64,000 nt of DNA from Croceicoccus sp. (GTDB taxonomy: Bacteria; Pseudomonadota; Alphaproteobacteria; Sphingomonadales; Sphingomonadaceae): contig NZMY01000013.1 of NCBI GenBank assembly GCA_002694745.1, positions 186,001-250,000 of the forward strand, given 5' to 3'. The notes under the pieces are model-generated. The model made no database searches, was not told the DNA's origin, and worked only from the letters and a program-made list of their open reading frames with translations. A program made the translations under genes and the position numbers. Shown here one piece after another: positions 1 through 64,000 of the stretch (position 1 is the first letter of the stretch; each line of letters opens with the position of its first letter).

Positions 1-158
1 GGGGCAGCGGGGTCGAGCGCGCCGGGATCCGCAGGCATGTCCTGCGATGGCGGGGGCGCATCGTCCGTCTGGGCCAGCGCGGTCGTGCTGGCTGAACAAA
101 ACAGGCCTGCAATGGCCAAGCGCAAGGCGCAACTCGTCTGTTGGCGGAATCCACCCAT
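1..158 (-). CDS. N-terminus of an exported protein (partial, runs off window start)
   Basis: The reading frame begins at an ATG preceded by a good ribosome-binding site (GGAGAGGG, read on the minus strand) and stays open to the window edge, giving 52 residues. The first 29 residues form a signal peptide: a short n-region with one Arg, a hydrophobic stretch (LAIAGLFCSAS) and a signal peptidase I site TALA|Q. The mature start is acidic and proline-rich (TDDAPPPSQDMPADPG), a common beginning for sphingomonad outer-membrane receptors, but no domain is visible, so the product is not identified. It is divergent from the tetR-type gene, so that regulator may control it. Confidence 0.7.
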   Translation of the reverse strand, partial: MGGFRQQTSCALRLAIAGLFCSASTTALAQTDDAPPPSQDMPADPGALDPAA

Positions 159-341
159 CGGCTTTCCCTCTCCATGTTTCCGTTCGCTGTTTTGACTGCG
201 AATCGGTTTCGTGATCGCCATCGTTGGGCGATGAGGACAAAAGAACATGGATAATCATTTTTACCAAGCGAAAAACAAACATTTATGTTTTTTTCTTGGG
301 CGGCTTCCTTCGAAAACCGCAGAACGCTAAGGTTTTCGCTT
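159..341. promoter_or_regulatory. Divergent promoter region with candidate TetR operators
   Basis: An AT-rich stretch lies between the exported-protein start and the regulator start. At 277-290 there is a dyad AAACAT-TT-ATGTTT inside an A/T-rich block. At 246-273 there is a block with CATG, ATCATTTTT and AAGCGAAA that recurs almost unchanged at 3581-3607 upstream of the PQQ dehydrogenase. TetR-family proteins usually bind such sites near their own gene and their targets. The operator assignment is inference. Confidence 0.45.
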
Positions 342-1145
342 ATGGCCAAAATCACGCCTGAACCGGTCGAGACTGCCGAGACACAGCTTCACGTGACGCG
401 AAGCGGTGCATCGCGCCGCGTGCCGCGCCGCTACACCAGCCCCGCGATGGCCGAACGGCGGCAACGCATCATCGATTGCGCGCACCGCCTGCTGGGCGAG
501 GCGGGGGCCGAGGGCATGACCATCGCCCGCCTGTGCCGCGAGGCGGAGGTGGCGCCGCGCACGATCTATCGCCTGTTCACCGACAAGGACGGGGTGATCT
601 TCGCCACCGTCGCCGACCGCATGCGCGAGGTGCGTAGCGTGATCGCGCGCAAGAACCGCACCTATACGCTGGACGTGGTGTTCGACGAGCTGGACTGGAT
701 GGTCAGCGAGATGGAGCGCGACACCGAATATGCGCGGGTCGCGATCGGCTTCAACTTCGCGCTGAACCCCCGGACGGCCGAGGTTCGCGAATTGCGTTCG
801 GTCGCCTATAACCGGTTCCGCAACTGGCTGGATCTGCAGATAGAGGCTGGGCATACGCGCGCCGATCTCGACCTGGAAAGGCTGGCGCAGCGGCACGTGG
901 TCAGCGAGTTCCTCGTCTATCGCCGCTGGGCGATCGAGATCACCGACAGCGCCGCCTGCCGCATCGAATTGCGCTGCGCCTTCCTGCAAAGCGCCGCCGT
1001 GGTGCTGACGGGCGAGGCGCAGGAGATGGCGCTGCGCCAGCTGGCCGAATATCACGCCAAGCTGGGCATGTCCGAGATCGGCGCCGCCGCCTCCACCAAC
1101 CGCGCCGAGCGCGACGCGGGCGAGGACTTCGTCGGCCGCGCCTGA
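342..1145 (+). CDS. TetR/AcrR-family transcriptional regulator
   Basis: The protein has 267 residues. The helix-turn-helix region lies at about residues 59-80 (TIARLCREAEV followed by APRTIYRLF), the standard TetR recognition arrangement, after a first helix (ERRQRIIDCAHRLL). The rest is a helical ligand-binding or dimerization domain of unknown ligand. The ATG chosen here has AAGG 11 bases upstream; an in-frame ATG 57 bases earlier lacks a ribosome-binding site. A basic, low-complexity 35-residue extension precedes the HTH. The gene converges on the PQQ dehydrogenase (2-base gap), whose promoter shares a motif with this gene's promoter, so the dehydrogenase is the best candidate target. Confidence 0.88.
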   Translation: MAKITPEPVETAETQLHVTRSGASRRVPRRYTSPAMAERRQRIIDCAHRLLGEAGAEGMTIARLCREAEVAPRTIYRLFTDKDGVIFATVADRMREVRSVIARKNRTYTLDVVFDELDWMVSEMERDTEYARVAIGFNFALNPRTAEVRELRSVAYNRFRNWLDLQIEAGHTRADLDLERLAQRHVVSEFLVYRRWAIEITDSAACRIELRCAFLQSAAVVLTGEAQEMALRQLAEYHAKLGMSEIGAAASTNRAERDAGEDFVGRA

Positions 1146-1147
1146 TC

Positions 1148-3526
1148 CTATCGCGAGGTTGGCGCGTCCTGCGCTGCTCCATCGGGCAGGGCAAAGGCCA
1201 TCAGGTAATCTCCCGGCGTCGAGCCGAGGAATCCGTGCCCTCCCGCCGCGATCACGACGAATTGCCGCCCGCTGCGCGGTGACACGAAGGTCATCGGCGT
1301 CGCCTGTCCCCCTGCGGGCAGGCGTCCGCGCCACAGCTCTTGCCCCGTTCTGGTGTCGAACGCGCGCAGATAATCGTCCAGCGTCGCCGCGATCAGCGTG
1401 ACGCCGCCGCCGGTCGTGACCGGCCCACCCAGGTTGAAGATACCGGGCACCGCGATGCCCATGGGCGCGATATCCTCCGATGTGCCAAGCGGCCTCTGCC
1501 ACGCGACCGTGCGGTCGGCCAGGTCGATGGCCGTCAGCTGTCCCCATGGCGGCGTAGTGCAGGGGATGCCCAGCGGCGAAACCATCGGCTCCATCGTCAG
1601 CGCATAGGGCGTACCCTCCTGCGGCAGCATGCCGGCGGTATGGGCATTACCCGCCTCTTGCCCCGCCATCGCGGCGCGGTCATGCAGCGTCACGACCTGC
1701 GGAATGGCCGATGAGTTCACCACCATCAGCCCGCGCGCCGCATCCACGCTGACGCTGCCCCAGTTCAGCATGCCGAAGATGCCCGGATATTGCAGCGCCC
1801 CGCGCGTCGAGGGCGGCGTGAAATCGCCCCGATAATCCAGCGAGCGATAACGGATCCGGCACCACAGCTGGTCGATCGGCGTCGCGCCCCACATGTCGGC
1901 CTCGCGCAGGGCGGCGGGGATCAGCGAGGGAAAGCCGGTCTGATAGGGCTGCGTCGCCGCATATCGTTCGCCCGGAACATTGCCTTGCGGCGCGGGCCGT
2001 TCCTCGATCCCCGTCAGCGGGGTGCCGTCGCGCCGGTCGAGGATGAAGATCTCGCCCCGCTTCGTCGGCACGGCGACCGCGGGCACCATGCCCGAGGCGG
2101 TGGGCATGTCGAACAGCACTGGCTGCGCGGGCACGTCATAATCCCACAGATCGTGCCGTGTGGTCTGGAAATGCCAGCGCACCCGCCCGGTCGCCGCATC
2201 CAGCGCCACGACCGAACTGGCATAGCGTTCCAACTCCGCGCTGCGATGCATGCCGACATGATCGGGTGTCGCATTGCCGGTGGGCACATAGACAAGGCCC
2301 AGTTCGGGATCCGCGCTCAGCACGCTCCACGCATTGGGCGAGGCGGGGGTATAGGTTTCGCCCTCCGCCAGCGGGGGCGCATCGTCGGGGCGGCCAGAAT
2401 CCCACGCCCACAGCATCCGCCCCGTGGTGACATCGAACGCGCGGACCACGCCCGAGGGATCGTTCGTCTTGAAATTGTCGCGGACATAGCCGCCGAGCAC
2501 TGCGGTATCGCCGATGATGACCGGCGGCGAGGTGGTATAGGTCGCCCCCTCGTCGAATTCGCCCAGCCCATCGAGCAGCGAAACGGTGCCATTGTCGCCG
2601 AAACCCGGGCAGGGGCGTCCGGTCCGAAGGTCGAGCGCCAGCAGCCGCCCGTCGACCGCCGTGCTGAGCACCCGGCTCGCGCAAAGCCCGCCCGTTTCGC
2701 GCGCGCCAGTGCCATCGACGCTGGCGCGGTGCACCGAAACGCCGCGGCAGTTCAGCATCTGCGCCGCGCCGAATTCGGACTTCGGATCGTGCCGCCAGAC
2801 CTGCCGCCCGCTATCGGGATTGAGCGCCACCACTGCTCCGATGGGCGTGCAGAACACCAGCAGATCGTCCACCATCAGCGGCGTGACCATGAAGGACATC
2901 GGCTGCGCGATATCGGGCCGCGCGGCATTGCTGTCGCCGGTGCGGTAACGCCACGCCTCGGTCATGGAGGCGACATTCGCGGGGGTGATCAGCGCGGCGG
3001 GAGAATGGCGCGTTCCGGCAGCGTCGCGGCCATAGGCGGTCCATTCCGTGTCGCTGTCCGTCGCCGCCATCAATCGCGGCGTGTCGCTGTACGCAGGATC
3101 GCCCAATGCCGGACCCGACGCCAGATAGCTGCCGCCAAGAGCCAGCAGCGCGGCAAGCCCGGCCCCGAACACGGCCCAGCTGCCAAGGCGGGCGCGCGGA
3201 CCGCCGATCGCGCGTCCCACGAAGGGCAGCGCAAGCAGCAGCGCCAGCACGGCAGGACCCGCCAGTCGCGGCAGCAGGGCCCAGAATTGAAAACCCACCT
3301 CGACCAGCGCCCAGACCAGCGTAGCGATCAGGAAAATGGCATATAGCAGCCGCGCATATCCGCTGCGCCGTAGCGCAAGCAGACCCGCAGCAAACAGGAC
3401 GACGCCCGCGATCAGGTAATAGGGCGATCCGTCCAGCGTGACGAGCCGCGCCCCGCCAGCGCCCAGCAATAATCCCAGCAGGATGAACAGACCCGCGACG
3501 GCGTAACGCAAGACCGCGCTGAACAT
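1148..3526 (-). CDS. Membrane-bound PQQ-dependent dehydrogenase (glucose/quinate/shikimate family)
   Basis: The protein has 792 residues, the usual length for the membrane GDH/QuiA family. About five N-terminal transmembrane helices (residues about 8-131) anchor it and normally bind ubiquinone. The rest is a periplasmic eight-bladed quinoprotein propeller. Visible family features include PLMVDDLLVFCTPIG, WRHDP, an NCRGVSVHR element with a downstream CAS pair, and GRLLALDLRTG followed by PCPGFG. It would oxidize a polyol, sugar or cyclitol and pass electrons to quinone; the substrate cannot be read from sequence. The start chosen has GGGGGAG six bases upstream; ATGs 6 and 57 bases earlier are less well placed. 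No PQQ biosynthesis genes are in the window. Confidence 0.92.
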   Translation of the reverse strand: MFSAVLRYAVAGLFILLGLLLGAGGARLVTLDGSPYYLIAGVVLFAAGLLALRRSGYARLLYAIFLIATLVWALVEVGFQFWALLPRLAGPAVLALLLALPFVGRAIGGPRARLGSWAVFGAGLAALLALGGSYLASGPALGDPAYSDTPRLMAATDSDTEWTAYGRDAAGTRHSPAALITPANVASMTEAWRYRTGDSNAARPDIAQPMSFMVTPLMVDDLLVFCTPIGAVVALNPDSGRQVWRHDPKSEFGAAQMLNCRGVSVHRASVDGTGARETGGLCASRVLSTAVDGRLLALDLRTGRPCPGFGDNGTVSLLDGLGEFDEGATYTTSPPVIIGDTAVLGGYVRDNFKTNDPSGVVRAFDVTTGRMLWAWDSGRPDDAPPLAEGETYTPASPNAWSVLSADPELGLVYVPTGNATPDHVGMHRSAELERYASSVVALDAATGRVRWHFQTTRHDLWDYDVPAQPVLFDMPTASGMVPAVAVPTKRGEIFILDRRDGTPLTGIEERPAPQGNVPGERYAATQPYQTGFPSLIPAALREADMWGATPIDQLWCRIRYRSLDYRGDFTPPSTRGALQYPGIFGMLNWGSVSVDAARGLMVVNSSAIPQVVTLHDRAAMAGQEAGNAHTAGMLPQEGTPYALTMEPMVSPLGIPCTTPPWGQLTAIDLADRTVAWQRPLGTSEDIAPMGIAVPGIFNLGGPVTTGGGVTLIAATLDDYLRAFDTRTGQELWRGRLPAGGQATPMTFVSPRSGRQFVVIAAGGHGFLGSTPGDYLMAFALPDGAAQDAPTSR

Positions 3527-3724
3527 AGGCATCTCCCCCTCGTCCGCCGATGTTCCGGCGTGACGGCAGAGAAAATGGATCATGCATTATCGTTTTTGCA
3601 AGCGAAATCTTCGCGCGAGGACCGGCGCAAACGAAGACGGCCGGGCGATCAGGTCCGCCGCGGCCGCTCGTTCAAATGCGAATTGTGAAGCAGGCGCCCG
3701 GCAAGGGCGCGATGGCGGGTCAGG
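3527..3724 (-). promoter_or_regulatory. PQQ dehydrogenase promoter region with motif shared with the tetR promoter
   Basis: The block at 3581-3607 (CATG, ATCGTTTTT, AAGCGAAA) matches 246-273 upstream of the TetR gene with three substitutions and one indel. Next to it, GCGAA-ATC-TTCGC (3602-3614) is a perfect short dyad. The rest of the gap shows nothing recognisable. Confidence 0.45.
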
Positions 3725-4396
3725 TCAGAAGGACAACATGCGCGAGCCGGTCTCGCCCTCGGCATCCTTTTTGTTCTGTCCCTTGTCGTCGCCGATCCCG
3801 TGCAGCCGCTTGCGGAACAGCGACTTGATCAGCCGGTCCTCAAGGATGCGGCCACCAAGATAGAGCGCGACGAACAGTCCCGCGAAGACATAGGCCGGCG
3901 TGGGGGAGGGGCCTTCTTCCTCGTCCTCTGCGCCAGGGCCGTCGATCTCGGGGGCCGGTGCGCCAAGCGCCTTGTCGATCACATTCTGCGGCAGTTCGAT
4001 CGTTTCCTTCTCGTCCTCTTCCTCGGCACCGGCTTCCGCGGCGGCGGATGCCTTTTCCCATTCGCCGATCTGTATGTTCAGCTGGGCGAACGCCAGGAAC
4101 AGCAGCGGGGCAAGGAAGCAATAGAGCAGTGCGCGACTGGCCATGCGATAGCGCAGGAAGGAGCCGCCCGGTGCGTCCACGATCTGCAACACGCCGCGGT
4201 CGAAGATCGACATCTTGTCCTGCGCTTCCTGATCCTTCTTTTCGAAGGTCAGCGTGTCGCCCGATCTCTCGTGCGTCGTGCCGCTCTTCAGGAACAGCGG
4301 CATCAGCCTGTCATAGGCCTCGTCATGCGTCTGGTTCGGCGCAAGCGGGACGCTGCCCCGGATGTGCCAGATGTGATCGAAGAACGGAAATTTCAC
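3725..4396 (-). CDS. Two-TM membrane protein of unknown function
   Basis: The protein has 223 residues and I do not recognise it. It has a soluble N-terminal domain of about 85 residues, a transmembrane helix (ALLYCFLAPLLFLAF), a cytoplasmic or periplasmic acidic linker rich in Glu/Asp (EEEDEKETIE, EDEEEG), a second helix (AYVFAGLFVALYLGG) and a basic tail (KSLFRKRLHG). It sits 67 bases downstream of sterol desaturase 1 in the same direction, so the two may be co-transcribed. No catalytic motif is visible. Confidence 0.7.
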   Translation of the reverse strand: MKFPFFDHIWHIRGSVPLAPNQTHDEAYDRLMPLFLKSGTTHERSGDTLTFEKKDQEAQDKMSIFDRGVLQIVDAPGGSFLRYRMASRALLYCFLAPLLFLAFAQLNIQIGEWEKASAAAEAGAEEEDEKETIELPQNVIDKALGAPAPEIDGPGAEDEEEGPSPTPAYVFAGLFVALYLGGRILEDRLIKSLFRKRLHGIGDDKGQNKKDAEGETGSRMLSF

Positions 4397-4463
4397 GTGT
4401 TATCCTGACCCAAGAGGAAACCGGTGGGGTGCCCGCAGGAGAGGGCCTGCGGGCACCGGACCG

Positions 4464-5462
4464 TCATTCGGCGGGCACTGCGGCCGGTTCGGGCGGCGGT
4501 TCACCCCGGCCAAGGCGCGCCTTTATCGACTTCCATCCCTCGGTGAAGGGGAAGGTCATCGTCTCGCGGATCGACATGGGACGGCCGCCCTCCATGCCAA
4601 GCAGTTCCGCTTCGCCATCGATGCAGGTTCCGAACATGCGGTCGATGATGATCCAGGTTCCGGAATAATTGCTGCGGCTCGCCTCATAGTCTTGCGAATG
4701 GTGGACGCTGTGGTGCTCGGTCGTGTTGAAGGTGAACCTCCACCAGCGCGGCGTGTTGAACCGCACGTTGATGTGCTGATAGATCGACACGGTCAGCCCC
4801 AGCGTGCCCGCCAGCAGGAAGGCGCGCGGCATGAAGTCGAAGAACCCGCCGATGCCGAGACCGATCAGGAACAGCTCGATCGGGTTGCCGACGGCGCCCT
4901 TGTTGATGTTGAGCTGCGTGATGTAGTGGTGAGGCGCATGGGTCAGCCACAGCGGGTACCAGTTGTGCATCCCGCGATGCATCCAGTACTGGCCGAAATC
5001 GAAGATGAAGGAGATCAGCACCGCCTGCAGCAGCAGCGGCATCGCCATGAACCAGGCGAACTTCTCCCAAGCGAAGGAATCCTGCACCCAGCCGATGATC
5101 GCGCCCGCGCCGATATAGCTTTCGATCATGTTGACCAGCGTATAGCCGATGCCGACATAGAACAGGTCGGTCGCCAGTTCCTTCCACGTCAGCCGCCAGC
5201 TGTCGTGGCGCGGGTTCACCCATTCCAGGCCCAGCAGCAGGACCTTGAACGCGATGCCAAGGGCGATCGCGGTCGATGCGGTCGCGATGGAATTGGGCGC
5301 ATAATACCAGAACAGCACCAGCGCCACCAACATGGTGGGCTGAAACCAGGTGAAGACGAAACGCTTCACCGGTCCGCCCTCGACCTTGGGAATGTTTTCC
5401 CAGCCGACGGTGACCGGCGCATCGGCACCGATAATCCTGTTTCCTACGCGCGTTCCGTTCAT
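4464..5462 (-). CDS. Sterol desaturase / fatty acid hydroxylase superfamily protein (copy 1)
   Basis: The protein has 332 residues, with several hydrophobic helices in the first 190 and the family's three histidine clusters that bind a di-iron centre: HRGMH, H-x2-HH in THAPHHY, and HHSVHH. Family members are membrane hydroxylases or desaturases of lipids, sterols, hopanoids or alkylglycerols; the substrate here is unknown. The start ATG has AAAGGG five bases upstream. A second, clearly paralogous copy lies at 21919-22914 beyond the guanidine/urea cluster; both share WMHR, LTHAPHH and a KGAVGNPIEL block. Confidence 0.88.
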   Translation of the reverse strand: MNGTRVGNRIIGADAPVTVGWENIPKVEGGPVKRFVFTWFQPTMLVALVLFWYYAPNSIATASTAIALGIAFKVLLLGLEWVNPRHDSWRLTWKELATDLFYVGIGYTLVNMIESYIGAGAIIGWVQDSFAWEKFAWFMAMPLLLQAVLISFIFDFGQYWMHRGMHNWYPLWLTHAPHHYITQLNINKGAVGNPIELFLIGLGIGGFFDFMPRAFLLAGTLGLTVSIYQHINVRFNTPRWWRFTFNTTEHHSVHHSQDYEASRSNYSGTWIIIDRMFGTCIDGEAELLGMEGGRPMSIRETMTFPFTEGWKSIKARLGRGEPPPEPAAVPAE

Positions 5463-5662
5463 GTCGCCCTTTCGTGTCCTACTGGCTCATCGATTGAATG
5501 CGGCCGGTCGTGCGGACTTCGTTCCATTCACGTCCGACCAGTGCGGCATTGCTTCGTAATACGGGGTTGGACCCGTGCGCAGTAAGTGTCCAAATGACGT
5601 AGGTTTAAGGGCTTGTATCACCCGATTGCGGCCATTCTCGGGCTGGTTTGCGCGGGCCCCAA
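5463..5662 (-). promoter_or_regulatory. Intergenic region upstream of sterol desaturase 1
   Basis: This gap lies between the response regulator stop and sterol desaturase 1 start. At 5545-5564 it carries GCATTGCTTCGTAATACGG, which resembles the AGCATTGCT plus TAATACG arrangement upstream of sterol desaturase 2 (21781-21800). A complete TWWTAC-N14-GTAATA dyad is not present here. No terminator or small gene was seen. Confidence 0.3.
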
Positions 5663-6583
5663 TCATCCCGAAATGATCCTGACGGCGGTGGCGGTGGCGG
5701 CCGCCCGCGTTTCGACCCCCAGCTTGATGAATATCTGCTGCAGATGCTTGTTCACCGTGCGCGGGCTGATGCCCAGAATTTCGCTGATCGACCGGTTCGA
5801 TTTGCCATAGCTGACCCACAGCAGCACTTCGGCCTCGCGCTGGGTCAGGCCGCCGTGTTTCTGCAGGCTGGCAATCTCGGCCCCTTCGCGGATCTCGGTC
5901 ATGCGGATCAGCGTCTCGCCGTTCCGATCGGTTTCGACTGCGGCGATCTCGATGTCGAAATCGTCGAACTTGGCGCGGATCGACTGGGCGGGATTAAGCG
6001 GTTCGTGCAGCAGGCGCTGAACCGGCACGGCGATGGCAGAGGGGAGGCGGGGCGCGTCCTCGTTCCATTGCGGATCGACGCGCGACAGCAGCTTGCCCGC
6101 CTGCGGCGTGCACCACAGCACCTTGCCGTCCGCGTCCAGCCCGACGAGGTGCCGGCCCGCCCCGTCCAGCGCAAGGCGCGAGCGATGCGCGATGCGCGCA
6201 TTGTTCAGATGCACGCGGATCCGGGCCAGCAGCTCCTCGATCACGATGGGCTTGCGAATGTAATCGACGCCGCCGGTTTCCAGCGCGGTTATCGCATGTT
6301 CGGATTCGGTCAGCCCGGTCATGAAGATCACGGGCACGAAGGCCATAGCGGGGTCGCGCTTGATCCGGCGCGTGGTCTCGAACCCGCTGAGGCCGGGCAT
6401 CACCGCGTCCATCAGGATCAGGTCGGGCGTGACCTCTGCCAGAAGTTCGATGGCCGCCTCGCCGCTGGTGGCGACCAGCGCGGTCATGCCTTCGTGTTCC
6501 AGCGTGTCGACCAGCAGGCTCAGCGAATCCGGCGTGTCGTCGACGACGAGGATGCGGTCCTTGCGGTCTTCTTCAGGCGGCAT
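5663..6583 (-). CDS. Response regulator, REC domain plus LuxR-type HTH
   Basis: The protein has 306 residues. The receiver domain spans about residues 10-125, with acidic pocket D15/D16, phospho-acceptor D59 (ILMDAVMPG) and K111 (YIRKP). A middle segment of about 110 residues has no motif I recognise. The LuxR/FixJ-type HTH is at the C-terminus (LTQREAEVLLWVSYG, ILGISPRTVNKHLQQIF). Its start lies 11 bases inside the histidine kinase gene, indicating translational coupling, so the two form a cognate pair. Its position between sterol desaturase 1 and the guanidine/urea cluster makes those genes and the second desaturase operon plausible targets. Confidence 0.92.
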   Translation of the reverse strand: MPPEEDRKDRILVVDDTPDSLSLLVDTLEHEGMTALVATSGEAAIELLAEVTPDLILMDAVMPGLSGFETTRRIKRDPAMAFVPVIFMTGLTESEHAITALETGGVDYIRKPIVIEELLARIRVHLNNARIAHRSRLALDGAGRHLVGLDADGKVLWCTPQAGKLLSRVDPQWNEDAPRLPSAIAVPVQRLLHEPLNPAQSIRAKFDDFDIEIAAVETDRNGETLIRMTEIREGAEIASLQKHGGLTQREAEVLLWVSYGKSNRSISEILGISPRTVNKHLQQIFIKLGVETRAAATATAVRIISG

Positions 6584-8102
6584 CGTTCTGCGCCGATTGT
6601 GCCAGGGCCCTCAGGCCCTTGAGGTCGAAAGAATCGAGACACGCCCGCATCTCGTCGATCACCGGCAGGCCATCCGGATGCAGCGCCGCGATGGAATCGA
6701 TGCACCCTTCGACGCCGCGCACATTGCCCGTGCGCAGCAGCCGGTCGATTTCTGCCAGATGGGGCCGCGCCCCCGGCACCAGCATCCGGCGCGCGGCGGC
6801 AGGCGCTTCGTCGCCGCCAGCCTTCGAACCCGTCCATTCGATCCACAATTGCGCGGATACGACATCAAGCAAGGCGCTGAATTCGAAGGGTTTCAGCAGG
6901 AACATGTCATTCGCCATGCTGCCGTCGCCGCCCTGATGCTGTTCATGCGCATTGGCCGACAGCATCACGATCCGCATCACCGTACCATGCGCCGCGCGCA
7001 GCGCCTCGGCCACGTCCCAGCCCGATTGTCCCGGCATCTCGATGTCCAGCAGGACGAGGTCGGGCAGGTTTTCAGCGGCGATTTCCAGCGCCTCGTCGCC
7101 ATTGGCGGCGGTCAGCATGGTAAAGCCTAGCGGCTCCAGCAGGCCGACCAGCAGATCGCGCTGCGTCTCGTCATCGTCGGCGACGAGGATCGTGCGGCGG
7201 CGGCCCGAATAGCCGGTGATGACCCGCGCGGGCGTGGTGTCCGCCGGATGCGACTGCGGCTGCGACAGCATCAGCCGCACGGTAAAGCAACTGCCCTTGC
7301 CGGGCTCGCTCTCCACCCGGATTTCGCCGCCCATCACATGCACCAGCGCCTGCGTGATCGACAGGCCCAGCCCGACTCCGCTGCGGTCCAGCCCGGCCTG
7401 ATGGCTGCGGCTGTGGAACGGGTCGTAGATGTGGTCGATATCCTCCGAAGCGATGCCGATGCCGGTATCGGCGACTTCGAAAGTGGCCAGATCGTTGCGA
7501 TAGCGCACCGTCATCATGACCTCGCCCGCATCGGTGAACTTGATCGCGTTCGACAGCAGGTTGATCAGCCCCTGCCGCAAACGCTTCTGGTCGCCGCGCA
7601 CGAATTCGGGCAGCGCGCCGGGCCGTTCGACGCGAAACGCGACCCCCTTCGCCTGCGCCTGCGGAGCGAACATGTCCTCAAGCTGTTCGACCAGCGCCGG
7701 AAAGCGGATCGTCTCGCGCTGCAGCCGGAACGCGCCGCTTTCGACATGCGACAGGTCGAGCAGACCTTCGACGAGGCTGGCGAGATGTTCGGAACTGCGG
7801 CGAATGATCCGCGCGGCATGCAGCGCGCCCTGCCCCTCGTTCCGCTCCAGCAATTGCGCATAGCCGTAGATCGAATTGAGCGGCGAGCGGATTTCATGGC
7901 TGGCGCTGGCAAGGAAGCGGCTCTTCGCCTCGTTCGCGGCGGTGGCGGCGCCCAGCGCGCGTTCCATGGTGGCGCGCTCGGCCTCGATCCGCTCGATATC
8001 CTCGATCAGCGCGCGATATTCCTCGCTTGCGCCCGCGTCCGGCCCGGCAGCGTCAAGCCGCCGCGCCGCCCATGCCCGCAACCGGCCAAGCGCGTCCGCC
8101 AT
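6573..8102 (-). CDS. Soluble hybrid sensor histidine kinase
   Basis: The protein has 509 residues and no signal peptide or transmembrane helix. It comprises a short coiled-coil-like N-terminus, an HisKA box with H69 (ASASHEIRSPLN), a HATPase_c domain with N-box (NLLSNAIKFT) and G-boxes (DTGIGI, GVGLGLSI), then a receiver domain with D353 (LLDIEMPG), and a C-terminal helical tail of about 90 residues. No PAS or GAF sensing domain is visible, so the signal must reach the short N-terminus or come from a partner protein. A GTG codon immediately precedes the ATG used. It lies 50 bases downstream of the allophanate hydrolase gene and overlaps the response regulator gene. Confidence 0.92.
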   Translation of the reverse strand: MADALGRLRAWAARRLDAAGPDAGASEEYRALIEDIERIEAERATMERALGAATAANEAKSRFLASASHEIRSPLNSIYGYAQLLERNEGQGALHAARIIRRSSEHLASLVEGLLDLSHVESGAFRLQRETIRFPALVEQLEDMFAPQAQAKGVAFRVERPGALPEFVRGDQKRLRQGLINLLSNAIKFTDAGEVMMTVRYRNDLATFEVADTGIGIASEDIDHIYDPFHSRSHQAGLDRSGVGLGLSITQALVHVMGGEIRVESEPGKGSCFTVRLMLSQPQSHPADTTPARVITGYSGRRRTILVADDDETQRDLLVGLLEPLGFTMLTAANGDEALEIAAENLPDLVLLDIEMPGQSGWDVAEALRAAHGTVMRIVMLSANAHEQHQGGDGSMANDMFLLKPFEFSALLDVVSAQLWIEWTGSKAGGDEAPAAARRMLVPGARPHLAEIDRLLRTGNVRGVEGCIDSIAALHPDGLPVIDEMRACLDSFDLKGLRALAQSAQNDAA

Positions 8103-8152
8103 CACGAATGTCCGCCCGTGCGGCGAAGGTCATGAAGGCGGCGCGCCATCGT

Positions 8153-9919
8153 TCAGCTGCCCGCGATGAAGGCGCGCCATCCGCCCAGATGGGTGATGTC
8201 CTCGGCCCCCTCGGTCGCGCGCGGTTCGGACACGAAGCCCTTGACGCTGGACCCGTCGGACAGGGTCACCGTCCCGATGGCGAGCGGCGCGGGCACCTCG
8301 GCGGTGAAGCTGCCAAAGGATTCCATGTCGAGTTCATAGACCTCCACCTTGATCGCCGCGCCGTCCGCGGTGTGTACCAGCGCGGGCTTGGGCGGCGTGC
8401 TGTTGGCGATGGCGTAGAGGCGATAGTTCGGCGCCGTCTCGAACGCGCCGACGAATGTCGCATCGCGCGAGGTAAGCTGCCAGTGCAGCGGCATGTCCTT
8501 CAGATGCGCGCCCACGACGGCCAGTTTCACGCGTTCCATATTATCCTCCATATCGAGCGGGGGAAGCGCGGGCAGATCGGCCGCGTCCAGATAGGTTTCG
8601 GCCGCGTCCATCAGCGCGCGGTCGGTGTCGGCAGGGCCGATCAGCGTGATGCCAAAGCCCGTGCCATTGCCGCGCTGACCGGCAGGCACCGCGATCGCCG
8701 CCATGTCGAGCAGGTTCACGAAATTGGTATAGCGGCCCAGATTGCTGTTGAGGGCAACCGGAGAAGCCTGCAGTTCGCGCACGCGATAGGTCGTGCCCGT
8801 CGTCGGAAAGGCCAGCATGTCGATGCCGTCCCATAACCCGTCGGCTTGACGCTTCAGTTCGGCCAGGCGGTAGATGCCGTTCCACAGATCGACCGCCTTC
8901 ATGTCCAGCCCCGCCTCGACGATGCCGCGGACCGTGGGGTCGATCGCATCGGGATCGCTCTTCAGCAGCGCCTCGACCGCGGCGGTGCGTTCGGCGACCC
9001 AAGGCCCGCCGTACAGCAATTGCGCGGCTTCGAGCAGCGGGTGGATGTCGATCTCGACGATCTCGGCATTCTGCGACAGGGCGGCGAGGGCGCGGTCGTA
9101 GAAATATTCCGCCTGCGTATCGCCAAAGAACACGCGCTGGTCGGGGCGCGGCACACCGATGCCCCTGGGAGTCAGCGCGGCATCGGCCAGCGGCTTCGAC
9201 CACGGATCACCGGCATCGAAGGCGGCGATGCTCTCGTCCACGCGCCGCGCGTCGGCGATGCTGTCGGTAAACACGGTGATGCAATCGATGCTGCGGCAGG
9301 CGGGGACCAGACCGCGCGTGCTCCAGCGGCCTTTCGTCGGCTTGAAGCCGATCAGGTGCTGGAACGCCGCCGGCACCCGGCCCGATCCCGCCGTATCGGT
9401 GCCCAGCGCGAACGGGACAAGGCCCGCTGCGACGGCGACCGACGATCCCGAACTGGATCCCCCGCTGACGTAATCGCGGTTATAGACATTGCGCGGAATG
9501 CCATAAGGGCTGCGCACGCCGACAAGGCCGGTGGCAAACTGGTCGAGATTGGTCTTGCCGACGCAGATCGCGCCTGCGGCCTCCAGCCGTTCGATCACGC
9601 CTGCCGACTGGTCGGGGGAATAGGCAAAGGCAGGGCAGGCGGCTGTCGTCTCCAGCCCAGCAACGTCGATATTGTCCTTCACCGCATATGCCACGCCCGC
9701 CAGCGGCAGGGTTTCGCCAGCGGCAATGCGTGCATCGACCTTGCGCGCGGCCTCCAGCACGCCGTCGCGCGGCGCTCGGCTGATCCAGATCTGCGGCTGG
9801 ATCGCATCATAGGCCTCGATCCGCGCCAGCGTATCCTCGGCGACGGCAAGCGCGCTGGTCCGGCCCGACGAAACCGCGTCGGCGATGGCGGTGACGCTCT
9901 GGCGATTGAGGTCGGTCAT
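8153..9919 (-). CDS. atzF: Allophanate hydrolase (AtzF type)
   Basis: The protein has 588 residues, the full length of two-domain AtzF-type enzymes. It hydrolyses allophanate to ammonia and CO2. The N-terminal amidase-signature domain contains the catalytic Lys (AYAVKDNID) and the Gly/Ser motif (SGGSSSGSSVAVA). The C-terminal domain (from about residue 440, after a Met/Asp linker) removes the N-carboxy group of the first product. The start is fixed by an ATGA overlap with the carboxylase stop, which excludes a longer in-frame extension of 61 residues. It is the last enzyme of the pathway and is translationally coupled to the carboxylase. Confidence 0.95.
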   Translation of the reverse strand: MTDLNRQSVTAIADAVSSGRTSALAVAEDTLARIEAYDAIQPQIWISRAPRDGVLEAARKVDARIAAGETLPLAGVAYAVKDNIDVAGLETTAACPAFAYSPDQSAGVIERLEAAGAICVGKTNLDQFATGLVGVRSPYGIPRNVYNRDYVSGGSSSGSSVAVAAGLVPFALGTDTAGSGRVPAAFQHLIGFKPTKGRWSTRGLVPACRSIDCITVFTDSIADARRVDESIAAFDAGDPWSKPLADAALTPRGIGVPRPDQRVFFGDTQAEYFYDRALAALSQNAEIVEIDIHPLLEAAQLLYGGPWVAERTAAVEALLKSDPDAIDPTVRGIVEAGLDMKAVDLWNGIYRLAELKRQADGLWDGIDMLAFPTTGTTYRVRELQASPVALNSNLGRYTNFVNLLDMAAIAVPAGQRGNGTGFGITLIGPADTDRALMDAAETYLDAADLPALPPLDMEDNMERVKLAVVGAHLKDMPLHWQLTSRDATFVGAFETAPNYRLYAIANSTPPKPALVHTADGAAIKVEVYELDMESFGSFTAEVPAPLAIGTVTLSDGSSVKGFVSEPRATEGAEDITHLGGWRAFIAGS

Positions 9920-12900
9920 GCGCTGCGCCTCAGGGCCAGCATGGGCGTTCCGGGTTGCAGCGACTGCCGTTCCTGCATGTAGAGCGCCGACACCGTGCCG
10001 CTGGCGGGGCTTTCGAACGGGCATTCCATCTTCATGGACTCGATCACCGCAATGATGTCGCCTTCCTCTACCGCATCGCCCGGCTCGACCATCAGCTTCC
10101 ACACGCTACCGCCGAAGGGTGCTTCGATCAGCTCGCTGCCTTCGGGCACTTCGACCGCCGCGACTTCCGCCGCGCCCGCGTCGGCATCGGCCAGATCGCC
10201 GATCCGGTCGAACTCGCCCGAGCGTTCCCATTCGGCGCGCTCTTCATCGAAAGCAGCCTGTCTTGTGGCTTCGAACGCGGCGATGCTTTCGGCGTTTTCC
10301 TTCAGGAAGGCGCGATAATCGGCGAGGCGGAATTCCGAATGCTCGACCTCGATCGAGCGGCGTCCATTCGGGAAATCGCGCCGCCAGTCGGCCAGCTCAT
10401 CCGCGTCGACCTTGAAGAAGCGGATCTGGTCGAAGAAACGCAGCAGCCATGGCTTGCCGTCGACAAAGGCGTCGGTCTGGCGGTGCGTGTTCCACACCTG
10501 GATGGTGCGTCCGAACAGCTGGTAGCCGCCGGGACCTTCCATGCCATAGATGCACATATAGGCCCCGCCGATGCCGACCACGTTTGGCGGCGTCCACGTG
10601 CGGGCGGGGTTGTACTTTGTGGTGACCAGCCGGTGCCGCGGATCGACCGGGGTCGCCACCGGCGCGCCCAGATAGATGTCGCCCAGCCCCAGCACGAGAT
10701 AGCTGGCATCGAAGATCAGGCTTTCGACTGCGTCGGCATCGCGCATGCCGTTGATGCGGCGGATGAATTCGATATTGTCGGGGCACCACGGCGCATCGTC
10801 GCGCACCGCGCCCATGTATTTCTCGATCGTCTCGATGGTCGCCGGATCGCGCCAACTGAGCGGCAGGTGCACGATGCGCGAGGGGATGCGGAAATCCTCG
10901 AGGTCGCCGAGCTTTTCCTCCGCCTCGATCAGCGCGGCCAATGCAGCCTTCTGGTCCAGCGCCTTGCCGTCGAAATGCAATTGCAGCGAGCGGATGCCCG
11001 GCACGATGTCGATCACGCCTGGCAGCTTCAGCCGCTCAAGCTCGGTCATCAAGGCGTGGACGCGAATGCGCAATTCGATGTCGAGGACGATCTCGCCATA
11101 TTCGACGAGGATGTTGCGGTCGCCCTGCTGGCGATAGACCGCGCGCGGGCGGATGCCCTGCTGCGGGATCTCGGCCAGGATCGGCGACAGATCGGCGATA
11201 TCGCGTGTGGCGTGATCACTGCCGAAACGGTCCAGCGGCGCCGCTGCCGCCTCCGCAGCATCCTCGGCGCTGACGGGCACAAAGCGCAGCCGGTCGTCGG
11301 GGGCCAATTGTCCGATCTTCCACCGATCCGCCGCGATCACCGTGAACGGGCAAACGAACCCGCCCAGCGAAGGGCCGTCGGGGCCGAGGATGATCGGCAT
11401 GTCGCCGGTAAAGTCCACCGCGCCGATGGCATAGGGATTGTCGTGGATGTTCGACGGATGCAGCCCTGCTTCGCCGCCGTCCTTGCGCGCCCATTGCGGC
11501 TTTGGCCCGACAAGTCGCACGCCGGTGCGGTTGCTGTTGTAATGGACCTGCCATTCGGCTGCGACGAATTCGGCGATGTCGTCCGGCGTAAAGAAATCGG
11601 GCGCGCCGTGGGGGCCGTAGAGCACCCGCAGTTCCCAGCTTCGCCCGATCTCGGGGAGGGCCAGCGCCGCCGGTTCGGTCGCCGGTTCCTCCGCGCCAAG
11701 ATGCAGCGTGTCGCCCGCCAGCAGCCGCCGCGCGGCATGGCCGCCGAACTGGCCCAGCGCAAAGGTGCTGCGGCTGTCCAGATAGGCCGCGATGTCCAGC
11801 CCGCCCGCGAACAAAATATAGCCGCGAACGCCGCCGCCTGCCGTCCGGCCCATCGCCAGCGTCTGCCCGGCCTCGACCGACAGCACCGTGCCGCGTTCCA
11901 CCGGCTCGCCGTCCAGCTTCGCGCCGAAATCCGCGCCCGTCAGGCAGATGCGGGCCGGCGCGCTGAATTGCAGGGTCGGTCCGCTGACGGTGACCTCCAG
12001 CCCGGCCATGCCTTCCGGATTGCCCAGCATCAGATTGCCCAGACGGAACGAACGGTCGTCCATCGGCCCCGATGGCGGCACGCCCACGTCCCACAGGCCA
12101 AGCCGTCCCGGCCAGTCCTGCACCGTGGTCGCGGTGCCGCCGCTGGTCACGCGAATGCAGTTCGGCTGATAGTTCACGCTCTCCAGCAGCCGGGTCGATA
12201 CCTCGCCGCTGCCGAATTTCTCATTGCGGACCACGTCGCGCAGCCAGCGCAGATTCGTCTCGATCCCGTCGATGCGGCTGACGTCCAGCGCGTCCTGCAT
12301 CGCCGCGATCGCCTCGTCGCGCGTCGGGCGGTGGACGATCAGCTTGGCGATCATCGGATCGTACCAGCTGGTCACCTCATTACCCGCCATGCACCATGTC
12401 TCGACGCGGATGTCGGACGGGAAGTCGACCGCGGTCAGCGCGCCGACCGTGGGGCGATAGTCCAGCGCCGGATCCTCGGCATAGAGCCGCACCTGGATCG
12501 CATGGCCCTGCGCCGCCGGAGGCTCGCGGTCGAGGAAGGTGAAATCGCCCGCCGCGCCGCGGATCATCCATTGGACGAGGTCGACGCCCATGACTTCCTC
12601 GGTCACGCCGTGTTCGACCTGAAGGCGGGTGTTCATCTCGAGGAAGAAGAATTCCTCGCGCTCGGCATCGAACAGGAATTCGACCGTGCCCGCGGACAGG
12701 TAACGCGCCGCTTCGCCCAGACGCACAGCCGCGGCGATCAGCTCGGCGCGCTTGGCATCGGACAGGCGAGGGGCGGGGGCTTCCTCGACAACTTTCTGGT
12801 TGCGGCGCTGCAAGGAACAATCGCGTTCGCCCAGCGGCATGATGCGGCCTTGGCCGTCGCCGAAGATCTGCACCTCGATATGGCGCGCGCGGCCGATATA

Positions 12901-13503
12901 GCGTTCGAGGAAGACCCCCGCATCGCCGAAATTGCCCGCGCCAAGCCGCGCGACGACCGCGAAACCGTCGCGCACGGCGGCCTCGTCCTCGCAGATGCGC
13001 ATGCCGATGCCGCCGCCGCCGGCCGTGGCCTTGAGCATGACCGGAAAGCCGATCTTGCGCGCCGCCTCGACCGCTTCCGCCTCGTCCGTCAGCAGGCCGG
13101 TGCCGGGGGCGAGGGGGACGCCGTGTTCCTCCGCCAGAGCGCGGGCGCTGTGCTTCAGGCCGAAGATGTTGATGTTTTCGGGCGTGGGGCCGACGAACAC
13201 GATGCCGGCGGCCGCGCAGGCCTCGGCAAACTCGGTATTCTCGGCCAGAAAGCCGTAACCGGGATGGATCGCGCCCGCGCCGCTTTCCTTCGCGGCTGCA
13301 AGGATCGCGGGAATGTTGAGATAGCTTTCCGCCGCCGGGGCGGGGCCGATGCAGATCGCGCTGTCGGCCTCGGACACATGCAGCGATCCCGCATCCGCCT
13401 CGGAATAGACCGCGACCGAGCGAAGCCCCATGCGGCGCAGCGTGCGGATGATCCGGGTGGCGATGGCCCCCCGGTTCGCCACGAGAACGGTGTCAAAGCT
13501 CAT
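9916..13503 (-). CDS. Biotin-dependent urea carboxylase, probably a guanidine carboxylase
   Basis: The protein has 1195 residues. In order it contains a biotin carboxylase domain (about 1-450, beginning DTVLVANRGAIATRI), the KipI/KipA-like carboxyltransferase halves (about 460-1090), and a biotinyl domain at the C-terminus with ESMKME, biotin attachment at K1158. Family enzymes carboxylate urea to allophanate, or guanidine to carboxyguanidine, using ATP and bicarbonate. The two DUF1989 proteins encoded directly upstream occur with the guanidine-preferring enzymes. I could not align the substrate-selecting residue by eye. The gene overlaps its neighbours on both sides by ATGA, so expression is tightly coupled. 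Confidence 0.93.
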   Translation of the reverse strand: MSFDTVLVANRGAIATRIIRTLRRMGLRSVAVYSEADAGSLHVSEADSAICIGPAPAAESYLNIPAILAAAKESGAGAIHPGYGFLAENTEFAEACAAAGIVFVGPTPENINIFGLKHSARALAEEHGVPLAPGTGLLTDEAEAVEAARKIGFPVMLKATAGGGGIGMRICEDEAAVRDGFAVVARLGAGNFGDAGVFLERYIGRARHIEVQIFGDGQGRIMPLGERDCSLQRRNQKVVEEAPAPRLSDAKRAELIAAAVRLGEAARYLSAGTVEFLFDAEREEFFFLEMNTRLQVEHGVTEEVMGVDLVQWMIRGAAGDFTFLDREPPAAQGHAIQVRLYAEDPALDYRPTVGALTAVDFPSDIRVETWCMAGNEVTSWYDPMIAKLIVHRPTRDEAIAAMQDALDVSRIDGIETNLRWLRDVVRNEKFGSGEVSTRLLESVNYQPNCIRVTSGGTATTVQDWPGRLGLWDVGVPPSGPMDDRSFRLGNLMLGNPEGMAGLEVTVSGPTLQFSAPARICLTGADFGAKLDGEPVERGTVLSVEAGQTLAMGRTAGGGVRGYILFAGGLDIAAYLDSRSTFALGQFGGHAARRLLAGDTLHLGAEEPATEPAALALPEIGRSWELRVLYGPHGAPDFFTPDDIAEFVAAEWQVHYNSNRTGVRLVGPKPQWARKDGGEAGLHPSNIHDNPYAIGAVDFTGDMPIILGPDGPSLGGFVCPFTVIAADRWKIGQLAPDDRLRFVPVSAEDAAEAAAAPLDRFGSDHATRDIADLSPILAEIPQQGIRPRAVYRQQGDRNILVEYGEIVLDIELRIRVHALMTELERLKLPGVIDIVPGIRSLQLHFDGKALDQKAALAALIEAEEKLGDLEDFRIPSRIVHLPLSWRDPATIETIEKYMGAVRDDAPWCPDNIEFIRRINGMRDADAVESLIFDASYLVLGLGDIYLGAPVATPVDPRHRLVTTKYNPARTWTPPNVVGIGGAYMCIYGMEGPGGYQLFGRTIQVWNTHRQTDAFVDGKPWLLRFFDQIRFFKVDADELADWRRDFPNGRRSIEVEHSEFRLADYRAFLKENAESIAAFEATRQAAFDEERAEWERSGEFDRIGDLADADAGAAEVAAVEVPEGSELIEAPFGGSVWKLMVEPGDAVEEGDIIAVIESMKMECPFESPASGTVSALYMQERQSLQPGTPMLALRRSA

Positions 13504-14135
13504 GCGGTCACGATCATCCGGACAGGAGTGGGGTTGAAGGCGTTGCAGGGATTGTTGATCTGCGGGCAGTTGGACACCACCACGATCACGTCCATCTCGG
13601 CGCGCAGGTCGACGGTCAGGCCGGGGGCGGAAATGCCGTCGACGATGCCCAGCGACCCGTCTTCCTCGACCGGGACGTTCATGAAGAAATTGATGTTGGG
13701 CACCATGTCGCGCTTGCCCCGGCCTTCGGTGAGGTTAGCCTCCAGGAAATTCTCGACACAGGCGTGCTGCGCCTTGGTGTGGTGGCCGTAACGCAGCGTG
13801 TTGGATTCGCACGAACACGCGCCGCCGATGGTGTCGTGATATTCGACCGAGGTGTCGGTGATGGTCATCATCGGCCGCCCCTCGTTCGAGAGCAGCACCG
13901 ATCCGGTCTTGAGGAACAGGTTCCCCTGCGCCGCGACCGTGTCCTGCGCACTGTAACGCTCGACATCGTCGGCGGCTGAATAGATCAGGAAATCGACGGC
14001 CTGATTGCCCTCCACATCCACGACGCGCAGGGTCTGGCCCTTGGCGACATGGTGCAGCCATGGTGCGCGGGCGGGCACGATCTCGTCATGCACGATGCTG
14101 CCGGAAAGGCCGGTAGTGGCCGGATCTGTGGTCAT
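13500..14135 (-). CDS. DUF1989 urea carboxylase-associated protein 2 (carboxyguanidine deiminase subunit)
   Basis: The protein has 211 residues and belongs to the DUF1989/urea-amidolyase-associated family. Family hallmarks seen are DVEGNQAVDFLIYSA, a Cys-bearing GGACSCESNTLRYG, and NCPQINNPCNAFNPTPVRM at the end. In Pseudomonas, the two DUF1989 proteins form the heteromeric carboxyguanidine deiminase CgdAB, which converts carboxyguanidine to allophanate and ammonia. The start chosen has AAAGGG just upstream; a 38-residue N-terminal extension in frame is excluded because it overlaps the partner gene. The stop overlaps the carboxylase start. Confidence 0.88.
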   Translation of the reverse strand: MTTDPATTGLSGSIVHDEIVPARAPWLHHVAKGQTLRVVDVEGNQAVDFLIYSAADDVERYSAQDTVAAQGNLFLKTGSVLLSNEGRPMMTITDTSVEYHDTIGGACSCESNTLRYGHHTKAQHACVENFLEANLTEGRGKRDMVPNINFFMNVPVEEDGSLGIVDGISAPGLTVDLRAEMDVIVVVSNCPQINNPCNAFNPTPVRMIVTA

Positions 14136-14149
14136 GTGTCGGCCCTTTC

Positions 14150-14974
14150 TCAGCGGCGGTAGTAGTCTTCGACATTCTCGAACGCGCGCAGCCCCTCGGG
14201 CGAGGCGTTGCGCGCGGCGTCGTCCTCCGGCGTGACCGGCCCGCGCCATGCGGTGGCGCGCAGGCGGGTGACGCTATAGTCATCGCGCGGATCCATCACG
14301 TGCGGGCAATTGGCGATCACGACGATCACGTCCATCTCGGCGCGCAGGATCACGCTGCGGCCAGAATCGAACGGGCCGACCTGCGGAATGATGGTGCCGT
14401 CCTTCTCGATCCGCGTGCCCTTGAACAGGTTGACGCAGGGGTGGACGTCGCGGCGCCGCAGCCCGTGCTTGGCCGAACCCAACAGCAAACGGTCGCGCCC
14501 GTTGGGAAAGGCCCCGCTGTTGCGGCCCTCGCCATATTTGGCGGTGTTGGTGGCCGCGTTGGAGGTGCCGCAGAACGTGTCATGCGTGCCCGCGTCGTCG
14601 TGCACGATGCTCATCAGCACGCGGCCCATGTCGGACAGCAGCAGCTTGTTTTCGCCCAGATAGGCGTTCCACTGGACCTTCACCGTGTCGGCGACGTTCA
14701 GCCGCTCGGTCGGCATGTCGGCGTTATAGATCAGCAGCGAGGCGCAGGCATCGCCCTCCAGATCGATCAGCCGCAGCCGCGATCCGCGCGACAGGCGCCG
14801 CGTGGCATAGCCGCCCGCCGCGATGGTCTCTTCCCACACCAGATCGTCCGCCGACACGCCCTTGGGCAGATCGTCCGCCACGGGGGGAAGCACCGGCATG
14901 GCCTCGGCCTTGGTGCCGGCCATGGCGCGGGCATGGTCGCGCGCCGCCATCGGATCGGCCAGATTGGTCGTCAT
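14150..14974 (-). CDS. DUF1989 urea carboxylase-associated protein 1 (carboxyguanidine deiminase subunit)
   Basis: The protein has 274 residues and is a paralogue of the next gene. Visible family motifs are DLEGDACASLLIYNAD, HDTFCGTSNAATN, the PNGRDRLLLG run and HPCVNLFKG, ending with NCPHVMDPRDDYSVT. The Cys and His residues in these blocks are probable metal or catalytic residues, judging from conservation rather than structure. It is the presumed second subunit of the deiminase between the carboxylase and the hydrolase in guanidine breakdown. The start overlaps the regulator stop (ATGA) and has GAGGG upstream. Confidence 0.88.
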   Translation of the reverse strand: MTTNLADPMAARDHARAMAGTKAEAMPVLPPVADDLPKGVSADDLVWEETIAAGGYATRRLSRGSRLRLIDLEGDACASLLIYNADMPTERLNVADTVKVQWNAYLGENKLLLSDMGRVLMSIVHDDAGTHDTFCGTSNAATNTAKYGEGRNSGAFPNGRDRLLLGSAKHGLRRRDVHPCVNLFKGTRIEKDGTIIPQVGPFDSGRSVILRAEMDVIVVIANCPHVMDPRDDYSVTRLRATAWRGPVTPEDDAARNASPEGLRAFENVEDYYRR

Positions 14975-15477
14975 GCGGTTTCCCTCTTCTTCGCAGCGCC
15001 CTTGGCCGCACCCTTGGCGGGCGGCTCTTCGCCTTCCAGCTCGTGCAGAGGCGGCAGCAGGGCGGTGGTGGTGACAAGTTGCAGCTGGTTCACGCCGCGA
15101 ATGCCGCGCAGCGCGTCGCACAGTTCCTCGAGCCTGTTGGCAGGGCCCTGCACCAGCAGAACTTCCATCGACTGGTCGTCCTCAAGGAAGACATGCTGCG
15201 AGGAGATGACTTCCTTCAGGTAATCGGCCTGCGTCTCGGACAATTGCTGCCGCGCCTTGCCGCGATTGCCGCGATAGACCAGCGTCACCGTGCCCGCGAG
15301 CATGTCGTCGGGGCGCACGCGCGCCTCATGCTCGGCCAGCGCGTGGCGGATCAGTTCGGCGATCAATTGCGAGCGCGAAGGCAGGCCGCGTTCCTCGACC
15401 ATCATGTCCAGCTGGCGGAACAGTTCGGCCGGCAGGCTCATGCTCAGGCGGGCAAGATTGGTGGGCTCTGAACTCAT
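14971..15477 (-). CDS. NikR-like ribbon-helix-helix regulator lacking nickel ligands
   Basis: The protein has 168 residues. An N-terminal ribbon-helix-helix domain (ARLSMSLPAELFRQLD, then SRSQLIAELIRHAL) is followed by a NikR-type ACT-like ligand domain (about 60-145) and a lysine/alanine-rich tail (AKGAAKGAAKK). By manual alignment to E. coli NikR, only the His87 equivalent (H95) is kept; the positions of His76, His89 and Cys95 are A84, F97 and S103. Nickel sensing by the classical square-planar site is therefore unlikely. Lying inside the carboxylase operon, it probably responds to guanidine, urea or a pathway intermediate. That ligand assignment is inference. Confidence 0.85.
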   Translation of the reverse strand: MSSEPTNLARLSMSLPAELFRQLDMMVEERGLPSRSQLIAELIRHALAEHEARVRPDDMLAGTVTLVYRGNRGKARQQLSETQADYLKEVISSQHVFLEDDQSMEVLLVQGPANRLEELCDALRGIRGVNQLQLVTTTALLPPLHELEGEEPPAKGAAKGAAKKRETA

Positions 15478-15489
15478 GCGAACGGTCTC

Positions 15490-16290
15490 TCAATTATTAT
15501 GATTATTGTCAATCGTAATACTGCCCGCTGAAACCTCGGGCTCGGCATCGGCGGCTTTGGGCGTTTCCTTGCGGGTCAGTTCAAGATCGTAGACCGCCGT
15601 CGCGCCATAGCGGTGAGGCGCGTGCGGATCGTGCCGCCTTTTGTCGAGCGTCAGCACCCGCGTCCCCAGCGAGAACGCCTCCTTGATGTCGTGGGTGACC
15701 ATGATCACGGTCAGCCGGTATTCGTTCCAGAGCTGCGTGATCAGCGCATGCATGTCGGTCCGGATGCCGGGATCGAGCGCGCCGAACGGCTCGTCCAGCA
15801 GCAATATGCGGGGCCGCTTGATCAGCGCCTGCGCGATGGCAAGCCGCTGCTGCATTCCCCCCGACATCTCGGCCGGATAAAGATGCATGCTGTGGTCCAG
15901 CCCGACATGGGCGAGCATCTCTTCCGCCTTCTCCCGCGCGGCGCGTTTCTGCGAACCGAACAGGCGCGAGGAGAAGGGCGCCTGCTTGCATTCCAGCCCG
16001 AACATCACATTGCCCAGCGCCGAGAGATGCGGAAACACCGAATAGCGCTGGAATACCACGCCGCGATCCGGCCCGCATTCGCCCGGCAGCGGCACGTCGT
16101 CGAGCAGGATCGAGCCGCGCGTGGGCGTTTCCTGCCCCAGTATCACGCGCAGCAGGCTGCTCTTGCCCGCGCCCGACGGGCCGATGATCGACACGAACGA
16201 GCCTTCCTCGATATCGAGGGAGACGTTCTCGAGCACGATCTTCTCGCCGTACTCGACCCAGATGTTGCGAAGGCTAAGCAGCGCGCTCAA
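15490..16290 (-). CDS. ABC transporter ATP-binding protein (NrtD/TauB type)
   Basis: The protein has 266 residues. The Walker A motif GPSGAGKSS lies near residues 38-46, followed by the signature EMSGGMQQRLAIAQAL, Walker B ILLLDEPFGALDPG and the switch His in MVTHDIKEAF. The start is a TTG that overlaps the permease stop (TTGA) with GGAG seven bases upstream; no ATG fits. A C-terminal tail of about 30 residues follows the ATPase core. With the permease and lipoprotein that precede it in the operon, it forms the importer that feeds the carboxylase, so its likely cargo is guanidine or urea rather than nitrate. Confidence 0.9.
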   Translation of the reverse strand: MSALLSLRNIWVEYGEKIVLENVSLDIEEGSFVSIIGPSGAGKSSLLRVILGQETPTRGSILLDDVPLPGECGPDRGVVFQRYSVFPHLSALGNVMFGLECKQAPFSSRLFGSQKRAAREKAEEMLAHVGLDHSMHLYPAEMSGGMQQRLAIAQALIKRPRILLLDEPFGALDPGIRTDMHALITQLWNEYRLTVIMVTHDIKEAFSLGTRVLTLDKRRHDPHAPHRYGATAVYDLELTRKETPKAADAEPEVSAGSITIDNNHNN

Positions 16291-17102
16291 TGGTCGGCTC
16301 CATGGGCCCAGGGGAACAGGCGGTTGCTGGCCCAGGTGAGGGCAAGGTCCATAACCACCGCAAGCAGCGCGATCCACGCGACATAGGGCAGGATGATATC
16401 CATCGATAGGTAACGCCGGACGAGGAAAATGCGGTAGCCGAGCCCGATGTCGGCGGCGATGGCCTCGGCGGAAATCAGGAACACCCATGCGGGGCCAAGC
16501 GACAGGCGCACCGCCTGGATCAGCCGCGGCATGGCCTGCGGCAGGGCGACGCGGATCATCACCTGCCAGCTGCTGGCACCCAGCGTCTGCGCCTTGATGA
16601 TCTGTTCGCGCGGCAGCGCCCCGATATGGGCGGCGATGTCGCGCATCATGAAGGGCGCGATGCCCACCACGATCAGCGCTACCTTGGCCGTTTCACCCAG
16701 CCCGAAGGCGATGAAGAGGATCGGCAGCAGCGCAATCGGCGGGATGACCGCAATGCCCGTCACCAGCGGGCCGAACGTGGCGCGCACCGGCGGCAATATC
16801 CCCAGCACCAGCCCGACCAGCAGTGCGGACAGCGTGGAGATCGCAAGCCCGATGCCCAGCCGCGTCAGGCTGGCCAGCGTATCGGCCCAGAACAGATATT
16901 CGCCCGAAAGCTGGTCCGGCTCGGTCACCAGCGAGGCCATCGCCTCGATCATGGCGCCGGGCAGGGGGAGGATCTTGTCGGCGGGATTGACCGCGTGCCG
17001 CGCCCCCGCGACCGCGAGATAAAGCACGATCAGCAGGATGATCGGGATCGCGCCCAACAGCATCCGGTTGCCGCGCCGCGGCCGGCGATTTACCCAGCGC
17101 AT
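16287..17102 (-). CDS. ABC transporter permease (TauC/SsuC/NrtB family)
   Basis: The protein has 271 residues, with an N-terminal basic segment (MRWVNRRPRRGNR), a first membrane helix (AIPIILLIVLYLAV) and about five more. The cytoplasmic coupling loop is seen as AQTLGASSWQVMIRVALPQAMP. The family imports small anions, amines and ureas. It is cotranslated with the ATPase downstream and follows the lipoprotein gene by 67 bases. Confidence 0.9.
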   Translation of the reverse strand: MRWVNRRPRRGNRMLLGAIPIILLIVLYLAVAGARHAVNPADKILPLPGAMIEAMASLVTEPDQLSGEYLFWADTLASLTRLGIGLAISTLSALLVGLVLGILPPVRATFGPLVTGIAVIPPIALLPILFIAFGLGETAKVALIVVGIAPFMMRDIAAHIGALPREQIIKAQTLGASSWQVMIRVALPQAMPRLIQAVRLSLGPAWVFLISAEAIAADIGLGYRIFLVRRYLSMDIILPYVAWIALLAVVMDLALTWASNRLFPWAHGADH

Positions 17103-17169
17103 CGATCAGAACCCCCGCTTTGGGCGGCTGCGCGCATCGTGCCCGCAGCCGCCCCGATCATTGTGCCCG

Positions 17170-18255
17170 TCACAGGGCGCCTTCGGCGGCCATCTGCATG
17201 TAGGTGTCGTCGAACCTCAGCGTCACATTGTCCGGATCGCCCAGCACGGTGCCGCCGGGGAAGGACATGCCCACCGCATCGGCCGACCGCGCGCCCTGTC
17301 CGAACAGGCCCTGCGCAAAGCTGAAGTCGCGCACGCGCGTCATCGTCTCGACCAGGGCGGGCGAACGGGTCGCCTCGACCGCGGCGGCGGGGTCGGCATA
17401 GAGATAGGTGGTCGACAGCTGGTCATCGAACACGTCGGGCGTGGTGCCCGCCAGCTTGGCCATCGCCGCACGCGCCTCGCGCCCGGCTTCGCTGTCCTGC
17501 TGCATCAGGGCCATCGTTTCGTACCAGATCCCCGCCAGCGCCTTGCCGAGGTTCGGATTGGCCTTCAGCGTCGCGGTATCGACGACCAGCAGATCGATGA
17601 TCTCGCCCGGAATATCGGCGGAGCTGAACACCAGATTGGTATTCGCCGTGTCCCTCATCGTCGCAAGCTGCGGGTTCCATGCCACCGCCGCGGTGATGTC
17701 GGGCGAGGAAAAGGCCCCCGCGATATCGGCATCCGACGTGTTGACGGTATTGACGGCTGTCAACGGCATGCCCTTGGTCTCAAGTCCCCGCGCGAGCAGG
17801 TAATGTGAGACCGAAAGCTCGACCAGATAGACGTCGCGGCCCTGGATCGCGGCCAGATCGTTCGAACCCTTCAGCAGGATCCCGTCATTGCCGTTCGAAT
17901 AATCGCCGACGATGATCGCGGTGGTATCCTTGCCGCCAGCGGCGGGGATGGTCAGCGTATCCATGTTGGTGACGGTTACGCCGTCCAGCTTGCCTGCTGT
18001 GTACTGGTTCACCGACTCGACATAGTCGTTCACCTGCACGAAGTTGATTTCGATCCCGTACTTGTCGGCCCATTTCTTCACGATGCCGGCCTGCTGCGCA
18101 TAGGGCCATGGCATCCATCCGGCATAGATCGACCAGCCGATGTTGAATTCGGTGCGCGGCTCCTGCTGCTCGCTTCCCGAAGGTGAGCAGGCAGCGATCA
18201 GCATCGCGCACAGCATCAGTGCAATTTTTCCCGCGTGGCGGACCCCCATGAGCAT
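17170..18255 (-). CDS. ABC transporter substrate-binding lipoprotein for guanidine/urea
   Basis: The protein has 361 residues. The signal peptide ends in a lipobox (LIAAC|SPSG), so the mature protein is membrane-anchored in the periplasm. The NMT1/NrtA-like fold is recognised from IGWSIYAGWMPWPYA, AGKLDGVTVTNMDTLTIPA and AVAWNPQLATM. This subtype is often annotated as a urea transporter and accompanies DUF1989/carboxylase clusters. The start chosen has AAAGGAG nine bases upstream; ATGs 6 bases downstream and 54 upstream are alternatives. It is first in the operon, downstream of a regulatory region with a strong dyad. Confidence 0.88.
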   Translation of the reverse strand: MLMGVRHAGKIALMLCAMLIAACSPSGSEQQEPRTEFNIGWSIYAGWMPWPYAQQAGIVKKWADKYGIEINFVQVNDYVESVNQYTAGKLDGVTVTNMDTLTIPAAGGKDTTAIIVGDYSNGNDGILLKGSNDLAAIQGRDVYLVELSVSHYLLARGLETKGMPLTAVNTVNTSDADIAGAFSSPDITAAVAWNPQLATMRDTANTNLVFSSADIPGEIIDLLVVDTATLKANPNLGKALAGIWYETMALMQQDSEAGREARAAMAKLAGTTPDVFDDQLSTTYLYADPAAAVEATRSPALVETMTRVRDFSFAQGLFGQGARSADAVGMSFPGGTVLGDPDNVTLRFDDTYMQMAAEGAL

Positions 18256-18465
18256 GATTCGAACTCCTTTCGCGGATGCAGCATTGCGCGAATTGGGCCG
18301 CTTGTCCATGAAGAATTATTACTGTTGATATGTTTTGTAATATCCGTAGGATGATCGTCGCGCGCACCGGAATCGCAAGGTTCCGGCGAGGCGCGACGTC
18401 TGGGAGGGCGTGCATCTAGGGCTATCGTTCACGGCTGCCTTCGGGCGGCGCATGGGGGGAGTGCG
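18256..18465. promoter_or_regulatory. Divergent control region of the guanidine operon and the MBL operon
   Basis: Three structures are visible. TATTAC-N14-GTAATA at 18317-18342 resembles the NikR operator layout (6-base arms, N16 in E. coli) and recurs at 21794-21819. TGCAGCATTGC at 18277-18287, in the minus-strand 5' leader, recurs twice at 21665-21788. A long inverted repeat at 18357-18397 (GTCGCGC with GCGCGAC outside, CACCGGAA with TTCCGGCG inside) could be an RNA hairpin or operator. I found no guanidine-I riboswitch core (no GGUCCGAGAG-like or AAAAGCCCGG-like segment). Confidence 0.55.
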
Positions 18466-19554
18466 ATGCCGCAAAACCAGACCTACCGACCGGAACTGTC
18501 CGGCAATCCGCAATCGTCCACCTCGCGCAGCTATCCCAACGGCAATCCGGAATTGCAGTATAACCGCCCCGGCGTGCGCAATACCGACAGTGCGGTGCCG
18601 CTGCATCCCGCCGCCCCCGTGATACACGACTATGCCAGCGACGGCCCTGCGCCCGGCAATATCGCCTTTCGCTGGGCATATGGATCGAACGTAGCGGCGA
18701 AGAACACCGACCCGCGCGTGCAGGTGATGCAGTATAACGAGGACAGCTTTATCCTGCGCCAGAACATGTGCGTGCATTGGGAAGCGCCGTTCACCTATCT
18801 GCTGTTCGGCAACAAGGGCGCGCTGCTGATAGACAATGGCGCAAGCGCCAACCCCGCGCATTACCCGCTGCGCGAGACGGTCGACGCGATCGTCGCACGC
18901 TGGGCCAAGGCGAGGGGGCGCACCCGCGTGCCGCTGACTCTGGTGATGACATCGGGCGAAGACCACGCGCAGACCAAGGGCCTTGCCCAGTTCGCGGGCC
19001 GCCCCGACACGACCATTGCGCCCACGCCGCTGGCCGCGATGCAGGAATTCCACGGCCTGCTGGGCAAGTGGCCCACCGGCACGTCCAGCATCGATCTGGG
19101 CGACCGCGTGATCCAGGTGATCCCGACGCCCGGCACGCACAAGGACGGGCTCAGCTTCTACGATCCCTATTGCGATTTCCTGTTCACCGGAGACCTGCTG
19201 TTTCCCGGAAAGATCAATATCGGGAACGACCGCGATTTCGTGGCCTCGCTCGAAAGGCTGAAGGCCTTTGCCGACGCCAATCCCGTCAAATATGTGATGG
19301 GCGGCCATATCGACATGATGTTCGTGCCGGGTCAGGCCTATCCGCGCTTCCGCAATTACCGGCCCTATGAACGCGTGCTGGAAATGGAACCGTCCCTGAT
19401 CGCAGAGGCGCTGCAATATGCACGCGAGGTTCAGGGGAGGGACCTGATGCTGATCCGGCCCGACTTCATCCTGCTGAACGGCGTCAGCCCCGATCAGCGA
19501 ACCAATGTGTGGCCCGCCGACGTGCCGCAGATCCGCCCGCCGCATCCGTTCTGA
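18466..19554 (+). CDS. Metallo-beta-lactamase-fold protein with degenerate metal site
   Basis: The protein has 362 residues and no signal peptide. The MBL fold is supported by LLFGNKGALLIDNGA, PGTHKDG, LFTGDLLF and VMGGHID. The usual HxHxDH motif reads TSGEDH, so the first two histidines (zinc site 1) are lost while the Asp-His pair and later His/Asp ligands remain. It is paralogous to the next gene: both share NTDP, ILRQN and EAPF blocks in an N-terminal region before the MBL core. The partner keeps an intact site. It may bind a single metal or act as a non-catalytic partner; the substrate is unknown. Confidence 0.8.
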   Translation: MPQNQTYRPELSGNPQSSTSRSYPNGNPELQYNRPGVRNTDSAVPLHPAAPVIHDYASDGPAPGNIAFRWAYGSNVAAKNTDPRVQVMQYNEDSFILRQNMCVHWEAPFTYLLFGNKGALLIDNGASANPAHYPLRETVDAIVARWAKARGRTRVPLTLVMTSGEDHAQTKGLAQFAGRPDTTIAPTPLAAMQEFHGLLGKWPTGTSSIDLGDRVIQVIPTPGTHKDGLSFYDPYCDFLFTGDLLFPGKINIGNDRDFVASLERLKAFADANPVKYVMGGHIDMMFVPGQAYPRFRNYRPYERVLEMEPSLIAEALQYAREVQGRDLMLIRPDFILLNGVSPDQRTNVWPADVPQIRPPHPF

Positions 19555-19570
19555 ACTGGGGGACACATTC

Positions 19571-20572
19571 ATGGACCGCCGCATGTTTCTTGCCTGCAAT
19601 GCCGTCGCCGCAATCCCGCTGTCGGGCGCGGGCGTGGCCTATGCCCAGTCGCGCGCCGGCAATGGCCCGCCGATCGATTTCACCAGCAACCTGCCCGCCG
19701 CCGGCAGCTTTCCCGACAGATGGATCTTCGGGTCGGAATCCTGCATGGATAACACCGACCCGCCGTGGCAGGTGCATTGGTACAACGACCACACCGCGAT
19801 CCTGCGCCAGAACAAGGCTTACAGCTACGAAGCGCCCTTCGCCCCGCTCTATTTCGGGAACGACCGGATCCTGCTGCTGGACGAGGGTTTCGTGCAGCTG
19901 CGCAACGACTGCGACCTGCGCGGCATCGTCGATGCGACTATCGACGAATGGTGCGAGCGCAATGACAAGAACCCCGAACGTATGGAACTGCTGGTCGCGT
20001 TCAGCCATCTGCATGCCGACCATTATGCGGCGGTCAACCAGTTCGCCGAACGGCCCAACACCCGCTACATGGGCCTGACGCATGAGGAGATGGTCGGCTT
20101 CTGGGGTATGACCAATTTTCCCGAGGAACGCGTGTCGCTCGACCTTGGCGGGCGCGAGATCCTGATCTGGGGGTCGCCCGGCCATGTTGTGTCGGAATTC
20201 GCCTATTACGACAGCTACACCCAGATCCTCTATACCGGCGACATGTTCTATCGCGGTCGCTGCTACATCAGTTTCTGGGAGCCGTGGTTCGACAGCATGC
20301 AGCGGCTGATCGATTTCGTGGACACCCATCCCGTCACCCATGTGATGGGCTGCCATGTCGAGATCAGCAAGGACGACGAGGACTATCCCTACGGCCTCAC
20401 CTACCAGCCGAACGAGGCGCCCGTGCAGATGACGGTGCAGCAATTGCGCGACACGTTCGAATTCGCGAAGACGGTCACCGAACCGGGCATCTATTTCACC
20501 GGCACGGTCTTCCTATGCAACCAGACGCGCAGCATGACCACCATCGACAAATACCCCTATCGCTACAGCTGA
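19571..20572 (+). CDS. Exported metallo-beta-lactamase-fold hydrolase
   Basis: The protein has 333 residues. The N-terminus has a twin-arginine-like signal (MDRRMFLACNAVAA) with cleavage after AYA, so it probably acts in the periplasm. The full ligand set of the fold is present: HLHADH, PGHVV, YTGDMF and MGCHVE. It follows its degenerate paralogue by 16 bases, with GGGGG before the ATG. The tandem layout suggests gene duplication and a shared substrate, perhaps with the enzymatic copy outside and the cytoplasmic copy regulatory. The substrate cannot be inferred. Confidence 0.88.
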   Translation: MDRRMFLACNAVAAIPLSGAGVAYAQSRAGNGPPIDFTSNLPAAGSFPDRWIFGSESCMDNTDPPWQVHWYNDHTAILRQNKAYSYEAPFAPLYFGNDRILLLDEGFVQLRNDCDLRGIVDATIDEWCERNDKNPERMELLVAFSHLHADHYAAVNQFAERPNTRYMGLTHEEMVGFWGMTNFPEERVSLDLGGREILIWGSPGHVVSEFAYYDSYTQILYTGDMFYRGRCYISFWEPWFDSMQRLIDFVDTHPVTHVMGCHVEISKDDEDYPYGLTYQPNEAPVQMTVQQLRDTFEFAKTVTEPGIYFTGTVFLCNQTRSMTTIDKYPYRYS

Positions 20573-20602
20573 GCCCGCCGGGCCCAACCAAGGAGCATGC
20601 GC

Positions 20603-21535
20603 ATGAAGAAGACTGTCGCAGCGGCACTCGCATCGGCCGCCATCCTGTCATCGGTATCGGCAAGTGCATCCGAACTGGTCGAGCAGGAGTTCAGCGTTCC
20701 CGGTTTCGCCGACTTCCTCGCGATCGATGGCGACACGGTCTGGACCACCAACGACGGCCGGGTCGAGCAATGGTCGACCGAAGGCAAGCTGGCCGCAACC
20801 CCGATGCCGCGCCCCTGCGGGACCATGGCGGTCGGCTATGGATCGCTGTGGGTGGCCAATTGCCCCGACGCCAATCTCTACCGCATCGACCTCGACACCG
20901 CCGAGGTGCAGACGATCATCGAAACCGGCATCGCCAATCCAAAGGGCGAAACCAATGTGGTCGAGGGGGCGGGATCGATCTGGGTCCCCAGCGCCGCCAC
21001 CGGCCAGATCGCGCGCATCGATCCGGCCAGCAACACGGTCATCGCCAGCGTCACGGTCGATCCGGGCACGTTCTACCTCGCCTATGGGTTCGACGCGCTC
21101 TGGGCCGTCAGCAGCGATGGGCAGACCCTGCAGAAGATCGATCCCGCCACCAATGAAGTTGTCGGCAAGGTATCGCTGGGCAAGCAGCCGGGCTTCCTCG
21201 CCGCAGGCGAAGGCGGGGTGTGGGTGCAGGAACAGGGCGACGGCACCGTCGCAAGGGTCGATCCCGAAACGATGGAGCTGGTCGGCCGGATAAAGGTCGG
21301 CGAGAACCTGATCTATGGCGATATCGACGTCGGCGGCGGCGCGGTCTGGCTGCGTACCACCGACGACCAGACTTTCGCCAAGATCGATCCCGCGACCATG
21401 CAGGTCGTCACGCGCGCAGGCGCGGCGGCTGGCAGCGGCGCGCTGCGCTATACCGATGCGGGCATCTGGACGTCGGCGCATGACAACCAAACCCTGTCAT
21501 GGTGGTCCGAACCTGCCGCTGCCGCGGAGGAGTGA
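20603..21535 (+). CDS. Periplasmic beta-propeller protein (YncE/Vgb-like)
   Basis: The protein has 310 residues with a cleavable signal peptide (MKKTVAAALASAA, cut after SASA). It contains repeated propeller blades: the pattern GxxxVWxxN/xxD...ARIDPAT recurs at least six times (for example GSLWVANCPDANLYRIDL, GQIARIDPASNTV, VARVDPETMELVG). The family binds ligands or senses substrates; no active-site motif is seen. An ATG six bases upstream is too close to AGGAG. It ends the operon with the two MBL proteins, directly before a terminator, so it may be the binding partner of the exported hydrolase. Confidence 0.85.
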   Translation: MKKTVAAALASAAILSSVSASASELVEQEFSVPGFADFLAIDGDTVWTTNDGRVEQWSTEGKLAATPMPRPCGTMAVGYGSLWVANCPDANLYRIDLDTAEVQTIIETGIANPKGETNVVEGAGSIWVPSAATGQIARIDPASNTVIASVTVDPGTFYLAYGFDALWAVSSDGQTLQKIDPATNEVVGKVSLGKQPGFLAAGEGGVWVQEQGDGTVARVDPETMELVGRIKVGENLIYGDIDVGGGAVWLRTTDDQTFAKIDPATMQVVTRAGAAAGSGALRYTDAGIWTSAHDNQTLSWWSEPAAAAEE

Positions 21536-21560
21536 CCGCACCCCTCAGACCGAAGACAGG

Positions 21561-21592
21561 AAACACCCGGGCCAATGTCCGGGTGTTTTCGT
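21561..21592 (+). terminator. Rho-independent terminator after the MBL/propeller operon
   Basis: A perfect 10-bp stem (AAACACCCGG with CCGGGTGTTT) with an 8-base loop is followed by TTTTCGTTT. It begins 26 bases after the propeller stop and separates this operon from the sterol desaturase 2 unit. Confidence 0.9.
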
Positions 21593-21918
21593 TTGAGGGT
21601 CCGGCGGCTGGGGAGGGGGAAGGATATAATCTTCCCGCGATTCGCCCCGCTAGGCGGGTAATGTTGCAGCATTGCTACTATCGATGCGCCCGAAATGCCC
21701 TGTTGCCCCGGTCCCGTATCACACGCAAAACAGCGAAAATCCTTGCGGTGCAGACATTTGTTGCCGGACAACGCAGTTGCAGCATTGCTGATTTAATACG
21801 CTTGACGCTTTTGGTAATATCTATACCTTGTCTCTCGTCGCATTAAAGAACGACGCAAAGCCACTGGGCAGAGGAATTTCGACATTGGGCCGTTCGCGGC
21901 CCGATAAGGAGGTTTTCT
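21593..21918 (+). promoter_or_regulatory. Promoter region of the sterol desaturase 2 operon
   Basis: The stretch has no gene. It holds two copies of the 14-base direct repeat GTTGCAGCATTGCT (21663-21676 and 21776-21789) and the dyad TAATAC-N14-GTAATA (21794-21819), both matching elements in the guanidine operon control region. The region from about 21760 to 21840 is AT-richer than its surroundings. A perfect AAGGAGG lies just before the desaturase ATG. Confidence 0.5.
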
Positions 21919-22914
21919 ATGCACCAGCCGCAAGATGGCAGCACGCATCGTTCCTCTGCTTCGCAGGCGGATCCCGCCGCGCAGGCAGCATCGGATGCAG
22001 CGCCCGGCGCGAAGGTGCGGACGACGATCGTCAACCTGATCCCGCCCTTCACCCTTGCCGCCGTCGTCGCCTTCTGGGGTTTCGCCCCCGACGCCTGGGT
22101 AGAGGCACCCTATACGCTCGTCATCGTCGCCGTCGCGATCATGGCGTGGATCCAGGGCCTCGAATTCCTGTTCGAACGGCACGAAGGCTGGCGCATCAAC
22201 CGCCGCGAATTCGCGACCGACGTCTTCTACACCGTGCTGATGTACACCGTGGTCGGCTGGACCGCGACCAAGATCGCGGACGAGCCGCTGATGGCGCTGA
22301 AGGAACGGCTTGGCATCGCCACGCCGTGGCTGATGGAACTGCCCTTCGTGGTGCAGGCGCTGATGGTGATCATGCTGGTCGAATTCGGCCAGTATTGGAT
22401 GCATCGCCTGATGCACAACGTGTATCCGCTGTGGCTGACCCACGCGCCGCACCACCACGTAACACAGCTCAACGCGCTGAAAGGCGCGGTCGGCAACCCG
22501 ATCGAGCTGGTGCTGATCAGCCTCAGCGTCGTCGCGCTGTTCGATTTCAGCCTGGCCGCGATCTTCTGCGCGATCAACATGGGCGGCGTCATCTCGGGCT
22601 TTGCCCATGCCAATGTCCGGTCGAACCCGCCGCTGTTCTACTCATTCCTGTTCACCACGATCCGGCATCACAGCCTGCATCACACGGCGCTCAGCTATGA
22701 GGATACGCGCTGCAACTATGGCAATTCGATCATCGTTTTCGACCGCATCTTCGGCACCTATCGCGACGGCGAATCTGCCATCGTCGGGCAGGACGACCGC
22801 AGGCGTCTGTCGATCTACGAACAATTCATGTTTCCCTTCCAGCCCGTGATCGACCGTTTCAAGGCCGGCCGCGACGAAGGCGGGAAGGACAAGTCAACAC
22901 CCTCGGCGGGTTGA
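21919..22914 (+). CDS. Sterol desaturase / fatty acid hydroxylase superfamily protein (copy 2)
   Basis: The protein has 331 residues, with an Ala/Asp-rich 30-residue cytoplasmic start, then about five membrane helices and the three histidine clusters of di-iron membrane hydroxylases: HRLMH, THAPHHH and HHSLHH. It is the paralogue of the protein at 4464-5462 (matching core from WRINRREF or its equivalent to the FPF block near the end), and the two may act on related lipids. The ribosome-binding site AAGGAGG is ideal. The TonB receptor lies 192 bases downstream in the same direction, with hairpins but no clear terminator between. Confidence 0.9.
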   Translation: MHQPQDGSTHRSSASQADPAAQAASDAAPGAKVRTTIVNLIPPFTLAAVVAFWGFAPDAWVEAPYTLVIVAVAIMAWIQGLEFLFERHEGWRINRREFATDVFYTVLMYTVVGWTATKIADEPLMALKERLGIATPWLMELPFVVQALMVIMLVEFGQYWMHRLMHNVYPLWLTHAPHHHVTQLNALKGAVGNPIELVLISLSVVALFDFSLAAIFCAINMGGVISGFAHANVRSNPPLFYSFLFTTIRHHSLHHTALSYEDTRCNYGNSIIVFDRIFGTYRDGESAIVGQDDRRRLSIYEQFMFPFQPVIDRFKAGRDEGGKDKSTPSAG

Positions 22915-23010
22915 ACCCCGCCGGGCCGCAGGAAGAGTACCGGATCGCACAGCCCGGCCAATGGACAGGCGGGCAGCACGGCGGGCACGGGCACAAGCCG
23001 CAAAAGCGGC
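22904..23010 (+). other. Intercistronic hairpins between sterol desaturase 2 and TonB receptor
   Basis: CGGCGGG (22904-22910) pairs with CCCGCCG (22917-22923) across the desaturase stop codon, and GCCGC-AAAA-GCGGC forms a second hairpin at 22997-23010. Neither is followed by a T-run, so they are more likely RNA processing or stability elements than terminators. No gene is present between 22915 and 23106. Confidence 0.5.
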
Positions 23011-23106
23011 AGCACGGGCGAACGCAAGGTCCTGAAATCGAAGGAATACCAGCTTTGACCCCGCGTCAGGGCGCGGGGAAGTTTTAACCCAATGAGGGGG
23101 TAACAG

Positions 23107-25575
23107 ATGAATTATTGCGCGAAACTACGCTTGGGTCTTCTTTCTGCGACAATGCTGACGGGCGGTGCCTTCGCAACCCAGGCGGCCGCGCAGGACGCCA
23201 TGGATGCGCCGACCGAAACCGCGATGATCGAGGACGAGAACGCGATCATCGTCACCGGCACCCGCCGCAGCACGACCATCCAGGACACGCCCATCAACAT
23301 CTCGGCCATCGGCGCGGAGGAAATCGCGGCGCAGCGCATGCAGGACGTGCGCGACATCGCCGACTTCACGCCGGGCATGACCGTGCTCGACACCGGTCCG
23401 GGATCGACCGGCGACATCGTGCTGCGCGGTCTCAGCGCCAGCGACACCGACGATTTCGGGTCGAACTACAACAGCTCGCTCGGCGTCTACATGGGCGAGG
23501 TCCCGCTCTACTTCGACTTCAAGCTGCTCGATCTCGAGCGTGTGGAGACGCTGCTCGGACCGCAGGGCACGCTCTATGGCCTCGGCACGCTGTCGGGTGC
23601 GATCCGCTATATCCCCAACCGCCCCAACACCGACGTGATCGAGGGCGAGGTCCACGGCCGCGGCTATGCCATGTCGCACAGCGACGATTTCGGTTATCAG
23701 GGCGACTTCACCCTCAACATTCCGATCGTGCGCGACCACATCGCCTTCCGCACGGCGACCGGCTATTATTCCGAAGCCGGCTTCATCGATTATCCGCTCA
23801 TCGTGCAGGAACCGGGCATCTCGCTGCCGCAGCCCAGCGGCCCCGATGTCGTCAACCGCGAGGATTATGGCGCCAATCTGCGTCGGGCAAAGGATCTCAA
23901 CTATGAGAAGACCTTCACCAGCCGCAACCAGCTTCTGCTTCAGACCAGCGAGGATCTGAAACTCTTCCTGACCTATGCCTATCAGGAGACGAAGACGGGC
24001 GGCGCGCAGGCCAACAGCAATGGCGTGCTGGGCACCGGCCTCTACGAAAACGCCAGCCGCTTCGAAGAGCCGACCACCCGCGAAGCCCATCTGGCGGCCG
24101 CGGAAGTCAACGCCAATATCGCCGATATCTTCGACGTTGTCGCGACCGGCGCCTATACCGAGGTCAACACCGAAGCCATCGGCGACGTGACCGACCTGCT
24201 GCTCGACCTCGACTATGGCTACGAACTCTATCCCGCTTTCTCGGCCTGGAACGAGTCCGATACCAAGCGCGAGCAGGTCAATGCCGAGATCCGTTTCGTG
24301 TCCACCCACGGCGGACCGCTGAGCTGGGTGCTGGGCGGCTTCTACAACGAGAACAAGTACCAGAGCGACTATGCCGAGCGCACGCCCAACCATCCGTGGG
24401 GCGATCCGGAAACCAATCCGGAATATCTGGAATATGTCAGCTACATCACCTCGAAGGTGACCGAAAAGGCGATCTTCGGCGAAGCCACCATTCGGCCCAT
24501 CGATATCTTCCAGATCACCGGCGGAGCGCGCTATTTCGACTATACGTCGGAAATCGCGGGTGCGGCGGCACTGCCGCTGCTGGGCGATCCGCTCAGCCCG
24601 TATGACCTGCCGGCCAATGGCGGTGAGGGCGGTCAGGACGGTTGGGTTTGGAAGTTCAACAGCTCGATCGACATCACGCCCGACCTTATGCTCTATGGCA
24701 CCTACTCCAAGGGCTATCGCATCGGCGGCCCGAACCGGGTGGCGCCTTGCGATCCCAGCATTCCGCAGGACCCGTCCCAGTATGACGGTCCGCAGGTTAT
24801 CTGCGCACTGCCGAACGAGATCCAGTACGGTCCCGACACGACCAAGAATATCGAGATCGGCATCCGCAGCCAGCTGTTCGACCGGATGCTGACGCTGAAC
24901 TTCAACGTGTTCAAGATCGACTGGGAAGGTCTGCAGGTCGCATCGGCCACCACCTATGGCGTGACCGGCATCACCGTGAACGCGGGCGCGGCGGAATCGA
25001 AGGGCTTTGAAGGATCGTTCCAGTTCCGCCCGATCCCCGAGCTGTCGATTCAGGGCACCTATTCCTACACCGATGCCGAGCTGACCGAGGACGTGGACTC
25101 GAACGGCGACGGCGTGGTCGACTCGCTGGACGGCCTTATCCCGGTCAACGATCCTCCGGGCGTCTATCCCAGCTCGCCGATCAAGCTGATCGCGCGTGAC
25201 GGGGACCGGCTGCCGGGTTCGCCCCGGAACTCGGGCACGCTTGGGGCGACCTATATCATGCCGATGGGCGAGGGCGATATCCGGGCGAACTGGACCGCGG
25301 TCTATCGCGGCAATGTCGTCACCCGCCTCGGTTGGGACCGCGCCTATGGCGACAAGCTGCCCAGCTTCGTCACCCACCGCGCCACGATCGGCTATGAAAC
25401 CGACGTGTTCAGCGTGAACCTGTTCGCGGACAATATCTTCGACAATTACGCCGGGGTGTCGGTCGCCAACGACCGTTCGCGCATCGGCCTGAACGACGGC
25501 GTGCAATTACGCTATTACCGCAATGTCGTGCTCAACCCGCGCACCGTGGGTGTCGAGGGCCGTTTCCGCTTCTGA
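23107..25575 (+). CDS. TonB-dependent outer-membrane receptor
   Basis: The protein has 822 residues: a signal peptide cut after QAAA|Q, a TonB-box-like IIVTGTRR, a plug domain (INISAIGAEEI, VLRGLSA, VETLLGPQGTLYGLGT) and a 22-strand barrel ending in an aromatic residue (VEGRFRF). Sphingomonad receptors of this type take up diverse ligands from siderophores to sugars and aromatics, and the ligand is not predictable here. Its place after sterol desaturase 2, downstream of a promoter resembling the guanidine operon's, suggests it brings in the substrate of this locus. Confidence 0.93.
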   Translation: MNYCAKLRLGLLSATMLTGGAFATQAAAQDAMDAPTETAMIEDENAIIVTGTRRSTTIQDTPINISAIGAEEIAAQRMQDVRDIADFTPGMTVLDTGPGSTGDIVLRGLSASDTDDFGSNYNSSLGVYMGEVPLYFDFKLLDLERVETLLGPQGTLYGLGTLSGAIRYIPNRPNTDVIEGEVHGRGYAMSHSDDFGYQGDFTLNIPIVRDHIAFRTATGYYSEAGFIDYPLIVQEPGISLPQPSGPDVVNREDYGANLRRAKDLNYEKTFTSRNQLLLQTSEDLKLFLTYAYQETKTGGAQANSNGVLGTGLYENASRFEEPTTREAHLAAAEVNANIADIFDVVATGAYTEVNTEAIGDVTDLLLDLDYGYELYPAFSAWNESDTKREQVNAEIRFVSTHGGPLSWVLGGFYNENKYQSDYAERTPNHPWGDPETNPEYLEYVSYITSKVTEKAIFGEATIRPIDIFQITGGARYFDYTSEIAGAAALPLLGDPLSPYDLPANGGEGGQDGWVWKFNSSIDITPDLMLYGTYSKGYRIGGPNRVAPCDPSIPQDPSQYDGPQVICALPNEIQYGPDTTKNIEIGIRSQLFDRMLTLNFNVFKIDWEGLQVASATTYGVTGITVNAGAAESKGFEGSFQFRPIPELSIQGTYSYTDAELTEDVDSNGDGVVDSLDGLIPVNDPPGVYPSSPIKLIARDGDRLPGSPRNSGTLGATYIMPMGEGDIRANWTAVYRGNVVTRLGWDRAYGDKLPSFVTHRATIGYETDVFSVNLFADNIFDNYAGVSVANDRSRIGLNDGVQLRYYRNVVLNPRTVGVEGRFRF

Positions 25576-25591
25576 TCTGAATGTCGTGGAG

Positions 25592-25629
25592 GAAGAGGCC
25601 GCCTGCCCCAAGGGGTGGGCGGCTTCTTC
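25592..25629. terminator. Bidirectional terminator between converging genes
   Basis: An 18-bp stem with a 2-base loop (arms GAAGAGGCCGCCTGCCCC and its complement, with three G-U pairs) lies between the TonB receptor stop and the sulfotransferase stop. Each arm is T- or A-flanked enough to serve both directions. Confidence 0.8.
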
Positions 25630-27294
25630 TTATGCGGAAACGTCGAAGCCCTGCTGCGCCAGCCATGCCCGTACCGGTTCCAGCCCCTCGGCATGGGTGC
25701 GCCATTTGCCCACCCCGTCGGCATTGATCGGACGGCGCACTTGCGCCGCACTGGGCGTGGCGACGGCGGCGGTGTTTTCGTGGAACGACAGGCAGGCGGC
25801 GTCCCACGTCAGCCCGCAATGATCCAGCAGGCGGCGCGTCTGCCCTTCCTGATCGGCCACCAGCCCTTCGTATGACAGGGACAGCACGCGGCCCGGAAAC
25901 AGCCGGTCCCACAAGGCCATCAGCCGGTCGAACCGCGCATAGTAACGGGCAGTGTCCATCAGATCGTAGGAATAGGCGTAATAGGCCGACTCGCTGGCGA
26001 ACAGATTCTTGAAGTTGCTCCACACCGTATCCATCGGATTGCGGCGCAGGCACACGATCCGCGCATGGGGCAGGGCGCGCGCGATGTGGCCGACATAAAG
26101 GAAATTGGCCGGCAGCTTGTCGGTAAAGCGCGGCGTTTCGCCCGCGTGATGATGACCCGCCTGCGCCAGATAGGCGCTGCCGATGGCGGCGGGATCGGCC
26201 TGCATGCTCTGCCGCACGGTTTCGGGATCGACGATGGTGCGCGACCGCGTGCCCGACAGGCGCTTGACCGCCAGAGGCATCGCCTGAAGCTCGCCCGCCG
26301 ATGTCACATCGGGATGCGACGACAAGATGCGGTCGACCAGGGTGGTGCCAGTACGCGGCATGCCGACGACGAAGATGGGTGAGGGGTCGGGGTTGCCATC
26401 GCCAGCGGGCACCGCGCCCGAAAACGCGGCCTCGATCGCATCGAAAATGGCCGCGTCCTGCGCGAAATCATAGCGCAGCTCGCGCTTCTGCCCGGCATTG
26501 GCGGCGGCAAGATGCGCGAACGCCTCGGCGTCGCCGACATCCTCCATCTCCTTGGCCAGCGCATAGCGGATGCGCAATGCGTCGCCGGGCGTCGCGGCCT
26601 TGGCCAGCGCAGCCTTCAGCCGGGGGATATGGTTGGAATCCGCACTCTGGCGCGACAATATGGCCAGCGCGTAATGCGCGCGGGCATTGCCCGGATCGGC
26701 GGCGATGATCGCCTCGTAATGACGGCGCGCATCCTCGTTCCGCCCGGTAAACCCGCTCGCGGCCGCCAAATTGTAGCGATAGTCGATATTGTCCGGCTCC
26801 GCCTCGACCGCGGCGGTGAAGGGCGCGACCGATGCCTCGTGCTCACCCAGGCGGGCCAGCACGCAGCCGATGGTGTCGAGGCTGCGGGCATCCTGCGATT
26901 CCAGCGCCAATGCGCGCCGCGCCGCCTCTGCCGCTTCGCCGTCGCGGCGCAGCAGGATCAGCAGTCGGGCAAGCTGAGCAAGATGTTCCGCCTGCGGCCC
27001 GCGCTGGACCGCCGCCTGAATCAGCGGCACGGCCTTGGCGACCTGACCCGCTTCGGCGGCGATCATGCCCAGCAGGAAATAGCCCTCGGGCCGATCCGGT
27101 TCCGCATCGACCAGCGCTTTCGCGGCCGTGGCGGCAGCCTGCAAGTCGCCGCGCTTCAGCGCCGCGCGTGCCTGCGTTTCGGATGGGTGGATCTGGGGTG
27201 TCGCGGCCCGGTTAGCGTCTAGGCCAGCATTCGGGCCAGAATTCGGGGCGGAATTGGGCCGGGAATTCGGGCGTTTGTCGGGCGCGGGATCCAT
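25630..27294 (-). CDS. Tetratricopeptide-repeat sulfotransferase
   Basis: The protein has 554 residues. The first 30 are a low-complexity Asn/Pro/Ser segment (PNSRPNSAPNSGPN). TPR-type helical pairs fill about residues 40-260. The C-terminal half is a sulfotransferase fold with the PAPS 5'-phosphosulfate loop (VGMPRTGTTLVDRILSS) and the 3'-phosphate region (VCLRRNPMDTVWSNFKN). Family members transfer sulfate to lipids, peptides or sugars using PAPS. The gene is at the end of a leftward set that includes anion exporter, receptor and YezD genes. A TTG 36 bases upstream is an unlikely alternative start. Confidence 0.9.
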   Translation of the reverse strand: MDPAPDKRPNSRPNSAPNSGPNAGLDANRAATPQIHPSETQARAALKRGDLQAAATAAKALVDAEPDRPEGYFLLGMIAAEAGQVAKAVPLIQAAVQRGPQAEHLAQLARLLILLRRDGEAAEAARRALALESQDARSLDTIGCVLARLGEHEASVAPFTAAVEAEPDNIDYRYNLAAASGFTGRNEDARRHYEAIIAADPGNARAHYALAILSRQSADSNHIPRLKAALAKAATPGDALRIRYALAKEMEDVGDAEAFAHLAAANAGQKRELRYDFAQDAAIFDAIEAAFSGAVPAGDGNPDPSPIFVVGMPRTGTTLVDRILSSHPDVTSAGELQAMPLAVKRLSGTRSRTIVDPETVRQSMQADPAAIGSAYLAQAGHHHAGETPRFTDKLPANFLYVGHIARALPHARIVCLRRNPMDTVWSNFKNLFASESAYYAYSYDLMDTARYYARFDRLMALWDRLFPGRVLSLSYEGLVADQEGQTRRLLDHCGLTWDAACLSFHENTAAVATPSAAQVRRPINADGVGKWRTHAEGLEPVRAWLAQQGFDVSA

Positions 27295-27395
27295 GCCCGT
27301 CACCCTATGCAGCAATGTGCCGTCAGGCAAATGCCGCGTCGGGAAATCCGGCGTCCCGGCCCCTGTCGAAAGGGGCCGGGATCAGCCGTATTGCA

Positions 27396-27719
27396 TCAGC
27401 GAGCCGACGCCACCCGAACGGGCGTGTCGCTGCGCGCCATGCGCTGTTCGATCTGAAGGCGGATATCCTCCTTCACGGCAGCCTGGCACTGGCGCGCTTC
27501 GGCGGCCACGGCGAGGTGCACCTTCGCCAGACCGTTACCGCAGACGGCGCGGGCGGCATCGTCCATGCGAATGGCAAGACGCTGCTGTCCTTCCACGGTC
27601 GACAGGTCGAGCCCGTCGAGGCGCAGGGTCGCGGTTTCATCTACGAAAGGATCGCCGGTTGCGGCGGCAGCGGACGTCGCCATGCCGAGCGCGGCTAGTG
27701 CCAAAAGGGCCTTCTTCAT
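27396..27719 (-). CDS. UrcA-family secreted protein
   Basis: The protein has 107 residues with a signal peptide (MKKALLALAALGMATSAAA). The mature part shows the UrcA-family core: LDLSTVEGQQRLAIRMDDAA followed by AVCG, and a second Cys (QCQAAV) likely making a disulfide. The family is widespread in Sphingomonadales; its function is unknown. A second ATG three bases upstream is possible; GGAG lies six bases before the start used. Confidence 0.85.
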   Translation of the reverse strand: MKKALLALAALGMATSAAAATGDPFVDETATLRLDGLDLSTVEGQQRLAIRMDDAARAVCGNGLAKVHLAVAAEARQCQAAVKEDIRLQIEQRMARSDTPVRVASAR

Positions 27720-27904
27720 CATCGTCTCCTGCGAACTGGTTTCAATACCGCTCTCGGGCGGTTCTCATCCGCAATAGACGATCGCGCGGAATCTGGCAAG
27801 AATCCACGGAAAAACGTCGGTTTCAGCAGCGACCACCCCTCTTCAGGGACGGAAGCCTATGTTCAATTCAGGCGCAAACCACGCTAATCAAAGCGCATTT
27901 CGCG

Positions 27905-28321
27905 TCACCACTGCGCGCGCACCTCCAGCGAGCCGAGATTGCTTGAATCGCCCAGAACACCGATGGGAAGCGCGACTCGCTCAACCGATTCGGCCTGTTC
28001 CTGCGTTTCGTGCAGCGATACTTCGATGCTCCGCGCGCTGGGTGCGGTCCATTCGCGCAGGGTTTCCAGCGGCAAGCTCGCCTTCCAACCCTTGTCACCC
28101 TGCACCGGCACCAGCCGTCCGTTGATGCGCACCTGCGCCGACGGATTGGCGCGATATCCGGATACCTGCAGACAGCTGTCCCCGCCGCAGCGTACCAGAC
28201 GCGTGCTCGTCTCGTCCGAAGCCTGCGCTGGCGCTGCGAGACCCGCCATCGCAAGCGCAGCCAGCGCCACGGCGCGAAACGGAATGCGGACAAGCGGGGC
28301 GGCAGGACGGAAAACTATCAT
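27905..28321 (-). CDS. Secreted protein of unknown function
   Basis: The protein has 138 residues. An N-terminal hydrophobic segment (AVALAALAMAGLAAPAQA) is a plausible signal peptide with cleavage before SDETS. The mature domain has a Cys pair (RCGGDSCLQVSG) and small beta-type segments. I do not recognise it. An ATG 42 bases upstream has a stronger G-rich ribosome-binding site (GGGGGGGTGTCAGA) and would add 14 residues, so the start is uncertain. Confidence 0.6.
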   Translation of the reverse strand: MIVFRPAAPLVRIPFRAVALAALAMAGLAAPAQASDETSTRLVRCGGDSCLQVSGYRANPSAQVRINGRLVPVQGDKGWKASLPLETLREWTAPSARSIEVSLHETQEQAESVERVALPIGVLGDSSNLGSLEVRAQW

Positions 28322-28409
28322 GGGCAGATCATATTGCGGGTGCGAAAGGCAACAAGTGTCCATTCTGACACCCCCCCGCCCGGCGCGGACTCCGGTCCGG
28401 ACCCGTCCG

Positions 28410-29102
28410 CTAGAACGCCATGAACAGGTTCACGTTGGCGACATGGTCCGAACGGTCCTCGCCATCGCGGAAGACATGCTGGTTGAGATAGCCCGGCACC
28501 ACGTCGATCCCCTGCGCCACCGGAAAAGACAGCCCGGCGAAATTGCGCCACACCGACAGGCCGCCGCGCTGCACGCTGGTCTCGTTAAGGTCGACGAAGG
28601 GCTCGGTATAGGCAACGATCCGGTTGCGCGGCGTCACCGGTACGCGAAGCTGCAGCATGTTCCGCACCCGCCAGCCGGTCCCGCCGCGCTCCTCGAAGAA
28701 CCGCTGCTCAAGCCGGGTGCGCGAATCCAGCGTGATGCCGTCGCTCTCGATCAGCCGGACGTTCAGCTCCTGGTAGAGCCGGTGCTCGTTCAGCTCGACC
28801 GGCCCGACCGGATCGGTCAGCACATAGGCATAACCCACGCCCGCATTGACCTTGTCGTCGAAACGGTAGGCAACCAGCGAACGCAGCAGCAACTGGCCCA
28901 GTCGGTCGGCATCATTGGTGAAACGCTCCTGCGCTTCCACCCGGACATAGATGTCCTCCGCCGCATCGATGGTCGCGAACTGGCCCAGCCAGATGTTGAA
29001 GTCGTCCTCCGTCGCACTGGCCGGGGCGGCGAAGCCCAAGGCGGCGGAAAATACGGCGGACAGGGCGGCAAGACCGCGGGCGAATTCGTGCTTGAACATC
29101 AT
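28410..29102 (-). CDS. DUF2490-family outer-membrane beta-barrel protein
   Basis: The protein has 230 residues with a signal peptide ending in PASA|TEDDF. The mature sequence begins with NIWLGQFATIDA and contains DUF2490 hallmarks such as LNEHRLYQELN, RTRLEQRFFE and RVRNMLQLRVP, with alternating strands ending in aromatic VNLFMAF. The family is a small outer-membrane barrel without assigned function. It follows the TSUP-exporter gene by 87 bases. Confidence 0.85.
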   Translation of the reverse strand: MMFKHEFARGLAALSAVFSAALGFAAPASATEDDFNIWLGQFATIDAAEDIYVRVEAQERFTNDADRLGQLLLRSLVAYRFDDKVNAGVGYAYVLTDPVGPVELNEHRLYQELNVRLIESDGITLDSRTRLEQRFFEERGGTGWRVRNMLQLRVPVTPRNRIVAYTEPFVDLNETSVQRGGLSVWRNFAGLSFPVAQGIDVVPGYLNQHVFRDGEDRSDHVANVNLFMAF

Positions 29103-29189
29103 TGGCAACCTGAAAGAGGCGGGGGAAGGGGCCCTATAGGCAGGGGTCCTGCACCCCGCAATCCCGCCGCCTCCGCATTGCCCATTGGG

Positions 29190-29963
29190 TCAGATCACCC
29201 CCCATCCGCGCAGAGCGCTATAGGCGCTGGTGGCGACCAGCACGATGCTGACGGCGAACAGCAGGACGCGCGGCGGCACGCGCTTGACCAGAACCGCTCC
29301 GAAAGGCGCGGCAATGACGCCGCCGATGATCATGCCGACCGCCGCCACCCCGAACGCCGTCAGCCCCAGCGTGGCGATAAAGGACACCGAGATCGCGACC
29401 GCCAGCAGGAACTCGGCCGTGTTGACCGTCCCGACCACCTTGACCGGATCGCCGCCCTGCACCAGCAGGTTCGACGTCACCACCGGCCCCCATCCGCCGC
29501 CGCCCGCGGCATCGAGGAAGCCGCCGACCATCGCCAGCGGACGCGTCATGCGCGGATCCTCGAACCGGGGTTTCGCCATGCGCACCGCTTTCACGAACAG
29601 ATAGACGCCCACGCCCGCCAGATAGGCCATGACGAAGGGCTTTGCCGCCGAAGCGTCGATGCTGGTCAAAAGATAGGCGCCGCCGATCCCCCCCAGCACG
29701 CCGAACGGCACCAGCCTGCGGAACAGCCCCCAGTCGACATTGCGCTGCCAGATATGGCTCACGCCCGACGCGCCGGTGGTGAACATCTCGACCAAATGGG
29801 TGGTGGCAGAGGCCGCGGCAGGCGGCATGCCCATCAGGCTGACCAGCATGGTCTGCGACAGCACGCCGAACGCCATGCCCAGCGCGCCATCGATGATCTG
29901 CGCGCCGAACCCGACAAGGATGAAGGGCCAGATATCGGCGAAAGTGAGGGAGATGTCGAACAT
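29190..29963 (-). CDS. TSUP (TauE/SafE) family anion exporter
   Basis: The protein has 257 residues and about eight membrane helices. The internal GxxG-type repeats of TSUP carriers are visible (FGAQIIDGALGMAFGVLS, GGFLDAAGGGGWGPV). Family members move sulfite, sulfoacetate or other anions. The start is placed where GAGAGGA precedes an ATG eight bases on; a longer in-frame extension overlaps the receptor gene and is rejected. Co-location with a receptor, YezD and Rrf2 genes suggests a sulfur role. Confidence 0.9.
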   Translation of the reverse strand: MFDISLTFADIWPFILVGFGAQIIDGALGMAFGVLSQTMLVSLMGMPPAAASATTHLVEMFTTGASGVSHIWQRNVDWGLFRRLVPFGVLGGIGGAYLLTSIDASAAKPFVMAYLAGVGVYLFVKAVRMAKPRFEDPRMTRPLAMVGGFLDAAGGGGWGPVVTSNLLVQGGDPVKVVGTVNTAEFLLAVAISVSFIATLGLTAFGVAAVGMIIGGVIAAPFGAVLVKRVPPRVLLFAVSIVLVATSAYSALRGWGVI

Positions 29964-29989
29964 GAGGAGGTCCTCTCCGTTACGGAAGA

Positions 29990-32467
29990 TCAGAAGACGT
30001 GCTGGACGGTCAGGCCATAGGTGCGCGGATCGCCCGGCGTGCCGACGATCAGCCCGGTGTTGCCGCCGGGGACCTGCAATTGTTCGAAGTAGTCCTTGTC
30101 GAAGACATTGCGGACCCAGCCGAAGACTTGCAGCCCATTGTCGGCCCGGAACCCAGCGCGCAGATTGATCAGCGCATAGCCATCGACCCATGTGTATTCG
30201 GACGGCGTCGGATTGCTGGAAAAGCGCGAGCGGTAATTGCCGTCGACCCCCAGATAGACCGCCCCGTCCAGACCCAGCAGCACCGCCGGCACATTGCCCT
30301 CCGCCCCGTATGACAGCGCCCATTTCGACACGCCGGGCAGGCGCTGGCCCGATATGTCGCAATTGGCGGGGCTGATCCCGCCCGGGGTTCCCGGCGCGCT
30401 GGGGGCCTGTCCCTCCGCTGCGGTCGTGCCGCCCGACAGCTCGGGCGGGCAGGGCGCATCGGTGAAGCTGCGATAGGTGGCATCGGTGTAGGCCGCGTTC
30501 ACATAGGCATTGAACCGCGCGCTGGGCCGGACGGAGAAATCGGCCTCCACCCCCTGCGTGCGCACCTTGTCTGCATTGGCCAGATAGCCGCGCAGCACGC
30601 CAAGGCTGCCATTGGTCACCAGCGCCTGATAATCCGCAATATCGGTGCGGAAGGCGGCAAGGTTGAGCGTCGCGCGCCGGTCCCAGAAACGCGCCTTCAC
30701 GCCGATTTCGTAATGGTTCACCGATGCCGGCTCGACCGTGGCGGCGGCAAGGATCGGCTCGCCATTGGCGTCGCTGGGCACGCCGTTGAGGTTCACCCCG
30801 CCCGACTTGAAGCTCTTCGCGTAGGTCGCATAGGCGAGGATCTCGTCCGACAGCTCATAGCTGGCGGTCAAATCATAGCTGAAGTTCCAGTCGCTGTAAT
30901 CGACACCGAACCGCTGCGGCGCCAGCACCGCGCGCTGGGCCACGATGCGCGGGTCGGTGCTGGCGAAAGTGACCGGCTGCCCGTCGCCATTGGTCACGAC
31001 GGAATCGTAGAAACCGTCCTTGCTGTCGTAATTGACCCGCACGCCGGGCCGCAGCGTTAGCCCCGGCAGAGGCCGCCAGTTTACCTGTCCGTAAATCGCC
31101 GCGCTGGTGTTATCGAGCGCGATGCTATTGTCCGCCGTCAGCCCGTCGAGCACCGTCGGATCGGCGCTCAGCGGATTGGACGGATTGATCAGCCATGCGC
31201 TGGCGGCGGGACCCTGCCGCTGCGTGCCCTGCGTATCGACGCTCTGGTCGAAATAGAACGCGCCCAAGGTGTAATCCAGCGTGTCGCCCCCGCCGCTCAG
31301 GCGAAGCTCCTGCGTGAACTGGTCCTGCTGCGAGGGGTTCTGCGACAAGGTTGTAATCGGCAGGCCGGTAAAGTCGCGGTCGTTCTCGGGCTTCCAGTCC
31401 CAGAACCGCCATGCGGTGATCGAGGTCACGGTCCCGATCCCCGTCTCCCACACCGCGCGCAGCGACGCGCCGCCCACCTTGTTCCCGGCATTCAGCGAGG
31501 CATCGAGGTCGGTCACCCGGTCGAACGCATCGCCGCTGGGCGCGGCATAATCCTGCGCGGCGGCCAATGCGTCATATTGCCGGTCCAGCGCGCGCTGCGT
31601 CTGGCCGGTGCGGACGAACACCGTGCCGCAGCACTCGGGATCCTGCTGCGAATAATCGCCCGCCAGCGTGATCGCCAGATCGTCCGACGGCTCCCACAGC
31701 AACTGCGCGCGCAGCCCCAGATTATACTGCTCGTTGATCCAGCGGTCGCTCGTCACATTGCGGATCGTACCGCGCCTCCTGGTCGAGGACAGCGCAAGGC
31801 GGGCGGCGACAGTGTCGGACAAGGGCCCCGAAACGGCGGCCTTCGCCTGCCGGAAATCCAGATTGCCGATGCTGATCTCGGCCCGCCCCTCGAAGTCGAA
31901 GGTCGGCTGGCGCGTGGTAATATTGATCGCGCCCGCCGTGGTGTTCTTGCCGTAGAGCGTGCCTTGCGGGCCGCGCAGCACCTCGATCCGCTCGACATCG
32001 AGGAAGTCGAAGGTGGCCGAGGCAACGCGCGAGAAATAGACGTCGTCGACATAGATGCCCACGCCCTGCTCGATCCCGTCATTGGTCAGGCCGAAGGGCA
32101 CGCCGATGCCGCGGATGTTGACCGCGGTGTTGCGCGGGTTGCTGCTGTAATATTGCAAAGTCGGGGTCAGCTGCTGAAGCCGCCCCACGTTGAACGATCC
32201 CGTGTTGTCGAGATGCTCGCCCCCCACGACCGAGATCGCGATGGGCACGTCCTGCACGGTTTCCCGGCGGCGGCGGGCGGTGACGATGATATCGCCATCG
32301 TCCTGCGCGCCGGTCCCGACCGAGGATGGGGATTCGGGCGGATCTGCTGTCGGCGCATCCTGCGCGAAGGCAGGGGCGGCCAGTGCGAAGGCAAATACGC
32401 TGCTGGCAAGAAGCCATGGCGCGCGAAGGAATGGTCCGCGGGGGCGGACACGGAACGACGGATGCAT
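29990..32467 (-). CDS. TonB-dependent outer-membrane receptor (sulfur locus)
   Basis: The protein has 825 residues: signal peptide cut after APAFA|Q, TonB-box-like DIIVTARRR, plug (PIAISVVGGEHL, VNIRGIG, RIEVLRGPQGTLYGKNT) and barrel ending in VQHVF. The region ahead of the ATG has AAGGGAA as ribosome-binding site. It sits upstream of the TSUP exporter in the same direction (26-base gap) and downstream of YezD. In sphingomonads similar neighbourhoods are linked with sulfonate or sulfate-ester use; the ligand here is not established. Confidence 0.93.
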   Translation of the reverse strand: MHPSFRVRPRGPFLRAPWLLASSVFAFALAAPAFAQDAPTADPPESPSSVGTGAQDDGDIIVTARRRRETVQDVPIAISVVGGEHLDNTGSFNVGRLQQLTPTLQYYSSNPRNTAVNIRGIGVPFGLTNDGIEQGVGIYVDDVYFSRVASATFDFLDVERIEVLRGPQGTLYGKNTTAGAINITTRQPTFDFEGRAEISIGNLDFRQAKAAVSGPLSDTVAARLALSSTRRRGTIRNVTSDRWINEQYNLGLRAQLLWEPSDDLAITLAGDYSQQDPECCGTVFVRTGQTQRALDRQYDALAAAQDYAAPSGDAFDRVTDLDASLNAGNKVGGASLRAVWETGIGTVTSITAWRFWDWKPENDRDFTGLPITTLSQNPSQQDQFTQELRLSGGGDTLDYTLGAFYFDQSVDTQGTQRQGPAASAWLINPSNPLSADPTVLDGLTADNSIALDNTSAAIYGQVNWRPLPGLTLRPGVRVNYDSKDGFYDSVVTNGDGQPVTFASTDPRIVAQRAVLAPQRFGVDYSDWNFSYDLTASYELSDEILAYATYAKSFKSGGVNLNGVPSDANGEPILAAATVEPASVNHYEIGVKARFWDRRATLNLAAFRTDIADYQALVTNGSLGVLRGYLANADKVRTQGVEADFSVRPSARFNAYVNAAYTDATYRSFTDAPCPPELSGGTTAAEGQAPSAPGTPGGISPANCDISGQRLPGVSKWALSYGAEGNVPAVLLGLDGAVYLGVDGNYRSRFSSNPTPSEYTWVDGYALINLRAGFRADNGLQVFGWVRNVFDKDYFEQLQVPGGNTGLIVGTPGDPRTYGLTVQHVF

Positions 32468-32560
32468 GAAATTCCCTTCTCGGTGGGGGACTTCGCATCC
32501 GGCGGTCCGGTCTGCTGGGCCTGTTATGTTGGGGGTTGGCCGGACGCCGCGGCCTCGCGC

Positions 32561-32755
32561 TCAGGCGAAGCGGCGGCGTTCCGTGATGTCGAGCTGCATC
32601 AGCCTGCCGTCGTGGACGGTCAGCTGGATGACGCCATAGCGGATCTGTCCCAGCGCATCGGCAATCGCCTGCAGCTGCTCGGACAGGGGGCTGGTTCCGG
32701 CATTACGATTTGCGGCATTCTCGGGCACGCCATCGGTCGATTGACGCATGTCCAT
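32561..32755 (-). CDS. yezD: YezD-family small protein (DUF2292)
   Basis: The protein has 64 residues. The C-terminal segment ALGQIRYGVIQLTVHDGRL is the DUF2292/YezD signature; such small proteins are linked with sulfur assimilation genes. GGAG precedes the ATG by three bases, so a Met two residues later is also possible. It is first in the leftward receptor/TSUP unit and lies downstream of the Rrf2 gene. Confidence 0.8.
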   Translation of the reverse strand: MDMRQSTDGVPENAANRNAGTSPLSEQLQAIADALGQIRYGVIQLTVHDGRLMQLDITERRRFA

Positions 32756-32875
32756 GGTCTCCAAAATCTCGGCACGGGGGAATCGCCCCGTGACAAAGCA
32801 GATATTCTCAACCAATCTTGTTGACAATATGGCGGGTGGCGCAAATTCGCTTTGTGCGGCGAAGGATTTTCTTCG

Positions 32876-33352
32876 CTAGGCCTTGGCTTGCGGTGCAGCG
32901 GCCCCGATATCCTCGTCCCCGACCGGCTGGATCGGATCGGACAGCCGGACCCCGTCCAAGAGTTCGGCGGTCGCGTCGCGAACCTGCAGCATCAGCGCGC
33001 GGGTGCGGCAGTCATGCTCTTCAAGGCAGTTCTTGCATTTCTCATGCGCGAACCGGCTGGCGCAGGGGACCAGCGCCAGCGAGCCGCGCATCACGCGGAT
33101 CAGGTCGCCATAGGTGATGTCGATGGGCGGGATCGACAGGCGATAGCCGCCATCCTTGCCGCGCTGCGATTCGACGATTCCGAAACGGGTCAGTTCCGAC
33201 AGGATCACCGTCAGGAACTTGGGCGGGATCTTCTGCGCCTCGGCGATTTCCGACAGAGGCACGATGCGCTGGCCGTAATGATCGGCCAGATGCTGCATCG
33301 CGCGGATCGCATAGCGGGTCTTCTGGGAAAGCACGCCCGACCCATGCCGCAT
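32876..33352 (-). CDS. Rrf2-family transcriptional regulator with cysteine cluster
   Basis: The protein has 158 residues. The winged helix starts at LSQKTRYAIRAMQHLAD, with recognition helix near KIPPKFLTVILSEL and wing GKDGGYRLS. Cys97, Cys106, Cys109 and Cys115 (PCAS, KCKNC, HDC) suggest an Fe-S cluster, as in IscR-like members. A GTG 18 bases downstream (VLSQKTRY) is an equally good start; neither has a strong ribosome-binding site. It is the likely regulator of the yezD-receptor-TSUP unit just downstream. Confidence 0.9.
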   Translation of the reverse strand: MRHGSGVLSQKTRYAIRAMQHLADHYGQRIVPLSEIAEAQKIPPKFLTVILSELTRFGIVESQRGKDGGYRLSIPPIDITYGDLIRVMRGSLALVPCASRFAHEKCKNCLEEHDCRTRALMLQVRDATAELLDGVRLSDPIQPVGDEDIGAAAPQAKA

Positions 33353-33787
33353 GGCGCGCCGGCGAACAAGGCGCAGATTCGCGTGAGAGCGCTCCCGCAT
33401 GCCGTCTCTCGGCGCGTCCCCACATGCGCTTCCCACAGGCTGGCGGGAATGAATTATCGTTGTTCGTGAAATGCTTGCCATCAGCCCACCGCGCCAGATC
33501 AGGCCTGTCGGCACGCCCATCGCCGCATCCATATTGCGCAGCGCAATTTCGAATGACATAATCCTGCAATGGACAGGCAATTCTTCTGCCCCCTTCGCGG
33601 CCAGGTGGCCGTTCGCCGATCGATCGAGACTCACCTCACCGATTGGTTCAACGAGTGATTCCCGGCCGCGCGGGATAGGCGCGGATCCGGCAGACACTCG
33701 TCCATGATTTCTGCCATCTGAAAATCCGGGCCCATCCCCGACCATTCGCCACGTTTCGTTGCGTTCAAAGGTTCGAGGGATCAGACC
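33353..33787. promoter_or_regulatory. Divergent intergenic region, rrf2-type gene versus cyanophycin receptor
   Basis: These 435 bases have no supported gene; long frames on the minus strand are antisense shadows of the receptor. An AT-richer segment at 33447-33475 (AATTATCGTTGTTCG) may hold a promoter. GAGGGATC stands upstream of the receptor ATG. No inverted repeat of note was seen. Confidence 0.4.
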
Positions 33788-36613
33788 ATGCATAACCATA
33801 TCCGACGCGGTGCGAGGGGCACCGCGGCTCTGCTGCTGGCAGGCATCGCCACGCCTGTGCTGGCGCAGGCCAATGCCGATATTTCCATCAACGACCCCGC
33901 CGCACAGGCGGAGGACGAGAGCGCCATCGTCGTCACCGGCAGCCGCATCCAGGGCCTGCCCACCGACGGCCCCGTCCAGACCCAGACCGTCACGCGCGAG
34001 GATATTCTCGACACCGGCGCGGCCACCATTATCGAAGTGCTGCAAGATCTGCCCGTCACCTCGGGCGGCGGCGGCACCTTCTCGACCGCCACTGCGGGCC
34101 CGCTGTCCTCCGACACCCCGGTCGGCGCCTCCGCCGTGTCGCTGCGCGGCCTTGGCGCGTCCTCCACGCTGACGCTCATCAACGGCCGCCGCGCGCAGAT
34201 CAGCGCCTTCGCACGCGGGCAGGAAAGCTTCATCGACGCCAGCTCCATCCCCCTCGCAGCGATCGAGCGGGTCGAGGTGCTCCCCTCGGGCGCCTCGGCG
34301 ATCTATGGCGCCGACGCGGTCGCGGGCGTGGTCAATTACGTGCTGCGCGAGGATTTCGAAGGGCTCGAACTCTCCGCCAGCTATGGCAATTCGACCAAGG
34401 GCACCGACGAGGGGCGCTATAACATCACCGGCGTCGCGGGCACGCGGATCGGCGATCGCAACTCGGTCATGCTGGTGGTCGATTATTTCAAGCGGAACCC
34501 GTTCTTCCTGCGCGACCGCGCGATCAGCCGCGAAAGCTTCCGCCCCAGCCAGCAGGGCTTCTACCCCAGCTTCAACGATCTGTTCTTCCAGTTCTTCGAC
34601 CAGACCGAGGAACCGCAGGACGGCGGCTGCGCGGCGGAGGATTTCGGTTCGGGCAATCTCGGCGAGTTCTGCGAGGTCAACACCAACGCCTATGTCTCCG
34701 CGCAGGACAGGATGGAGACCATCGGCGGCCTGTTCACCCACCAGTTCGAGATTTCGGATTCGCTGACCTGGTACAATGACGCGCTCTACAGCCATCTGGA
34801 ATCGCGCGGCATCAGCTCGCCCGCCAATTTCTCGCGCGCGCCGATCGACCCTGAGAATCCCTTCTGGCCCGACGCGCTGAAGGACGACATCGTTCAGGAA
34901 GGCTCGTTCGAAGGCGCCACCGACTTCACCGATTTCTACGGCTTCCCGATCTACGCATGGGGCAAGATCCCGCAGCCGCGCGCGGTCGAGGTCGAATCCG
35001 ACAGCTATCGCATCACTTCGGGCCTGCGCGGCGATATCGGCAAGGGCTGGAACTTCGACGCGGCCTTCCTGTTCGGCGGGAACGAGCGGACGCAGCGCGG
35101 TGTCTCGGGCCTCGCGGTCGCGCAGAACTTCTATGACCTCAATCTCGGCAATATCTGCACCGACGGGTCGCGGGTGGAGCGCTGGGACGTCGATCTCGGA
35201 CGCCCCGATGCCGAATTCATCGGCGATACATGCGAGGACGCGAGCAGGGAAACCTTGTGGTACAATCCCTTCGGCGGGCAGACCACGCAGGAAGACGGCG
35301 TCGCCGAACTGCTCGCGACAGAGGCGGAGCGCAAGGGCAAGTCGCGGCTCTATGCCCTTGACGGCAGCGTCAACGGCACGCTGCTGGACATGCCCGCAGG
35401 CCCGCTGAAGGCGGCGTTCGGCGGCGAGTTCCGGCGCGAGACGCTGCGCGACACGCCCGCGGGCATCGCGGTCGCCACCGCCGACAATCCCGAACCGATC
35501 CTCGGCTTCTCCTCCACCAGCGCCTTTGCCAAGCGCAACAGCTGGGCGGTCTATGGCGAGTTCTACATTCCGCTGCTCGACACGCTGGACGTGCAGCTGG
35601 CAGGCCGCTTCGACGATTTCCAGGGCTTCGGCAGCGACTTCAACCCCAAGATCGCGGCCCGCTGGGAAGCGGCCGACTGGCTGGCGCTGCGCGGCAATTA
35701 CTCCACCTCGTTCCGCGCGCCCTCGCTGGCGCAAAGCGGGGCGGGCGTGCTGCTCAGCTCCTACCGCGTGGATTGCGAGGCCACGCCCGATGCCTGCGGC
35801 GGCGATCCCGACGCCGATGGCGAGGCGCTGCTGTCGGAAGATGTCGGCAATCCCGAACTGGGGGCCGAAAATGCGCGCAGCTTCGGCGGCGGCGTTGTCT
35901 TTACGCCGGGCCGCAACATCGAACTGACGCTCGACTACTGGAACATCCGCCACACCGATCTTGTCGGCATCGACGAGGACGATTTCATCCGCCGCGCGCT
36001 GTCGGGCGAATTCGCGGTGGCGGGTCCGGGCGAACTGCCCACCGGCACGCCGGGGGTCGAGGTGCAGAACGGCTTCGTCAGCGACGCGCATTTCCAGATC
36101 ACCAATCTGGGCTTCCAGAAGACCGACGGCCTCGACATCGCCTATACGCAGCAGTTCGACGCGGGATCGGCGGGCAATGTCACGCTCAGCCTCGACGCGA
36201 CGAAGATCTTCAACTTCGACCGCAAGGCATCCGACGCCAGCCCGCTTGAGGAACTGGCGGGCGATTATTTGTACCCCGACTTCATCGCCAGCGGCCGGGT
36301 GCGCTGGCGCAAGGATGCGTGGCGCGCGGCGCTGTCGGGCCAGTACACCAGCGGCTATCGCGACGACCCGTCCGACCGCACGCTGGAAGCGCTGGGCCTG
36401 CCGACCGATGCCGAATATGACGTCGACGACTACCTGACGTTCGATTTCAGCATCAGCTATGATTTCGAGGAGAACAGCTTCGTCCAGCTGGCCGTGCGCA
36501 ATATCTTCGATCAGGATCCCCCGCGCGTGCTGGGATCGTCCGCGAATGTCGATCTGTTCAACCATGATCTGATCGGCCGCTATGCGACATTGCGCGTAAC
36601 GAAGCGCTTCTAG
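33788..36613 (+). CDS. TonB-dependent receptor of the cyanophycin/peptide locus
   Basis: The protein has 941 residues: a signal peptide cut after TPVLA|Q, TonB-box-like AIVVTGSRI, plug elements (TIIEVLQDLPV, VSLRGLGASSTLTLINGRR, VEVLPSGASAIYGADAV) and a barrel ending in RVTKRF. This large receptor subtype is abundant in organisms that scavenge polymers. It opens an operon-like run with a carrier, an exported cyanophycinase and an isoaspartyl peptidase, so peptide or cyanophycin fragments are the expected cargo. Confidence 0.93.
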   Translation: MHNHIRRGARGTAALLLAGIATPVLAQANADISINDPAAQAEDESAIVVTGSRIQGLPTDGPVQTQTVTREDILDTGAATIIEVLQDLPVTSGGGGTFSTATAGPLSSDTPVGASAVSLRGLGASSTLTLINGRRAQISAFARGQESFIDASSIPLAAIERVEVLPSGASAIYGADAVAGVVNYVLREDFEGLELSASYGNSTKGTDEGRYNITGVAGTRIGDRNSVMLVVDYFKRNPFFLRDRAISRESFRPSQQGFYPSFNDLFFQFFDQTEEPQDGGCAAEDFGSGNLGEFCEVNTNAYVSAQDRMETIGGLFTHQFEISDSLTWYNDALYSHLESRGISSPANFSRAPIDPENPFWPDALKDDIVQEGSFEGATDFTDFYGFPIYAWGKIPQPRAVEVESDSYRITSGLRGDIGKGWNFDAAFLFGGNERTQRGVSGLAVAQNFYDLNLGNICTDGSRVERWDVDLGRPDAEFIGDTCEDASRETLWYNPFGGQTTQEDGVAELLATEAERKGKSRLYALDGSVNGTLLDMPAGPLKAAFGGEFRRETLRDTPAGIAVATADNPEPILGFSSTSAFAKRNSWAVYGEFYIPLLDTLDVQLAGRFDDFQGFGSDFNPKIAARWEAADWLALRGNYSTSFRAPSLAQSGAGVLLSSYRVDCEATPDACGGDPDADGEALLSEDVGNPELGAENARSFGGGVVFTPGRNIELTLDYWNIRHTDLVGIDEDDFIRRALSGEFAVAGPGELPTGTPGVEVQNGFVSDAHFQITNLGFQKTDGLDIAYTQQFDAGSAGNVTLSLDATKIFNFDRKASDASPLEELAGDYLYPDFIASGRVRWRKDAWRAALSGQYTSGYRDDPSDRTLEALGLPTDAEYDVDDYLTFDFSISYDFEENSFVQLAVRNIFDQDPPRVLGSSANVDLFNHDLIGRYATLRVTKRF

Positions 36614-36627
36614 CACGCGAAAGTCCG

Positions 36628-36665
36628 CGCCCCGTCCCCGGCGTCCTGCCGCCGGGGGCGGGGCG
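36628..36665 (+). other. Intercistronic GC hairpin after the receptor gene
   Basis: CGCCCCGTCCCCGGCG pairs 15/16 with the segment at 36650-36665 across a 6-base loop. There is no T-run, so it is more likely a stability or partial-attenuation element that lowers downstream expression relative to the receptor than a full terminator. Confidence 0.6.
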
Positions 36666-36683
36666 GGACAAAACGGAGAATTC

Positions 36684-38135
36684 ATGACCGAAGACGCGCA
36701 ACAGACCGGGCCGGCCACGCGCATATGGCGCATGCCCGATACGCTGGCGATCCTGTTCACGCTGGCCCTGATCGCATGGGCCGCGACCTTACTGTTCACG
36801 CCGGGGCAGTTTTCGGTGGCGGGCGATCCGGCGCGCATCGTGCCGGGCAGCTACCAGCCCGCCGCAGGCCCGATGCCTGCCCCTCTGCTGGGCAGCGAGG
36901 ATCGGACCGGTTTCCTCGATTTCCTGTTCGCGGGGCTTGTGACGGGCGACCGCTATTCGGCGACAGTGGGCCTGATGGCCTTCATCCTCGTGCTGGGCGG
37001 GGTGTTCGGCATGATCATGCGCACCGGCGCGGTCGATGCGGCGCTGCAATCCGCGCTTCCCGGCGGTAAGGCGCGCAGCGAGCGGCTGATCGTCTGCCTG
37101 TTCCTTGCCTTTTCGCTGGCGGGCGCGGTGTTCGGCCTGTCGGAGGAAGCGATCGCGCTGACTTTGGTGCTGGCCCCGGCGCTTAACCGGGCGGGTTACG
37201 ATTCCGCGACCGCCGTGCTGGTCTGCTATGGCGCCAGCCAGATCGGTTTCGCCACCAGCTGGATGAACCCGTTCAGCGTCATCATCGCGCAAAGCATCGC
37301 GGGCCTGCCGCCCATGTCGGGGCTGGGCCTGCGGATCGCGTTGTGGGCGGTGTTCACGCTGGCGGCCGCGGTCTTCACATGGCGATACGCCCGCGCGGTC
37401 AGGCTGGGCCAGCGTCCCCCTATTGGCCTGCAGGCGCGGGGCGATGATGCCGGGGCGGTGGCGGGGTTCTCGGCTGCGCATCTGCTGGTGCTGCTTGTTC
37501 TGCTGGCGGGCGTCGCATGGGTGGCGTGGGGCGTCACCATGCGCGGCTATTACCTGCCCGAGATCGCCGCGCAGTTCTTCGCGGTCGGCATCGCGACCGT
37601 CGCCATCGCGCGGATCGGGCGCATCGCGGGGATTTCCGAACTGATGGAGGCGTTCCGCGACGGCGCGGCGCAATTGCTGCCCGCCGCGCTGATCGTCGGC
37701 GCGGCCAAGGGTATCATGCTGATCCTTGGCGGCGACGATCCGGCCAGCCCCTCGCTGCTCAATGCCCTCCTGAACGGGCTGGGCACGGTGACGGCGGCAG
37801 TGCCCGACTGGCTGACCGCATGGGCGATGTATCTGGTGCAGAGCGTGTTCAATTTCTTCGTGGCGTCGGGATCGGGACAGGCGAGCATCACCATGCCGAT
37901 CATGGCCCCGCTGGCGGACCTGTCGGGGGTCACGCGGCAGACCGCGGTGCTGGCGTTCCAGCTGGGCGACGGCTTCACCAATCTGATCATCCCGACCTCG
38001 GCGGCGCTGATGGCCTGCCTTGCCGCGGCGCGGGTCGGCTACGGCGAATGGCTGGCCTTCATCTGGAAACCGGTGCTGGGCCTTGTCGCCATGGCGAGCA
38101 TCGTGATGCTGCTCGCCCATGCAGGAGGATATTGA
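36684..38135 (+). CDS. YfcC/DcuC-type integral membrane carrier
   Basis: The protein has 483 residues with about 12 membrane helices. Motifs of the C4-dicarboxylate/YfcC superfamily are visible: GGVFGMIMRTGAVDAAL, FGLSEEAIALTLV, GFATSWMNPFSVIIAQS and FFVASGSGQASITMPIMAP. Members carry dicarboxylates, basic amino acids or peptides. Its stop overlaps the cyanophycinase ATG (TGATG), so it is co-translated with that enzyme and probably imports the beta-Asp-Arg dipeptide or its products across the inner membrane. Confidence 0.88.
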   Translation: MTEDAQQTGPATRIWRMPDTLAILFTLALIAWAATLLFTPGQFSVAGDPARIVPGSYQPAAGPMPAPLLGSEDRTGFLDFLFAGLVTGDRYSATVGLMAFILVLGGVFGMIMRTGAVDAALQSALPGGKARSERLIVCLFLAFSLAGAVFGLSEEAIALTLVLAPALNRAGYDSATAVLVCYGASQIGFATSWMNPFSVIIAQSIAGLPPMSGLGLRIALWAVFTLAAAVFTWRYARAVRLGQRPPIGLQARGDDAGAVAGFSAAHLLVLLVLLAGVAWVAWGVTMRGYYLPEIAAQFFAVGIATVAIARIGRIAGISELMEAFRDGAAQLLPAALIVGAAKGIMLILGGDDPASPSLLNALLNGLGTVTAAVPDWLTAWAMYLVQSVFNFFVASGSGQASITMPIMAPLADLSGVTRQTAVLAFQLGDGFTNLIIPTSAALMACLAAARVGYGEWLAFIWKPVLGLVAMASIVMLLAHAGGY

Positions 38136-39361
38136 TGCCGCGCGCGATTTTCACCGCCCTGCTGGCGCTGCTTGCACTGGCCGGTCCCGCGCGAGCGGAA
38201 GAGGGCACGCTGGTCATCGTCGGCGGCGGGCTGGAACCCGGCAATGCGGCGGTCCACAAGGCGTTCCTGAACGCTCGACCCGCCGACGCGCCCGCCATCG
38301 TCATCATCCCCGCCGCCTCGGGCGAACCGCAAACATCCGCCGACAGCTTCGCCGAGGCGCTGGTCAGCCACGGCGCGAAGGCCAATGACATCGCCGCGAT
38401 CCGGCTGGCGATGATCGACGATCCCGCGACCGAGGACGTGGACGAAAGCCGATGGGCCGCCAATGCCGCCAGCGCCGAAGAAATCGCCAAGATCTCCAAG
38501 GCTGGCGCGATCTGGTTCACCGGCGGCGACCAGTCGCGCATCACCGCTCTGCTGATCGGCGCGGACGGGCGCGAGACACCGATGCTCGCCGCGATCCGCC
38601 AGCGCCTGCGTGAAGGCGCGGTCGTCGGCGGCTCCTCAGCAGGCGCCGCGATCATGAGCGATCCGATGATCACGCAGGGCGACACGCTGGCCGCGCTGCT
38701 ACCGGGCTCGCCGGGCGAGCCAATGGCGCTGGGCCGCGGCCTCGGCTTCGTGACCGGCGCGCTGGTCGACCAGCATTTCGGCCAGCGCGCGCGTCTGGGT
38801 CGTCTGACCGCCGCGCTGCTGACGCCGGGACAGCCCCGCCGCATGGGCCTCGGCATCGACGAGGACACCGCGCTCATCCTCCACCCCGGCGCAGCGACGG
38901 CTGAGGTCGCGGGCAGCGGCTATGTCACCCTGATCGACGCACGCGCTGCGACGCGGGCAGAGGGCGACCGGTTCGCGGCGGCCAACCTGCTGCTCGGCCT
39001 CGCCGCATCCGGCGACGCGATCGACATTGCGACCGGTTCGGTCACCCCGGCGCCGTACAGGAAGCCGACCATCGGCCAGGAATATGCCAATTCCGCGCCA
39101 ATTAATGGCGGCGGCATGGCTCTGGGCGGTCAGACACTGGCGCAAGTGGCGGGCGAATCCCTGCTCGACAACGCCGCGGCCAATGTCGTCGAACGCCATT
39201 CCTTCGCGGGCCGCCACGGCGTGACCTATCGCTTCACCCAGACCGAAACATCGCGCGGCCATTGGGGCAGAGGCCCCGACGGCACGGCGCATTACGCGCT
39301 GAGCGGCGTGCGTTTCGACATCGAACCTATCGACATCACAATCACGAAAGCAGGTCGCTGA
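38135..39361 (+). CDS. Exported cyanophycinase-like S51 peptidase
   Basis: The protein has 408 residues with a signal peptide (MPRAIFTALLALLALAGPARA), so it acts outside the cytoplasm. The S51 signature lies at GGSSAGA with nucleophile S168, after FTGGDQ (128-133). Cyanophycinases cut multi-L-arginyl-poly-L-aspartate into beta-Asp-Arg; a secreted form (CphE type) lets a cell use cyanophycin from others. A tail of about 110 residues after the S51 core lacks recognisable motifs. GCAGGAGG lies seven bases before the ATG. Confidence 0.88.
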   Translation: MPRAIFTALLALLALAGPARAEEGTLVIVGGGLEPGNAAVHKAFLNARPADAPAIVIIPAASGEPQTSADSFAEALVSHGAKANDIAAIRLAMIDDPATEDVDESRWAANAASAEEIAKISKAGAIWFTGGDQSRITALLIGADGRETPMLAAIRQRLREGAVVGGSSAGAAIMSDPMITQGDTLAALLPGSPGEPMALGRGLGFVTGALVDQHFGQRARLGRLTAALLTPGQPRRMGLGIDEDTALILHPGAATAEVAGSGYVTLIDARAATRAEGDRFAAANLLLGLAASGDAIDIATGSVTPAPYRKPTIGQEYANSAPINGGGMALGGQTLAQVAGESLLDNAAANVVERHSFAGRHGVTYRFTQTETSRGHWGRGPDGTAHYALSGVRFDIEPIDITITKAGR

Positions 39362-40252
39362 ATGCCCGCATTGCGAAACCACGTCATCGCCCTCCACGGC
39401 GGCGCGGGCGTCAATCCCGACCGCGATTATGCGGAGGTGGAGGTCCATCTTGCCGCGCTGATCCGCCGCTGCGAAGCGATGCTGGCAGGCGGCGCAAGCG
39501 CGCTCGACACGGTGGAGCACGCGGTGCGCGATCTGGAGGAAAGCGGGCTCTATGTCGCAGGTCGCGGGTCCGCACCCAATGATCAGGGCCAGGTCGAATG
39601 CGATGCCGCGATCATGGACGGCGCGCGCATGCAGGCCGGCGGCGTCTGCGCGCTGAGCGGGGTCGCATCCCCCGTCACTGCCGCCCGCGCGGTGCTGGAC
39701 CGCACGCCTTACGTGCTGCTGGCGGGCGAGGGCGCGCGCGCCTTCGCGGGCGAATGCGGGCTGGCGATGGTCCGCGATCCGGCCGCCCACTACCGCCTGC
39801 CTGTCGGCGTGGAGATGGAGGAAACGCAGGCGCTCGATTCCGGGCTGTCGCATGGCACGGTGGGCGCAGTGGCGCTGGATTCCATGGGGCGGCTCGCGGC
39901 GGCGACCTCCACCGGCGGCCTGTTCGGCAAGCGCGCGGGGCGCGTGGGCGATACGCCGATCACCGGCATCGGCAACTGGGCCGACGGCGAGGTCGCGGTC
40001 AGCTGCACCGGCATCGGCGAAGCCTTCGTCTATGCAGGCGGCGCGCGCGATGTGGCCGCCCGCATGGCTTATGGCGGCGCGTCGCTTGGAGATGCGGGAC
40101 AGGCCGTGCTCGACGCGGTGGCGCACCATGGCGGTGACGGCGGCATGATCGCGGTGGACAAGGCGGGCAGCGTCATCATGCCGTTCAACTCGCCCGGCAT
40201 GAAACGCGCCGTCGCGGGATCGGCCATCCCCGATCGGGTCGCCATCCTTTAG
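39362..40252 (+). CDS. Isoaspartyl peptidase / L-asparaginase (Ntn-hydrolase)
   Basis: The protein has 296 residues and is cytoplasmic. Autocleavage and the catalytic nucleophile are at T166 (SHGTVGAVALD), followed by TSTGGLFGKRAGRVGDTPI, the IaaA-type substrate pocket. It hydrolyses beta-aspartyl dipeptides, completing release of Asp and Arg from cyanophycin fragments. The ATG immediately follows the cyanophycinase stop. It converges on the next gene with a 3-base gap, and no terminator is evident between them. Confidence 0.92.
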   Translation: MPALRNHVIALHGGAGVNPDRDYAEVEVHLAALIRRCEAMLAGGASALDTVEHAVRDLEESGLYVAGRGSAPNDQGQVECDAAIMDGARMQAGGVCALSGVASPVTAARAVLDRTPYVLLAGEGARAFAGECGLAMVRDPAAHYRLPVGVEMEETQALDSGLSHGTVGAVALDSMGRLAAATSTGGLFGKRAGRVGDTPITGIGNWADGEVAVSCTGIGEAFVYAGGARDVAARMAYGGASLGDAGQAVLDAVAHHGGDGGMIAVDKAGSVIMPFNSPGMKRAVAGSAIPDRVAIL

Positions 40253-40255
40253 CGT

Positions 40256-41458
40256 TCAGCGAAAGGCGCTGCTGAAGGCGGCGGGATCGCTGACCGGCAT
40301 GCCGTCGCCGCGGCGCAGGTCCTGTGCGATAATCTCGGCAATGCGCGCCGCCGGGTCTGGCCCGTCCATCCGGATTTCGCCCGAAGCGTCCCAGTCGATC
40401 CCGTCGAATGCGGCCATGGTGCGCTGGCGCTGCGCCTCGCGGAAGAACGGCCAGCTTTCGAATGCACGCTCGATCGCGCGGGGCAGGTCGTCACCCGGTT
40501 CGATCACCGTGCCAAAGCGCCACATGGCGTAATCGGGATTGTCCCGCCAGTCCGCACCATGCCCGTTGACGAACAGGCAGGGGCGGGGCCGGACCAGATA
40601 TTCATAGACCTGGCTGCTGACATCCCCGACATAAAGGTCGGCCGCCAGCGTGTAACTCATGTCGCTCGACCGGTCGGAGCCGAGATCGACGATCACGCGG
40701 TCCTGCACTTCCAGCGCCAGCCACCGGGCCTTGCGCCTGTCGTTCCACCCGCGCGCCATGCGGACATGCGGCGCGATGACGAGATTGTATTTCCCGCCTG
40801 CGCAGACCGTTTCGACCAGCCTGCGCGCCATGGTCTCGCCCGTGCCCATGCGGCGGTCGAAATGCGGGTTATAGAGGATGACCGGCCTGTCGTTCGCGAA
40901 CAAGGGCGGCCTGCCAAGGCCAAGCTGCATCATCGTGCCCAGCTTCACCGAACCGCCGACGACGCAATCCTCGGGCGCGACACAGCCCTGCACCAGCAGC
41001 CGGTCCCGATCCTTGGCCCCCGACACGAACACCTTGTCGAAGAATTCGAAGCGGTTCTCGAACCCCACCGCCCGGTCGCCCGCGCCATGCGGAATATGGA
41101 ACAGCGGCGGGAAGCGTCCGGGCAGGCGCTTCAGGATCGTGCTTGTCCGTTCGGCGCACAGGATCGCGTCGCAGTCGCGGATCCGGCTGGCATAGGTAAG
41201 CAGCATGGCCAGCTTGCGCGCGGCATCGGGCACCATGGCTTTCGTGCGGCGCGGCAGCTTCATGATGACCATGTCGGGCACCGGCCTGCCCAGCGATTCG
41301 GCCAGTACGGCAATATTGTGCGCGTCGCCGTGCGAAGGAGTGAACACCAGCACCCGGCAGCCATGCGATTCCGCCAGCTCGAACGCGACCGGCAGGAAAT
41401 GGGCGAACTGGTGCTGGCCGCCGATGGCCGGCACGTGAATGGTCGGAATATGCGTCAT
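40256..41458 (-). CDS. CDP-glycerol glycerophosphotransferase-like protein
   Basis: The protein has 400 residues and is soluble or membrane-associated without clear transmembrane helices. The C-terminal half resembles TagF/CDP-glycerol glycerophosphotransferases (DLYVGDVSSQVYEYLVRP, then CLFVN). The N-terminal half contains an HFLPVAFELAESHGCRVLVF segment of GT-B type. The substrate is unknown; in Gram-negatives this family modifies surface polysaccharides. No neighbour supports a specific pathway. Confidence 0.75.
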   Translation of the reverse strand: MTHIPTIHVPAIGGQHQFAHFLPVAFELAESHGCRVLVFTPSHGDAHNIAVLAESLGRPVPDMVIMKLPRRTKAMVPDAARKLAMLLTYASRIRDCDAILCAERTSTILKRLPGRFPPLFHIPHGAGDRAVGFENRFEFFDKVFVSGAKDRDRLLVQGCVAPEDCVVGGSVKLGTMMQLGLGRPPLFANDRPVILYNPHFDRRMGTGETMARRLVETVCAGGKYNLVIAPHVRMARGWNDRRKARWLALEVQDRVIVDLGSDRSSDMSYTLAADLYVGDVSSQVYEYLVRPRPCLFVNGHGADWRDNPDYAMWRFGTVIEPGDDLPRAIERAFESWPFFREAQRQRTMAAFDGIDWDASGEIRMDGPDPAARIAEIIAQDLRRGDGMPVSDPAAFSSAFR

Positions 41459-41584
41459 GCGTCCCGAAGATCTGTCCCGCGAACGGGGTAGGATTGCCCG
41501 TCGTTACGTCCGAAGCGATGCCGATCCCAGGGGCATGCTGCAGGGCCGGTTATCGGCAAACAAGGCCAGATCGCGAACGCCTTG

Positions 41585-42427
41585 TCAATTGCCGATGGCG
41601 GCTGCGTCGGCCAATGGAATTGCGGGGACGGCGGGCGCCCCGAAATCGGCCTCGCCATGCAAGGCACCGCGCTGTCCGGCCGCTTCGCCGACCAGCAGCA
41701 GCGCCGGCCCGTCGCCGATCGCCGTGCGCGCCATCAGCCCCAGCAGGTCCAGCCTGCCGCGAAACACGCGCATGGCCGGAAGGCTGGCATTCTCGACGAT
41801 GGCGACCGGCGTGCTGCCCGACAAGCCATGCGCGATCAGCTGGCGGGAAATCTCGCCCGCTGCGGCCTTGCCCATGTAGACGGCCAGCGTGGCCCTTGGA
41901 TCGGCCAGCGCTGCCCAGTCGAGATCAAGCGTTTCGCCCTTCCGCGCATGGGCGGTGACGAACACCAGCTTGCGTGCCAGCCCGCGCAAGGTGAGCGAAA
42001 GGCCCAGATCGGCGGCAGCGGCGCTGGCGGCGGTGATGCCGGGGCAGATCCGGACCCCGATTCCCGCGGCGCGGCAGGCGTCGATTTCCTCGGTCGCGCG
42101 GGCGAAGATCGCGGGGTCGCCGCCTTTCAGCCGCACCACTCGCCGACCCGCCAGCGCGGCCTCGACGATCAGCGCGTCGATGGTCTTCTGGTCTTTCGAA
42201 TGGCGTCCGGACCTTTTGCCGACATGCACCCGCTGTACTTCCGCGGGGATCAGGGCCAGCACGCCTTCGCCCACCAGCGCATCGTGGAACACAACGTCGC
42301 AGGCGCCCAGCAGCCGCTCCGCCTTGCGGGTCAGCAGGTCGGGATCGCCGGGGCCCGCGCCCACCAGCCAGACTTCGCCGGGCTGGATCGGGGCGCGGGG
42401 ATCGGGTGTCGTCTTGCGTTCGGTCAT
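41585..42427 (-). CDS. cobA: Uroporphyrinogen-III C-methyltransferase (siroheme branch)
   Basis: The protein has 280 residues. SUMT motifs are clear: VWLVGAGPGDPDLLTRKA, the VVRLKGGDPAIF block and CPGITAASAAAADLGLSLT. It methylates uroporphyrinogen III to precorrin-2 with S-adenosylmethionine, the first step to siroheme needed by the nitrite reductase encoded upstream. GGAGG lies in front of the ATG. The standalone size and absence of a CysG ferrochelatase part mean precorrin-2 must be oxidised and metallated by a protein encoded elsewhere. Confidence 0.93.
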   Translation of the reverse strand: MTERKTTPDPRAPIQPGEVWLVGAGPGDPDLLTRKAERLLGACDVVFHDALVGEGVLALIPAEVQRVHVGKRSGRHSKDQKTIDALIVEAALAGRRVVRLKGGDPAIFARATEEIDACRAAGIGVRICPGITAASAAAADLGLSLTLRGLARKLVFVTAHARKGETLDLDWAALADPRATLAVYMGKAAAGEISRQLIAHGLSGSTPVAIVENASLPAMRVFRGRLDLLGLMARTAIGDGPALLLVGEAAGQRGALHGEADFGAPAVPAIPLADAAAIGN

Positions 42428-42489
42428 CGTCGGCCTCCATCGGGAAACGCGCGCCGCAGCCTTGCGCGGCGCCCCCCAGGGCTTTCACG

Positions 42490-43347
42490 TCATTCGGCGG
42501 CGATCGAGAGATATTCCTCGTCATTCACGATCGCAGGCCGCGCGTTGCGGGCGGGCGATGCCTTGTAATGGGTGGCATAGAGCATGCCGCCCACGAAGGT
42601 CAGGCCGCCGACCAGATTGCCGATAACGGTCGGAATCTCGTTCCAGATGAAATAGTCCATCCATGTGAACTCGCCGCCCAGCATGATGCCCGAGGGGAAC
42701 AGGAACATGTTCACGATCGAATGTTCGAAGCCCAGGTAGAAGAAGACGAGGATCGGCATCCACATCCCCATGATCTTGCCCGGCACCGAACTCGACATCA
42801 TCGCGGCGACGACCCCGGTCGACACCATCCAGTTGCACATCACGGCCCGGATGAAGAGCGTCAGCATCCCCGCGCTGCCCGCGGCGGCATAACCCAGCGT
42901 CCGGCTCTCGCCGATGACGCCGATCTTCTGCCCGATCTCGTTCGGGGCCTGGCTGAAACCGGTGGTGAAGATGATCGCCATGAACACGGCCACCGTCATC
43001 GCGCCCGCGAAATTGCCGCAGAACACAAGGCCCCAGTTGCGCAATACGCCGCCGATGGTGACGCCGGGCCGCTTGTCGATCAGTGCCAGCGGGACAAGGG
43101 TGAACACGCCCGTCAACAGGTCGAAACCCATCAGATAGAGCATGCAGAAACCCACCGGGAACAGCAGCGCGCCGAGCAGCGGATTGCCGGTGTTGACGGT
43201 GATGCTGATCGCGAAAGCCGCGGCAAGGGCAAGGATGGCACCGGCCATATAGGCTCGGACCAGCGTGTCCTTGATGGACATGAAAACCTTGGATTCGCCG
43301 GCATCGACCATCTTGGCCGCGAATTCGGCGGGAGCGATATAGGACAT
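42490..43347 (-). CDS. Formate/nitrite transporter family channel (nitrite)
   Basis: The protein has 285 residues with six membrane helices of the FNT fold. Typical segments include GNFAGAMTVAVFMAIIF and FLGFEHSIVNMFLFPSG (or near-equivalent, FYLGFEHSIVNM here). Members conduct nitrite or formate. Between nirD (30-base gap) and cobA (62-base gap) in the same direction, nitrite is the likely substrate, to retain or import it for NirB. Confidence 0.9.
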   Translation of the reverse strand: MSYIAPAEFAAKMVDAGESKVFMSIKDTLVRAYMAGAILALAAAFAISITVNTGNPLLGALLFPVGFCMLYLMGFDLLTGVFTLVPLALIDKRPGVTIGGVLRNWGLVFCGNFAGAMTVAVFMAIIFTTGFSQAPNEIGQKIGVIGESRTLGYAAAGSAGMLTLFIRAVMCNWMVSTGVVAAMMSSSVPGKIMGMWMPILVFFYLGFEHSIVNMFLFPSGIMLGGEFTWMDYFIWNEIPTVIGNLVGGLTFVGGMLYATHYKASPARNARPAIVNDEEYLSIAAE

Positions 43348-43377
43348 ATCGAATTCCTTTCTTGAACGAGCGGCCGT

Positions 43378-43731
43378 TCAGGCCGGATTTTGCAGTTGCA
43401 AGTGGATGGCGCCGTCCTCCAGCCGCACCGGATAGGTCGGTACGCTGCCTTCGTCGGCACCTTGGGCCAGCCCGGTTTCAAGGCTCAGCACCCAGTTGTG
43501 GAGCGGGCATGTCACGCAGTTTCCGTGCACGATGCCCTGGCTGAGCGGACCCTCGCGATGCGGGCAGCGGTCTTCCATCGCGAAGATGCGGTCATCCTCG
43601 GTGCGGAAAACCGCGATAGTTGCCCCGTCGGTCCTGACGCAGCGCGCGCCCTGCCGTGGGATGTCGTCAATCGTGCCCACATGCACCCACCCGGTGTCGG
43701 CGATGCGGGCAACCGGCGTCGCGGCGTTCAT
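43378..43731 (-). CDS. nirD: Nitrite reductase small subunit (Rieske)
   Basis: The protein has 117 residues. A Rieske [2Fe-2S] site is present: CPHREGPL and CPLHNW give the C-x-H and C-x2-H ligand pairs. It is the partner of NirB in NADH-dependent assimilatory nitrite reduction. Its start overlaps the nirB stop (ATGA), fixing the ATG; the longer frame upstream is antisense-type noise inside nirB. Confidence 0.93.
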   Translation of the reverse strand: MNAATPVARIADTGWVHVGTIDDIPRQGARCVRTDGATIAVFRTEDDRIFAMEDRCPHREGPLSQGIVHGNCVTCPLHNWVLSLETGLAQGADEGSVPTYPVRLEDGAIHLQLQNPA

Positions 43732-46193
43732 TCTGCTGGCTCCATGCTGGGTGAGGAGAGATCGGCCATCGGCTTGAACTCGTGCTTGTCCTTGCCCGAC
43801 ACGCGTTCGGACCACGGATCGGTCTGCGAAAAGCGCTGAGAGAACACGAAACGGTCGTAATAGGCGCGGCGGGGGTCCGGATTGTCGAGGATCTGCGCAC
43901 GGATCGTGTCGTGCCCGACGCGGTCGGCCCATTTGTAGATGCGTTCGAGGTAGAAACCCTGTTCGCGGTACATCTGCATCATGGCGGCGGTGATCTCCAT
44001 CACCTCCTCCTCGGTCTCGACCGTGGTCAGCTTGGTCGTACCCTGGATGTGGATGCCGGCAGCGCCCGCGTAATGCACTTCGTATCCGCTATCGACGCAG
44101 ACGATGCCGATGTCCTTGCAGGTCGCCTCGGCGCAATTGCGCGGGCAGCCCGATACGGCCAGCTTCACCTTGTGCGGCGTCCACGATCCCCACAGGAACT
44201 TCTCGAGCGCGACGCCGAGGCCGGTCGAATCCTGCGTGCCCATGCGGCACCAGTTCGTGCCGACGCAGGTCTTCACCGTGCGCAGCGACTTGCCATAGGC
44301 ATGGCCCGATACCATGCCCGCCTTGTTCAGATCGGCCCAGACGCCGGGCAGGTCTTCCTTCTTCACGCCGAGGAGGTCGATGCGCTGGCCGCCGGTGACA
44401 TGGACGGTGGGGATCGCGAACTTGTCGACCACGTCGGCGATGGCGCGCAGTTCCTGCGAATTGGTCATCCCGCCCCACATGCGCGGGATCACCGAATAGG
44501 TGCCGTCCTTCTGGATGTTGGCATGCACCCGCTCGTTGATGAAGCGGCTCTGGTTGTCGTCGACATATTCGCCGGGCCAGTCGGCCAGCAGGTAATAGTT
44601 GAGCGCGGGGCGGCACTTGGCGCAGCCGCCGCTGGTGGTCCACTCCAGCTCCTGCATCACCGCGGGGATGGATTTCAGCGCATTCGCCTTGATCAGGCGG
44701 CGCACGTCGCCGTGGGGCAGATGGGTGCAGCCGCACATCGCCTTGGGGGCGCTGGCATCGAAGCTGTCGCCCAGCGTCAGCGCCATCAGGCTCTCGACCA
44801 GATTGGTGCAGGTGCCACAGGACGCGCTCGCCTTGGTATGGGCGCGCACCTCGTCCAGCGTGGACAGGCCCTTGTCCTTGATCGTGCCGGTAATTGCCCC
44901 CTTGCAGATACCGTTGCAGCCGCAGATTTCCGCGTCGTCCGCAAGGTTGGCGACAGCCGCAAGGGGGTCAGAATTTCCCGCGTTCTGGAACGCCTGCCCG
45001 AAGATCAGCGTCTCGCGCAACTCGCGCACGCATTCGCCCTTGCGCAGCAGTTCGTTGTACCATCCGCCGTCGGCCACATCGCCATAGAGCACCGCGCCGA
45101 TGATGCGGTCGTCCTTGACGATCACCCGCTTGTAGGTGCCGCGCGCGGCATCGCGCAGGACCACTTCCTCGCGGTCGTCGCCTTCCGCGAAATCGCCGAC
45201 GGAATAGAGGTTCACGCCCGTGACCTTCAGCTTGGTCGGCGTTTCGGCGTGGAGGAACCCGTCGACGGGCGCGCCTGCCAGATCGGCGGCAAGGATCTTC
45301 GCCATAGTATAGAGCGGCGCGACGAGGCCATAGACGCGCCCGTCCACCTCGACACATTCGCCGATGGCGCTGATCGCCGGATCGCTGGTGCGCAATTGCA
45401 CGTCGCACACGATGCCGCGATTGACCTCAAGCCCCGCCTCGGCGGCGAGGGCGGTGCTGGGCCGGATGCCGACCGCCATCACGACCATGTCGGCGTCGAT
45501 CACCGTGCCGTCGTCCAGTTCGACCGCGATCACCCTGTCGTCGCCGTCGCCAAGGATCGCCCTGGTGTTCGCGCCGCAGCGAATGTCGATGCCGCGCCCT
45601 TCCAGCTCCTTTTGCAGCAGATAGCCGGCAGCGGTATCCAGCTGGCGTTCCATCAGCGTGGGCATCAGATGGATGACGGTGACCTTCATGCCCTGCATGT
45701 GCAGTCCGGCGGCAGCCTCAAGCCCAAGCAGGCCGCCGCCGATCACCACCGCGTTTCCGCGGAACGAGGCATAGCGCTGCATCGCCTCGACATCGTCGAG
45801 ATCGCGGTAGGCAAGCACGCCTTCCAGCTGATGGCCGGGGACGGGGATGATGAAAGGGCTGGATCCCGTGGCGATGACCAGCCGGTCGTATGGCGCGGTA
45901 ATGCCGTTCGCCGATGTCACGGTCTTGGACGCGCGATCGATCTCGGTGACGCGCGCGCCGCGGTGCAGGGTGACGTTATGGGTTTCGTACCAGGCATCGT
46001 CGTGGATCACGATGTCGTCGAACGATTTCTCGCCCGACAGCACCGGCGACAGCATGATGCGGTCATAGTTCACGCGCGGTTCGGCGTTGAAGATCGTGAC
46101 GTCGTATCGGCCGGGCGCCTGCTCGAACAGATGCTCCAGCATGCGGCCCGGGGCCATGCCATTTCCGACGATGACGAGTTTCTCAAGTGCCAT
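43728..46193 (-). CDS. nirB: Assimilatory nitrite reductase, large subunit
   Basis: The protein has 821 residues: FAD/NAD domains (VIVGNGMAPGRMLEH, VVIGGGLLGLEAA), two BFD-like [2Fe-2S] segments (CGCNGICKGAI, CGTC; and CGCTHLP, CAKC), then the siroheme/4Fe-4S half with CVGTNWCRMG and SGCPRNCAEATC. It reduces nitrite to ammonium with NADH. GGAGGGCC lies before the ATG; a 62-residue in-frame extension is not supported. It lies 287 bases downstream of nasA, with its own regulatory region likely between. Confidence 0.95.
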   Translation of the reverse strand: MALEKLVIVGNGMAPGRMLEHLFEQAPGRYDVTIFNAEPRVNYDRIMLSPVLSGEKSFDDIVIHDDAWYETHNVTLHRGARVTEIDRASKTVTSANGITAPYDRLVIATGSSPFIIPVPGHQLEGVLAYRDLDDVEAMQRYASFRGNAVVIGGGLLGLEAAAGLHMQGMKVTVIHLMPTLMERQLDTAAGYLLQKELEGRGIDIRCGANTRAILGDGDDRVIAVELDDGTVIDADMVVMAVGIRPSTALAAEAGLEVNRGIVCDVQLRTSDPAISAIGECVEVDGRVYGLVAPLYTMAKILAADLAGAPVDGFLHAETPTKLKVTGVNLYSVGDFAEGDDREEVVLRDAARGTYKRVIVKDDRIIGAVLYGDVADGGWYNELLRKGECVRELRETLIFGQAFQNAGNSDPLAAVANLADDAEICGCNGICKGAITGTIKDKGLSTLDEVRAHTKASASCGTCTNLVESLMALTLGDSFDASAPKAMCGCTHLPHGDVRRLIKANALKSIPAVMQELEWTTSGGCAKCRPALNYYLLADWPGEYVDDNQSRFINERVHANIQKDGTYSVIPRMWGGMTNSQELRAIADVVDKFAIPTVHVTGGQRIDLLGVKKEDLPGVWADLNKAGMVSGHAYGKSLRTVKTCVGTNWCRMGTQDSTGLGVALEKFLWGSWTPHKVKLAVSGCPRNCAEATCKDIGIVCVDSGYEVHYAGAAGIHIQGTTKLTTVETEEEVMEITAAMMQMYREQGFYLERIYKWADRVGHDTIRAQILDNPDPRRAYYDRFVFSQRFSQTDPWSERVSGKDKHEFKPMADLSSPSMEPAE

Positions 46194-46480
46194 GAAGGCC
46201 CTCCGTGTTCGGCAGCGGTCAGGCTGCGGATTGCTGGGAAGCAGGAACACGGGGGTGCAATGGGCTGACCGCGTTCCCCGATCAGCCGGATATCCGGTTG
46301 ATCGACCGCGCAGCGCCATTGCTGCTGTTACAGATTGGATCTGGATGATGACAATACCGCTTCGGCGCGGAGAGCCCAAACGGGGCCTGTCATCGATGCA
46401 TCATTATTACCGCGATTCGCCCATTGCTGCAATGCAAAAAGGCCGAATGACCCAAGCTGCGGTAATTGCGGGCGAAATCG
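46194..46480 (-). promoter_or_regulatory. nasA-nirB intergenic region with nested inverted repeats
   Basis: No gene is present. Three structures are visible: CATTGC-T-GCAATG, a perfect dyad at 46422-46434; ATTACCGC (46406-46413) and GCGGTAAT (46459-46466), an inverted repeat 45 bases apart; and CCGGATATCCGG (46286-46297), a 12-base palindrome. A GGCCTTTTT on the minus strand at 46436-46444 may stop some nasA transcripts. No NasT-type leader pair is present here, so nirB expression probably comes by readthrough or from its own promoter. Confidence 0.5.
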
Positions 46481-49045
46481 TCACACCCTGCTCGCCAGCG
46501 CCTCCTCCTCGACCATGCGAGCGATCAGCGGGCGGCAACTGCCGCAATTGCTGCCGGCGCCGGTCCTTCCCGCGATTTCGTTCAGCGTGCCGCAGCCTTC
46601 GCGGATGGCGCATCGCACGTCGTTCTCTCCCACGTCGAGGCACAGGCAGACCAGCTTTCCGCGATCGGGCGCAGGCCGGGCCGGGCGGCCCGCCAGCAAT
46701 TCGATGGCGCTGGCATCCTCGGCCACGAATTGCCGCGTCACCCAGTCGCGATCGGGCAAGGATCCGCTGCGGGTCAGGTAGAGCACGGCTGCGAGCACGC
46801 CGTCCTCTGCGCGCACGGTGATACGGGTCATGCCTTGCGCCTTGTCCGCGGCTTCGGACCTGATGCCTGCGGGCAAAAGCGCGTCGACATCAACGGCGCC
46901 CGTTCCGGCCAGCTCGGTCAGCCACCCGCCTTCGACGCGGGCCAGTGCCCAGAACAGGCTGCCGGGCCGCACAGGCTCGCGCGTCACCAGAAAGCCGCGC
47001 CAGTCGGGCGTGACGGCGGCAATCGCGGCCGCGACATTCTTGAAGCCGGGCTGGCCCGATACCGGATCGACTGCCGGGTGCATCAGCCTGCCTGTGCGCC
47101 CGCTGCCGGTCAGGTCGGTCCAGTGCATCGGCACGAAGATCTCGCCGCCGTGCTGTCCATCGGTCACCGCCACGCGGTAGGCGGCATCGCCCCATGGTGT
47201 CGAAACGCGCGCAAAGCCGCCGTCAGTCAGGCCGAAGCGCTGCGCATCGTCAGGCGCGACTTCGACCAGAGGCTCGCGGCGATGGATCGACAGTTTCGGG
47301 CTCAGCCCGGTTCGCGTCATCGTGTGCCACTGGTCGCGGTAGCGCCCGGTGTTGAGGCGCAGCGGGAAATCGGGATTGACGGGCGGCGGGGCAGGGGGCT
47401 CCACCGCGACGATCCGCGCCTTGCCGTCGGGAAAGGCGAAGCGCCCGCCTGCCGGATGCGCGCCGCCCCAGCGGAACGGCTGCATCGCGTCATACTCCTC
47501 GCGGCTGCATCCGGCCCAATCGGTCAGGTCGAACAGCCTTCCGTGCCGAACGCTCAGCCGGGTCATGGCGGCATATTCGGCGAAGATCTCGGCGGGATGG
47601 CCGAAGGCAAACGCCGCGCCGTGCCCCAGCCTGTCCGCAATGTCGCACAGGATCCGCCAGTCGGCGCGCGCTTCGCCGGGCGCGGGAAGCAGTGCGCGCT
47701 GGCGGCTGATGCGGCGTTCCGAATTGGTGACCGTGCCGTCCTTCTCACCCCAGCCGAGCGCGGGCAGGCGGACGTCGGCCAGCTTGGCCGTGTCGGTCTC
47801 GGCGATGACTTCGGACACGACCAGCGTTTCGCAGCGGGCCAGCGCCTCGCGCACGAAGCCCGCGTCGGGCATGGATACGGCGGGATTGGTGCCCATGATC
47901 CACAGGAACCTTATGCGCCCGTCGTGCACGGCGCGGAACATCTCCACCGCCTTGCTGCCGGGGCCGGAGCACAGGTTCGGCGCGTTCCAGAACGCGGCGA
48001 CGGAGGCGCGCTCGTCATCCTCGAAGCCGAGGTGGCAAGCAAGCATATTGGCCAGCCCGCCAACCTCGCGCCCGCCCATCGCATTGGGCTGGCCGGTGAT
48101 GCTGAACGGGCCGCTGCCCGCGCGATTGATCCGCCCCGTCGCCAGATGAAGATTGATGATCGCATTGCCCTTGTCGGTTCCGCAAACGGACTGGTTCGCC
48201 CCCTGGCTGAACAGGGTCACCATGCGGGGATGGTCGGCCACCAGATCGCACAATTGCGCGAAGATTCCGGGATCGAGCCCATGAGCGGCGGCGTCCAGAC
48301 CGTCGACAAACCCGCCGGGCTGCTCGCAATGTTCGGCCATGTAGCTGCCGTCGAGCAGCCCCCGTTCGCGCATCGCGGCAAGCAGCGCGTTGAACAGCGC
48401 CACGTCGCCATCGGGCGCGACCGGCACGTGCAAATCCGCGCGTTCCGCGGTTTCGGTGCGGCGCGGGTCGATCACGACCAGCTTCGTGCCGCGCTGTTCC
48501 CGCGCCTGTTCGATGCGCTGCCAGATGACCGGATGGCACCATGCGGTGTTCGACCCGACCAGCAGGATCAGATCGGCGCTGTCGAGGTCCTTATAGCTGC
48601 AAGGCACCACGTCTTCACCAAAGGCCCGGTTATGCGCGGCGACCGCGCTGGCCATGCACAGCCGCGAATTGGTGTCGATATTGGCGGTGCCGACAAAGCC
48701 CTTCAGCAGCTTGTTGGCGACATAGTAATCCTCGGTCAGCAGCTGGCCGGAGACATAGAACGCGACGCTATCAGGGCCATGTTCGGCAATTGCGGCGCGC
48801 ATCCGCTGCGCCACCAGCTCCAGCGCTTCGTCCCATTCGGCCTGCTCGTCGCCGATCATCGGATGCAGCAGGCGGCCTTCCAGCCCGGTGGTCTCGCTCA
48901 GCCACGTGCCCTTGGAACAGAGCCGCCCGTGATTGGCGGGATGGTCCGGATCGCCCGCCACCTCGATCCGGCGCGGGCCGGTGACGCGCGCGGCAATGCC
49001 GCAGCCGACACCGCAATAGGCGCAGGTGGTGCGGATTGCGGTCAT
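46481..49045 (-). CDS. nasA: Assimilatory nitrate reductase, molybdopterin subunit with BFD domain
   Basis: The protein has 854 residues. The N-terminal 4Fe-4S motif (CAYCGVGC...GRLCSKG) and molybdopterin oxidoreductase core (SNTAWCHPVIWQRIEQAR, GANQSVCGTDKGNAI) match the NarB/NasA group, and a C-terminal BFD-like [2Fe-2S] domain (CLCLDVGENDVRCAI, NCGSCRPLI) provides an electron entry. It reduces nitrate to nitrite. The ATG is probably correct; a GTG six bases earlier has AAAGG nearer to it. A NasT-type leader lies just upstream. Confidence 0.94.
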   Translation of the reverse strand: MTAIRTTCAYCGVGCGIAARVTGPRRIEVAGDPDHPANHGRLCSKGTWLSETTGLEGRLLHPMIGDEQAEWDEALELVAQRMRAAIAEHGPDSVAFYVSGQLLTEDYYVANKLLKGFVGTANIDTNSRLCMASAVAAHNRAFGEDVVPCSYKDLDSADLILLVGSNTAWCHPVIWQRIEQAREQRGTKLVVIDPRRTETAERADLHVPVAPDGDVALFNALLAAMRERGLLDGSYMAEHCEQPGGFVDGLDAAAHGLDPGIFAQLCDLVADHPRMVTLFSQGANQSVCGTDKGNAIINLHLATGRINRAGSGPFSITGQPNAMGGREVGGLANMLACHLGFEDDERASVAAFWNAPNLCSGPGSKAVEMFRAVHDGRIRFLWIMGTNPAVSMPDAGFVREALARCETLVVSEVIAETDTAKLADVRLPALGWGEKDGTVTNSERRISRQRALLPAPGEARADWRILCDIADRLGHGAAFAFGHPAEIFAEYAAMTRLSVRHGRLFDLTDWAGCSREEYDAMQPFRWGGAHPAGGRFAFPDGKARIVAVEPPAPPPVNPDFPLRLNTGRYRDQWHTMTRTGLSPKLSIHRREPLVEVAPDDAQRFGLTDGGFARVSTPWGDAAYRVAVTDGQHGGEIFVPMHWTDLTGSGRTGRLMHPAVDPVSGQPGFKNVAAAIAAVTPDWRGFLVTREPVRPGSLFWALARVEGGWLTELAGTGAVDVDALLPAGIRSEAADKAQGMTRITVRAEDGVLAAVLYLTRSGSLPDRDWVTRQFVAEDASAIELLAGRPARPAPDRGKLVCLCLDVGENDVRCAIREGCGTLNEIAGRTGAGSNCGSCRPLIARMVEEEALASRV

Positions 49046-49076
49046 GGTCACGTCAACCTTTCCGTCATGCGCACGC

Positions 49077-49199
49077 AAAAAAGCCGCCACGATCCTGCAC
49101 CCATCGGGCAGGTTCGGGCGGCACCATTGCCACGCGCGTCGCGATTTGGGGTCGATGCCATGCGGCGAAGCCCGACCATGGGCTCCGCGGCATCGACCC
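49077..49199 (-). ncRNA. NasT/ANTAR antitermination leader of nasA
   Basis: Read on the minus strand, the leader has P1 at 49149-49199: lower stem of 11 bp (GGGTCGATGCC with GGCATCGACCC), upper 9-bp stem, and hexaloop AUGGUC. P2 at 49118-49133 is GUGGC-AAUGGU-GCCGC. Both hexaloops have A at 1 and G at 4, the pattern recognised by ANTAR proteins. The 3' arm of P2 (49118-49122) lies inside the 5' arm of a terminator (GCCGCC at 49117-49122 with GGCGGC at 49083-49088, then six U at 49077-49082). Thus P2 and the terminator exclude each other: NasT binding would allow readthrough into nasA. Confidence 0.82.
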
Positions 49200-49247
49200 T
49201 GCCTCTATAACGCGATTTATGGGACTGCAGCAAGACGCGGCTCCGGA

Positions 49248-50492
49248 TCAGAAGCTGAAACCGGCCTGCAGCCAGAACTTCTCGGTATCGGTGCCGAAAT
49301 TGGCGGCCTGGTAATTGGCATATTTCGCCAGAACCCCGATCGCGCCCAGCTTGAAACTGATCACCGCATCCCATTCGCTGCCATAATCGATGCCGCCGAC
49401 ATCGCTGTCGAACTGGTGATAGATGATATTGGCGCCCAGCCCCTTCATCATCGCGACATCGCCCAGCTTGATGCTGGCCGTCCCGTAATAGTCCTGCAGG
49501 CCGGTGGCGGGCGTGGAGAGGAACAGGTCGGCAAAGCCGTTGAACTTGTGCAGCGTCGCCAGCGGGGTCTGGAACGCGGCCGCGCCGTCGTCGCTGCCCA
49601 GCAATTCATATCCGCCCTTAAGCCCGACCGGGCCGATGGCAAAACCGGCCTCGCCGTTGAGGTAATCGGCGTCATAGGACACCGGGTTGTCGCCGTAATC
49701 GCTCTGCCGCGCATAGCTGGCGAGGTAATCGAGCTTGAACGTCTCGCCGATGGGAACGGCGCCCATCGCGCGGAACCCATAGCTCTGGCTGGAATAGACA
49801 AGCCGGCCCGGCTTCTCTTCGTCATAGTCCAGCAGATAGGCAAAGGCCTTCACCTGCGCGATCTTCACGTCGATCCCGCCGTTCAGCAGGATCATGTCCC
49901 CGTCGAAATGCGCATTGGGGCTGTCTATGCCAAAGATCGTGCGCTGCGAGATCGCATAGGTCGCGTCCAGCGCCACCGGCCCGATCTTTCCTTGGGCGCG
50001 CACCGCGTCGAAGGTCTGCTCGTTCTGCCGCCAGCCGACATTGCCGACGAAGCGGTGATCGTCATGGATGATGCGCTGGCGCCCGACGGTCAGCGTGCCC
50101 GCCTTGCTCTTGTATCCGATCTGCAGGCGGTTGAGCTCGACGTTCTCGGGATCGGGGACGACGGGATAGGGCTCGATCCCGTTGCCGGGAATGGTGTCGT
50201 TGTAATTGTCGACGATGGCCAGCGTCGCTTCCGCTTCGCCCAGCACGAAAAAGCCATGGCTGACCAGTTCGGCGCCCGACCGCATGCGGAAGGTCAGCGC
50301 GTCGGCGTCCTGCAGCGGCGTATCGGGCTGGCTGACGGTTTCATAGCGCAGCATGCCGTCGACGATCAGGTCCAGCGTGGTGTCGTCCGCGATCTGAACC
50401 GGAGCGGCCGCGAACGGACCCGATTGGGCACAGGCCGGCGCGGCGGAGCCCATGGCCGATGCGGCACACAGCAAGGCAAGTTTCTTCTTCAT
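49248..50492 (-). CDS. Outer-membrane porin of the nitrate locus (alginate-export type)
   Basis: The protein has 414 residues with a signal peptide cut after ACAQ or ACA. The barrel is of the alginate-export family type: VGRQRIIHDDHRFVGNVGWR and QTFDAVRAQGKI are characteristic, and the last residue is Phe (LQAGFSF). It lies at the end of the nrt operon, 204 bases after the ATPase gene, and probably allows nitrate or other small anions across the outer membrane. Its own promoter is possible. Confidence 0.85.
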   Translation of the reverse strand: MKKKLALLCAASAMGSAAPACAQSGPFAAAPVQIADDTTLDLIVDGMLRYETVSQPDTPLQDADALTFRMRSGAELVSHGFFVLGEAEATLAIVDNYNDTIPGNGIEPYPVVPDPENVELNRLQIGYKSKAGTLTVGRQRIIHDDHRFVGNVGWRQNEQTFDAVRAQGKIGPVALDATYAISQRTIFGIDSPNAHFDGDMILLNGGIDVKIAQVKAFAYLLDYDEEKPGRLVYSSQSYGFRAMGAVPIGETFKLDYLASYARQSDYGDNPVSYDADYLNGEAGFAIGPVGLKGGYELLGSDDGAAAFQTPLATLHKFNGFADLFLSTPATGLQDYYGTASIKLGDVAMMKGLGANIIYHQFDSDVGGIDYGSEWDAVISFKLGAIGVLAKYANYQAANFGTDTEKFWLQAGFSF

Positions 50493-50662
50493 ACAAGGCC
50501 TCCCTTCCGGGCCAGCGCGGCCCGGTGTCGTCTGGAAAGGGCAGGCTTCGTCGCCCGCCGATGTGGGTGGAAAGCGGGCCCCTCATGCGCCCGCCGGGTG
50601 TTCTTCGCCTGCGCTACCGGGCGCCCTTGCCCGGAATCGCGGCGTGAATTCGGTCAATCGGG

Positions 50663-50689
50663 GCCCGGCCGGATCCTTCCGGTCCGGGC
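50663..50689 (-). other. Hairpin between double-ATPase gene and porin gene
   Basis: GCCCGG and CCGGA pair with TCCGG and CCGGGC across loop TCCT with one bulged T, eight bases after the ATPase stop on the minus strand. No T-run follows. It may protect or process the upstream message. The remainder of 50493-50696 shows nothing else. Confidence 0.55.
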
Positions 50690-50696
50690 GAAACGG

Positions 50697-52376
50697 TCAG
50701 GCCGCCTTGGCCGAGGGACCGTGATCATATTCGGCCAGGAAGTGCAGTACCTCCTGCCGGTATTGGTAGAACTTCGGATCCTCCAGCAGCGCCTTGCGAT
50801 CGCGCGGACGCGGCAGGTCGACCTTCAGCACCTTGCCGATGGTGGCATTGGGGCCGTTGGTCATCATCACGACGCGGTCGGCCAGCAGGATCGCCTCGTC
50901 CACGTCATGCGTCACCATGATGGCGGTGACCTTAGTGCGGTTCCAAACCTCGACCAGCACGTCCTGAAGGTCCCAGCGCGTCAGGCTGTCGAGCATGCCG
51001 AAGGGCTCGTCCAGCAGCAGCAGGCGCGGGCTGAGCGCGAAGGCGCGGGCGATGCCGACACGCTGGCGCATGCCGTTCGACATTTCGGCGGCCATCTTGT
51101 CCTTGGCATCGGCCAGCCCGACGCGGTCGAGATAGTAATCCACGATGTCGCGGCGCTCGGCGCGGGCGGCATGCGGATAGACCCGCTCGACCCCCAACGC
51201 CACGTTCTGCCGCGCGGTCAGCCACGGCATCAGGCTGGGGGCCTGGAAGACCACCGCCTTGTCCGGTCCCGCCGCGCTGATTTCCCGGTTGTCGAGGACG
51301 ATGCCGCCCTTCGAAATCTCGTTCAGGCCCGCCGCCATGGTCAGCACGGTCGACTTGCCGCAGCCCGAATGGCCGATCAGCGAGACGAATTCGCCGCGGT
51401 TCATGATCAGGTTGAAATCCTCGACCACGGTCAGCGGGCCCTTGGGCGTCGGATACACCTTATCGAGCTTGAAGAATTCCAGATAGCGGTTCTCGACATT
51501 GCTCTGCCCCGCCTCGCGATAGGCCTTGGGCGGGGGCGCGAGGTCGAGCGGGATCACGCCGGGCAGTTCGGTCGCGCTTTCGCCGACGCTGGACGAGGCA
51601 TCGTTCAGCTTTGCCAGATAGTTCACGATGCGCCCGCGCAGGGCCTTGTAGCGGTCGTCGTCGTTCATCGCCTCCCTCTCGCGCGGGCGGGCGATGTCGA
51701 CGTCGAAGATCTGGCCGATCCTTGCGGCGGGCGCGGGCGTCAGCACGGCCACGCGGTCGGCCAGCAGCAGCGCCTCGTCCACGTCATTGGTGACGAGGAT
51801 GATGGTGCGCTTCTCCTCCTCGCGGATGCGCTCGATCTCGTCCTGCAGCTTGGCGCGGGTGAGCGCGTCGAGCGCGGAGAGCGGCTCGTCCAGCAGCAGG
51901 ATCTCTGGCTCCATGGCGAGCGCGCGGGCCACCGACACGCGCTGGCGCATCCCGCCCGAAAGCTGGGCAGGCTTGCGGTCCATCGCATGGCCCAGCCCGA
52001 CCAGTTCCACCTTCTGTCGGACCAGAGCGGCGCGGTCGGCCTTGCTGCGGTCCTTGTGCACCGCGTCGACCGCCAGCGCGACATTCTGCTGCACCGTCAG
52101 CCAGGGAAACAGCGAGTAGGACTGGAACACCAGCCCCCGGTCGCGGTCCGGCCCGTCGATGGCCTTGCCGCGCAGCAGCACCTCGCCGCCGTCCGCCTGA
52201 ACCAGCCCCGCGACGGTGCTGATCAGCGTGGTCTTGCCCGCCCCAGAAAAGCCCAGGATCGCGATGAATTCGCCTTCCTCGACGTCCAGGTCGATACCGC
52301 CCAGCACTTCGGTGACGCCGCCGGTCTTGCCGGTGTAGCTTTTCGTCACGTTCTTCAGCGAAAGGATCGGCTGCAT
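50697..52376 (-). CDS. Nitrate ABC transporter double ATP-binding protein (fused NrtC/D-like)
   Basis: The protein has 559 residues and contains two complete ATPase cores: domain 1 (about 1-255) with GFSGAGKTT, LSGGMRQRVSVARALA and LLLDEPLSALDAL; domain 2 (about 305-550) with GHSGCGKST, MSNGMRQRVGIARAFA and LLLDEPFGMLD. Domain 1 ends VTNDVDEALLLAD with Asn where the switch His normally stands; domain 2 keeps VTHDVDEAILLAD. One ATPase site may therefore be weakened. Usually two separate genes (NrtC, NrtD) do this. The ATG has AGAGGAG upstream. Confidence 0.92.
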   Translation of the reverse strand: MQPILSLKNVTKSYTGKTGGVTEVLGGIDLDVEEGEFIAILGFSGAGKTTLISTVAGLVQADGGEVLLRGKAIDGPDRDRGLVFQSYSLFPWLTVQQNVALAVDAVHKDRSKADRAALVRQKVELVGLGHAMDRKPAQLSGGMRQRVSVARALAMEPEILLLDEPLSALDALTRAKLQDEIERIREEEKRTIILVTNDVDEALLLADRVAVLTPAPAARIGQIFDVDIARPREREAMNDDDRYKALRGRIVNYLAKLNDASSSVGESATELPGVIPLDLAPPPKAYREAGQSNVENRYLEFFKLDKVYPTPKGPLTVVEDFNLIMNRGEFVSLIGHSGCGKSTVLTMAAGLNEISKGGIVLDNREISAAGPDKAVVFQAPSLMPWLTARQNVALGVERVYPHAARAERRDIVDYYLDRVGLADAKDKMAAEMSNGMRQRVGIARAFALSPRLLLLDEPFGMLDSLTRWDLQDVLVEVWNRTKVTAIMVTHDVDEAILLADRVVMMTNGPNATIGKVLKVDLPRPRDRKALLEDPKFYQYRQEVLHFLAEYDHGPSAKAA

Positions 52377-52399
52377 GTCCGCTCTCCTCTTCCGGGCGA

Positions 52400-53455
52400 T
52401 CAGATCTGGTGGTTCTTGGAGACGAGCGCCTGAAGGCTCATCATGATGCGGTCGAGGCCGAAGCCGATGAAGCCGATCACGACCACCGCGAACATGATGC
52501 GCGCCAGTGACTGCGAGGATCCGTTCTGGAATTCGTCCCACACGAACTTGCCGAGGCCGGGATTCTGCGCCAGCATTTCCGCGGCGATCAGCACCATCCA
52601 GCCCACGCCCAGCGACAGCCGCATGCCGGTGAAGATATAGGGCAGGCTGGCCGGCAGGACCAGGCGGCGAAGCTTGGCGAACCAGCCCAGTTTCAGCACG
52701 CGGCCCACATTCAGCAGGTCCTTGTCGATGCTAGCAGTGCCGACGGCGGTATTGATCAGCGTCGGCCACAAAGAGCAGAGCATCACCACCAGCGCCGAGA
52801 TCACGAAGGCCTTGGGAAGGATCGGATCGACGCTGCTGATCGTGGCGCTGATGACCATGGTCACGATGGGCAGCCATGCGAGCGGGCTGACCGGCTTCAT
52901 GATCTGGATCAGCGGGTTGATCGCCGCGTTGAACAGCGGCGACAGTCCCGCCGCCAGTCCCAGCGGCACCGCGACCAGCGTGGCAAGGCCAAAGCCCAGC
53001 GCCACCGTTTTCAGCGAGGTGAAGATCTGGTCGAGGAAAGTCGGCGGGCCCGCATATTCGAAGTCGCGCACCGCCGCCGTGTTGCCTGCCGCCATGGCCT
53101 GCGCATTGCGCGCCTCCTGATCGGCATAGAACTGCGCTTCGGTCTCGCGCGCCGCCTGCCATTCGCCGAACAGGCTGACGCCTTGCTCGGCAACTTCGAC
53201 CGGCCCCGGCAGCGCGCCCAGCGAGGTATCGACTTGCGGAGCAAGCACCGCCCACAGGCCGAGAAAGGCGAGGATGCCCAGCACCGGAGCGACGATGGTC
53301 TGGCCCCATTTCGCCATGAAGCCCAACAGCGGCGAGACGGCGCTCCCCCCCGTCTCCGCCGGTGCGGCCACCTTGCCCGCGACCGAGCCTGCCATGGCCT
53401 CAGTCGCCGGCTGCGCGGTGCCGTCGTCGAACTTGTCTGCAAATACGGTCGCCAT
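52400..53455 (-). CDS. nrtB: Nitrate ABC transporter permease
   Basis: The protein has 351 residues: a cytoplasmic Ala/Pro-rich start of about 45, then six membrane helices, with a long loop (about 80-130) before the second, and a coupling motif in VGRVLKLGWFAKLRRLVLPASLP. It belongs to the NrtB/SsuC group. The ATG is preceded by CAGGAG eight bases upstream; a GTG 24 bases earlier is a weak alternative. It follows nrtA with a 76-base gap that includes tandem repeats and precedes the ATPase gene by 23 bases. Confidence 0.92.
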   Translation of the reverse strand: MATVFADKFDDGTAQPATEAMAGSVAGKVAAPAETGGSAVSPLLGFMAKWGQTIVAPVLGILAFLGLWAVLAPQVDTSLGALPGPVEVAEQGVSLFGEWQAARETEAQFYADQEARNAQAMAAGNTAAVRDFEYAGPPTFLDQIFTSLKTVALGFGLATLVAVPLGLAAGLSPLFNAAINPLIQIMKPVSPLAWLPIVTMVISATISSVDPILPKAFVISALVVMLCSLWPTLINTAVGTASIDKDLLNVGRVLKLGWFAKLRRLVLPASLPYIFTGMRLSLGVGWMVLIAAEMLAQNPGLGKFVWDEFQNGSSQSLARIMFAVVVIGFIGFGLDRIMMSLQALVSKNHQI

Positions 53456-53490
53456 CTGATCGCTCCTGTTCGCGGTCACTGGTTGGTTGC

Positions 53491-53535
53491 TGGCCGGCAG
53501 CTTATTGGCCGGCAGCTTATTGGCCGGTAGCTTAT
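53491..53535. repeat. 15-bp tandem repeat (three copies) at the nrtA stop codon
   Basis: TGGCCGGCAGCTTAT occurs three times in a row (third with one change). On the coding (minus) strand each copy contains TAA, and the first is the nrtA stop codon itself, so the repeat is a duplication of the gene end that extends the nrtA-nrtB spacer by 30 bases. Confidence 0.9.
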
Positions 53536-54968
53536 TGGCCCGTCACGCCCGAAGCGGCGACCCGCTGACCCTGCTTCAGGCCGATGGGGAATTTCGCCAG
53601 ATAGGCATTGGGCTGCGATCCATCGAAGCTGATATTGTCGATGAAGCCGCTCTGTTCGCCCCGGAACCCGTCGGTCTGCGGGATGGAGGCCGCCGGGATC
53701 ACCCCGTCCGCCACCAGCTTGTTCGCCGCCGCGAGATAAAGGTCGGGACGGTACACCGATTTCGCCTTTTCGATGTACCAGCTGTCGGGATGGTCCTGAG
53801 GAATCTGGCCCCAGCGGCGCATCTGCGTCAGATACCAGATCGCGTCCGAGTAATACGGGTAGCCCGCATATTTATCGAAGAAGATGTTGAAGCCCTTGGC
53901 ATCGCGGGTGTCGCCCTTTTCAAAGGTGAACTTGCCCGTCATCGAGGCCGCGATCACTTCCTCGTCCGCGCCGACATAGTTGGGCTGGGCCAGGATCTTG
54001 ACCGCCTCGGCCCGGTTCGCGCCATTGTCGGCGTCCAGCCATTGCTGCGCCTTGATGATCGCGCGCAGCATGGCGGCGGTGGTGGCCGGGTTCTGCTCGG
54101 CGAAATCCTTGCGGATCGAGAACACCTTTTCCGGATTGTCGTGCCAGATCTCGTCATCGGTGATGACCGGCACGCCGATGCCCTTCTGCACCGCGGCCTG
54201 GTTCCACGGCTCGCCGACGCAATAGCCTTCGATCGTGCCTGCCTCCAGCGTGGCGGGCATCTGCGGGGGAGGGGTGACCGACAGCTTCACATCGGCATCG
54301 ACCGTGCCCGACACGTCGCCATCGGTGTAGTATCCGGGGTTCAGCCCGCCCGCCGCCAGCCAGTAGCGCAGCTCGTAATTATGGGTCGAGACGGGGAAGA
54401 CCATGCCCATGTTGAAGGGCTTGCCCTGCTGGGCATAGGAATCGACCACCGGCTTCAGGGCCGCTGCGCTGATCGGGTGCCGGATCTTGCCGCCTTCGGT
54501 GGGAAGATCCGCCCTGATCTGCGACCAGACCTTGTTCGACAGTGTGATCGCATTGCCGTTGAGGTCGAGACTGAGCGGCGCGATCAGATCGGCCTTGGTG
54601 CCATAGCCGATGGTCGCCGCGATCGGCTGTCCCGCCAGCATGTGCGCGCCGTCAAGCTGCCCTCCGATCACCCCGTCGAGCAGGACCTTCCAGTTCGCCT
54701 GCGGCTCCAGCGTGACGTTCAGCCCTTCCTCGGCGAAGAACCCCTTTTCCTTGGCGATGGCCAGCGGCGCCATGTCGGTCAGCTTGATGAAACCCAGCTT
54801 CAGGTTCGGTTTCTCGGGCTGTCCGTCGACCGAGGTAGCGGCGACCGCTTCGCTCGTGGCCTCGCCGCCGCCGCCGCAGCCGACCAGCGCGACCGAAGCC
54901 AGCATGGCCACGACGACGGTGCGCCGCTTCAGTCCCGTATTCTTCCCGTCACATCCGAACATCGCCAC
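53532..54968 (-). CDS. nrtA: Nitrate-binding lipoprotein of ABC transporter
   Basis: The protein has 478 residues. The N-terminal signal ends in the lipobox [10 protein letters not shown]. The NrtA/CmpA fold shows the [20 protein letters not shown] start, [14 protein letters not shown] and [13 protein letters not shown]. It binds nitrate in the periplasm. The start is a GTG with GAGGGATCGA upstream; an ATG two codons later is equally possible. It is first of the operon under leader control. Confidence 0.92.
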
Positions 54969-54994
54969 TCGATCCCTCTATCGTCGGACAACGC

Positions 54995-55099
54995 AAAAAA
55001 GCCGCCTCGAAACACTTCCGCATGGAAGGTTCGGGCGGCGACATTGCCACGCAATTTCGTAAGTGCAGCGAGGTTCGCTTGGTCACCCGTCCATGGGCG
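54995..55099 (-). ncRNA. NasT/ANTAR antitermination leader of nrtA
   Basis: On the minus strand, P1 (55084-55099) has hexaloop AUGGAC on a 5-bp stem; P2 (55035-55050) is GUGGC-AAUGUC-GCCGC. Both loops have A1 and G4. The terminator is GCCGCC (55034-55039) paired with GGCGGC (55001-55006), followed by six U (54995-55000); an inner CUUCC-AUGC-GGAAG stem strengthens it. As in the nasA leader, the P2 3' arm is part of the terminator arm. Two such leaders in one window with the same conserved segment (GTGGCAATG, GCCGCCCGAACC) show shared nitrate control by NasT. Confidence 0.82.
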
Positions 55100-55182
55100 G
55101 CGATCCTTGCGCTGTGCCCATTGTCTAGCCGATTCGCGGCGGACCCGTAAAGCGGTTTTTGCACTGCACCATGAATTTTCGA

Positions 55183-56397
55183 TCACGACTGGCTGGCCAG
55201 ATATTCCTCAAGTTGTTCGGGATCAAAGGTTTTGCCATCGAAAAATGCGTCGAGCTCCATGACCAGATGGCCTTGCTCGGTGCTGGCGCCGATCATGCCC
55301 TTGACGGCGCCCTCGACCTTGGAACTTGCGCCGGGCAGGGGCGAATCCGCGCCGCGCAGGGCGCTGCGATAGATGTCGGGCCGGAATACGGCGGCGGCCC
55401 TGGCGGCATCGGCGGGGTCGTATTCCATGCGGTCCCACCGGACCATCTGCGTGTAGAGCCATTGCGCCTGGCTGATCCACGGGAAATTGGCCGCCTCGCG
55501 GTGCTGGAACATGAAATCGGAATAGTGCACTGCCGGGCCGTCCTGCCGCAGCACCAGCCGGTCAGAGATCGCCCCCAGCACCAGCCGAGGGTCCGATGCA
55601 AGATATTCGGGCCGCGCCAGCAATTCGGCATTGGCTTCCCAATTGGCCGGGTCCACGAAATGCTCCCCCGCATGGCGCAGCGCGCGGATCAGCTTTTCGA
55701 CCGCGTCGCGCCGCTCGTCCAGCACCGGCTGGCGCATGGCGAGCACCTTTTCGACGCCGCGCCGCCAGATCTGCGCGGTCGCTAGTACGATCCGGCCCAC
55801 GCCGCGGTCCACCGCGACCGAGTTCCACGGCTCACCCACGCAGCTGCCGTCGATCTCGCCGCTGGCCAGCGCGTCGGCGGTGAAGGGCGGGGCGACGGTG
55901 ACGATCTCAACATCCTCGTCCGGCCTTATTCCGCAGCCTGCCAGCCAATAGCGCAGCATGTAATTGTGACTGGAGTAGCGATGCACCACGCCAAGACGGA
56001 TCGGGCGGCCCGCATCCCTGCGGGCCAGCGCTTCTTCGCGCAGCCGCGCGCCAAGTTCCCTTGGGTCGCACAGGCTGTCGGTTTCGCCCGGCATCAGCGT
56101 ATCGGCCAGCACGTTGGACAAGGTCACCGCATTGCCGTTCAGCCCCAGCACGAACGGCGCGACCAGCGGCTGTGCGGGACGACCCCGGCCCAGCGTGGTC
56201 GCGATGGCCAGCGGCGCCAGCATATGCGCGACATCGCTGTGCCCATAGAGCAGCCGGTCGAGCACCGTCGCCCAGCTGACATCCCGCACGAAATGCAGGT
56301 CCAGCCCCTCCTGCTCGGCAAAGCCGCGTTCCTGCGCTATGATCGGCAGGCACGCGTCGACCAGCGGCAGAAAGCCCACTTTCAGCTGCTGCGTCAC
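55183..56397 (-). CDS. nasS: Nitrate/nitrite sensor of the NasST system
   Basis: The protein has 404 residues, an NrtA-type fold without signal peptide, hence cytoplasmic: MTQQLKVGFLPLVDACLP, RLLYGHSDVAHMLAPLAIA, and GEIDGSCVGEPWN. NasS binds nitrate and, in its absence, holds NasT inactive. It follows nasT by 34 bases in the same direction. The family is easily mistaken for a transporter subunit; absence of signal and adjacency to an ANTAR gene decide the call. Confidence 0.9.
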   Translation of the reverse strand: MTQQLKVGFLPLVDACLPIIAQERGFAEQEGLDLHFVRDVSWATVLDRLLYGHSDVAHMLAPLAIATTLGRGRPAQPLVAPFVLGLNGNAVTLSNVLADTLMPGETDSLCDPRELGARLREEALARRDAGRPIRLGVVHRYSSHNYMLRYWLAGCGIRPDEDVEIVTVAPPFTADALASGEIDGSCVGEPWNSVAVDRGVGRIVLATAQIWRRGVEKVLAMRQPVLDERRDAVEKLIRALRHAGEHFVDPANWEANAELLARPEYLASDPRLVLGAISDRLVLRQDGPAVHYSDFMFQHREAANFPWISQAQWLYTQMVRWDRMEYDPADAARAAAVFRPDIYRSALRGADSPLPGASSKVEGAVKGMIGASTEQGHLVMELDAFFDGKTFDPEQLEEYLASQS

Positions 56398-56431
56398 AGG
56401 CGCGCTCCCCTTTGCATTTCCATCCCCCGTT

Positions 56432-57007
56432 TCATTTGCCGATCAGCTCGTGCGCGGTGACAAGCGCCTCGGCGATGTCGGCGATCCGCTTGGACGAGGA
56501 CATCGCCTTGCGCCGCAGTTCGGCATAGGCTTCCGGCTCGGTAATGCCCCGCGTGTCCATCAAGATGCGCTTGGCCTTGTCGATATTGGCGCGTTCGGCC
56601 AGCTTGCTGTTCGCCTCGGCAAGGTCTGATTGCAACCGGGCAAAGGCGTTGAAGCGGCGCACCGCCATCTCGATCAGCGGGCGGATGCGATTGGCCGCCA
56701 GGCCGTCCACCACATAGGCCGATACGCCCGCGTCGATGCTGGCGGCGATGGAATCGTCGTCCGACTGGTCGACGAACATGGCGATGGGGCGCGACAGGGC
56801 GCGGCTGACGGCGAAATATTCCTCCAGCACGTCGCGCGACGGATTGCCGAGGTCCATCAGCACGATCTCGGGGTCGATCTCGGCCATGCGTGCCAGCAGG
56901 CCGTGGCGATTGGTGACCACCGAAATCTCGCAATCGGGAAGCTGCGACAGGCCTTCTTCGATGATCGATGCGCGCGAGGCGCTTTCGTCGATGATGGCGA
57001 TCCGCAT
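56432..57007 (-). CDS. nasT: ANTAR-domain response regulator, nitrate antiterminator
   Basis: The protein has 191 residues: a receiver-like domain (IAIIDESASR, D52 in VLMDLGNP) followed by a C-terminal ANTAR RNA-binding helical domain (about 128-190; DKAKRILMDTRGITEPEAYA, then RRKAM). It binds paired hexaloop hairpins in leader RNA and prevents termination when NasS has bound nitrate; two matching leaders exist in this window. The ATG has AAAGG nearby; a 12-residue extension in frame is rejected. Confidence 0.93.
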   Translation of the reverse strand: MRIAIIDESASRASIIEEGLSQLPDCEISVVTNRHGLLARMAEIDPEIVLMDLGNPSRDVLEEYFAVSRALSRPIAMFVDQSDDDSIAASIDAGVSAYVVDGLAANRIRPLIEMAVRRFNAFARLQSDLAEANSKLAERANIDKAKRILMDTRGITEPEAYAELRRKAMSSSKRIADIAEALVTAHELIGK

Positions 57008-57055
57008 ACCGCCTTTACTGCACTGCAGCATGATGGCTGGCAAGAGCCTACCGGG

Positions 57056-57081
57056 CAGTAAGGCCGTTCAGTAAGGCCGTT
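57056..57081. repeat. 13-bp tandem repeat (two copies) at the nadE stop codon
   Basis: CAGTAAGGCCGTT is repeated directly, ending at the nadE stop codon. As at the nrtA stop, the duplication lies exactly at a gene's 3' end. A third partial copy (CAG) follows. Confidence 0.85.
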
Positions 57082-59162
57082 CAGGCGCCGGTCGCGCCCG
57101 GCAGTGCCTCGGCCGGGATATTGGCATGCAATTCCTCCAGCCACGGCGCGGCGGTGGCGTCCGACGGCGCGCGCCAGTCGCCCCGCGGGCTGAGCGCGCC
57201 TGCCGACGACACCTTGGGCCCGTTGGGAATGGCGGACCGCTTGAACTGGCTGAACGCGAAGAAACGGCGCAGGAAGGATTCGAGCCAGCGTACTATCACC
57301 GGCAGATCATATTCGCGCCGCTCATGCTCGGGAAATTCGAAGGGCCAGCTCCCCTCGGCCGCGTCGCGCCATGCGTGCCAGGCCAGGAACGCCACTTTCG
57401 ATGGGCGCTGCCCGAAACGCACGATGTGATGCAGGAAGAAATCGTTGAGCTCGTAGGGGCCGATCACGTCTTCGGTGCTCTGGATCTCGCCGTCTTCGCC
57501 TTCAGGCACCAGTTCGGGCGAAATCTCGGTGTTCAGGATCGACTGCAGGATGTCGCCGGTCGCATCGTCGAACTGGCGGGTGCGCACGGCCCAGCGGATC
57601 AGATATTGGATCAGCGTCTTGGGCACGCCCGCATTGACTGCGTAATGGCTCATCTGGTCGCCCACGCCATAGGTGCACCACCCCAGCGCCAGTTCGGACA
57701 GATCGCCCGTGCCGATCACGAAGCCCCGGTGCTGGCCGGCAAGGCGGAACAGATAATCGGTCCTCAGCCCCGCCTGTACGTTTTCGAACACCGTGTCATA
57801 GACCGATTCGCCGCCGGCGAAGGGATGGCCGATCTGCTCCAGCATCAGCCGGGCGGAGGGCTTGATGTCCAGCTCCTCCGCCTCGATCCCCAGCGCGTCC
57901 ATCAGTTTCCATGCGTTCGATTTCGTGCCTGCCGAGGTGCCGAAACCCGGCATCGTATAACCCCGGATCGTGCCGCGCGGCAGACCCAGCCGGTCGCAGA
58001 CCTTGGCCGCGACGATCAGCGCATGGGTGGAATCGAGCCCGCCCGAAACGCCGATCACCATGCTGTCGCCGCTGGTCGCCTGGAACCGGCGCATCAGCCC
58101 GTCGACCTGGATGTTGAACGCCTCGAAACAATCGTCGTCCAGCTTGTTCTGGCGGTTGGGCACAAAGGGGAAGCGGCGCACCGGACGGCGCAATCCCAGA
58201 TCGCCGGTGGCCGGGCGATGTTCGAAACTGATCGTGCGGAACCGGTTTTCGGGCCGCCCCGCTGCATCGGCGGCATCGCCAAAGGTCTGCAGCCGCAGCC
58301 GGTCGCCCGCGATGCGTTCGCAATCGACATCCGCGACGCAGAGTTCCGGCTCCAGCGAGAAACGCTCGCTCTGGCACAGCAGATCGCCCAGCTCATAGAT
58401 CATGCCCTGCCCGTCCCACGCGAGGTCGGTCGTGCTCTCGCCGTGGCCCGCCGCCGAATAGACATAGGCGGAGGCCGTGCGTGCGCTTTGCGAGCGGCAG
58501 AGCATGTGCCGCTCGTCCGCCTTGCCGATGGTGATGTTCGATGCCGAGAGGTTCGCCAGAATGGTCGCGCCCGCCAGCGCGCCCCGGGTCGAGGGCGGAT
58601 CGGGGGCCCAGAAATCCTCGCAGATCTCGGCAAATACGCTGAAGCCGCGCATATTGTTCGCCGCGAAGATCAGGTCGGTGCCGAAGGGTACGCTTTCGCC
58701 GCCGATTGCAATCTGCGCGTCCGCGAAGCCGCGTCCCGCAGCGAACCAGCGCTTCTCATAGAACTCGCGGTAATTGGGCAGAAAGCTCTTGGGCACCGCG
58801 CCAAGGATTCGCCCGCGATGAATGGCAATGGCGCAATTATACAGCCGCGCCGCCCGGCGCAGAGGCGCGCCGACCAGCATCAGCGGCGTGAGGTCGGCGC
58901 TGGCGGCTGCGATCTCGTCCAGCGCAGCCTCCGCAGCATCGAGAAGGGCGGACTGCATCACCAGATCGTCGAGCGCATAGGACGAGACGCAAAGTTCGGG
59001 AAAGACCAGCAGGTCGACGTTCGCGTCATGCGCGCGCCGCGCCTCGGCCAGTACGGCGTCGCGGTTGAAGGCGACATCGGCAGTACGGACACGCGGCGTG
59101 GCGGCGGCCACGCGGACGAAGCCATGGATGTGCAGATCGGCGAATTCAGTCGTTTTCGTCAC
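57081..59162 (-). CDS. nadE: Glutamine-hydrolysing NAD+ synthase
   Basis: The protein has 693 residues: an N-terminal nitrilase-type glutaminase (FPELCVSSYALDD, AEICEDFWAPD and the central Lys in VPKSFLPNYREFYEKR) and a C-terminal synthetase with the P-loop GVSGGLDSTHALIV. It converts nicotinate adenine dinucleotide to NAD+ using glutamine nitrogen. The start is a GTG that lies 17 bases inside the pncC gene, so the two are coupled. Its glutamine use and neighbouring nitrate genes fit nitrogen metabolism, but adjacency may be incidental. Confidence 0.95.
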   Translation of the reverse strand: MTKTTEFADLHIHGFVRVAAATPRVRTADVAFNRDAVLAEARRAHDANVDLLVFPELCVSSYALDDLVMQSALLDAAEAALDEIAAASADLTPLMLVGAPLRRAARLYNCAIAIHRGRILGAVPKSFLPNYREFYEKRWFAAGRGFADAQIAIGGESVPFGTDLIFAANNMRGFSVFAEICEDFWAPDPPSTRGALAGATILANLSASNITIGKADERHMLCRSQSARTASAYVYSAAGHGESTTDLAWDGQGMIYELGDLLCQSERFSLEPELCVADVDCERIAGDRLRLQTFGDAADAAGRPENRFRTISFEHRPATGDLGLRRPVRRFPFVPNRQNKLDDDCFEAFNIQVDGLMRRFQATSGDSMVIGVSGGLDSTHALIVAAKVCDRLGLPRGTIRGYTMPGFGTSAGTKSNAWKLMDALGIEAEELDIKPSARLMLEQIGHPFAGGESVYDTVFENVQAGLRTDYLFRLAGQHRGFVIGTGDLSELALGWCTYGVGDQMSHYAVNAGVPKTLIQYLIRWAVRTRQFDDATGDILQSILNTEISPELVPEGEDGEIQSTEDVIGPYELNDFFLHHIVRFGQRPSKVAFLAWHAWRDAAEGSWPFEFPEHERREYDLPVIVRWLESFLRRFFAFSQFKRSAIPNGPKVSSAGALSPRGDWRAPSDATAAPWLEELHANIPAEALPGATGA

Positions 59163-59688
59163 GCTCGTCCTTCTGGCCGTCGATGGCCGCCATCATCATG
59201 TCCAAAGCCACGCCCGCAGCCTTGATTCGCACGGGATCGCGCCCGATTGCGCCGAAATGCTCTTCCCGGTGGCCAAGCGGCCCGCCGCGGCGCTGACATG
59301 CCAGATGGACCAATCCTTCCACCTTGTCATCGCCGCCGGGGCCATCGTCGCCGGGAGGTCCGGCAAAACCCGTTATGGCAATCGCCACATCCGCATCCGA
59401 CCGGTCAAGCGCCCCCTCGACCATCGCCTCGGCCACCTCCCGGCTGACCGCGCCGCAATCGTCCACCAGGCGCCTTTCGATCCCCAGCAGTTCGCATTTC
59501 GAGGATTTCGAATAAACAACGAAGCCCCGCTCGAACACATGGCTCAGCCCCTCCAGATCGGTGAGGAGCGAGGACAGCAGACCGCCGGTGCAGCTCTCAG
59601 CCGCCGCCAGCGAAAGCTCGCGGTCGTGGGCCATGCGGCACAGATCCTTCGCCTTCTTAACCAGCTCGTCGGGCAGGGAATGGCTCAT
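59146..59688 (-). CDS. pncC: CinA-family nicotinamide-nucleotide amidohydrolase
   Basis: The protein has 180 residues, the CinA C-terminal domain alone (AAAESCTGGLLSSLLTD, then SYSK-like VVYSKSSKCELLG, and AIAITGFAGPPG). It deamidates NMN to nicotinate mononucleotide, recycling NAD breakdown products for NadE. It overlaps nadE, a functional pairing. GAGAGGA stands before the ATG. Confidence 0.9.
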   Translation of the reverse strand: MSHSLPDELVKKAKDLCRMAHDRELSLAAAESCTGGLLSSLLTDLEGLSHVFERGFVVYSKSSKCELLGIERRLVDDCGAVSREVAEAMVEGALDRSDADVAIAITGFAGPPGDDGPGGDDKVEGLVHLACQRRGGPLGHREEHFGAIGRDPVRIKAAGVALDMMMAAIDGQKDERDEND

Positions 59689-59884
59689 GGGCTACATCCT
59701 CTCTTGTCTTTTCCATCACCCGGCCGAGCCCCGATGGCCGGGTGACTCTGCAACCGACCGCTCGTGAAAACTGTTCCGGAACGAAAATCCGGGACGTGCA
59801 AATTAGATATTGCAACTGCAACAAACTCGCATTAGCGGCGCTGTGAATTAAATGCGAACCAGTCGCAAGAATCAGGGAGCCGTC
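59689..59884. promoter_or_regulatory. Divergent region with candidate iron-responsive operator
   Basis: The region lies between pncC and the siderophore receptor. It contains TGCAA-N8-TTGCA (59797-59814) overlapping TTGCA-AC-TGCAA (59810-59821), in an AT-rich block, about 65 bases before the receptor ATG. Such TGCAA dyads suit an alphaproteobacterial Fur/Irr-type or other iron regulator site; this is inference. Confidence 0.4.
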
Positions 59885-62002
59885 ATGTTCAGCCGCCGTA
59901 TCCATCGAAGCGTCCTCCATCTTTCCGCCGCATTGCCGCTTGTGCTGCTGGCCAGTCCCGCGCTGGCGGAAGAGGGTGCCGAAGCGCAGGAGCGCCGGTC
60001 CTATCTGCCCGAGGAGATCCTCGTCTCCGCGGCGCTGGACGGCTATGCGATCGACGACGGATCGACCGCGACCAAGACCCCGACGCCGGTCATCGACGTG
60101 CCGCAATCCATCTCGGTCGTGACGCGCGACCAGATCGAGGACCAGAACATCCGCCAGCTGAACGATGCGCTGCGCTTCGTCGCGGGCGTGACGCTGGAAA
60201 CGGGCGAGGGGCACCGCGACGAGGTGTTTATCCGCGGGCAGGAGAGCACCGCCGACTTCTACCTCAATGGCCTCCGCGACGATGCGCAATATTACCGCTC
60301 GCTCTATAATATCGAGCGGATCGAGGTGCTGAAGGGCCCCAATGCGCTGATCTTCGGGCGCGGCGGCAGCGGCGGGGCGATCAACCGCGTCAGCAAGATC
60401 GCAGACCCCGGCAAGAGCTTTGTCGCGGCTGACGCGACGGTGGACACATTCGGCGCCTTCGCGCTGGGTGCGGACATCAACGCGCCGCTTTCGGCTGCGG
60501 CTGCGGCCCGGCTGAACGCGACATATCAGGAATTCGACAACCACCGCGATGCCTATGAAGGGCGCTTCTTCGGTATCAGCCCGACCGTCACGCTCGACGC
60601 CGGGCCCGATACGCGCGTCGTGCTGGGCTATAGCTATGACGACGACGAGCGCGTGACCGATCGCGGCGTGCCTTCGCTGAACGGCGGTCCTCTGACCGGC
60701 TATGACCGCACATTCTTCGGCGACCGCGACTTCAATGAGGCAAGCGCGCAGGTCCATATCGCCCGCGCCCGCGTCGATCACCAGCTGTCGGATGGGCTCA
60801 GCATCAATGTCAGCGGCCAGTTCGCCGATTACGACAAGGTGTATGGCAATATCGTGCCGGGCAGCACCGACGGCGATCTGGTGACCCTGTCGGGCTATCG
60901 CGACGCGACCACGCGGCAGAACTGGATCGGGCAGGCCAACCTCGTCTGGCAGGGCGATACCGGCGGAATCGGTCACACCTTCCTCGCAGGGTTCGAGGCG
61001 ATCGGACAGGACACGACCAATGCGCGCGACACCGTGCGCTTCGGTGCGCCGGATGGCCCGACTTCGGTGCAGGTGCCGCTGGCCGAGGACATCGCGGTTC
61101 CTTCGTTTTTCGTGCAGCCGCTGGCGCGCAATCGCGCGTCGGAGCTGACCGTACTGGCCGCCTATGTGCAGGACCAGATTGCCATTGGCGAGCATGTCGA
61201 GCTGATCGGCGGGGGGCGTTTCGAAAGCTTCGATCTCGACAGCACCGACCTCGTCAGCGGCACGCCCGCCGCGCGCAAGGACGAGAAATGGAGCCCGCGC
61301 TTCGGCATCGTGGTCAAGCCCGAGCAGGCGCTGTCGTTCTATGCCAGCTATTCGGAAAGCTTCCTGCCGCAGGCGGGCGAACAATTCCTGGTCCTCAGCC
61401 CCGGTTCGGCGGAACTGGAGCCCGAGAAGTTCGAGAATATCGAGGCGGGCTTCAAATGGGCGCCGCGGCCCGAACTGCTGGTGACCGGCGCGATCTTCCA
61501 GCTCGACCGGACCAACGGGCAGACCGCCGATCCGAACGATCCGACGCTGGTCATCCTGACCGGCAAGACCCGCACCAAGGGCGTCGAACTGCAACTGGCG
61601 GGCGAAATCGCGCCCAACTGGAACGCCAACATCGGCTATGCCTATCTCGACGGCGAGGTCCGCTCGCGGCTTGGCAGCGTCGAGCCCGGCACGGTGCTGG
61701 AGCAGGTGCCCGACCATCACGTAACCGCCTGGACCCGCTATGATTTCAGCGAGCAATTCGGCATCGGCGGGGGCATCGTGCACAGCTCGAGCCAGTATGC
61801 CTCGCTCAGCAATGCGGTGACGCTGCCGTCCTATACGCGGGTCGACCTTGCAGGCTATTTCACCGTGAACGAGCGGCTGGCGCTGCAGGTCAATGTCGAG
61901 AACCTGTTCGACGAGGATTATTATCCCAGCGCGCATGGCGACAACAACATCCAGCCCGCACGGCCGCTGAATGCATCGGTGACGGCGCGGATGGTCTTCT
62001 AG
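59885..62002 (+). CDS. TonB-dependent siderophore receptor
   Basis: The protein has 705 residues with a signal peptide cut after SPALA. The plug contains VPQSISVVTRDQIEDQNI and DEVFIRGQES, then RIEVLKGPNALIFGRGGSGGAINRVSK, typical of the FhuE/FpvA siderophore family; the barrel ends in TARMVF. It takes up ferric siderophore in the outer membrane. AGGGAG lies before the ATG; a frame extension of 11 residues is not supported. Its stop overlaps the stop of the opposing kinase gene (CTAG). Confidence 0.93.
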   Translation: MFSRRIHRSVLHLSAALPLVLLASPALAEEGAEAQERRSYLPEEILVSAALDGYAIDDGSTATKTPTPVIDVPQSISVVTRDQIEDQNIRQLNDALRFVAGVTLETGEGHRDEVFIRGQESTADFYLNGLRDDAQYYRSLYNIERIEVLKGPNALIFGRGGSGGAINRVSKIADPGKSFVAADATVDTFGAFALGADINAPLSAAAAARLNATYQEFDNHRDAYEGRFFGISPTVTLDAGPDTRVVLGYSYDDDERVTDRGVPSLNGGPLTGYDRTFFGDRDFNEASAQVHIARARVDHQLSDGLSINVSGQFADYDKVYGNIVPGSTDGDLVTLSGYRDATTRQNWIGQANLVWQGDTGGIGHTFLAGFEAIGQDTTNARDTVRFGAPDGPTSVQVPLAEDIAVPSFFVQPLARNRASELTVLAAYVQDQIAIGEHVELIGGGRFESFDLDSTDLVSGTPAARKDEKWSPRFGIVVKPEQALSFYASYSESFLPQAGEQFLVLSPGSAELEPEKFENIEAGFKWAPRPELLVTGAIFQLDRTNGQTADPNDPTLVILTGKTRTKGVELQLAGEIAPNWNANIGYAYLDGEVRSRLGSVEPGTVLEQVPDHHVTAWTRYDFSEQFGIGGGIVHSSSQYASLSNAVTLPSYTRVDLAGYFTVNERLALQVNVENLFDEDYYPSAHGDNNIQPARPLNASVTARMVF

Positions 62003-63345
62003 GGGGCGACCGGCTGCTCGACCCAAGGCAGGGCGAGGGCGCGGACATCGACCCGCGCCTTCAGCCGCGCCGCCAGCAGCGCGGTGCCGCTGACCTTGCG
62101 CTGGACGAAAAGCAGGTCCGAGGGCGGCACATGCCATGTCGCCCGGTCCGCCGCCACCGCCATGCCCTCGTCGCGCAGGACGGAAACGAACTGCCGGTCG
62201 CCGAAATCGAAGGGGCCTTCGCGGGTCATCTCGCCGATCACGATGTCCAGCATCGCGTCGATCCGTTCGCGGTGGCCATGCACCGCGCCGGGGCCGATGA
62301 ACCCCACCGCCGCCGTCCGCACCGCGTCGCGATTCCCTGCGAAACCGGTGCGAAGCAGGCGGCGATAGGCTTCGGAGGTTTCCATGGCCACGGGCCGCGC
62401 GGCCCCGAAATCGAGCAGGACGAGCCGCCCGCTGTCCGGCTGATAGCGGTAATTGGCGAAATTGGGATCGGTTTGCATCACCCCGAATTCGAACAATTCG
62501 CGCAGCACCAGCGACATCAGCACCCGCATGACGCTGTTGCGAACGTCCTGCGGCGCGCTCTCCAGCGTCTCGATCGGCTTTCCGGGCAGGAAGCTCATCG
62601 CCAGCACGCTGTCGGTGGTGAACTCGCTGTCGAGCGCGGGGACGACGACTTCGGGCGTGTCGGCCAGCAATTGCCCGAACAGCGCCATCTGCTCGCCCTC
62701 GCGCCGATAGGCAGTTTCCTCGGCCAGCTGCCGCTTTGCATCCGCCAGCAATGGCGCGATGTCGAGTTCGCGCGGCAGCAGGCCCGACATGCGCAGCAGG
62801 GTGGCGACATTGTCGACATCGGCGTCGATGCTTTCACGCACGCCGGGATATTGCACCTTGATCGCCAGCTCTCGCCCGTCATGCGTGACGGCCTTGTGCA
62901 CCTGCCCGATGGAGGCCGCCGCGATGGGGCGCGCATCGAATTGTCGGAACCGCGTCCGCCAATTCGCGCCCCATTGCGAGGCCAGCACCTTCTGCAGCTG
63001 TTGAGGCCGCATGTGATGCGCATTTTCGCGCAGCCGCGCCATGATCTCGGCCAGTTCCGGGGGCAGCATGTCGCCCGCATCCATCGAGATCATCTGCCCC
63101 AGCTTCATCGCCGCGCCGCGCAGATGCGACAGCCGGTCGGCGACCTTGGTGACATTGCCGGGAGTCAGCAACATGTCGCGCATGCGAGGGCGCTCCCCAT
63201 CCGCGATCCGGCGCGCGCCCTCGGCGACCATGCCGCCCGCGACGCCGCCCGCCAGCCGTCCGAACTGGCCCAGCCGCGACAGGCGGCCGCGCGGGACGGT
63301 ACGGCCCCCGCTGTCCAATTGACCGTCGAAAGGGTTATCGCTCAT
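61999..63345 (-). CDS. UbiB/ABC1 (AarF) family atypical kinase
   Basis: The protein has 448 residues. The ABC1 signatures are present: KLGQMISMDAGDMLPPELA (KxGQ motif), AIKVQYPG, the NFANYRYQPDSGRLVLLDFG catalytic segment and GPGAVHGHRERIDAM. The family has ATPase-type roles in ubiquinone and lipid metabolism. It starts 4 bases after the DUF427 stop and is part of a three-gene leftward unit. Confidence 0.92.
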   Translation of the reverse strand: MSDNPFDGQLDSGGRTVPRGRLSRLGQFGRLAGGVAGGMVAEGARRIADGERPRMRDMLLTPGNVTKVADRLSHLRGAAMKLGQMISMDAGDMLPPELAEIMARLRENAHHMRPQQLQKVLASQWGANWRTRFRQFDARPIAAASIGQVHKAVTHDGRELAIKVQYPGVRESIDADVDNVATLLRMSGLLPRELDIAPLLADAKRQLAEETAYRREGEQMALFGQLLADTPEVVVPALDSEFTTDSVLAMSFLPGKPIETLESAPQDVRNSVMRVLMSLVLRELFEFGVMQTDPNFANYRYQPDSGRLVLLDFGAARPVAMETSEAYRRLLRTGFAGNRDAVRTAAVGFIGPGAVHGHRERIDAMLDIVIGEMTREGPFDFGDRQFVSVLRDEGMAVAADRATWHVPPSDLLFVQRKVSGTALLAARLKARVDVRALALPWVEQPVAP

Positions 63346-63349
63346 GACC

Positions 63350-63844
63350 TCACCAGAACCGGCTGCCGGGCACGCCCTTGAACGGACCGGAATAGCCGCT
63401 GGTGATCCAGCCGCCGTAAAAGCCGCCGGGCTGCGGGGTCACAGTTTCGCCATCCACGCTGCATCGGTCGAACGGCGCGGCGTAAAAGGCGACATGATCG
63501 CGCAATTTCGCGAAGGCGCGAGTGGGATCGGGATAGCTCCACCCGACGCGGGGCAGCACATTGTCGCCGATCACGACATCCCAATAGACGGCATGGCCCT
63601 TCCATTCGCAGAAAGAGCTGCCGTCGGCCTGACGCAGCACGCCTTCGGCAATATCGGCGGGCGGGATGTAATAGCTGGGCGGATGGCTGGTCTCCAGCGT
63701 GCGGATCGTGGCGCGGCTGTCGGCGACGATGGTGCCGGCATGTTCGATCACGATATGCGCGGGGGAGGGTTCCGCGATCGCGGGGCGGGGAAACCCCCAG
63801 ACGCTTTCCTGACCGGGTCCTGTCGGGTCGGGGCGCGGCCTCAT
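63350..63844 (-). CDS. DUF427-domain protein
   Basis: The protein has 164 residues and belongs to the DUF427 family: ESVWGFPRPAIAEPSPAHI, then SHPPSYYIPPADI, CEWKGHAVYWDVVIG and AWSYP-like VGWSYPDPTRAF. Its function is unknown; it is a small beta-rich cytoplasmic protein. Its start overlaps the upstream gene stop (ATGA). Confidence 0.9.
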   Translation of the reverse strand: MRPRPDPTGPGQESVWGFPRPAIAEPSPAHIVIEHAGTIVADSRATIRTLETSHPPSYYIPPADIAEGVLRQADGSSFCEWKGHAVYWDVVIGDNVLPRVGWSYPDPTRAFAKLRDHVAFYAAPFDRCSVDGETVTPQPGGFYGGWITSGYSGPFKGVPGSRFW

Positions 63845-64000
63845 GACTTCTGTCCTTCCACGGCGGTCTTGCGCAGGGCCGGACCTCGCCGCGCCAGTTG
63901 CTGAAGGCGGGGGCGGATCCGCAGGAACATCCCATAGGCCCGCTCCAGCAGCGCCAGCATCAGCGGATTGCGCGCCAGCAGGCCGAGCGGGCGCAGCAAC
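63841..64000 (-). CDS. C-terminus of probable DCC-family thiol-disulfide oxidoreductase-like protein (partial)
   Basis: The last 52 residues are in the window and enter from the right edge. The segment (LLRPLGLLARNPLMLALLER, then YGMFLRIRPRLQQLARR) resembles the C-terminal helix of DCC-type proteins, but the CxxC active site would be outside the window, so the call is tentative. Its stop overlaps the DUF427 start. Confidence 0.5.
   Translation of the reverse strand, partial: LLRPLGLLARNPLMLALLERAYGMFLRIRPRLQQLARRGPALRKTAVEGQKS

Follow-up and report, generated by a model that had tools for sequence, protein, structure and literature searches.

The window, a stretch of 64,000 nucleotides from Croceicoccus sp. 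(contig NZMY01000013.1), contains a run of minus-strand genes that encode an allophanate hydrolase (8153..9919; TIGR02713, over the cut-off), a predicted guanidine carboxylase annotated as urea carboxylase (9916..13503; TIGR02712 and alignment), UAAP2 and UAAP1, both of the carboxyguanidine hydrolase subunit type (13500..14135, TIGR03424, and 14150..14977, TIGR03425, each over the cut-off), and a NikR-like regulator (14971..15477) composed of a ribbon-helix-helix domain and NikR_C, in which three of the four nickel ligands are missing. On the same strand follow the ATPase (15490..16488; Pfam ABC_tran), the permease (16287..17102; Pfam BPD_transp_1), and the substrate-binding protein (17170..18309; TIGR03427, 530.5 bits, over the cut-off) of an ABC importer; the start codons of the ATPase and of the substrate-binding protein are uncertain. 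The plus strand encodes two MBL-fold proteins, MBL1 (18466..19554) and MBL2 (19571..20572; Pfam Lactamase_B in both), a beta-propeller protein (20603..21535; Pfam DUF6923 and an NCBIfam beta-propeller repeat), sterol desaturase 2 of the fatty acid hydroxylase superfamily (21919..22914; Pfam FA_hydroxylase), and a TonB-dependent receptor (23107..25575; Pfam TonB_dep_Rec_b-barrel and Plug). Sterol desaturase 1 (4464-5462) and a LuxR-type response regulator (5663-6583) are also present in the window.

The core of the minus-strand operon is predicted to constitute a guanidine carboxylase pathway. Aspartate 697 of the carboxylase aligns opposite N1330 of yeast urea amidolyase, which we take to be the position that distinguishes the two kinds of enzyme. 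Aspartate is characteristic of guanidine carboxylases and asparagine of urea carboxylases (PMC12186494). The aspartate occurs in all 30 carboxylase loci read (L107 by tblastn; L097, whose carboxylase stretch was not included, and L115-L117, which are without a carboxylase, are left out of this count), as well as in Asticcacaulis and in G478, a genome from another family of the same class.

Three copies of a dyad with six-base arms and a 14-base spacer are located among these genes. Putative operator 2 (18317..18342, no strand assigned; TATTACTGTTGATATGTTTTGTAATA) is an exact TATTAC-N14-GTAATA, followed by TC, and sits between the divergent genes of the importer substrate-binding protein (minus strand) and MBL1 (plus strand). 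Putative operator 3 (21794..21819, plus strand; TAATACGCTTGACGCTTTTGGTAATA) reads TAATAC-N14-GTAATA, is likewise followed by TC, and lies upstream of sterol desaturase 2. Both dyads, with the trailing TC, are present where the original prediction had placed them, and an independent recount reproduced their identity at 20 of 28 positions, including seven of the 14 spacer positions. A further site, absent from that prediction, is putative operator 1 (15495..15520, minus strand; TATTACGATTGACAATAATCATAATA), which has one mismatch and lies inside the ABC ATPase gene at its 3' end, 17 bp ahead of the NikR-like start codon. Judged from sequence only, the centres of the hexamer arms are 20 bp apart, which corresponds to two helical turns.

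Operator 3 overlaps a candidate promoter. A -35-like TTGAC (21802-21806) is inside the dyad, and a candidate -10 region, TCTATACC (21820-21827), directly follows it; the arrangement at this site (21794), TTGACG, then 14 bases, then TATACC, fits what we take to be the alphaproteobacterial promoter form. For sterol desaturase 1 of the window, no site is claimed, because the sole upstream candidate, at 5536, has four mismatches; its relatives in several genomes do have one-mismatch sites upstream. The match to the importer gene starts, in many relatives, about 7 bp from the operator (18303-18342 in the window), so that the importer mRNA may be leaderless or nearly so.

The dyad is rare in its own genome. 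Shuffling of the window gives an expectation of 0.02 matches at two or fewer mismatches, against three observed. The whole genome (4,023,093 bases) has three places at one or no mismatch, all in the window and within 6,325 bases, and 17 further places with two mismatches, all on other contigs. These two-mismatch matches carry no weight alone, because a reversed control pattern is commoner at that level (47 matches per strand) than the dyad pattern (20). As the search pattern was derived from two of the three window sites, the third site is the sole independent draw, and a position no more than 2.9 kb from the first has a probability of approximately 0.0014; the comparative tests (orthologues, co-occurrence, and spacers) are independent of this figure. 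A genome-wide motif search had been proposed in the original prediction, and the sites it returned are neither random nor confined to non-promoter places.

The dyad is also conserved in position and in company. In a family sample of 199 genomes, MBL1 was detected at E ≤1e-60 in 18, the window's own genome included, and an exact dyad with varying spacer letters precedes it in 15 of the 17 relatives; as for the two misses, G028 is without the NikR-like gene, and G045 has its site placed before the importer instead. The NikR-like gene is present in 26 of the 199 genomes (E ≤1e-10) and the pattern TAWTAC-N14-GTAATA in 33, that is, in all 26 genomes with the gene versus seven of the 173 without it (Fisher 1.6e-26, uncorrected for ancestry; the counts overstate independence because the genomes are kin). 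The reversed control pattern occurs in 57 of the 199 genomes, distributed by hand count between eight of the 26 NikR-positive ones and 49 of the 173 others, and therefore does not track the NikR-like gene. Guanidine carboxylase is encoded in 31 of the 199 genomes, among them all 26 NikR-positive ones. The five carboxylase-positive genomes without the NikR-like gene contain no exact pattern genome-wide, and no site at one or no mismatch was found in the 18-20 kb fetched for their operons (L118-L122).

A second collection comprised the best 80 of 278 NikR-like loci, picked by similarity; it overlaps with the family sample, because some loci come from the same genomes (e.g., L130 and L091). With the spacer set to 14, 78 of these best 80 of 278 loci have exact sites (144 in total), and all 80 have sites when up to one mismatch is allowed (232 in total). 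Spacers of 6-13 and 15-22 combined yield a single exact site there, at spacer 15, and six permuted-arm controls yield no exact site and one at one mismatch. Still among the best 80 of 278, the sites were assigned to the importer substrate-binding gene (96), the nikR-like gene (81), sterol desaturase 2 (42), MBL1 (36), the TonB receptor (24), the beta-propeller gene (15), sterol desaturase 1 (12), and to no gene (5), with sites between two genes counted for both and some nikR assignments up to 430 bp off. When the sites were listed by hand for 26 NikR-like loci, a nikR-proximal site was present in 20 and missing in six, and the operator 3 class of site was present in 18. Sites recur ahead of the same genes in other genera. 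The tetranucleotide TTGA occupies operator positions 9-12 in all 50 unique nikR-proximal sites and in 48 of 57 unique sites of the sterol-desaturase/TonB/propeller class; MBL-class unique sites have TTGA in 10 of 32 cases and TTG in 32 of 32, and importer-only sites have TTGA in none of 41 (all from the best 80 of 278 loci).

The family relationship of the NikR-like protein is clear from its domains. It matches Pfam NikR_C with 73.9 bits (cut-off 22) and RHH_1 with 25.7 bits (cut-off 20.5), and five NCBIfam NikR models match it, each below the cut-off. The closest NikR structure by sequence is 2bj1 (E 6.8e-24); other matches include 2wvc (E 1.3e-11) and 2ca9 (E 1.2e-10) from H. pylori and 1q5v (E 1.6e-07) from E. 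coli. A monomer model of modest quality (mean pLDDT 72.2, pTM 0.47) has NikR entries as its top PDB matches (2bj3, E 8.6e-11), and Foldseek superposes it on NikR C-domains with rmsd 1.2-1.8. Its N-terminal strand appears as a helix, as can occur in a domain needing its dimer partner, and the model thus says little on contacts with DNA or ligand.

The nickel site, by comparison, is largely dismantled. In an alignment with the NikR proteins of P. horikoshii, for which we assumed the ligand numbering, and of H. pylori, the ligand positions 84, 95, 97, and 103 of the NikR-like protein read A, H, F, and S. The corresponding nickel ligands of H. pylori NikR are H88, H99, H101, and C107 (PMC9860126). 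The alignment gives substitutions, so a deletion at the nickel site is ruled out. All 27 aligned proteins have H95, F97, and S103, and none has a histidine at position 84; the same three residues are found in 80 of 80 loci (best 80 of 278), with a histidine at 84 once. Three of the four ligands are accordingly missing in 27 of 27 proteins and in 79 of the best 80 of 278, the remaining one missing two. In G478, the ligand positions read R, H, H, and T, i.e., two of four are kept. Owing to the absence of three of the four ligands, the NikR-like protein should not be named a nickel sensor, and nickel is unlikely to be its signal.

Among 385 genomes of the class, 16 encode a NikR_C protein, and the window genome has one such protein. 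Three of the 16 (G000, G014, and G478) are linked to the pathway and have sites. In the loci of approximately 3 kb around the other 13, neither UAAP, carboxylase, importer binding protein, or allophanate hydrolase nor any site at two or fewer mismatches was found, and these 13 proteins, read by eye, retain all four ligands. Eight NikR loci from a phylum sample gave the same outcome; one of them, L225, has a distant generic ABC ATPase nearby. Altogether, all four nickel ligands are retained in each of the 20 distinct NikR proteins examined that are not linked to the operon (13 plus eight minus one duplicate, L228 being the same protein as L214), with the first histidine of L230 and L231, both from one genome, aligning only with a one-residue gap.

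Related loci are found at some distance from Croceicoccus. In Asticcacaulis excentricus CB 48, which belongs to a different order (Caulobacterales), plasmid pASTEX01 encodes a NikR-like protein with 62% identity, together with a divergent importer, UAAP1/2, carboxylase, and allophanate hydrolase; an exact dyad is located between the NikR-like gene and the importer. G478 has a NikR-like gene 43% identical, the same divergent layout, and a one-mismatch site. Much closer, a Croceicoccus MAG (L127) and a contig titled Candidatus Poribacteria (L126) encode NikR-like proteins with 97% and 100% identity, respectively, to that of the window; the second contig probably comes from a sphingomonad and is either mislabelled or a contaminant. 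Genome G138 has a second NikR-like gene (L115:11525-12004, ~60% identical), surrounded by relatives of PQQ-dehydrogenase, propeller, sterol-desaturase, and TonB-receptor genes. In the 20 kb seen, the guanidine pathway was not found beside this paralogue, nor was there a site at three or fewer mismatches or an AT-rich dyad close by. Two more exact dyads of G138 are on other contigs (L116:7935-7960 and L117:8284-8309). One is upstream of another TonB-receptor ORF; the ORF behind the second is presumably a methionine aminopeptidase, and that dyad may be due to chance.

Riboswitches were searched for in several sets. The window has no Rfam match, and riboswitch control in it is rejected on this basis. 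The guanidine-I riboswitch (RF00442) was detected in none of the 199 family genomes under stricter filters. The guanidine-II riboswitch (RF01068) was found in one of the four genomes searched, G478, and not in the window's own genome; in G478 it spans L206:15530-15579, ahead of the UAAP1 match (15673), so that a possible double control by this riboswitch and the NikR-like dyad can be considered. No riboswitch was found in the 14 NikR-positive loci scanned, or, with Rfam, in the stretch seen of the five NikR-negative operons (L118-L122). Because the latter also have none, the lack of a riboswitch is no proof of control by the NikR-like protein.

TATTAC-N14-GTAATA very likely serves as operator for the NikR-like protein encoded beside it, probably a repressor that is relieved by guanidine and no longer senses nickel. 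Binding of the dyad by this protein is very probable, a repressing role is probable, and guanidine or a close derivative is, on balance, the expected effector. As in NikR, each of the two half-sites would be occupied by one ribbon-helix-helix dimer of a tetramer. The three operators would define one regulon, comprising the nikR-like gene itself, the ABC importer with MBL1, and sterol desaturase 2 with the TonB receptor, and centred on the guanidine carboxylase operon. Since the -35-like TTGA is inside the operator with the right arm just behind it, the bound protein should block RNA polymerase at promoters holding this element, and repression is the simplest reading where TTGA is present; the argument does not reach every promoter, because TTGA is found in 10/32 MBL-class and 0/41 importer-only sites. 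Guanidine or a close derivative, acting as inducer, would release the NikR-like protein. Canonical NikR needs bound nickel to bind its operator (PMC9860126), and induction by guanidine consequently requires reversed logic. The original prediction that the NikR-like protein could control both promoters is supported by the 26/26 co-occurrence and by the recurrence in other genera; a link between guanidine metabolism and sterol desaturase 2 with its TonB receptor, also suggested there, is consistent with all the sequence tests made.

Other explanations of the dyad differ in how far they depart from this reading. A chance likeness between two AT-rich promoter stretches has a negligible probability: the pattern was indeed picked after the sequence had been read, seven of 173 genomes without the NikR-like gene carry it by chance, and the reversed control is common at two mismatches, but in 78 of the best 80 of 278 loci arms and spacing are kept while the spacer letters vary, other spacers give next to nothing, and exact dyads precede MBL1 in 15 of 17 relatives. 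Genome rarity, MBL1 orthologues, co-occurrence, and the spacer test thus lead to its rejection. Binding by another regulator, to which the NikR-like gene would be merely linked, is very improbable. The LuxR-type protein (5663-6583) would be an obvious example, as 18-19 of the best 80 of 278 loci, and the window too, have a kinase/regulator pair close to the operon; however, L118 and L119 have the histidine kinase and the LuxR-type regulator by the carboxylase operon with no NikR-like gene and no site at one or no mismatch in the 20 kb fetched, for which reason the LuxR regulator is disfavoured and rejected as the binder, and the motif accompanies the NikR-like gene in 26 of 26 genomes.

With the NikR-like protein as the binder, its signal and the sign of its action are less firmly fixed. 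It is rather unlikely, yet deserves some weight, that it answers another signal, such as urea, ammonium or nitrogen state, or a larger guanidino compound, or that it activates. Free guanidine alone would need no TonB receptor, two MBL-fold proteins, or sterol desaturase, and the TTGA element is found in 0/41 importer-only sites (best 80 of 278 loci); on the other hand, the operon core is that of a guanidine carboxylase pathway, and in G478 the same pathway is presumably controlled by a guanidine-II riboswitch. A metal sensor that uses other residues, matching guanidine use to metal supply, seems improbable. The NikR fold, the invariant ligand histidine H95 (27/27 and, among the best 80 of 278, 80/80), and the two ligands kept in G478 would agree with it, whereas the other three ligand positions read F, S, and non-H (H in 1/80, best 80 of 278), and the four ligands are all present in the 20 distinct NikR proteins unlinked to the operon.

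If the NikR-like protein is indeed relieved by guanidine, a metal sensor has swapped its signal with fold and operator geometry retained, and the linked sterol-desaturase, MBL, and TonB genes receive their first functional context. The protein is a testable candidate for a guanidine switch, with an operator, a regulon, and a cultured carrier, Asticcacaulis excentricus CB 48. Searches of the open-access literature found no link between NikR and guanidine carboxylase, NikR and urea amidolyase, or CopG and urea carboxylase; the sole open-access co-mention of NikR, riboswitch, and guanidine concerns CdbA of Myxococcus, and no guanidine transcription factor is named in the abstracts among the matches listed. 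A wider scenario is put forward tentatively, as one that may well prove wrong: a NikR lineage might have exchanged its nickel site for one accepting guanidinium, becoming a protein-based guanidine sensor that replaced riboswitches in sphingomonads, while the TonB receptor, the two MBL-fold proteins, the beta-propeller, and the membrane hydroxylases might import a larger guanidino compound and free guanidine from it. G478, with two ligands and a guanidine-II riboswitch, would then represent an intermediate stage.

The gene content of the operon has a counterpart in Vreelandella boliviensis, where an ABC importer, guanidine carboxylase, CgdA/B-type proteins, and allophanate hydrolase are encoded together (PMC12508155); unlike the window, which is without an Rfam match, that operon is described as being under guanidine-I and -II riboswitches (PMC12508155). 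For the dyad, the original prediction had pointed to the E. coli NikR operator, written there as GTATGA-N16-TCATAC and elsewhere as GTATGAT-N13/14-ATCATAC (PMC545781). This likeness holds for the short arms of six to seven bases and the wide spacer, but not for the arm sequence, and E. coli NikR is just a distant relative. A closer one in sequence is H. pylori NikR, the consensus of which, TRTTA-N15-TAWTA with two-turn half-site spacing (PMC5385501), shares the AT-rich arms and the 20 nt between half-site centres; it has a square-planar nickel site, whereas the NikR-like protein keeps one of four ligands. The nearest operator that we found in published sources is the delta-proteobacterial NikR signal, GTGTTAC-N13/14-GTAACAC (PMC545781), likewise a 26-28 bp inverted repeat that stands before genes near nikR. 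Its inner part, TTAC-N14-GTAA, is identical to that of the window dyad, and the outer arm is GTG there and TA here. The delta-proteobacterial NikR controls nickel transport (PMC545781), whereas its counterpart in the window, with its ligands lost, would control guanidine and uptake genes.
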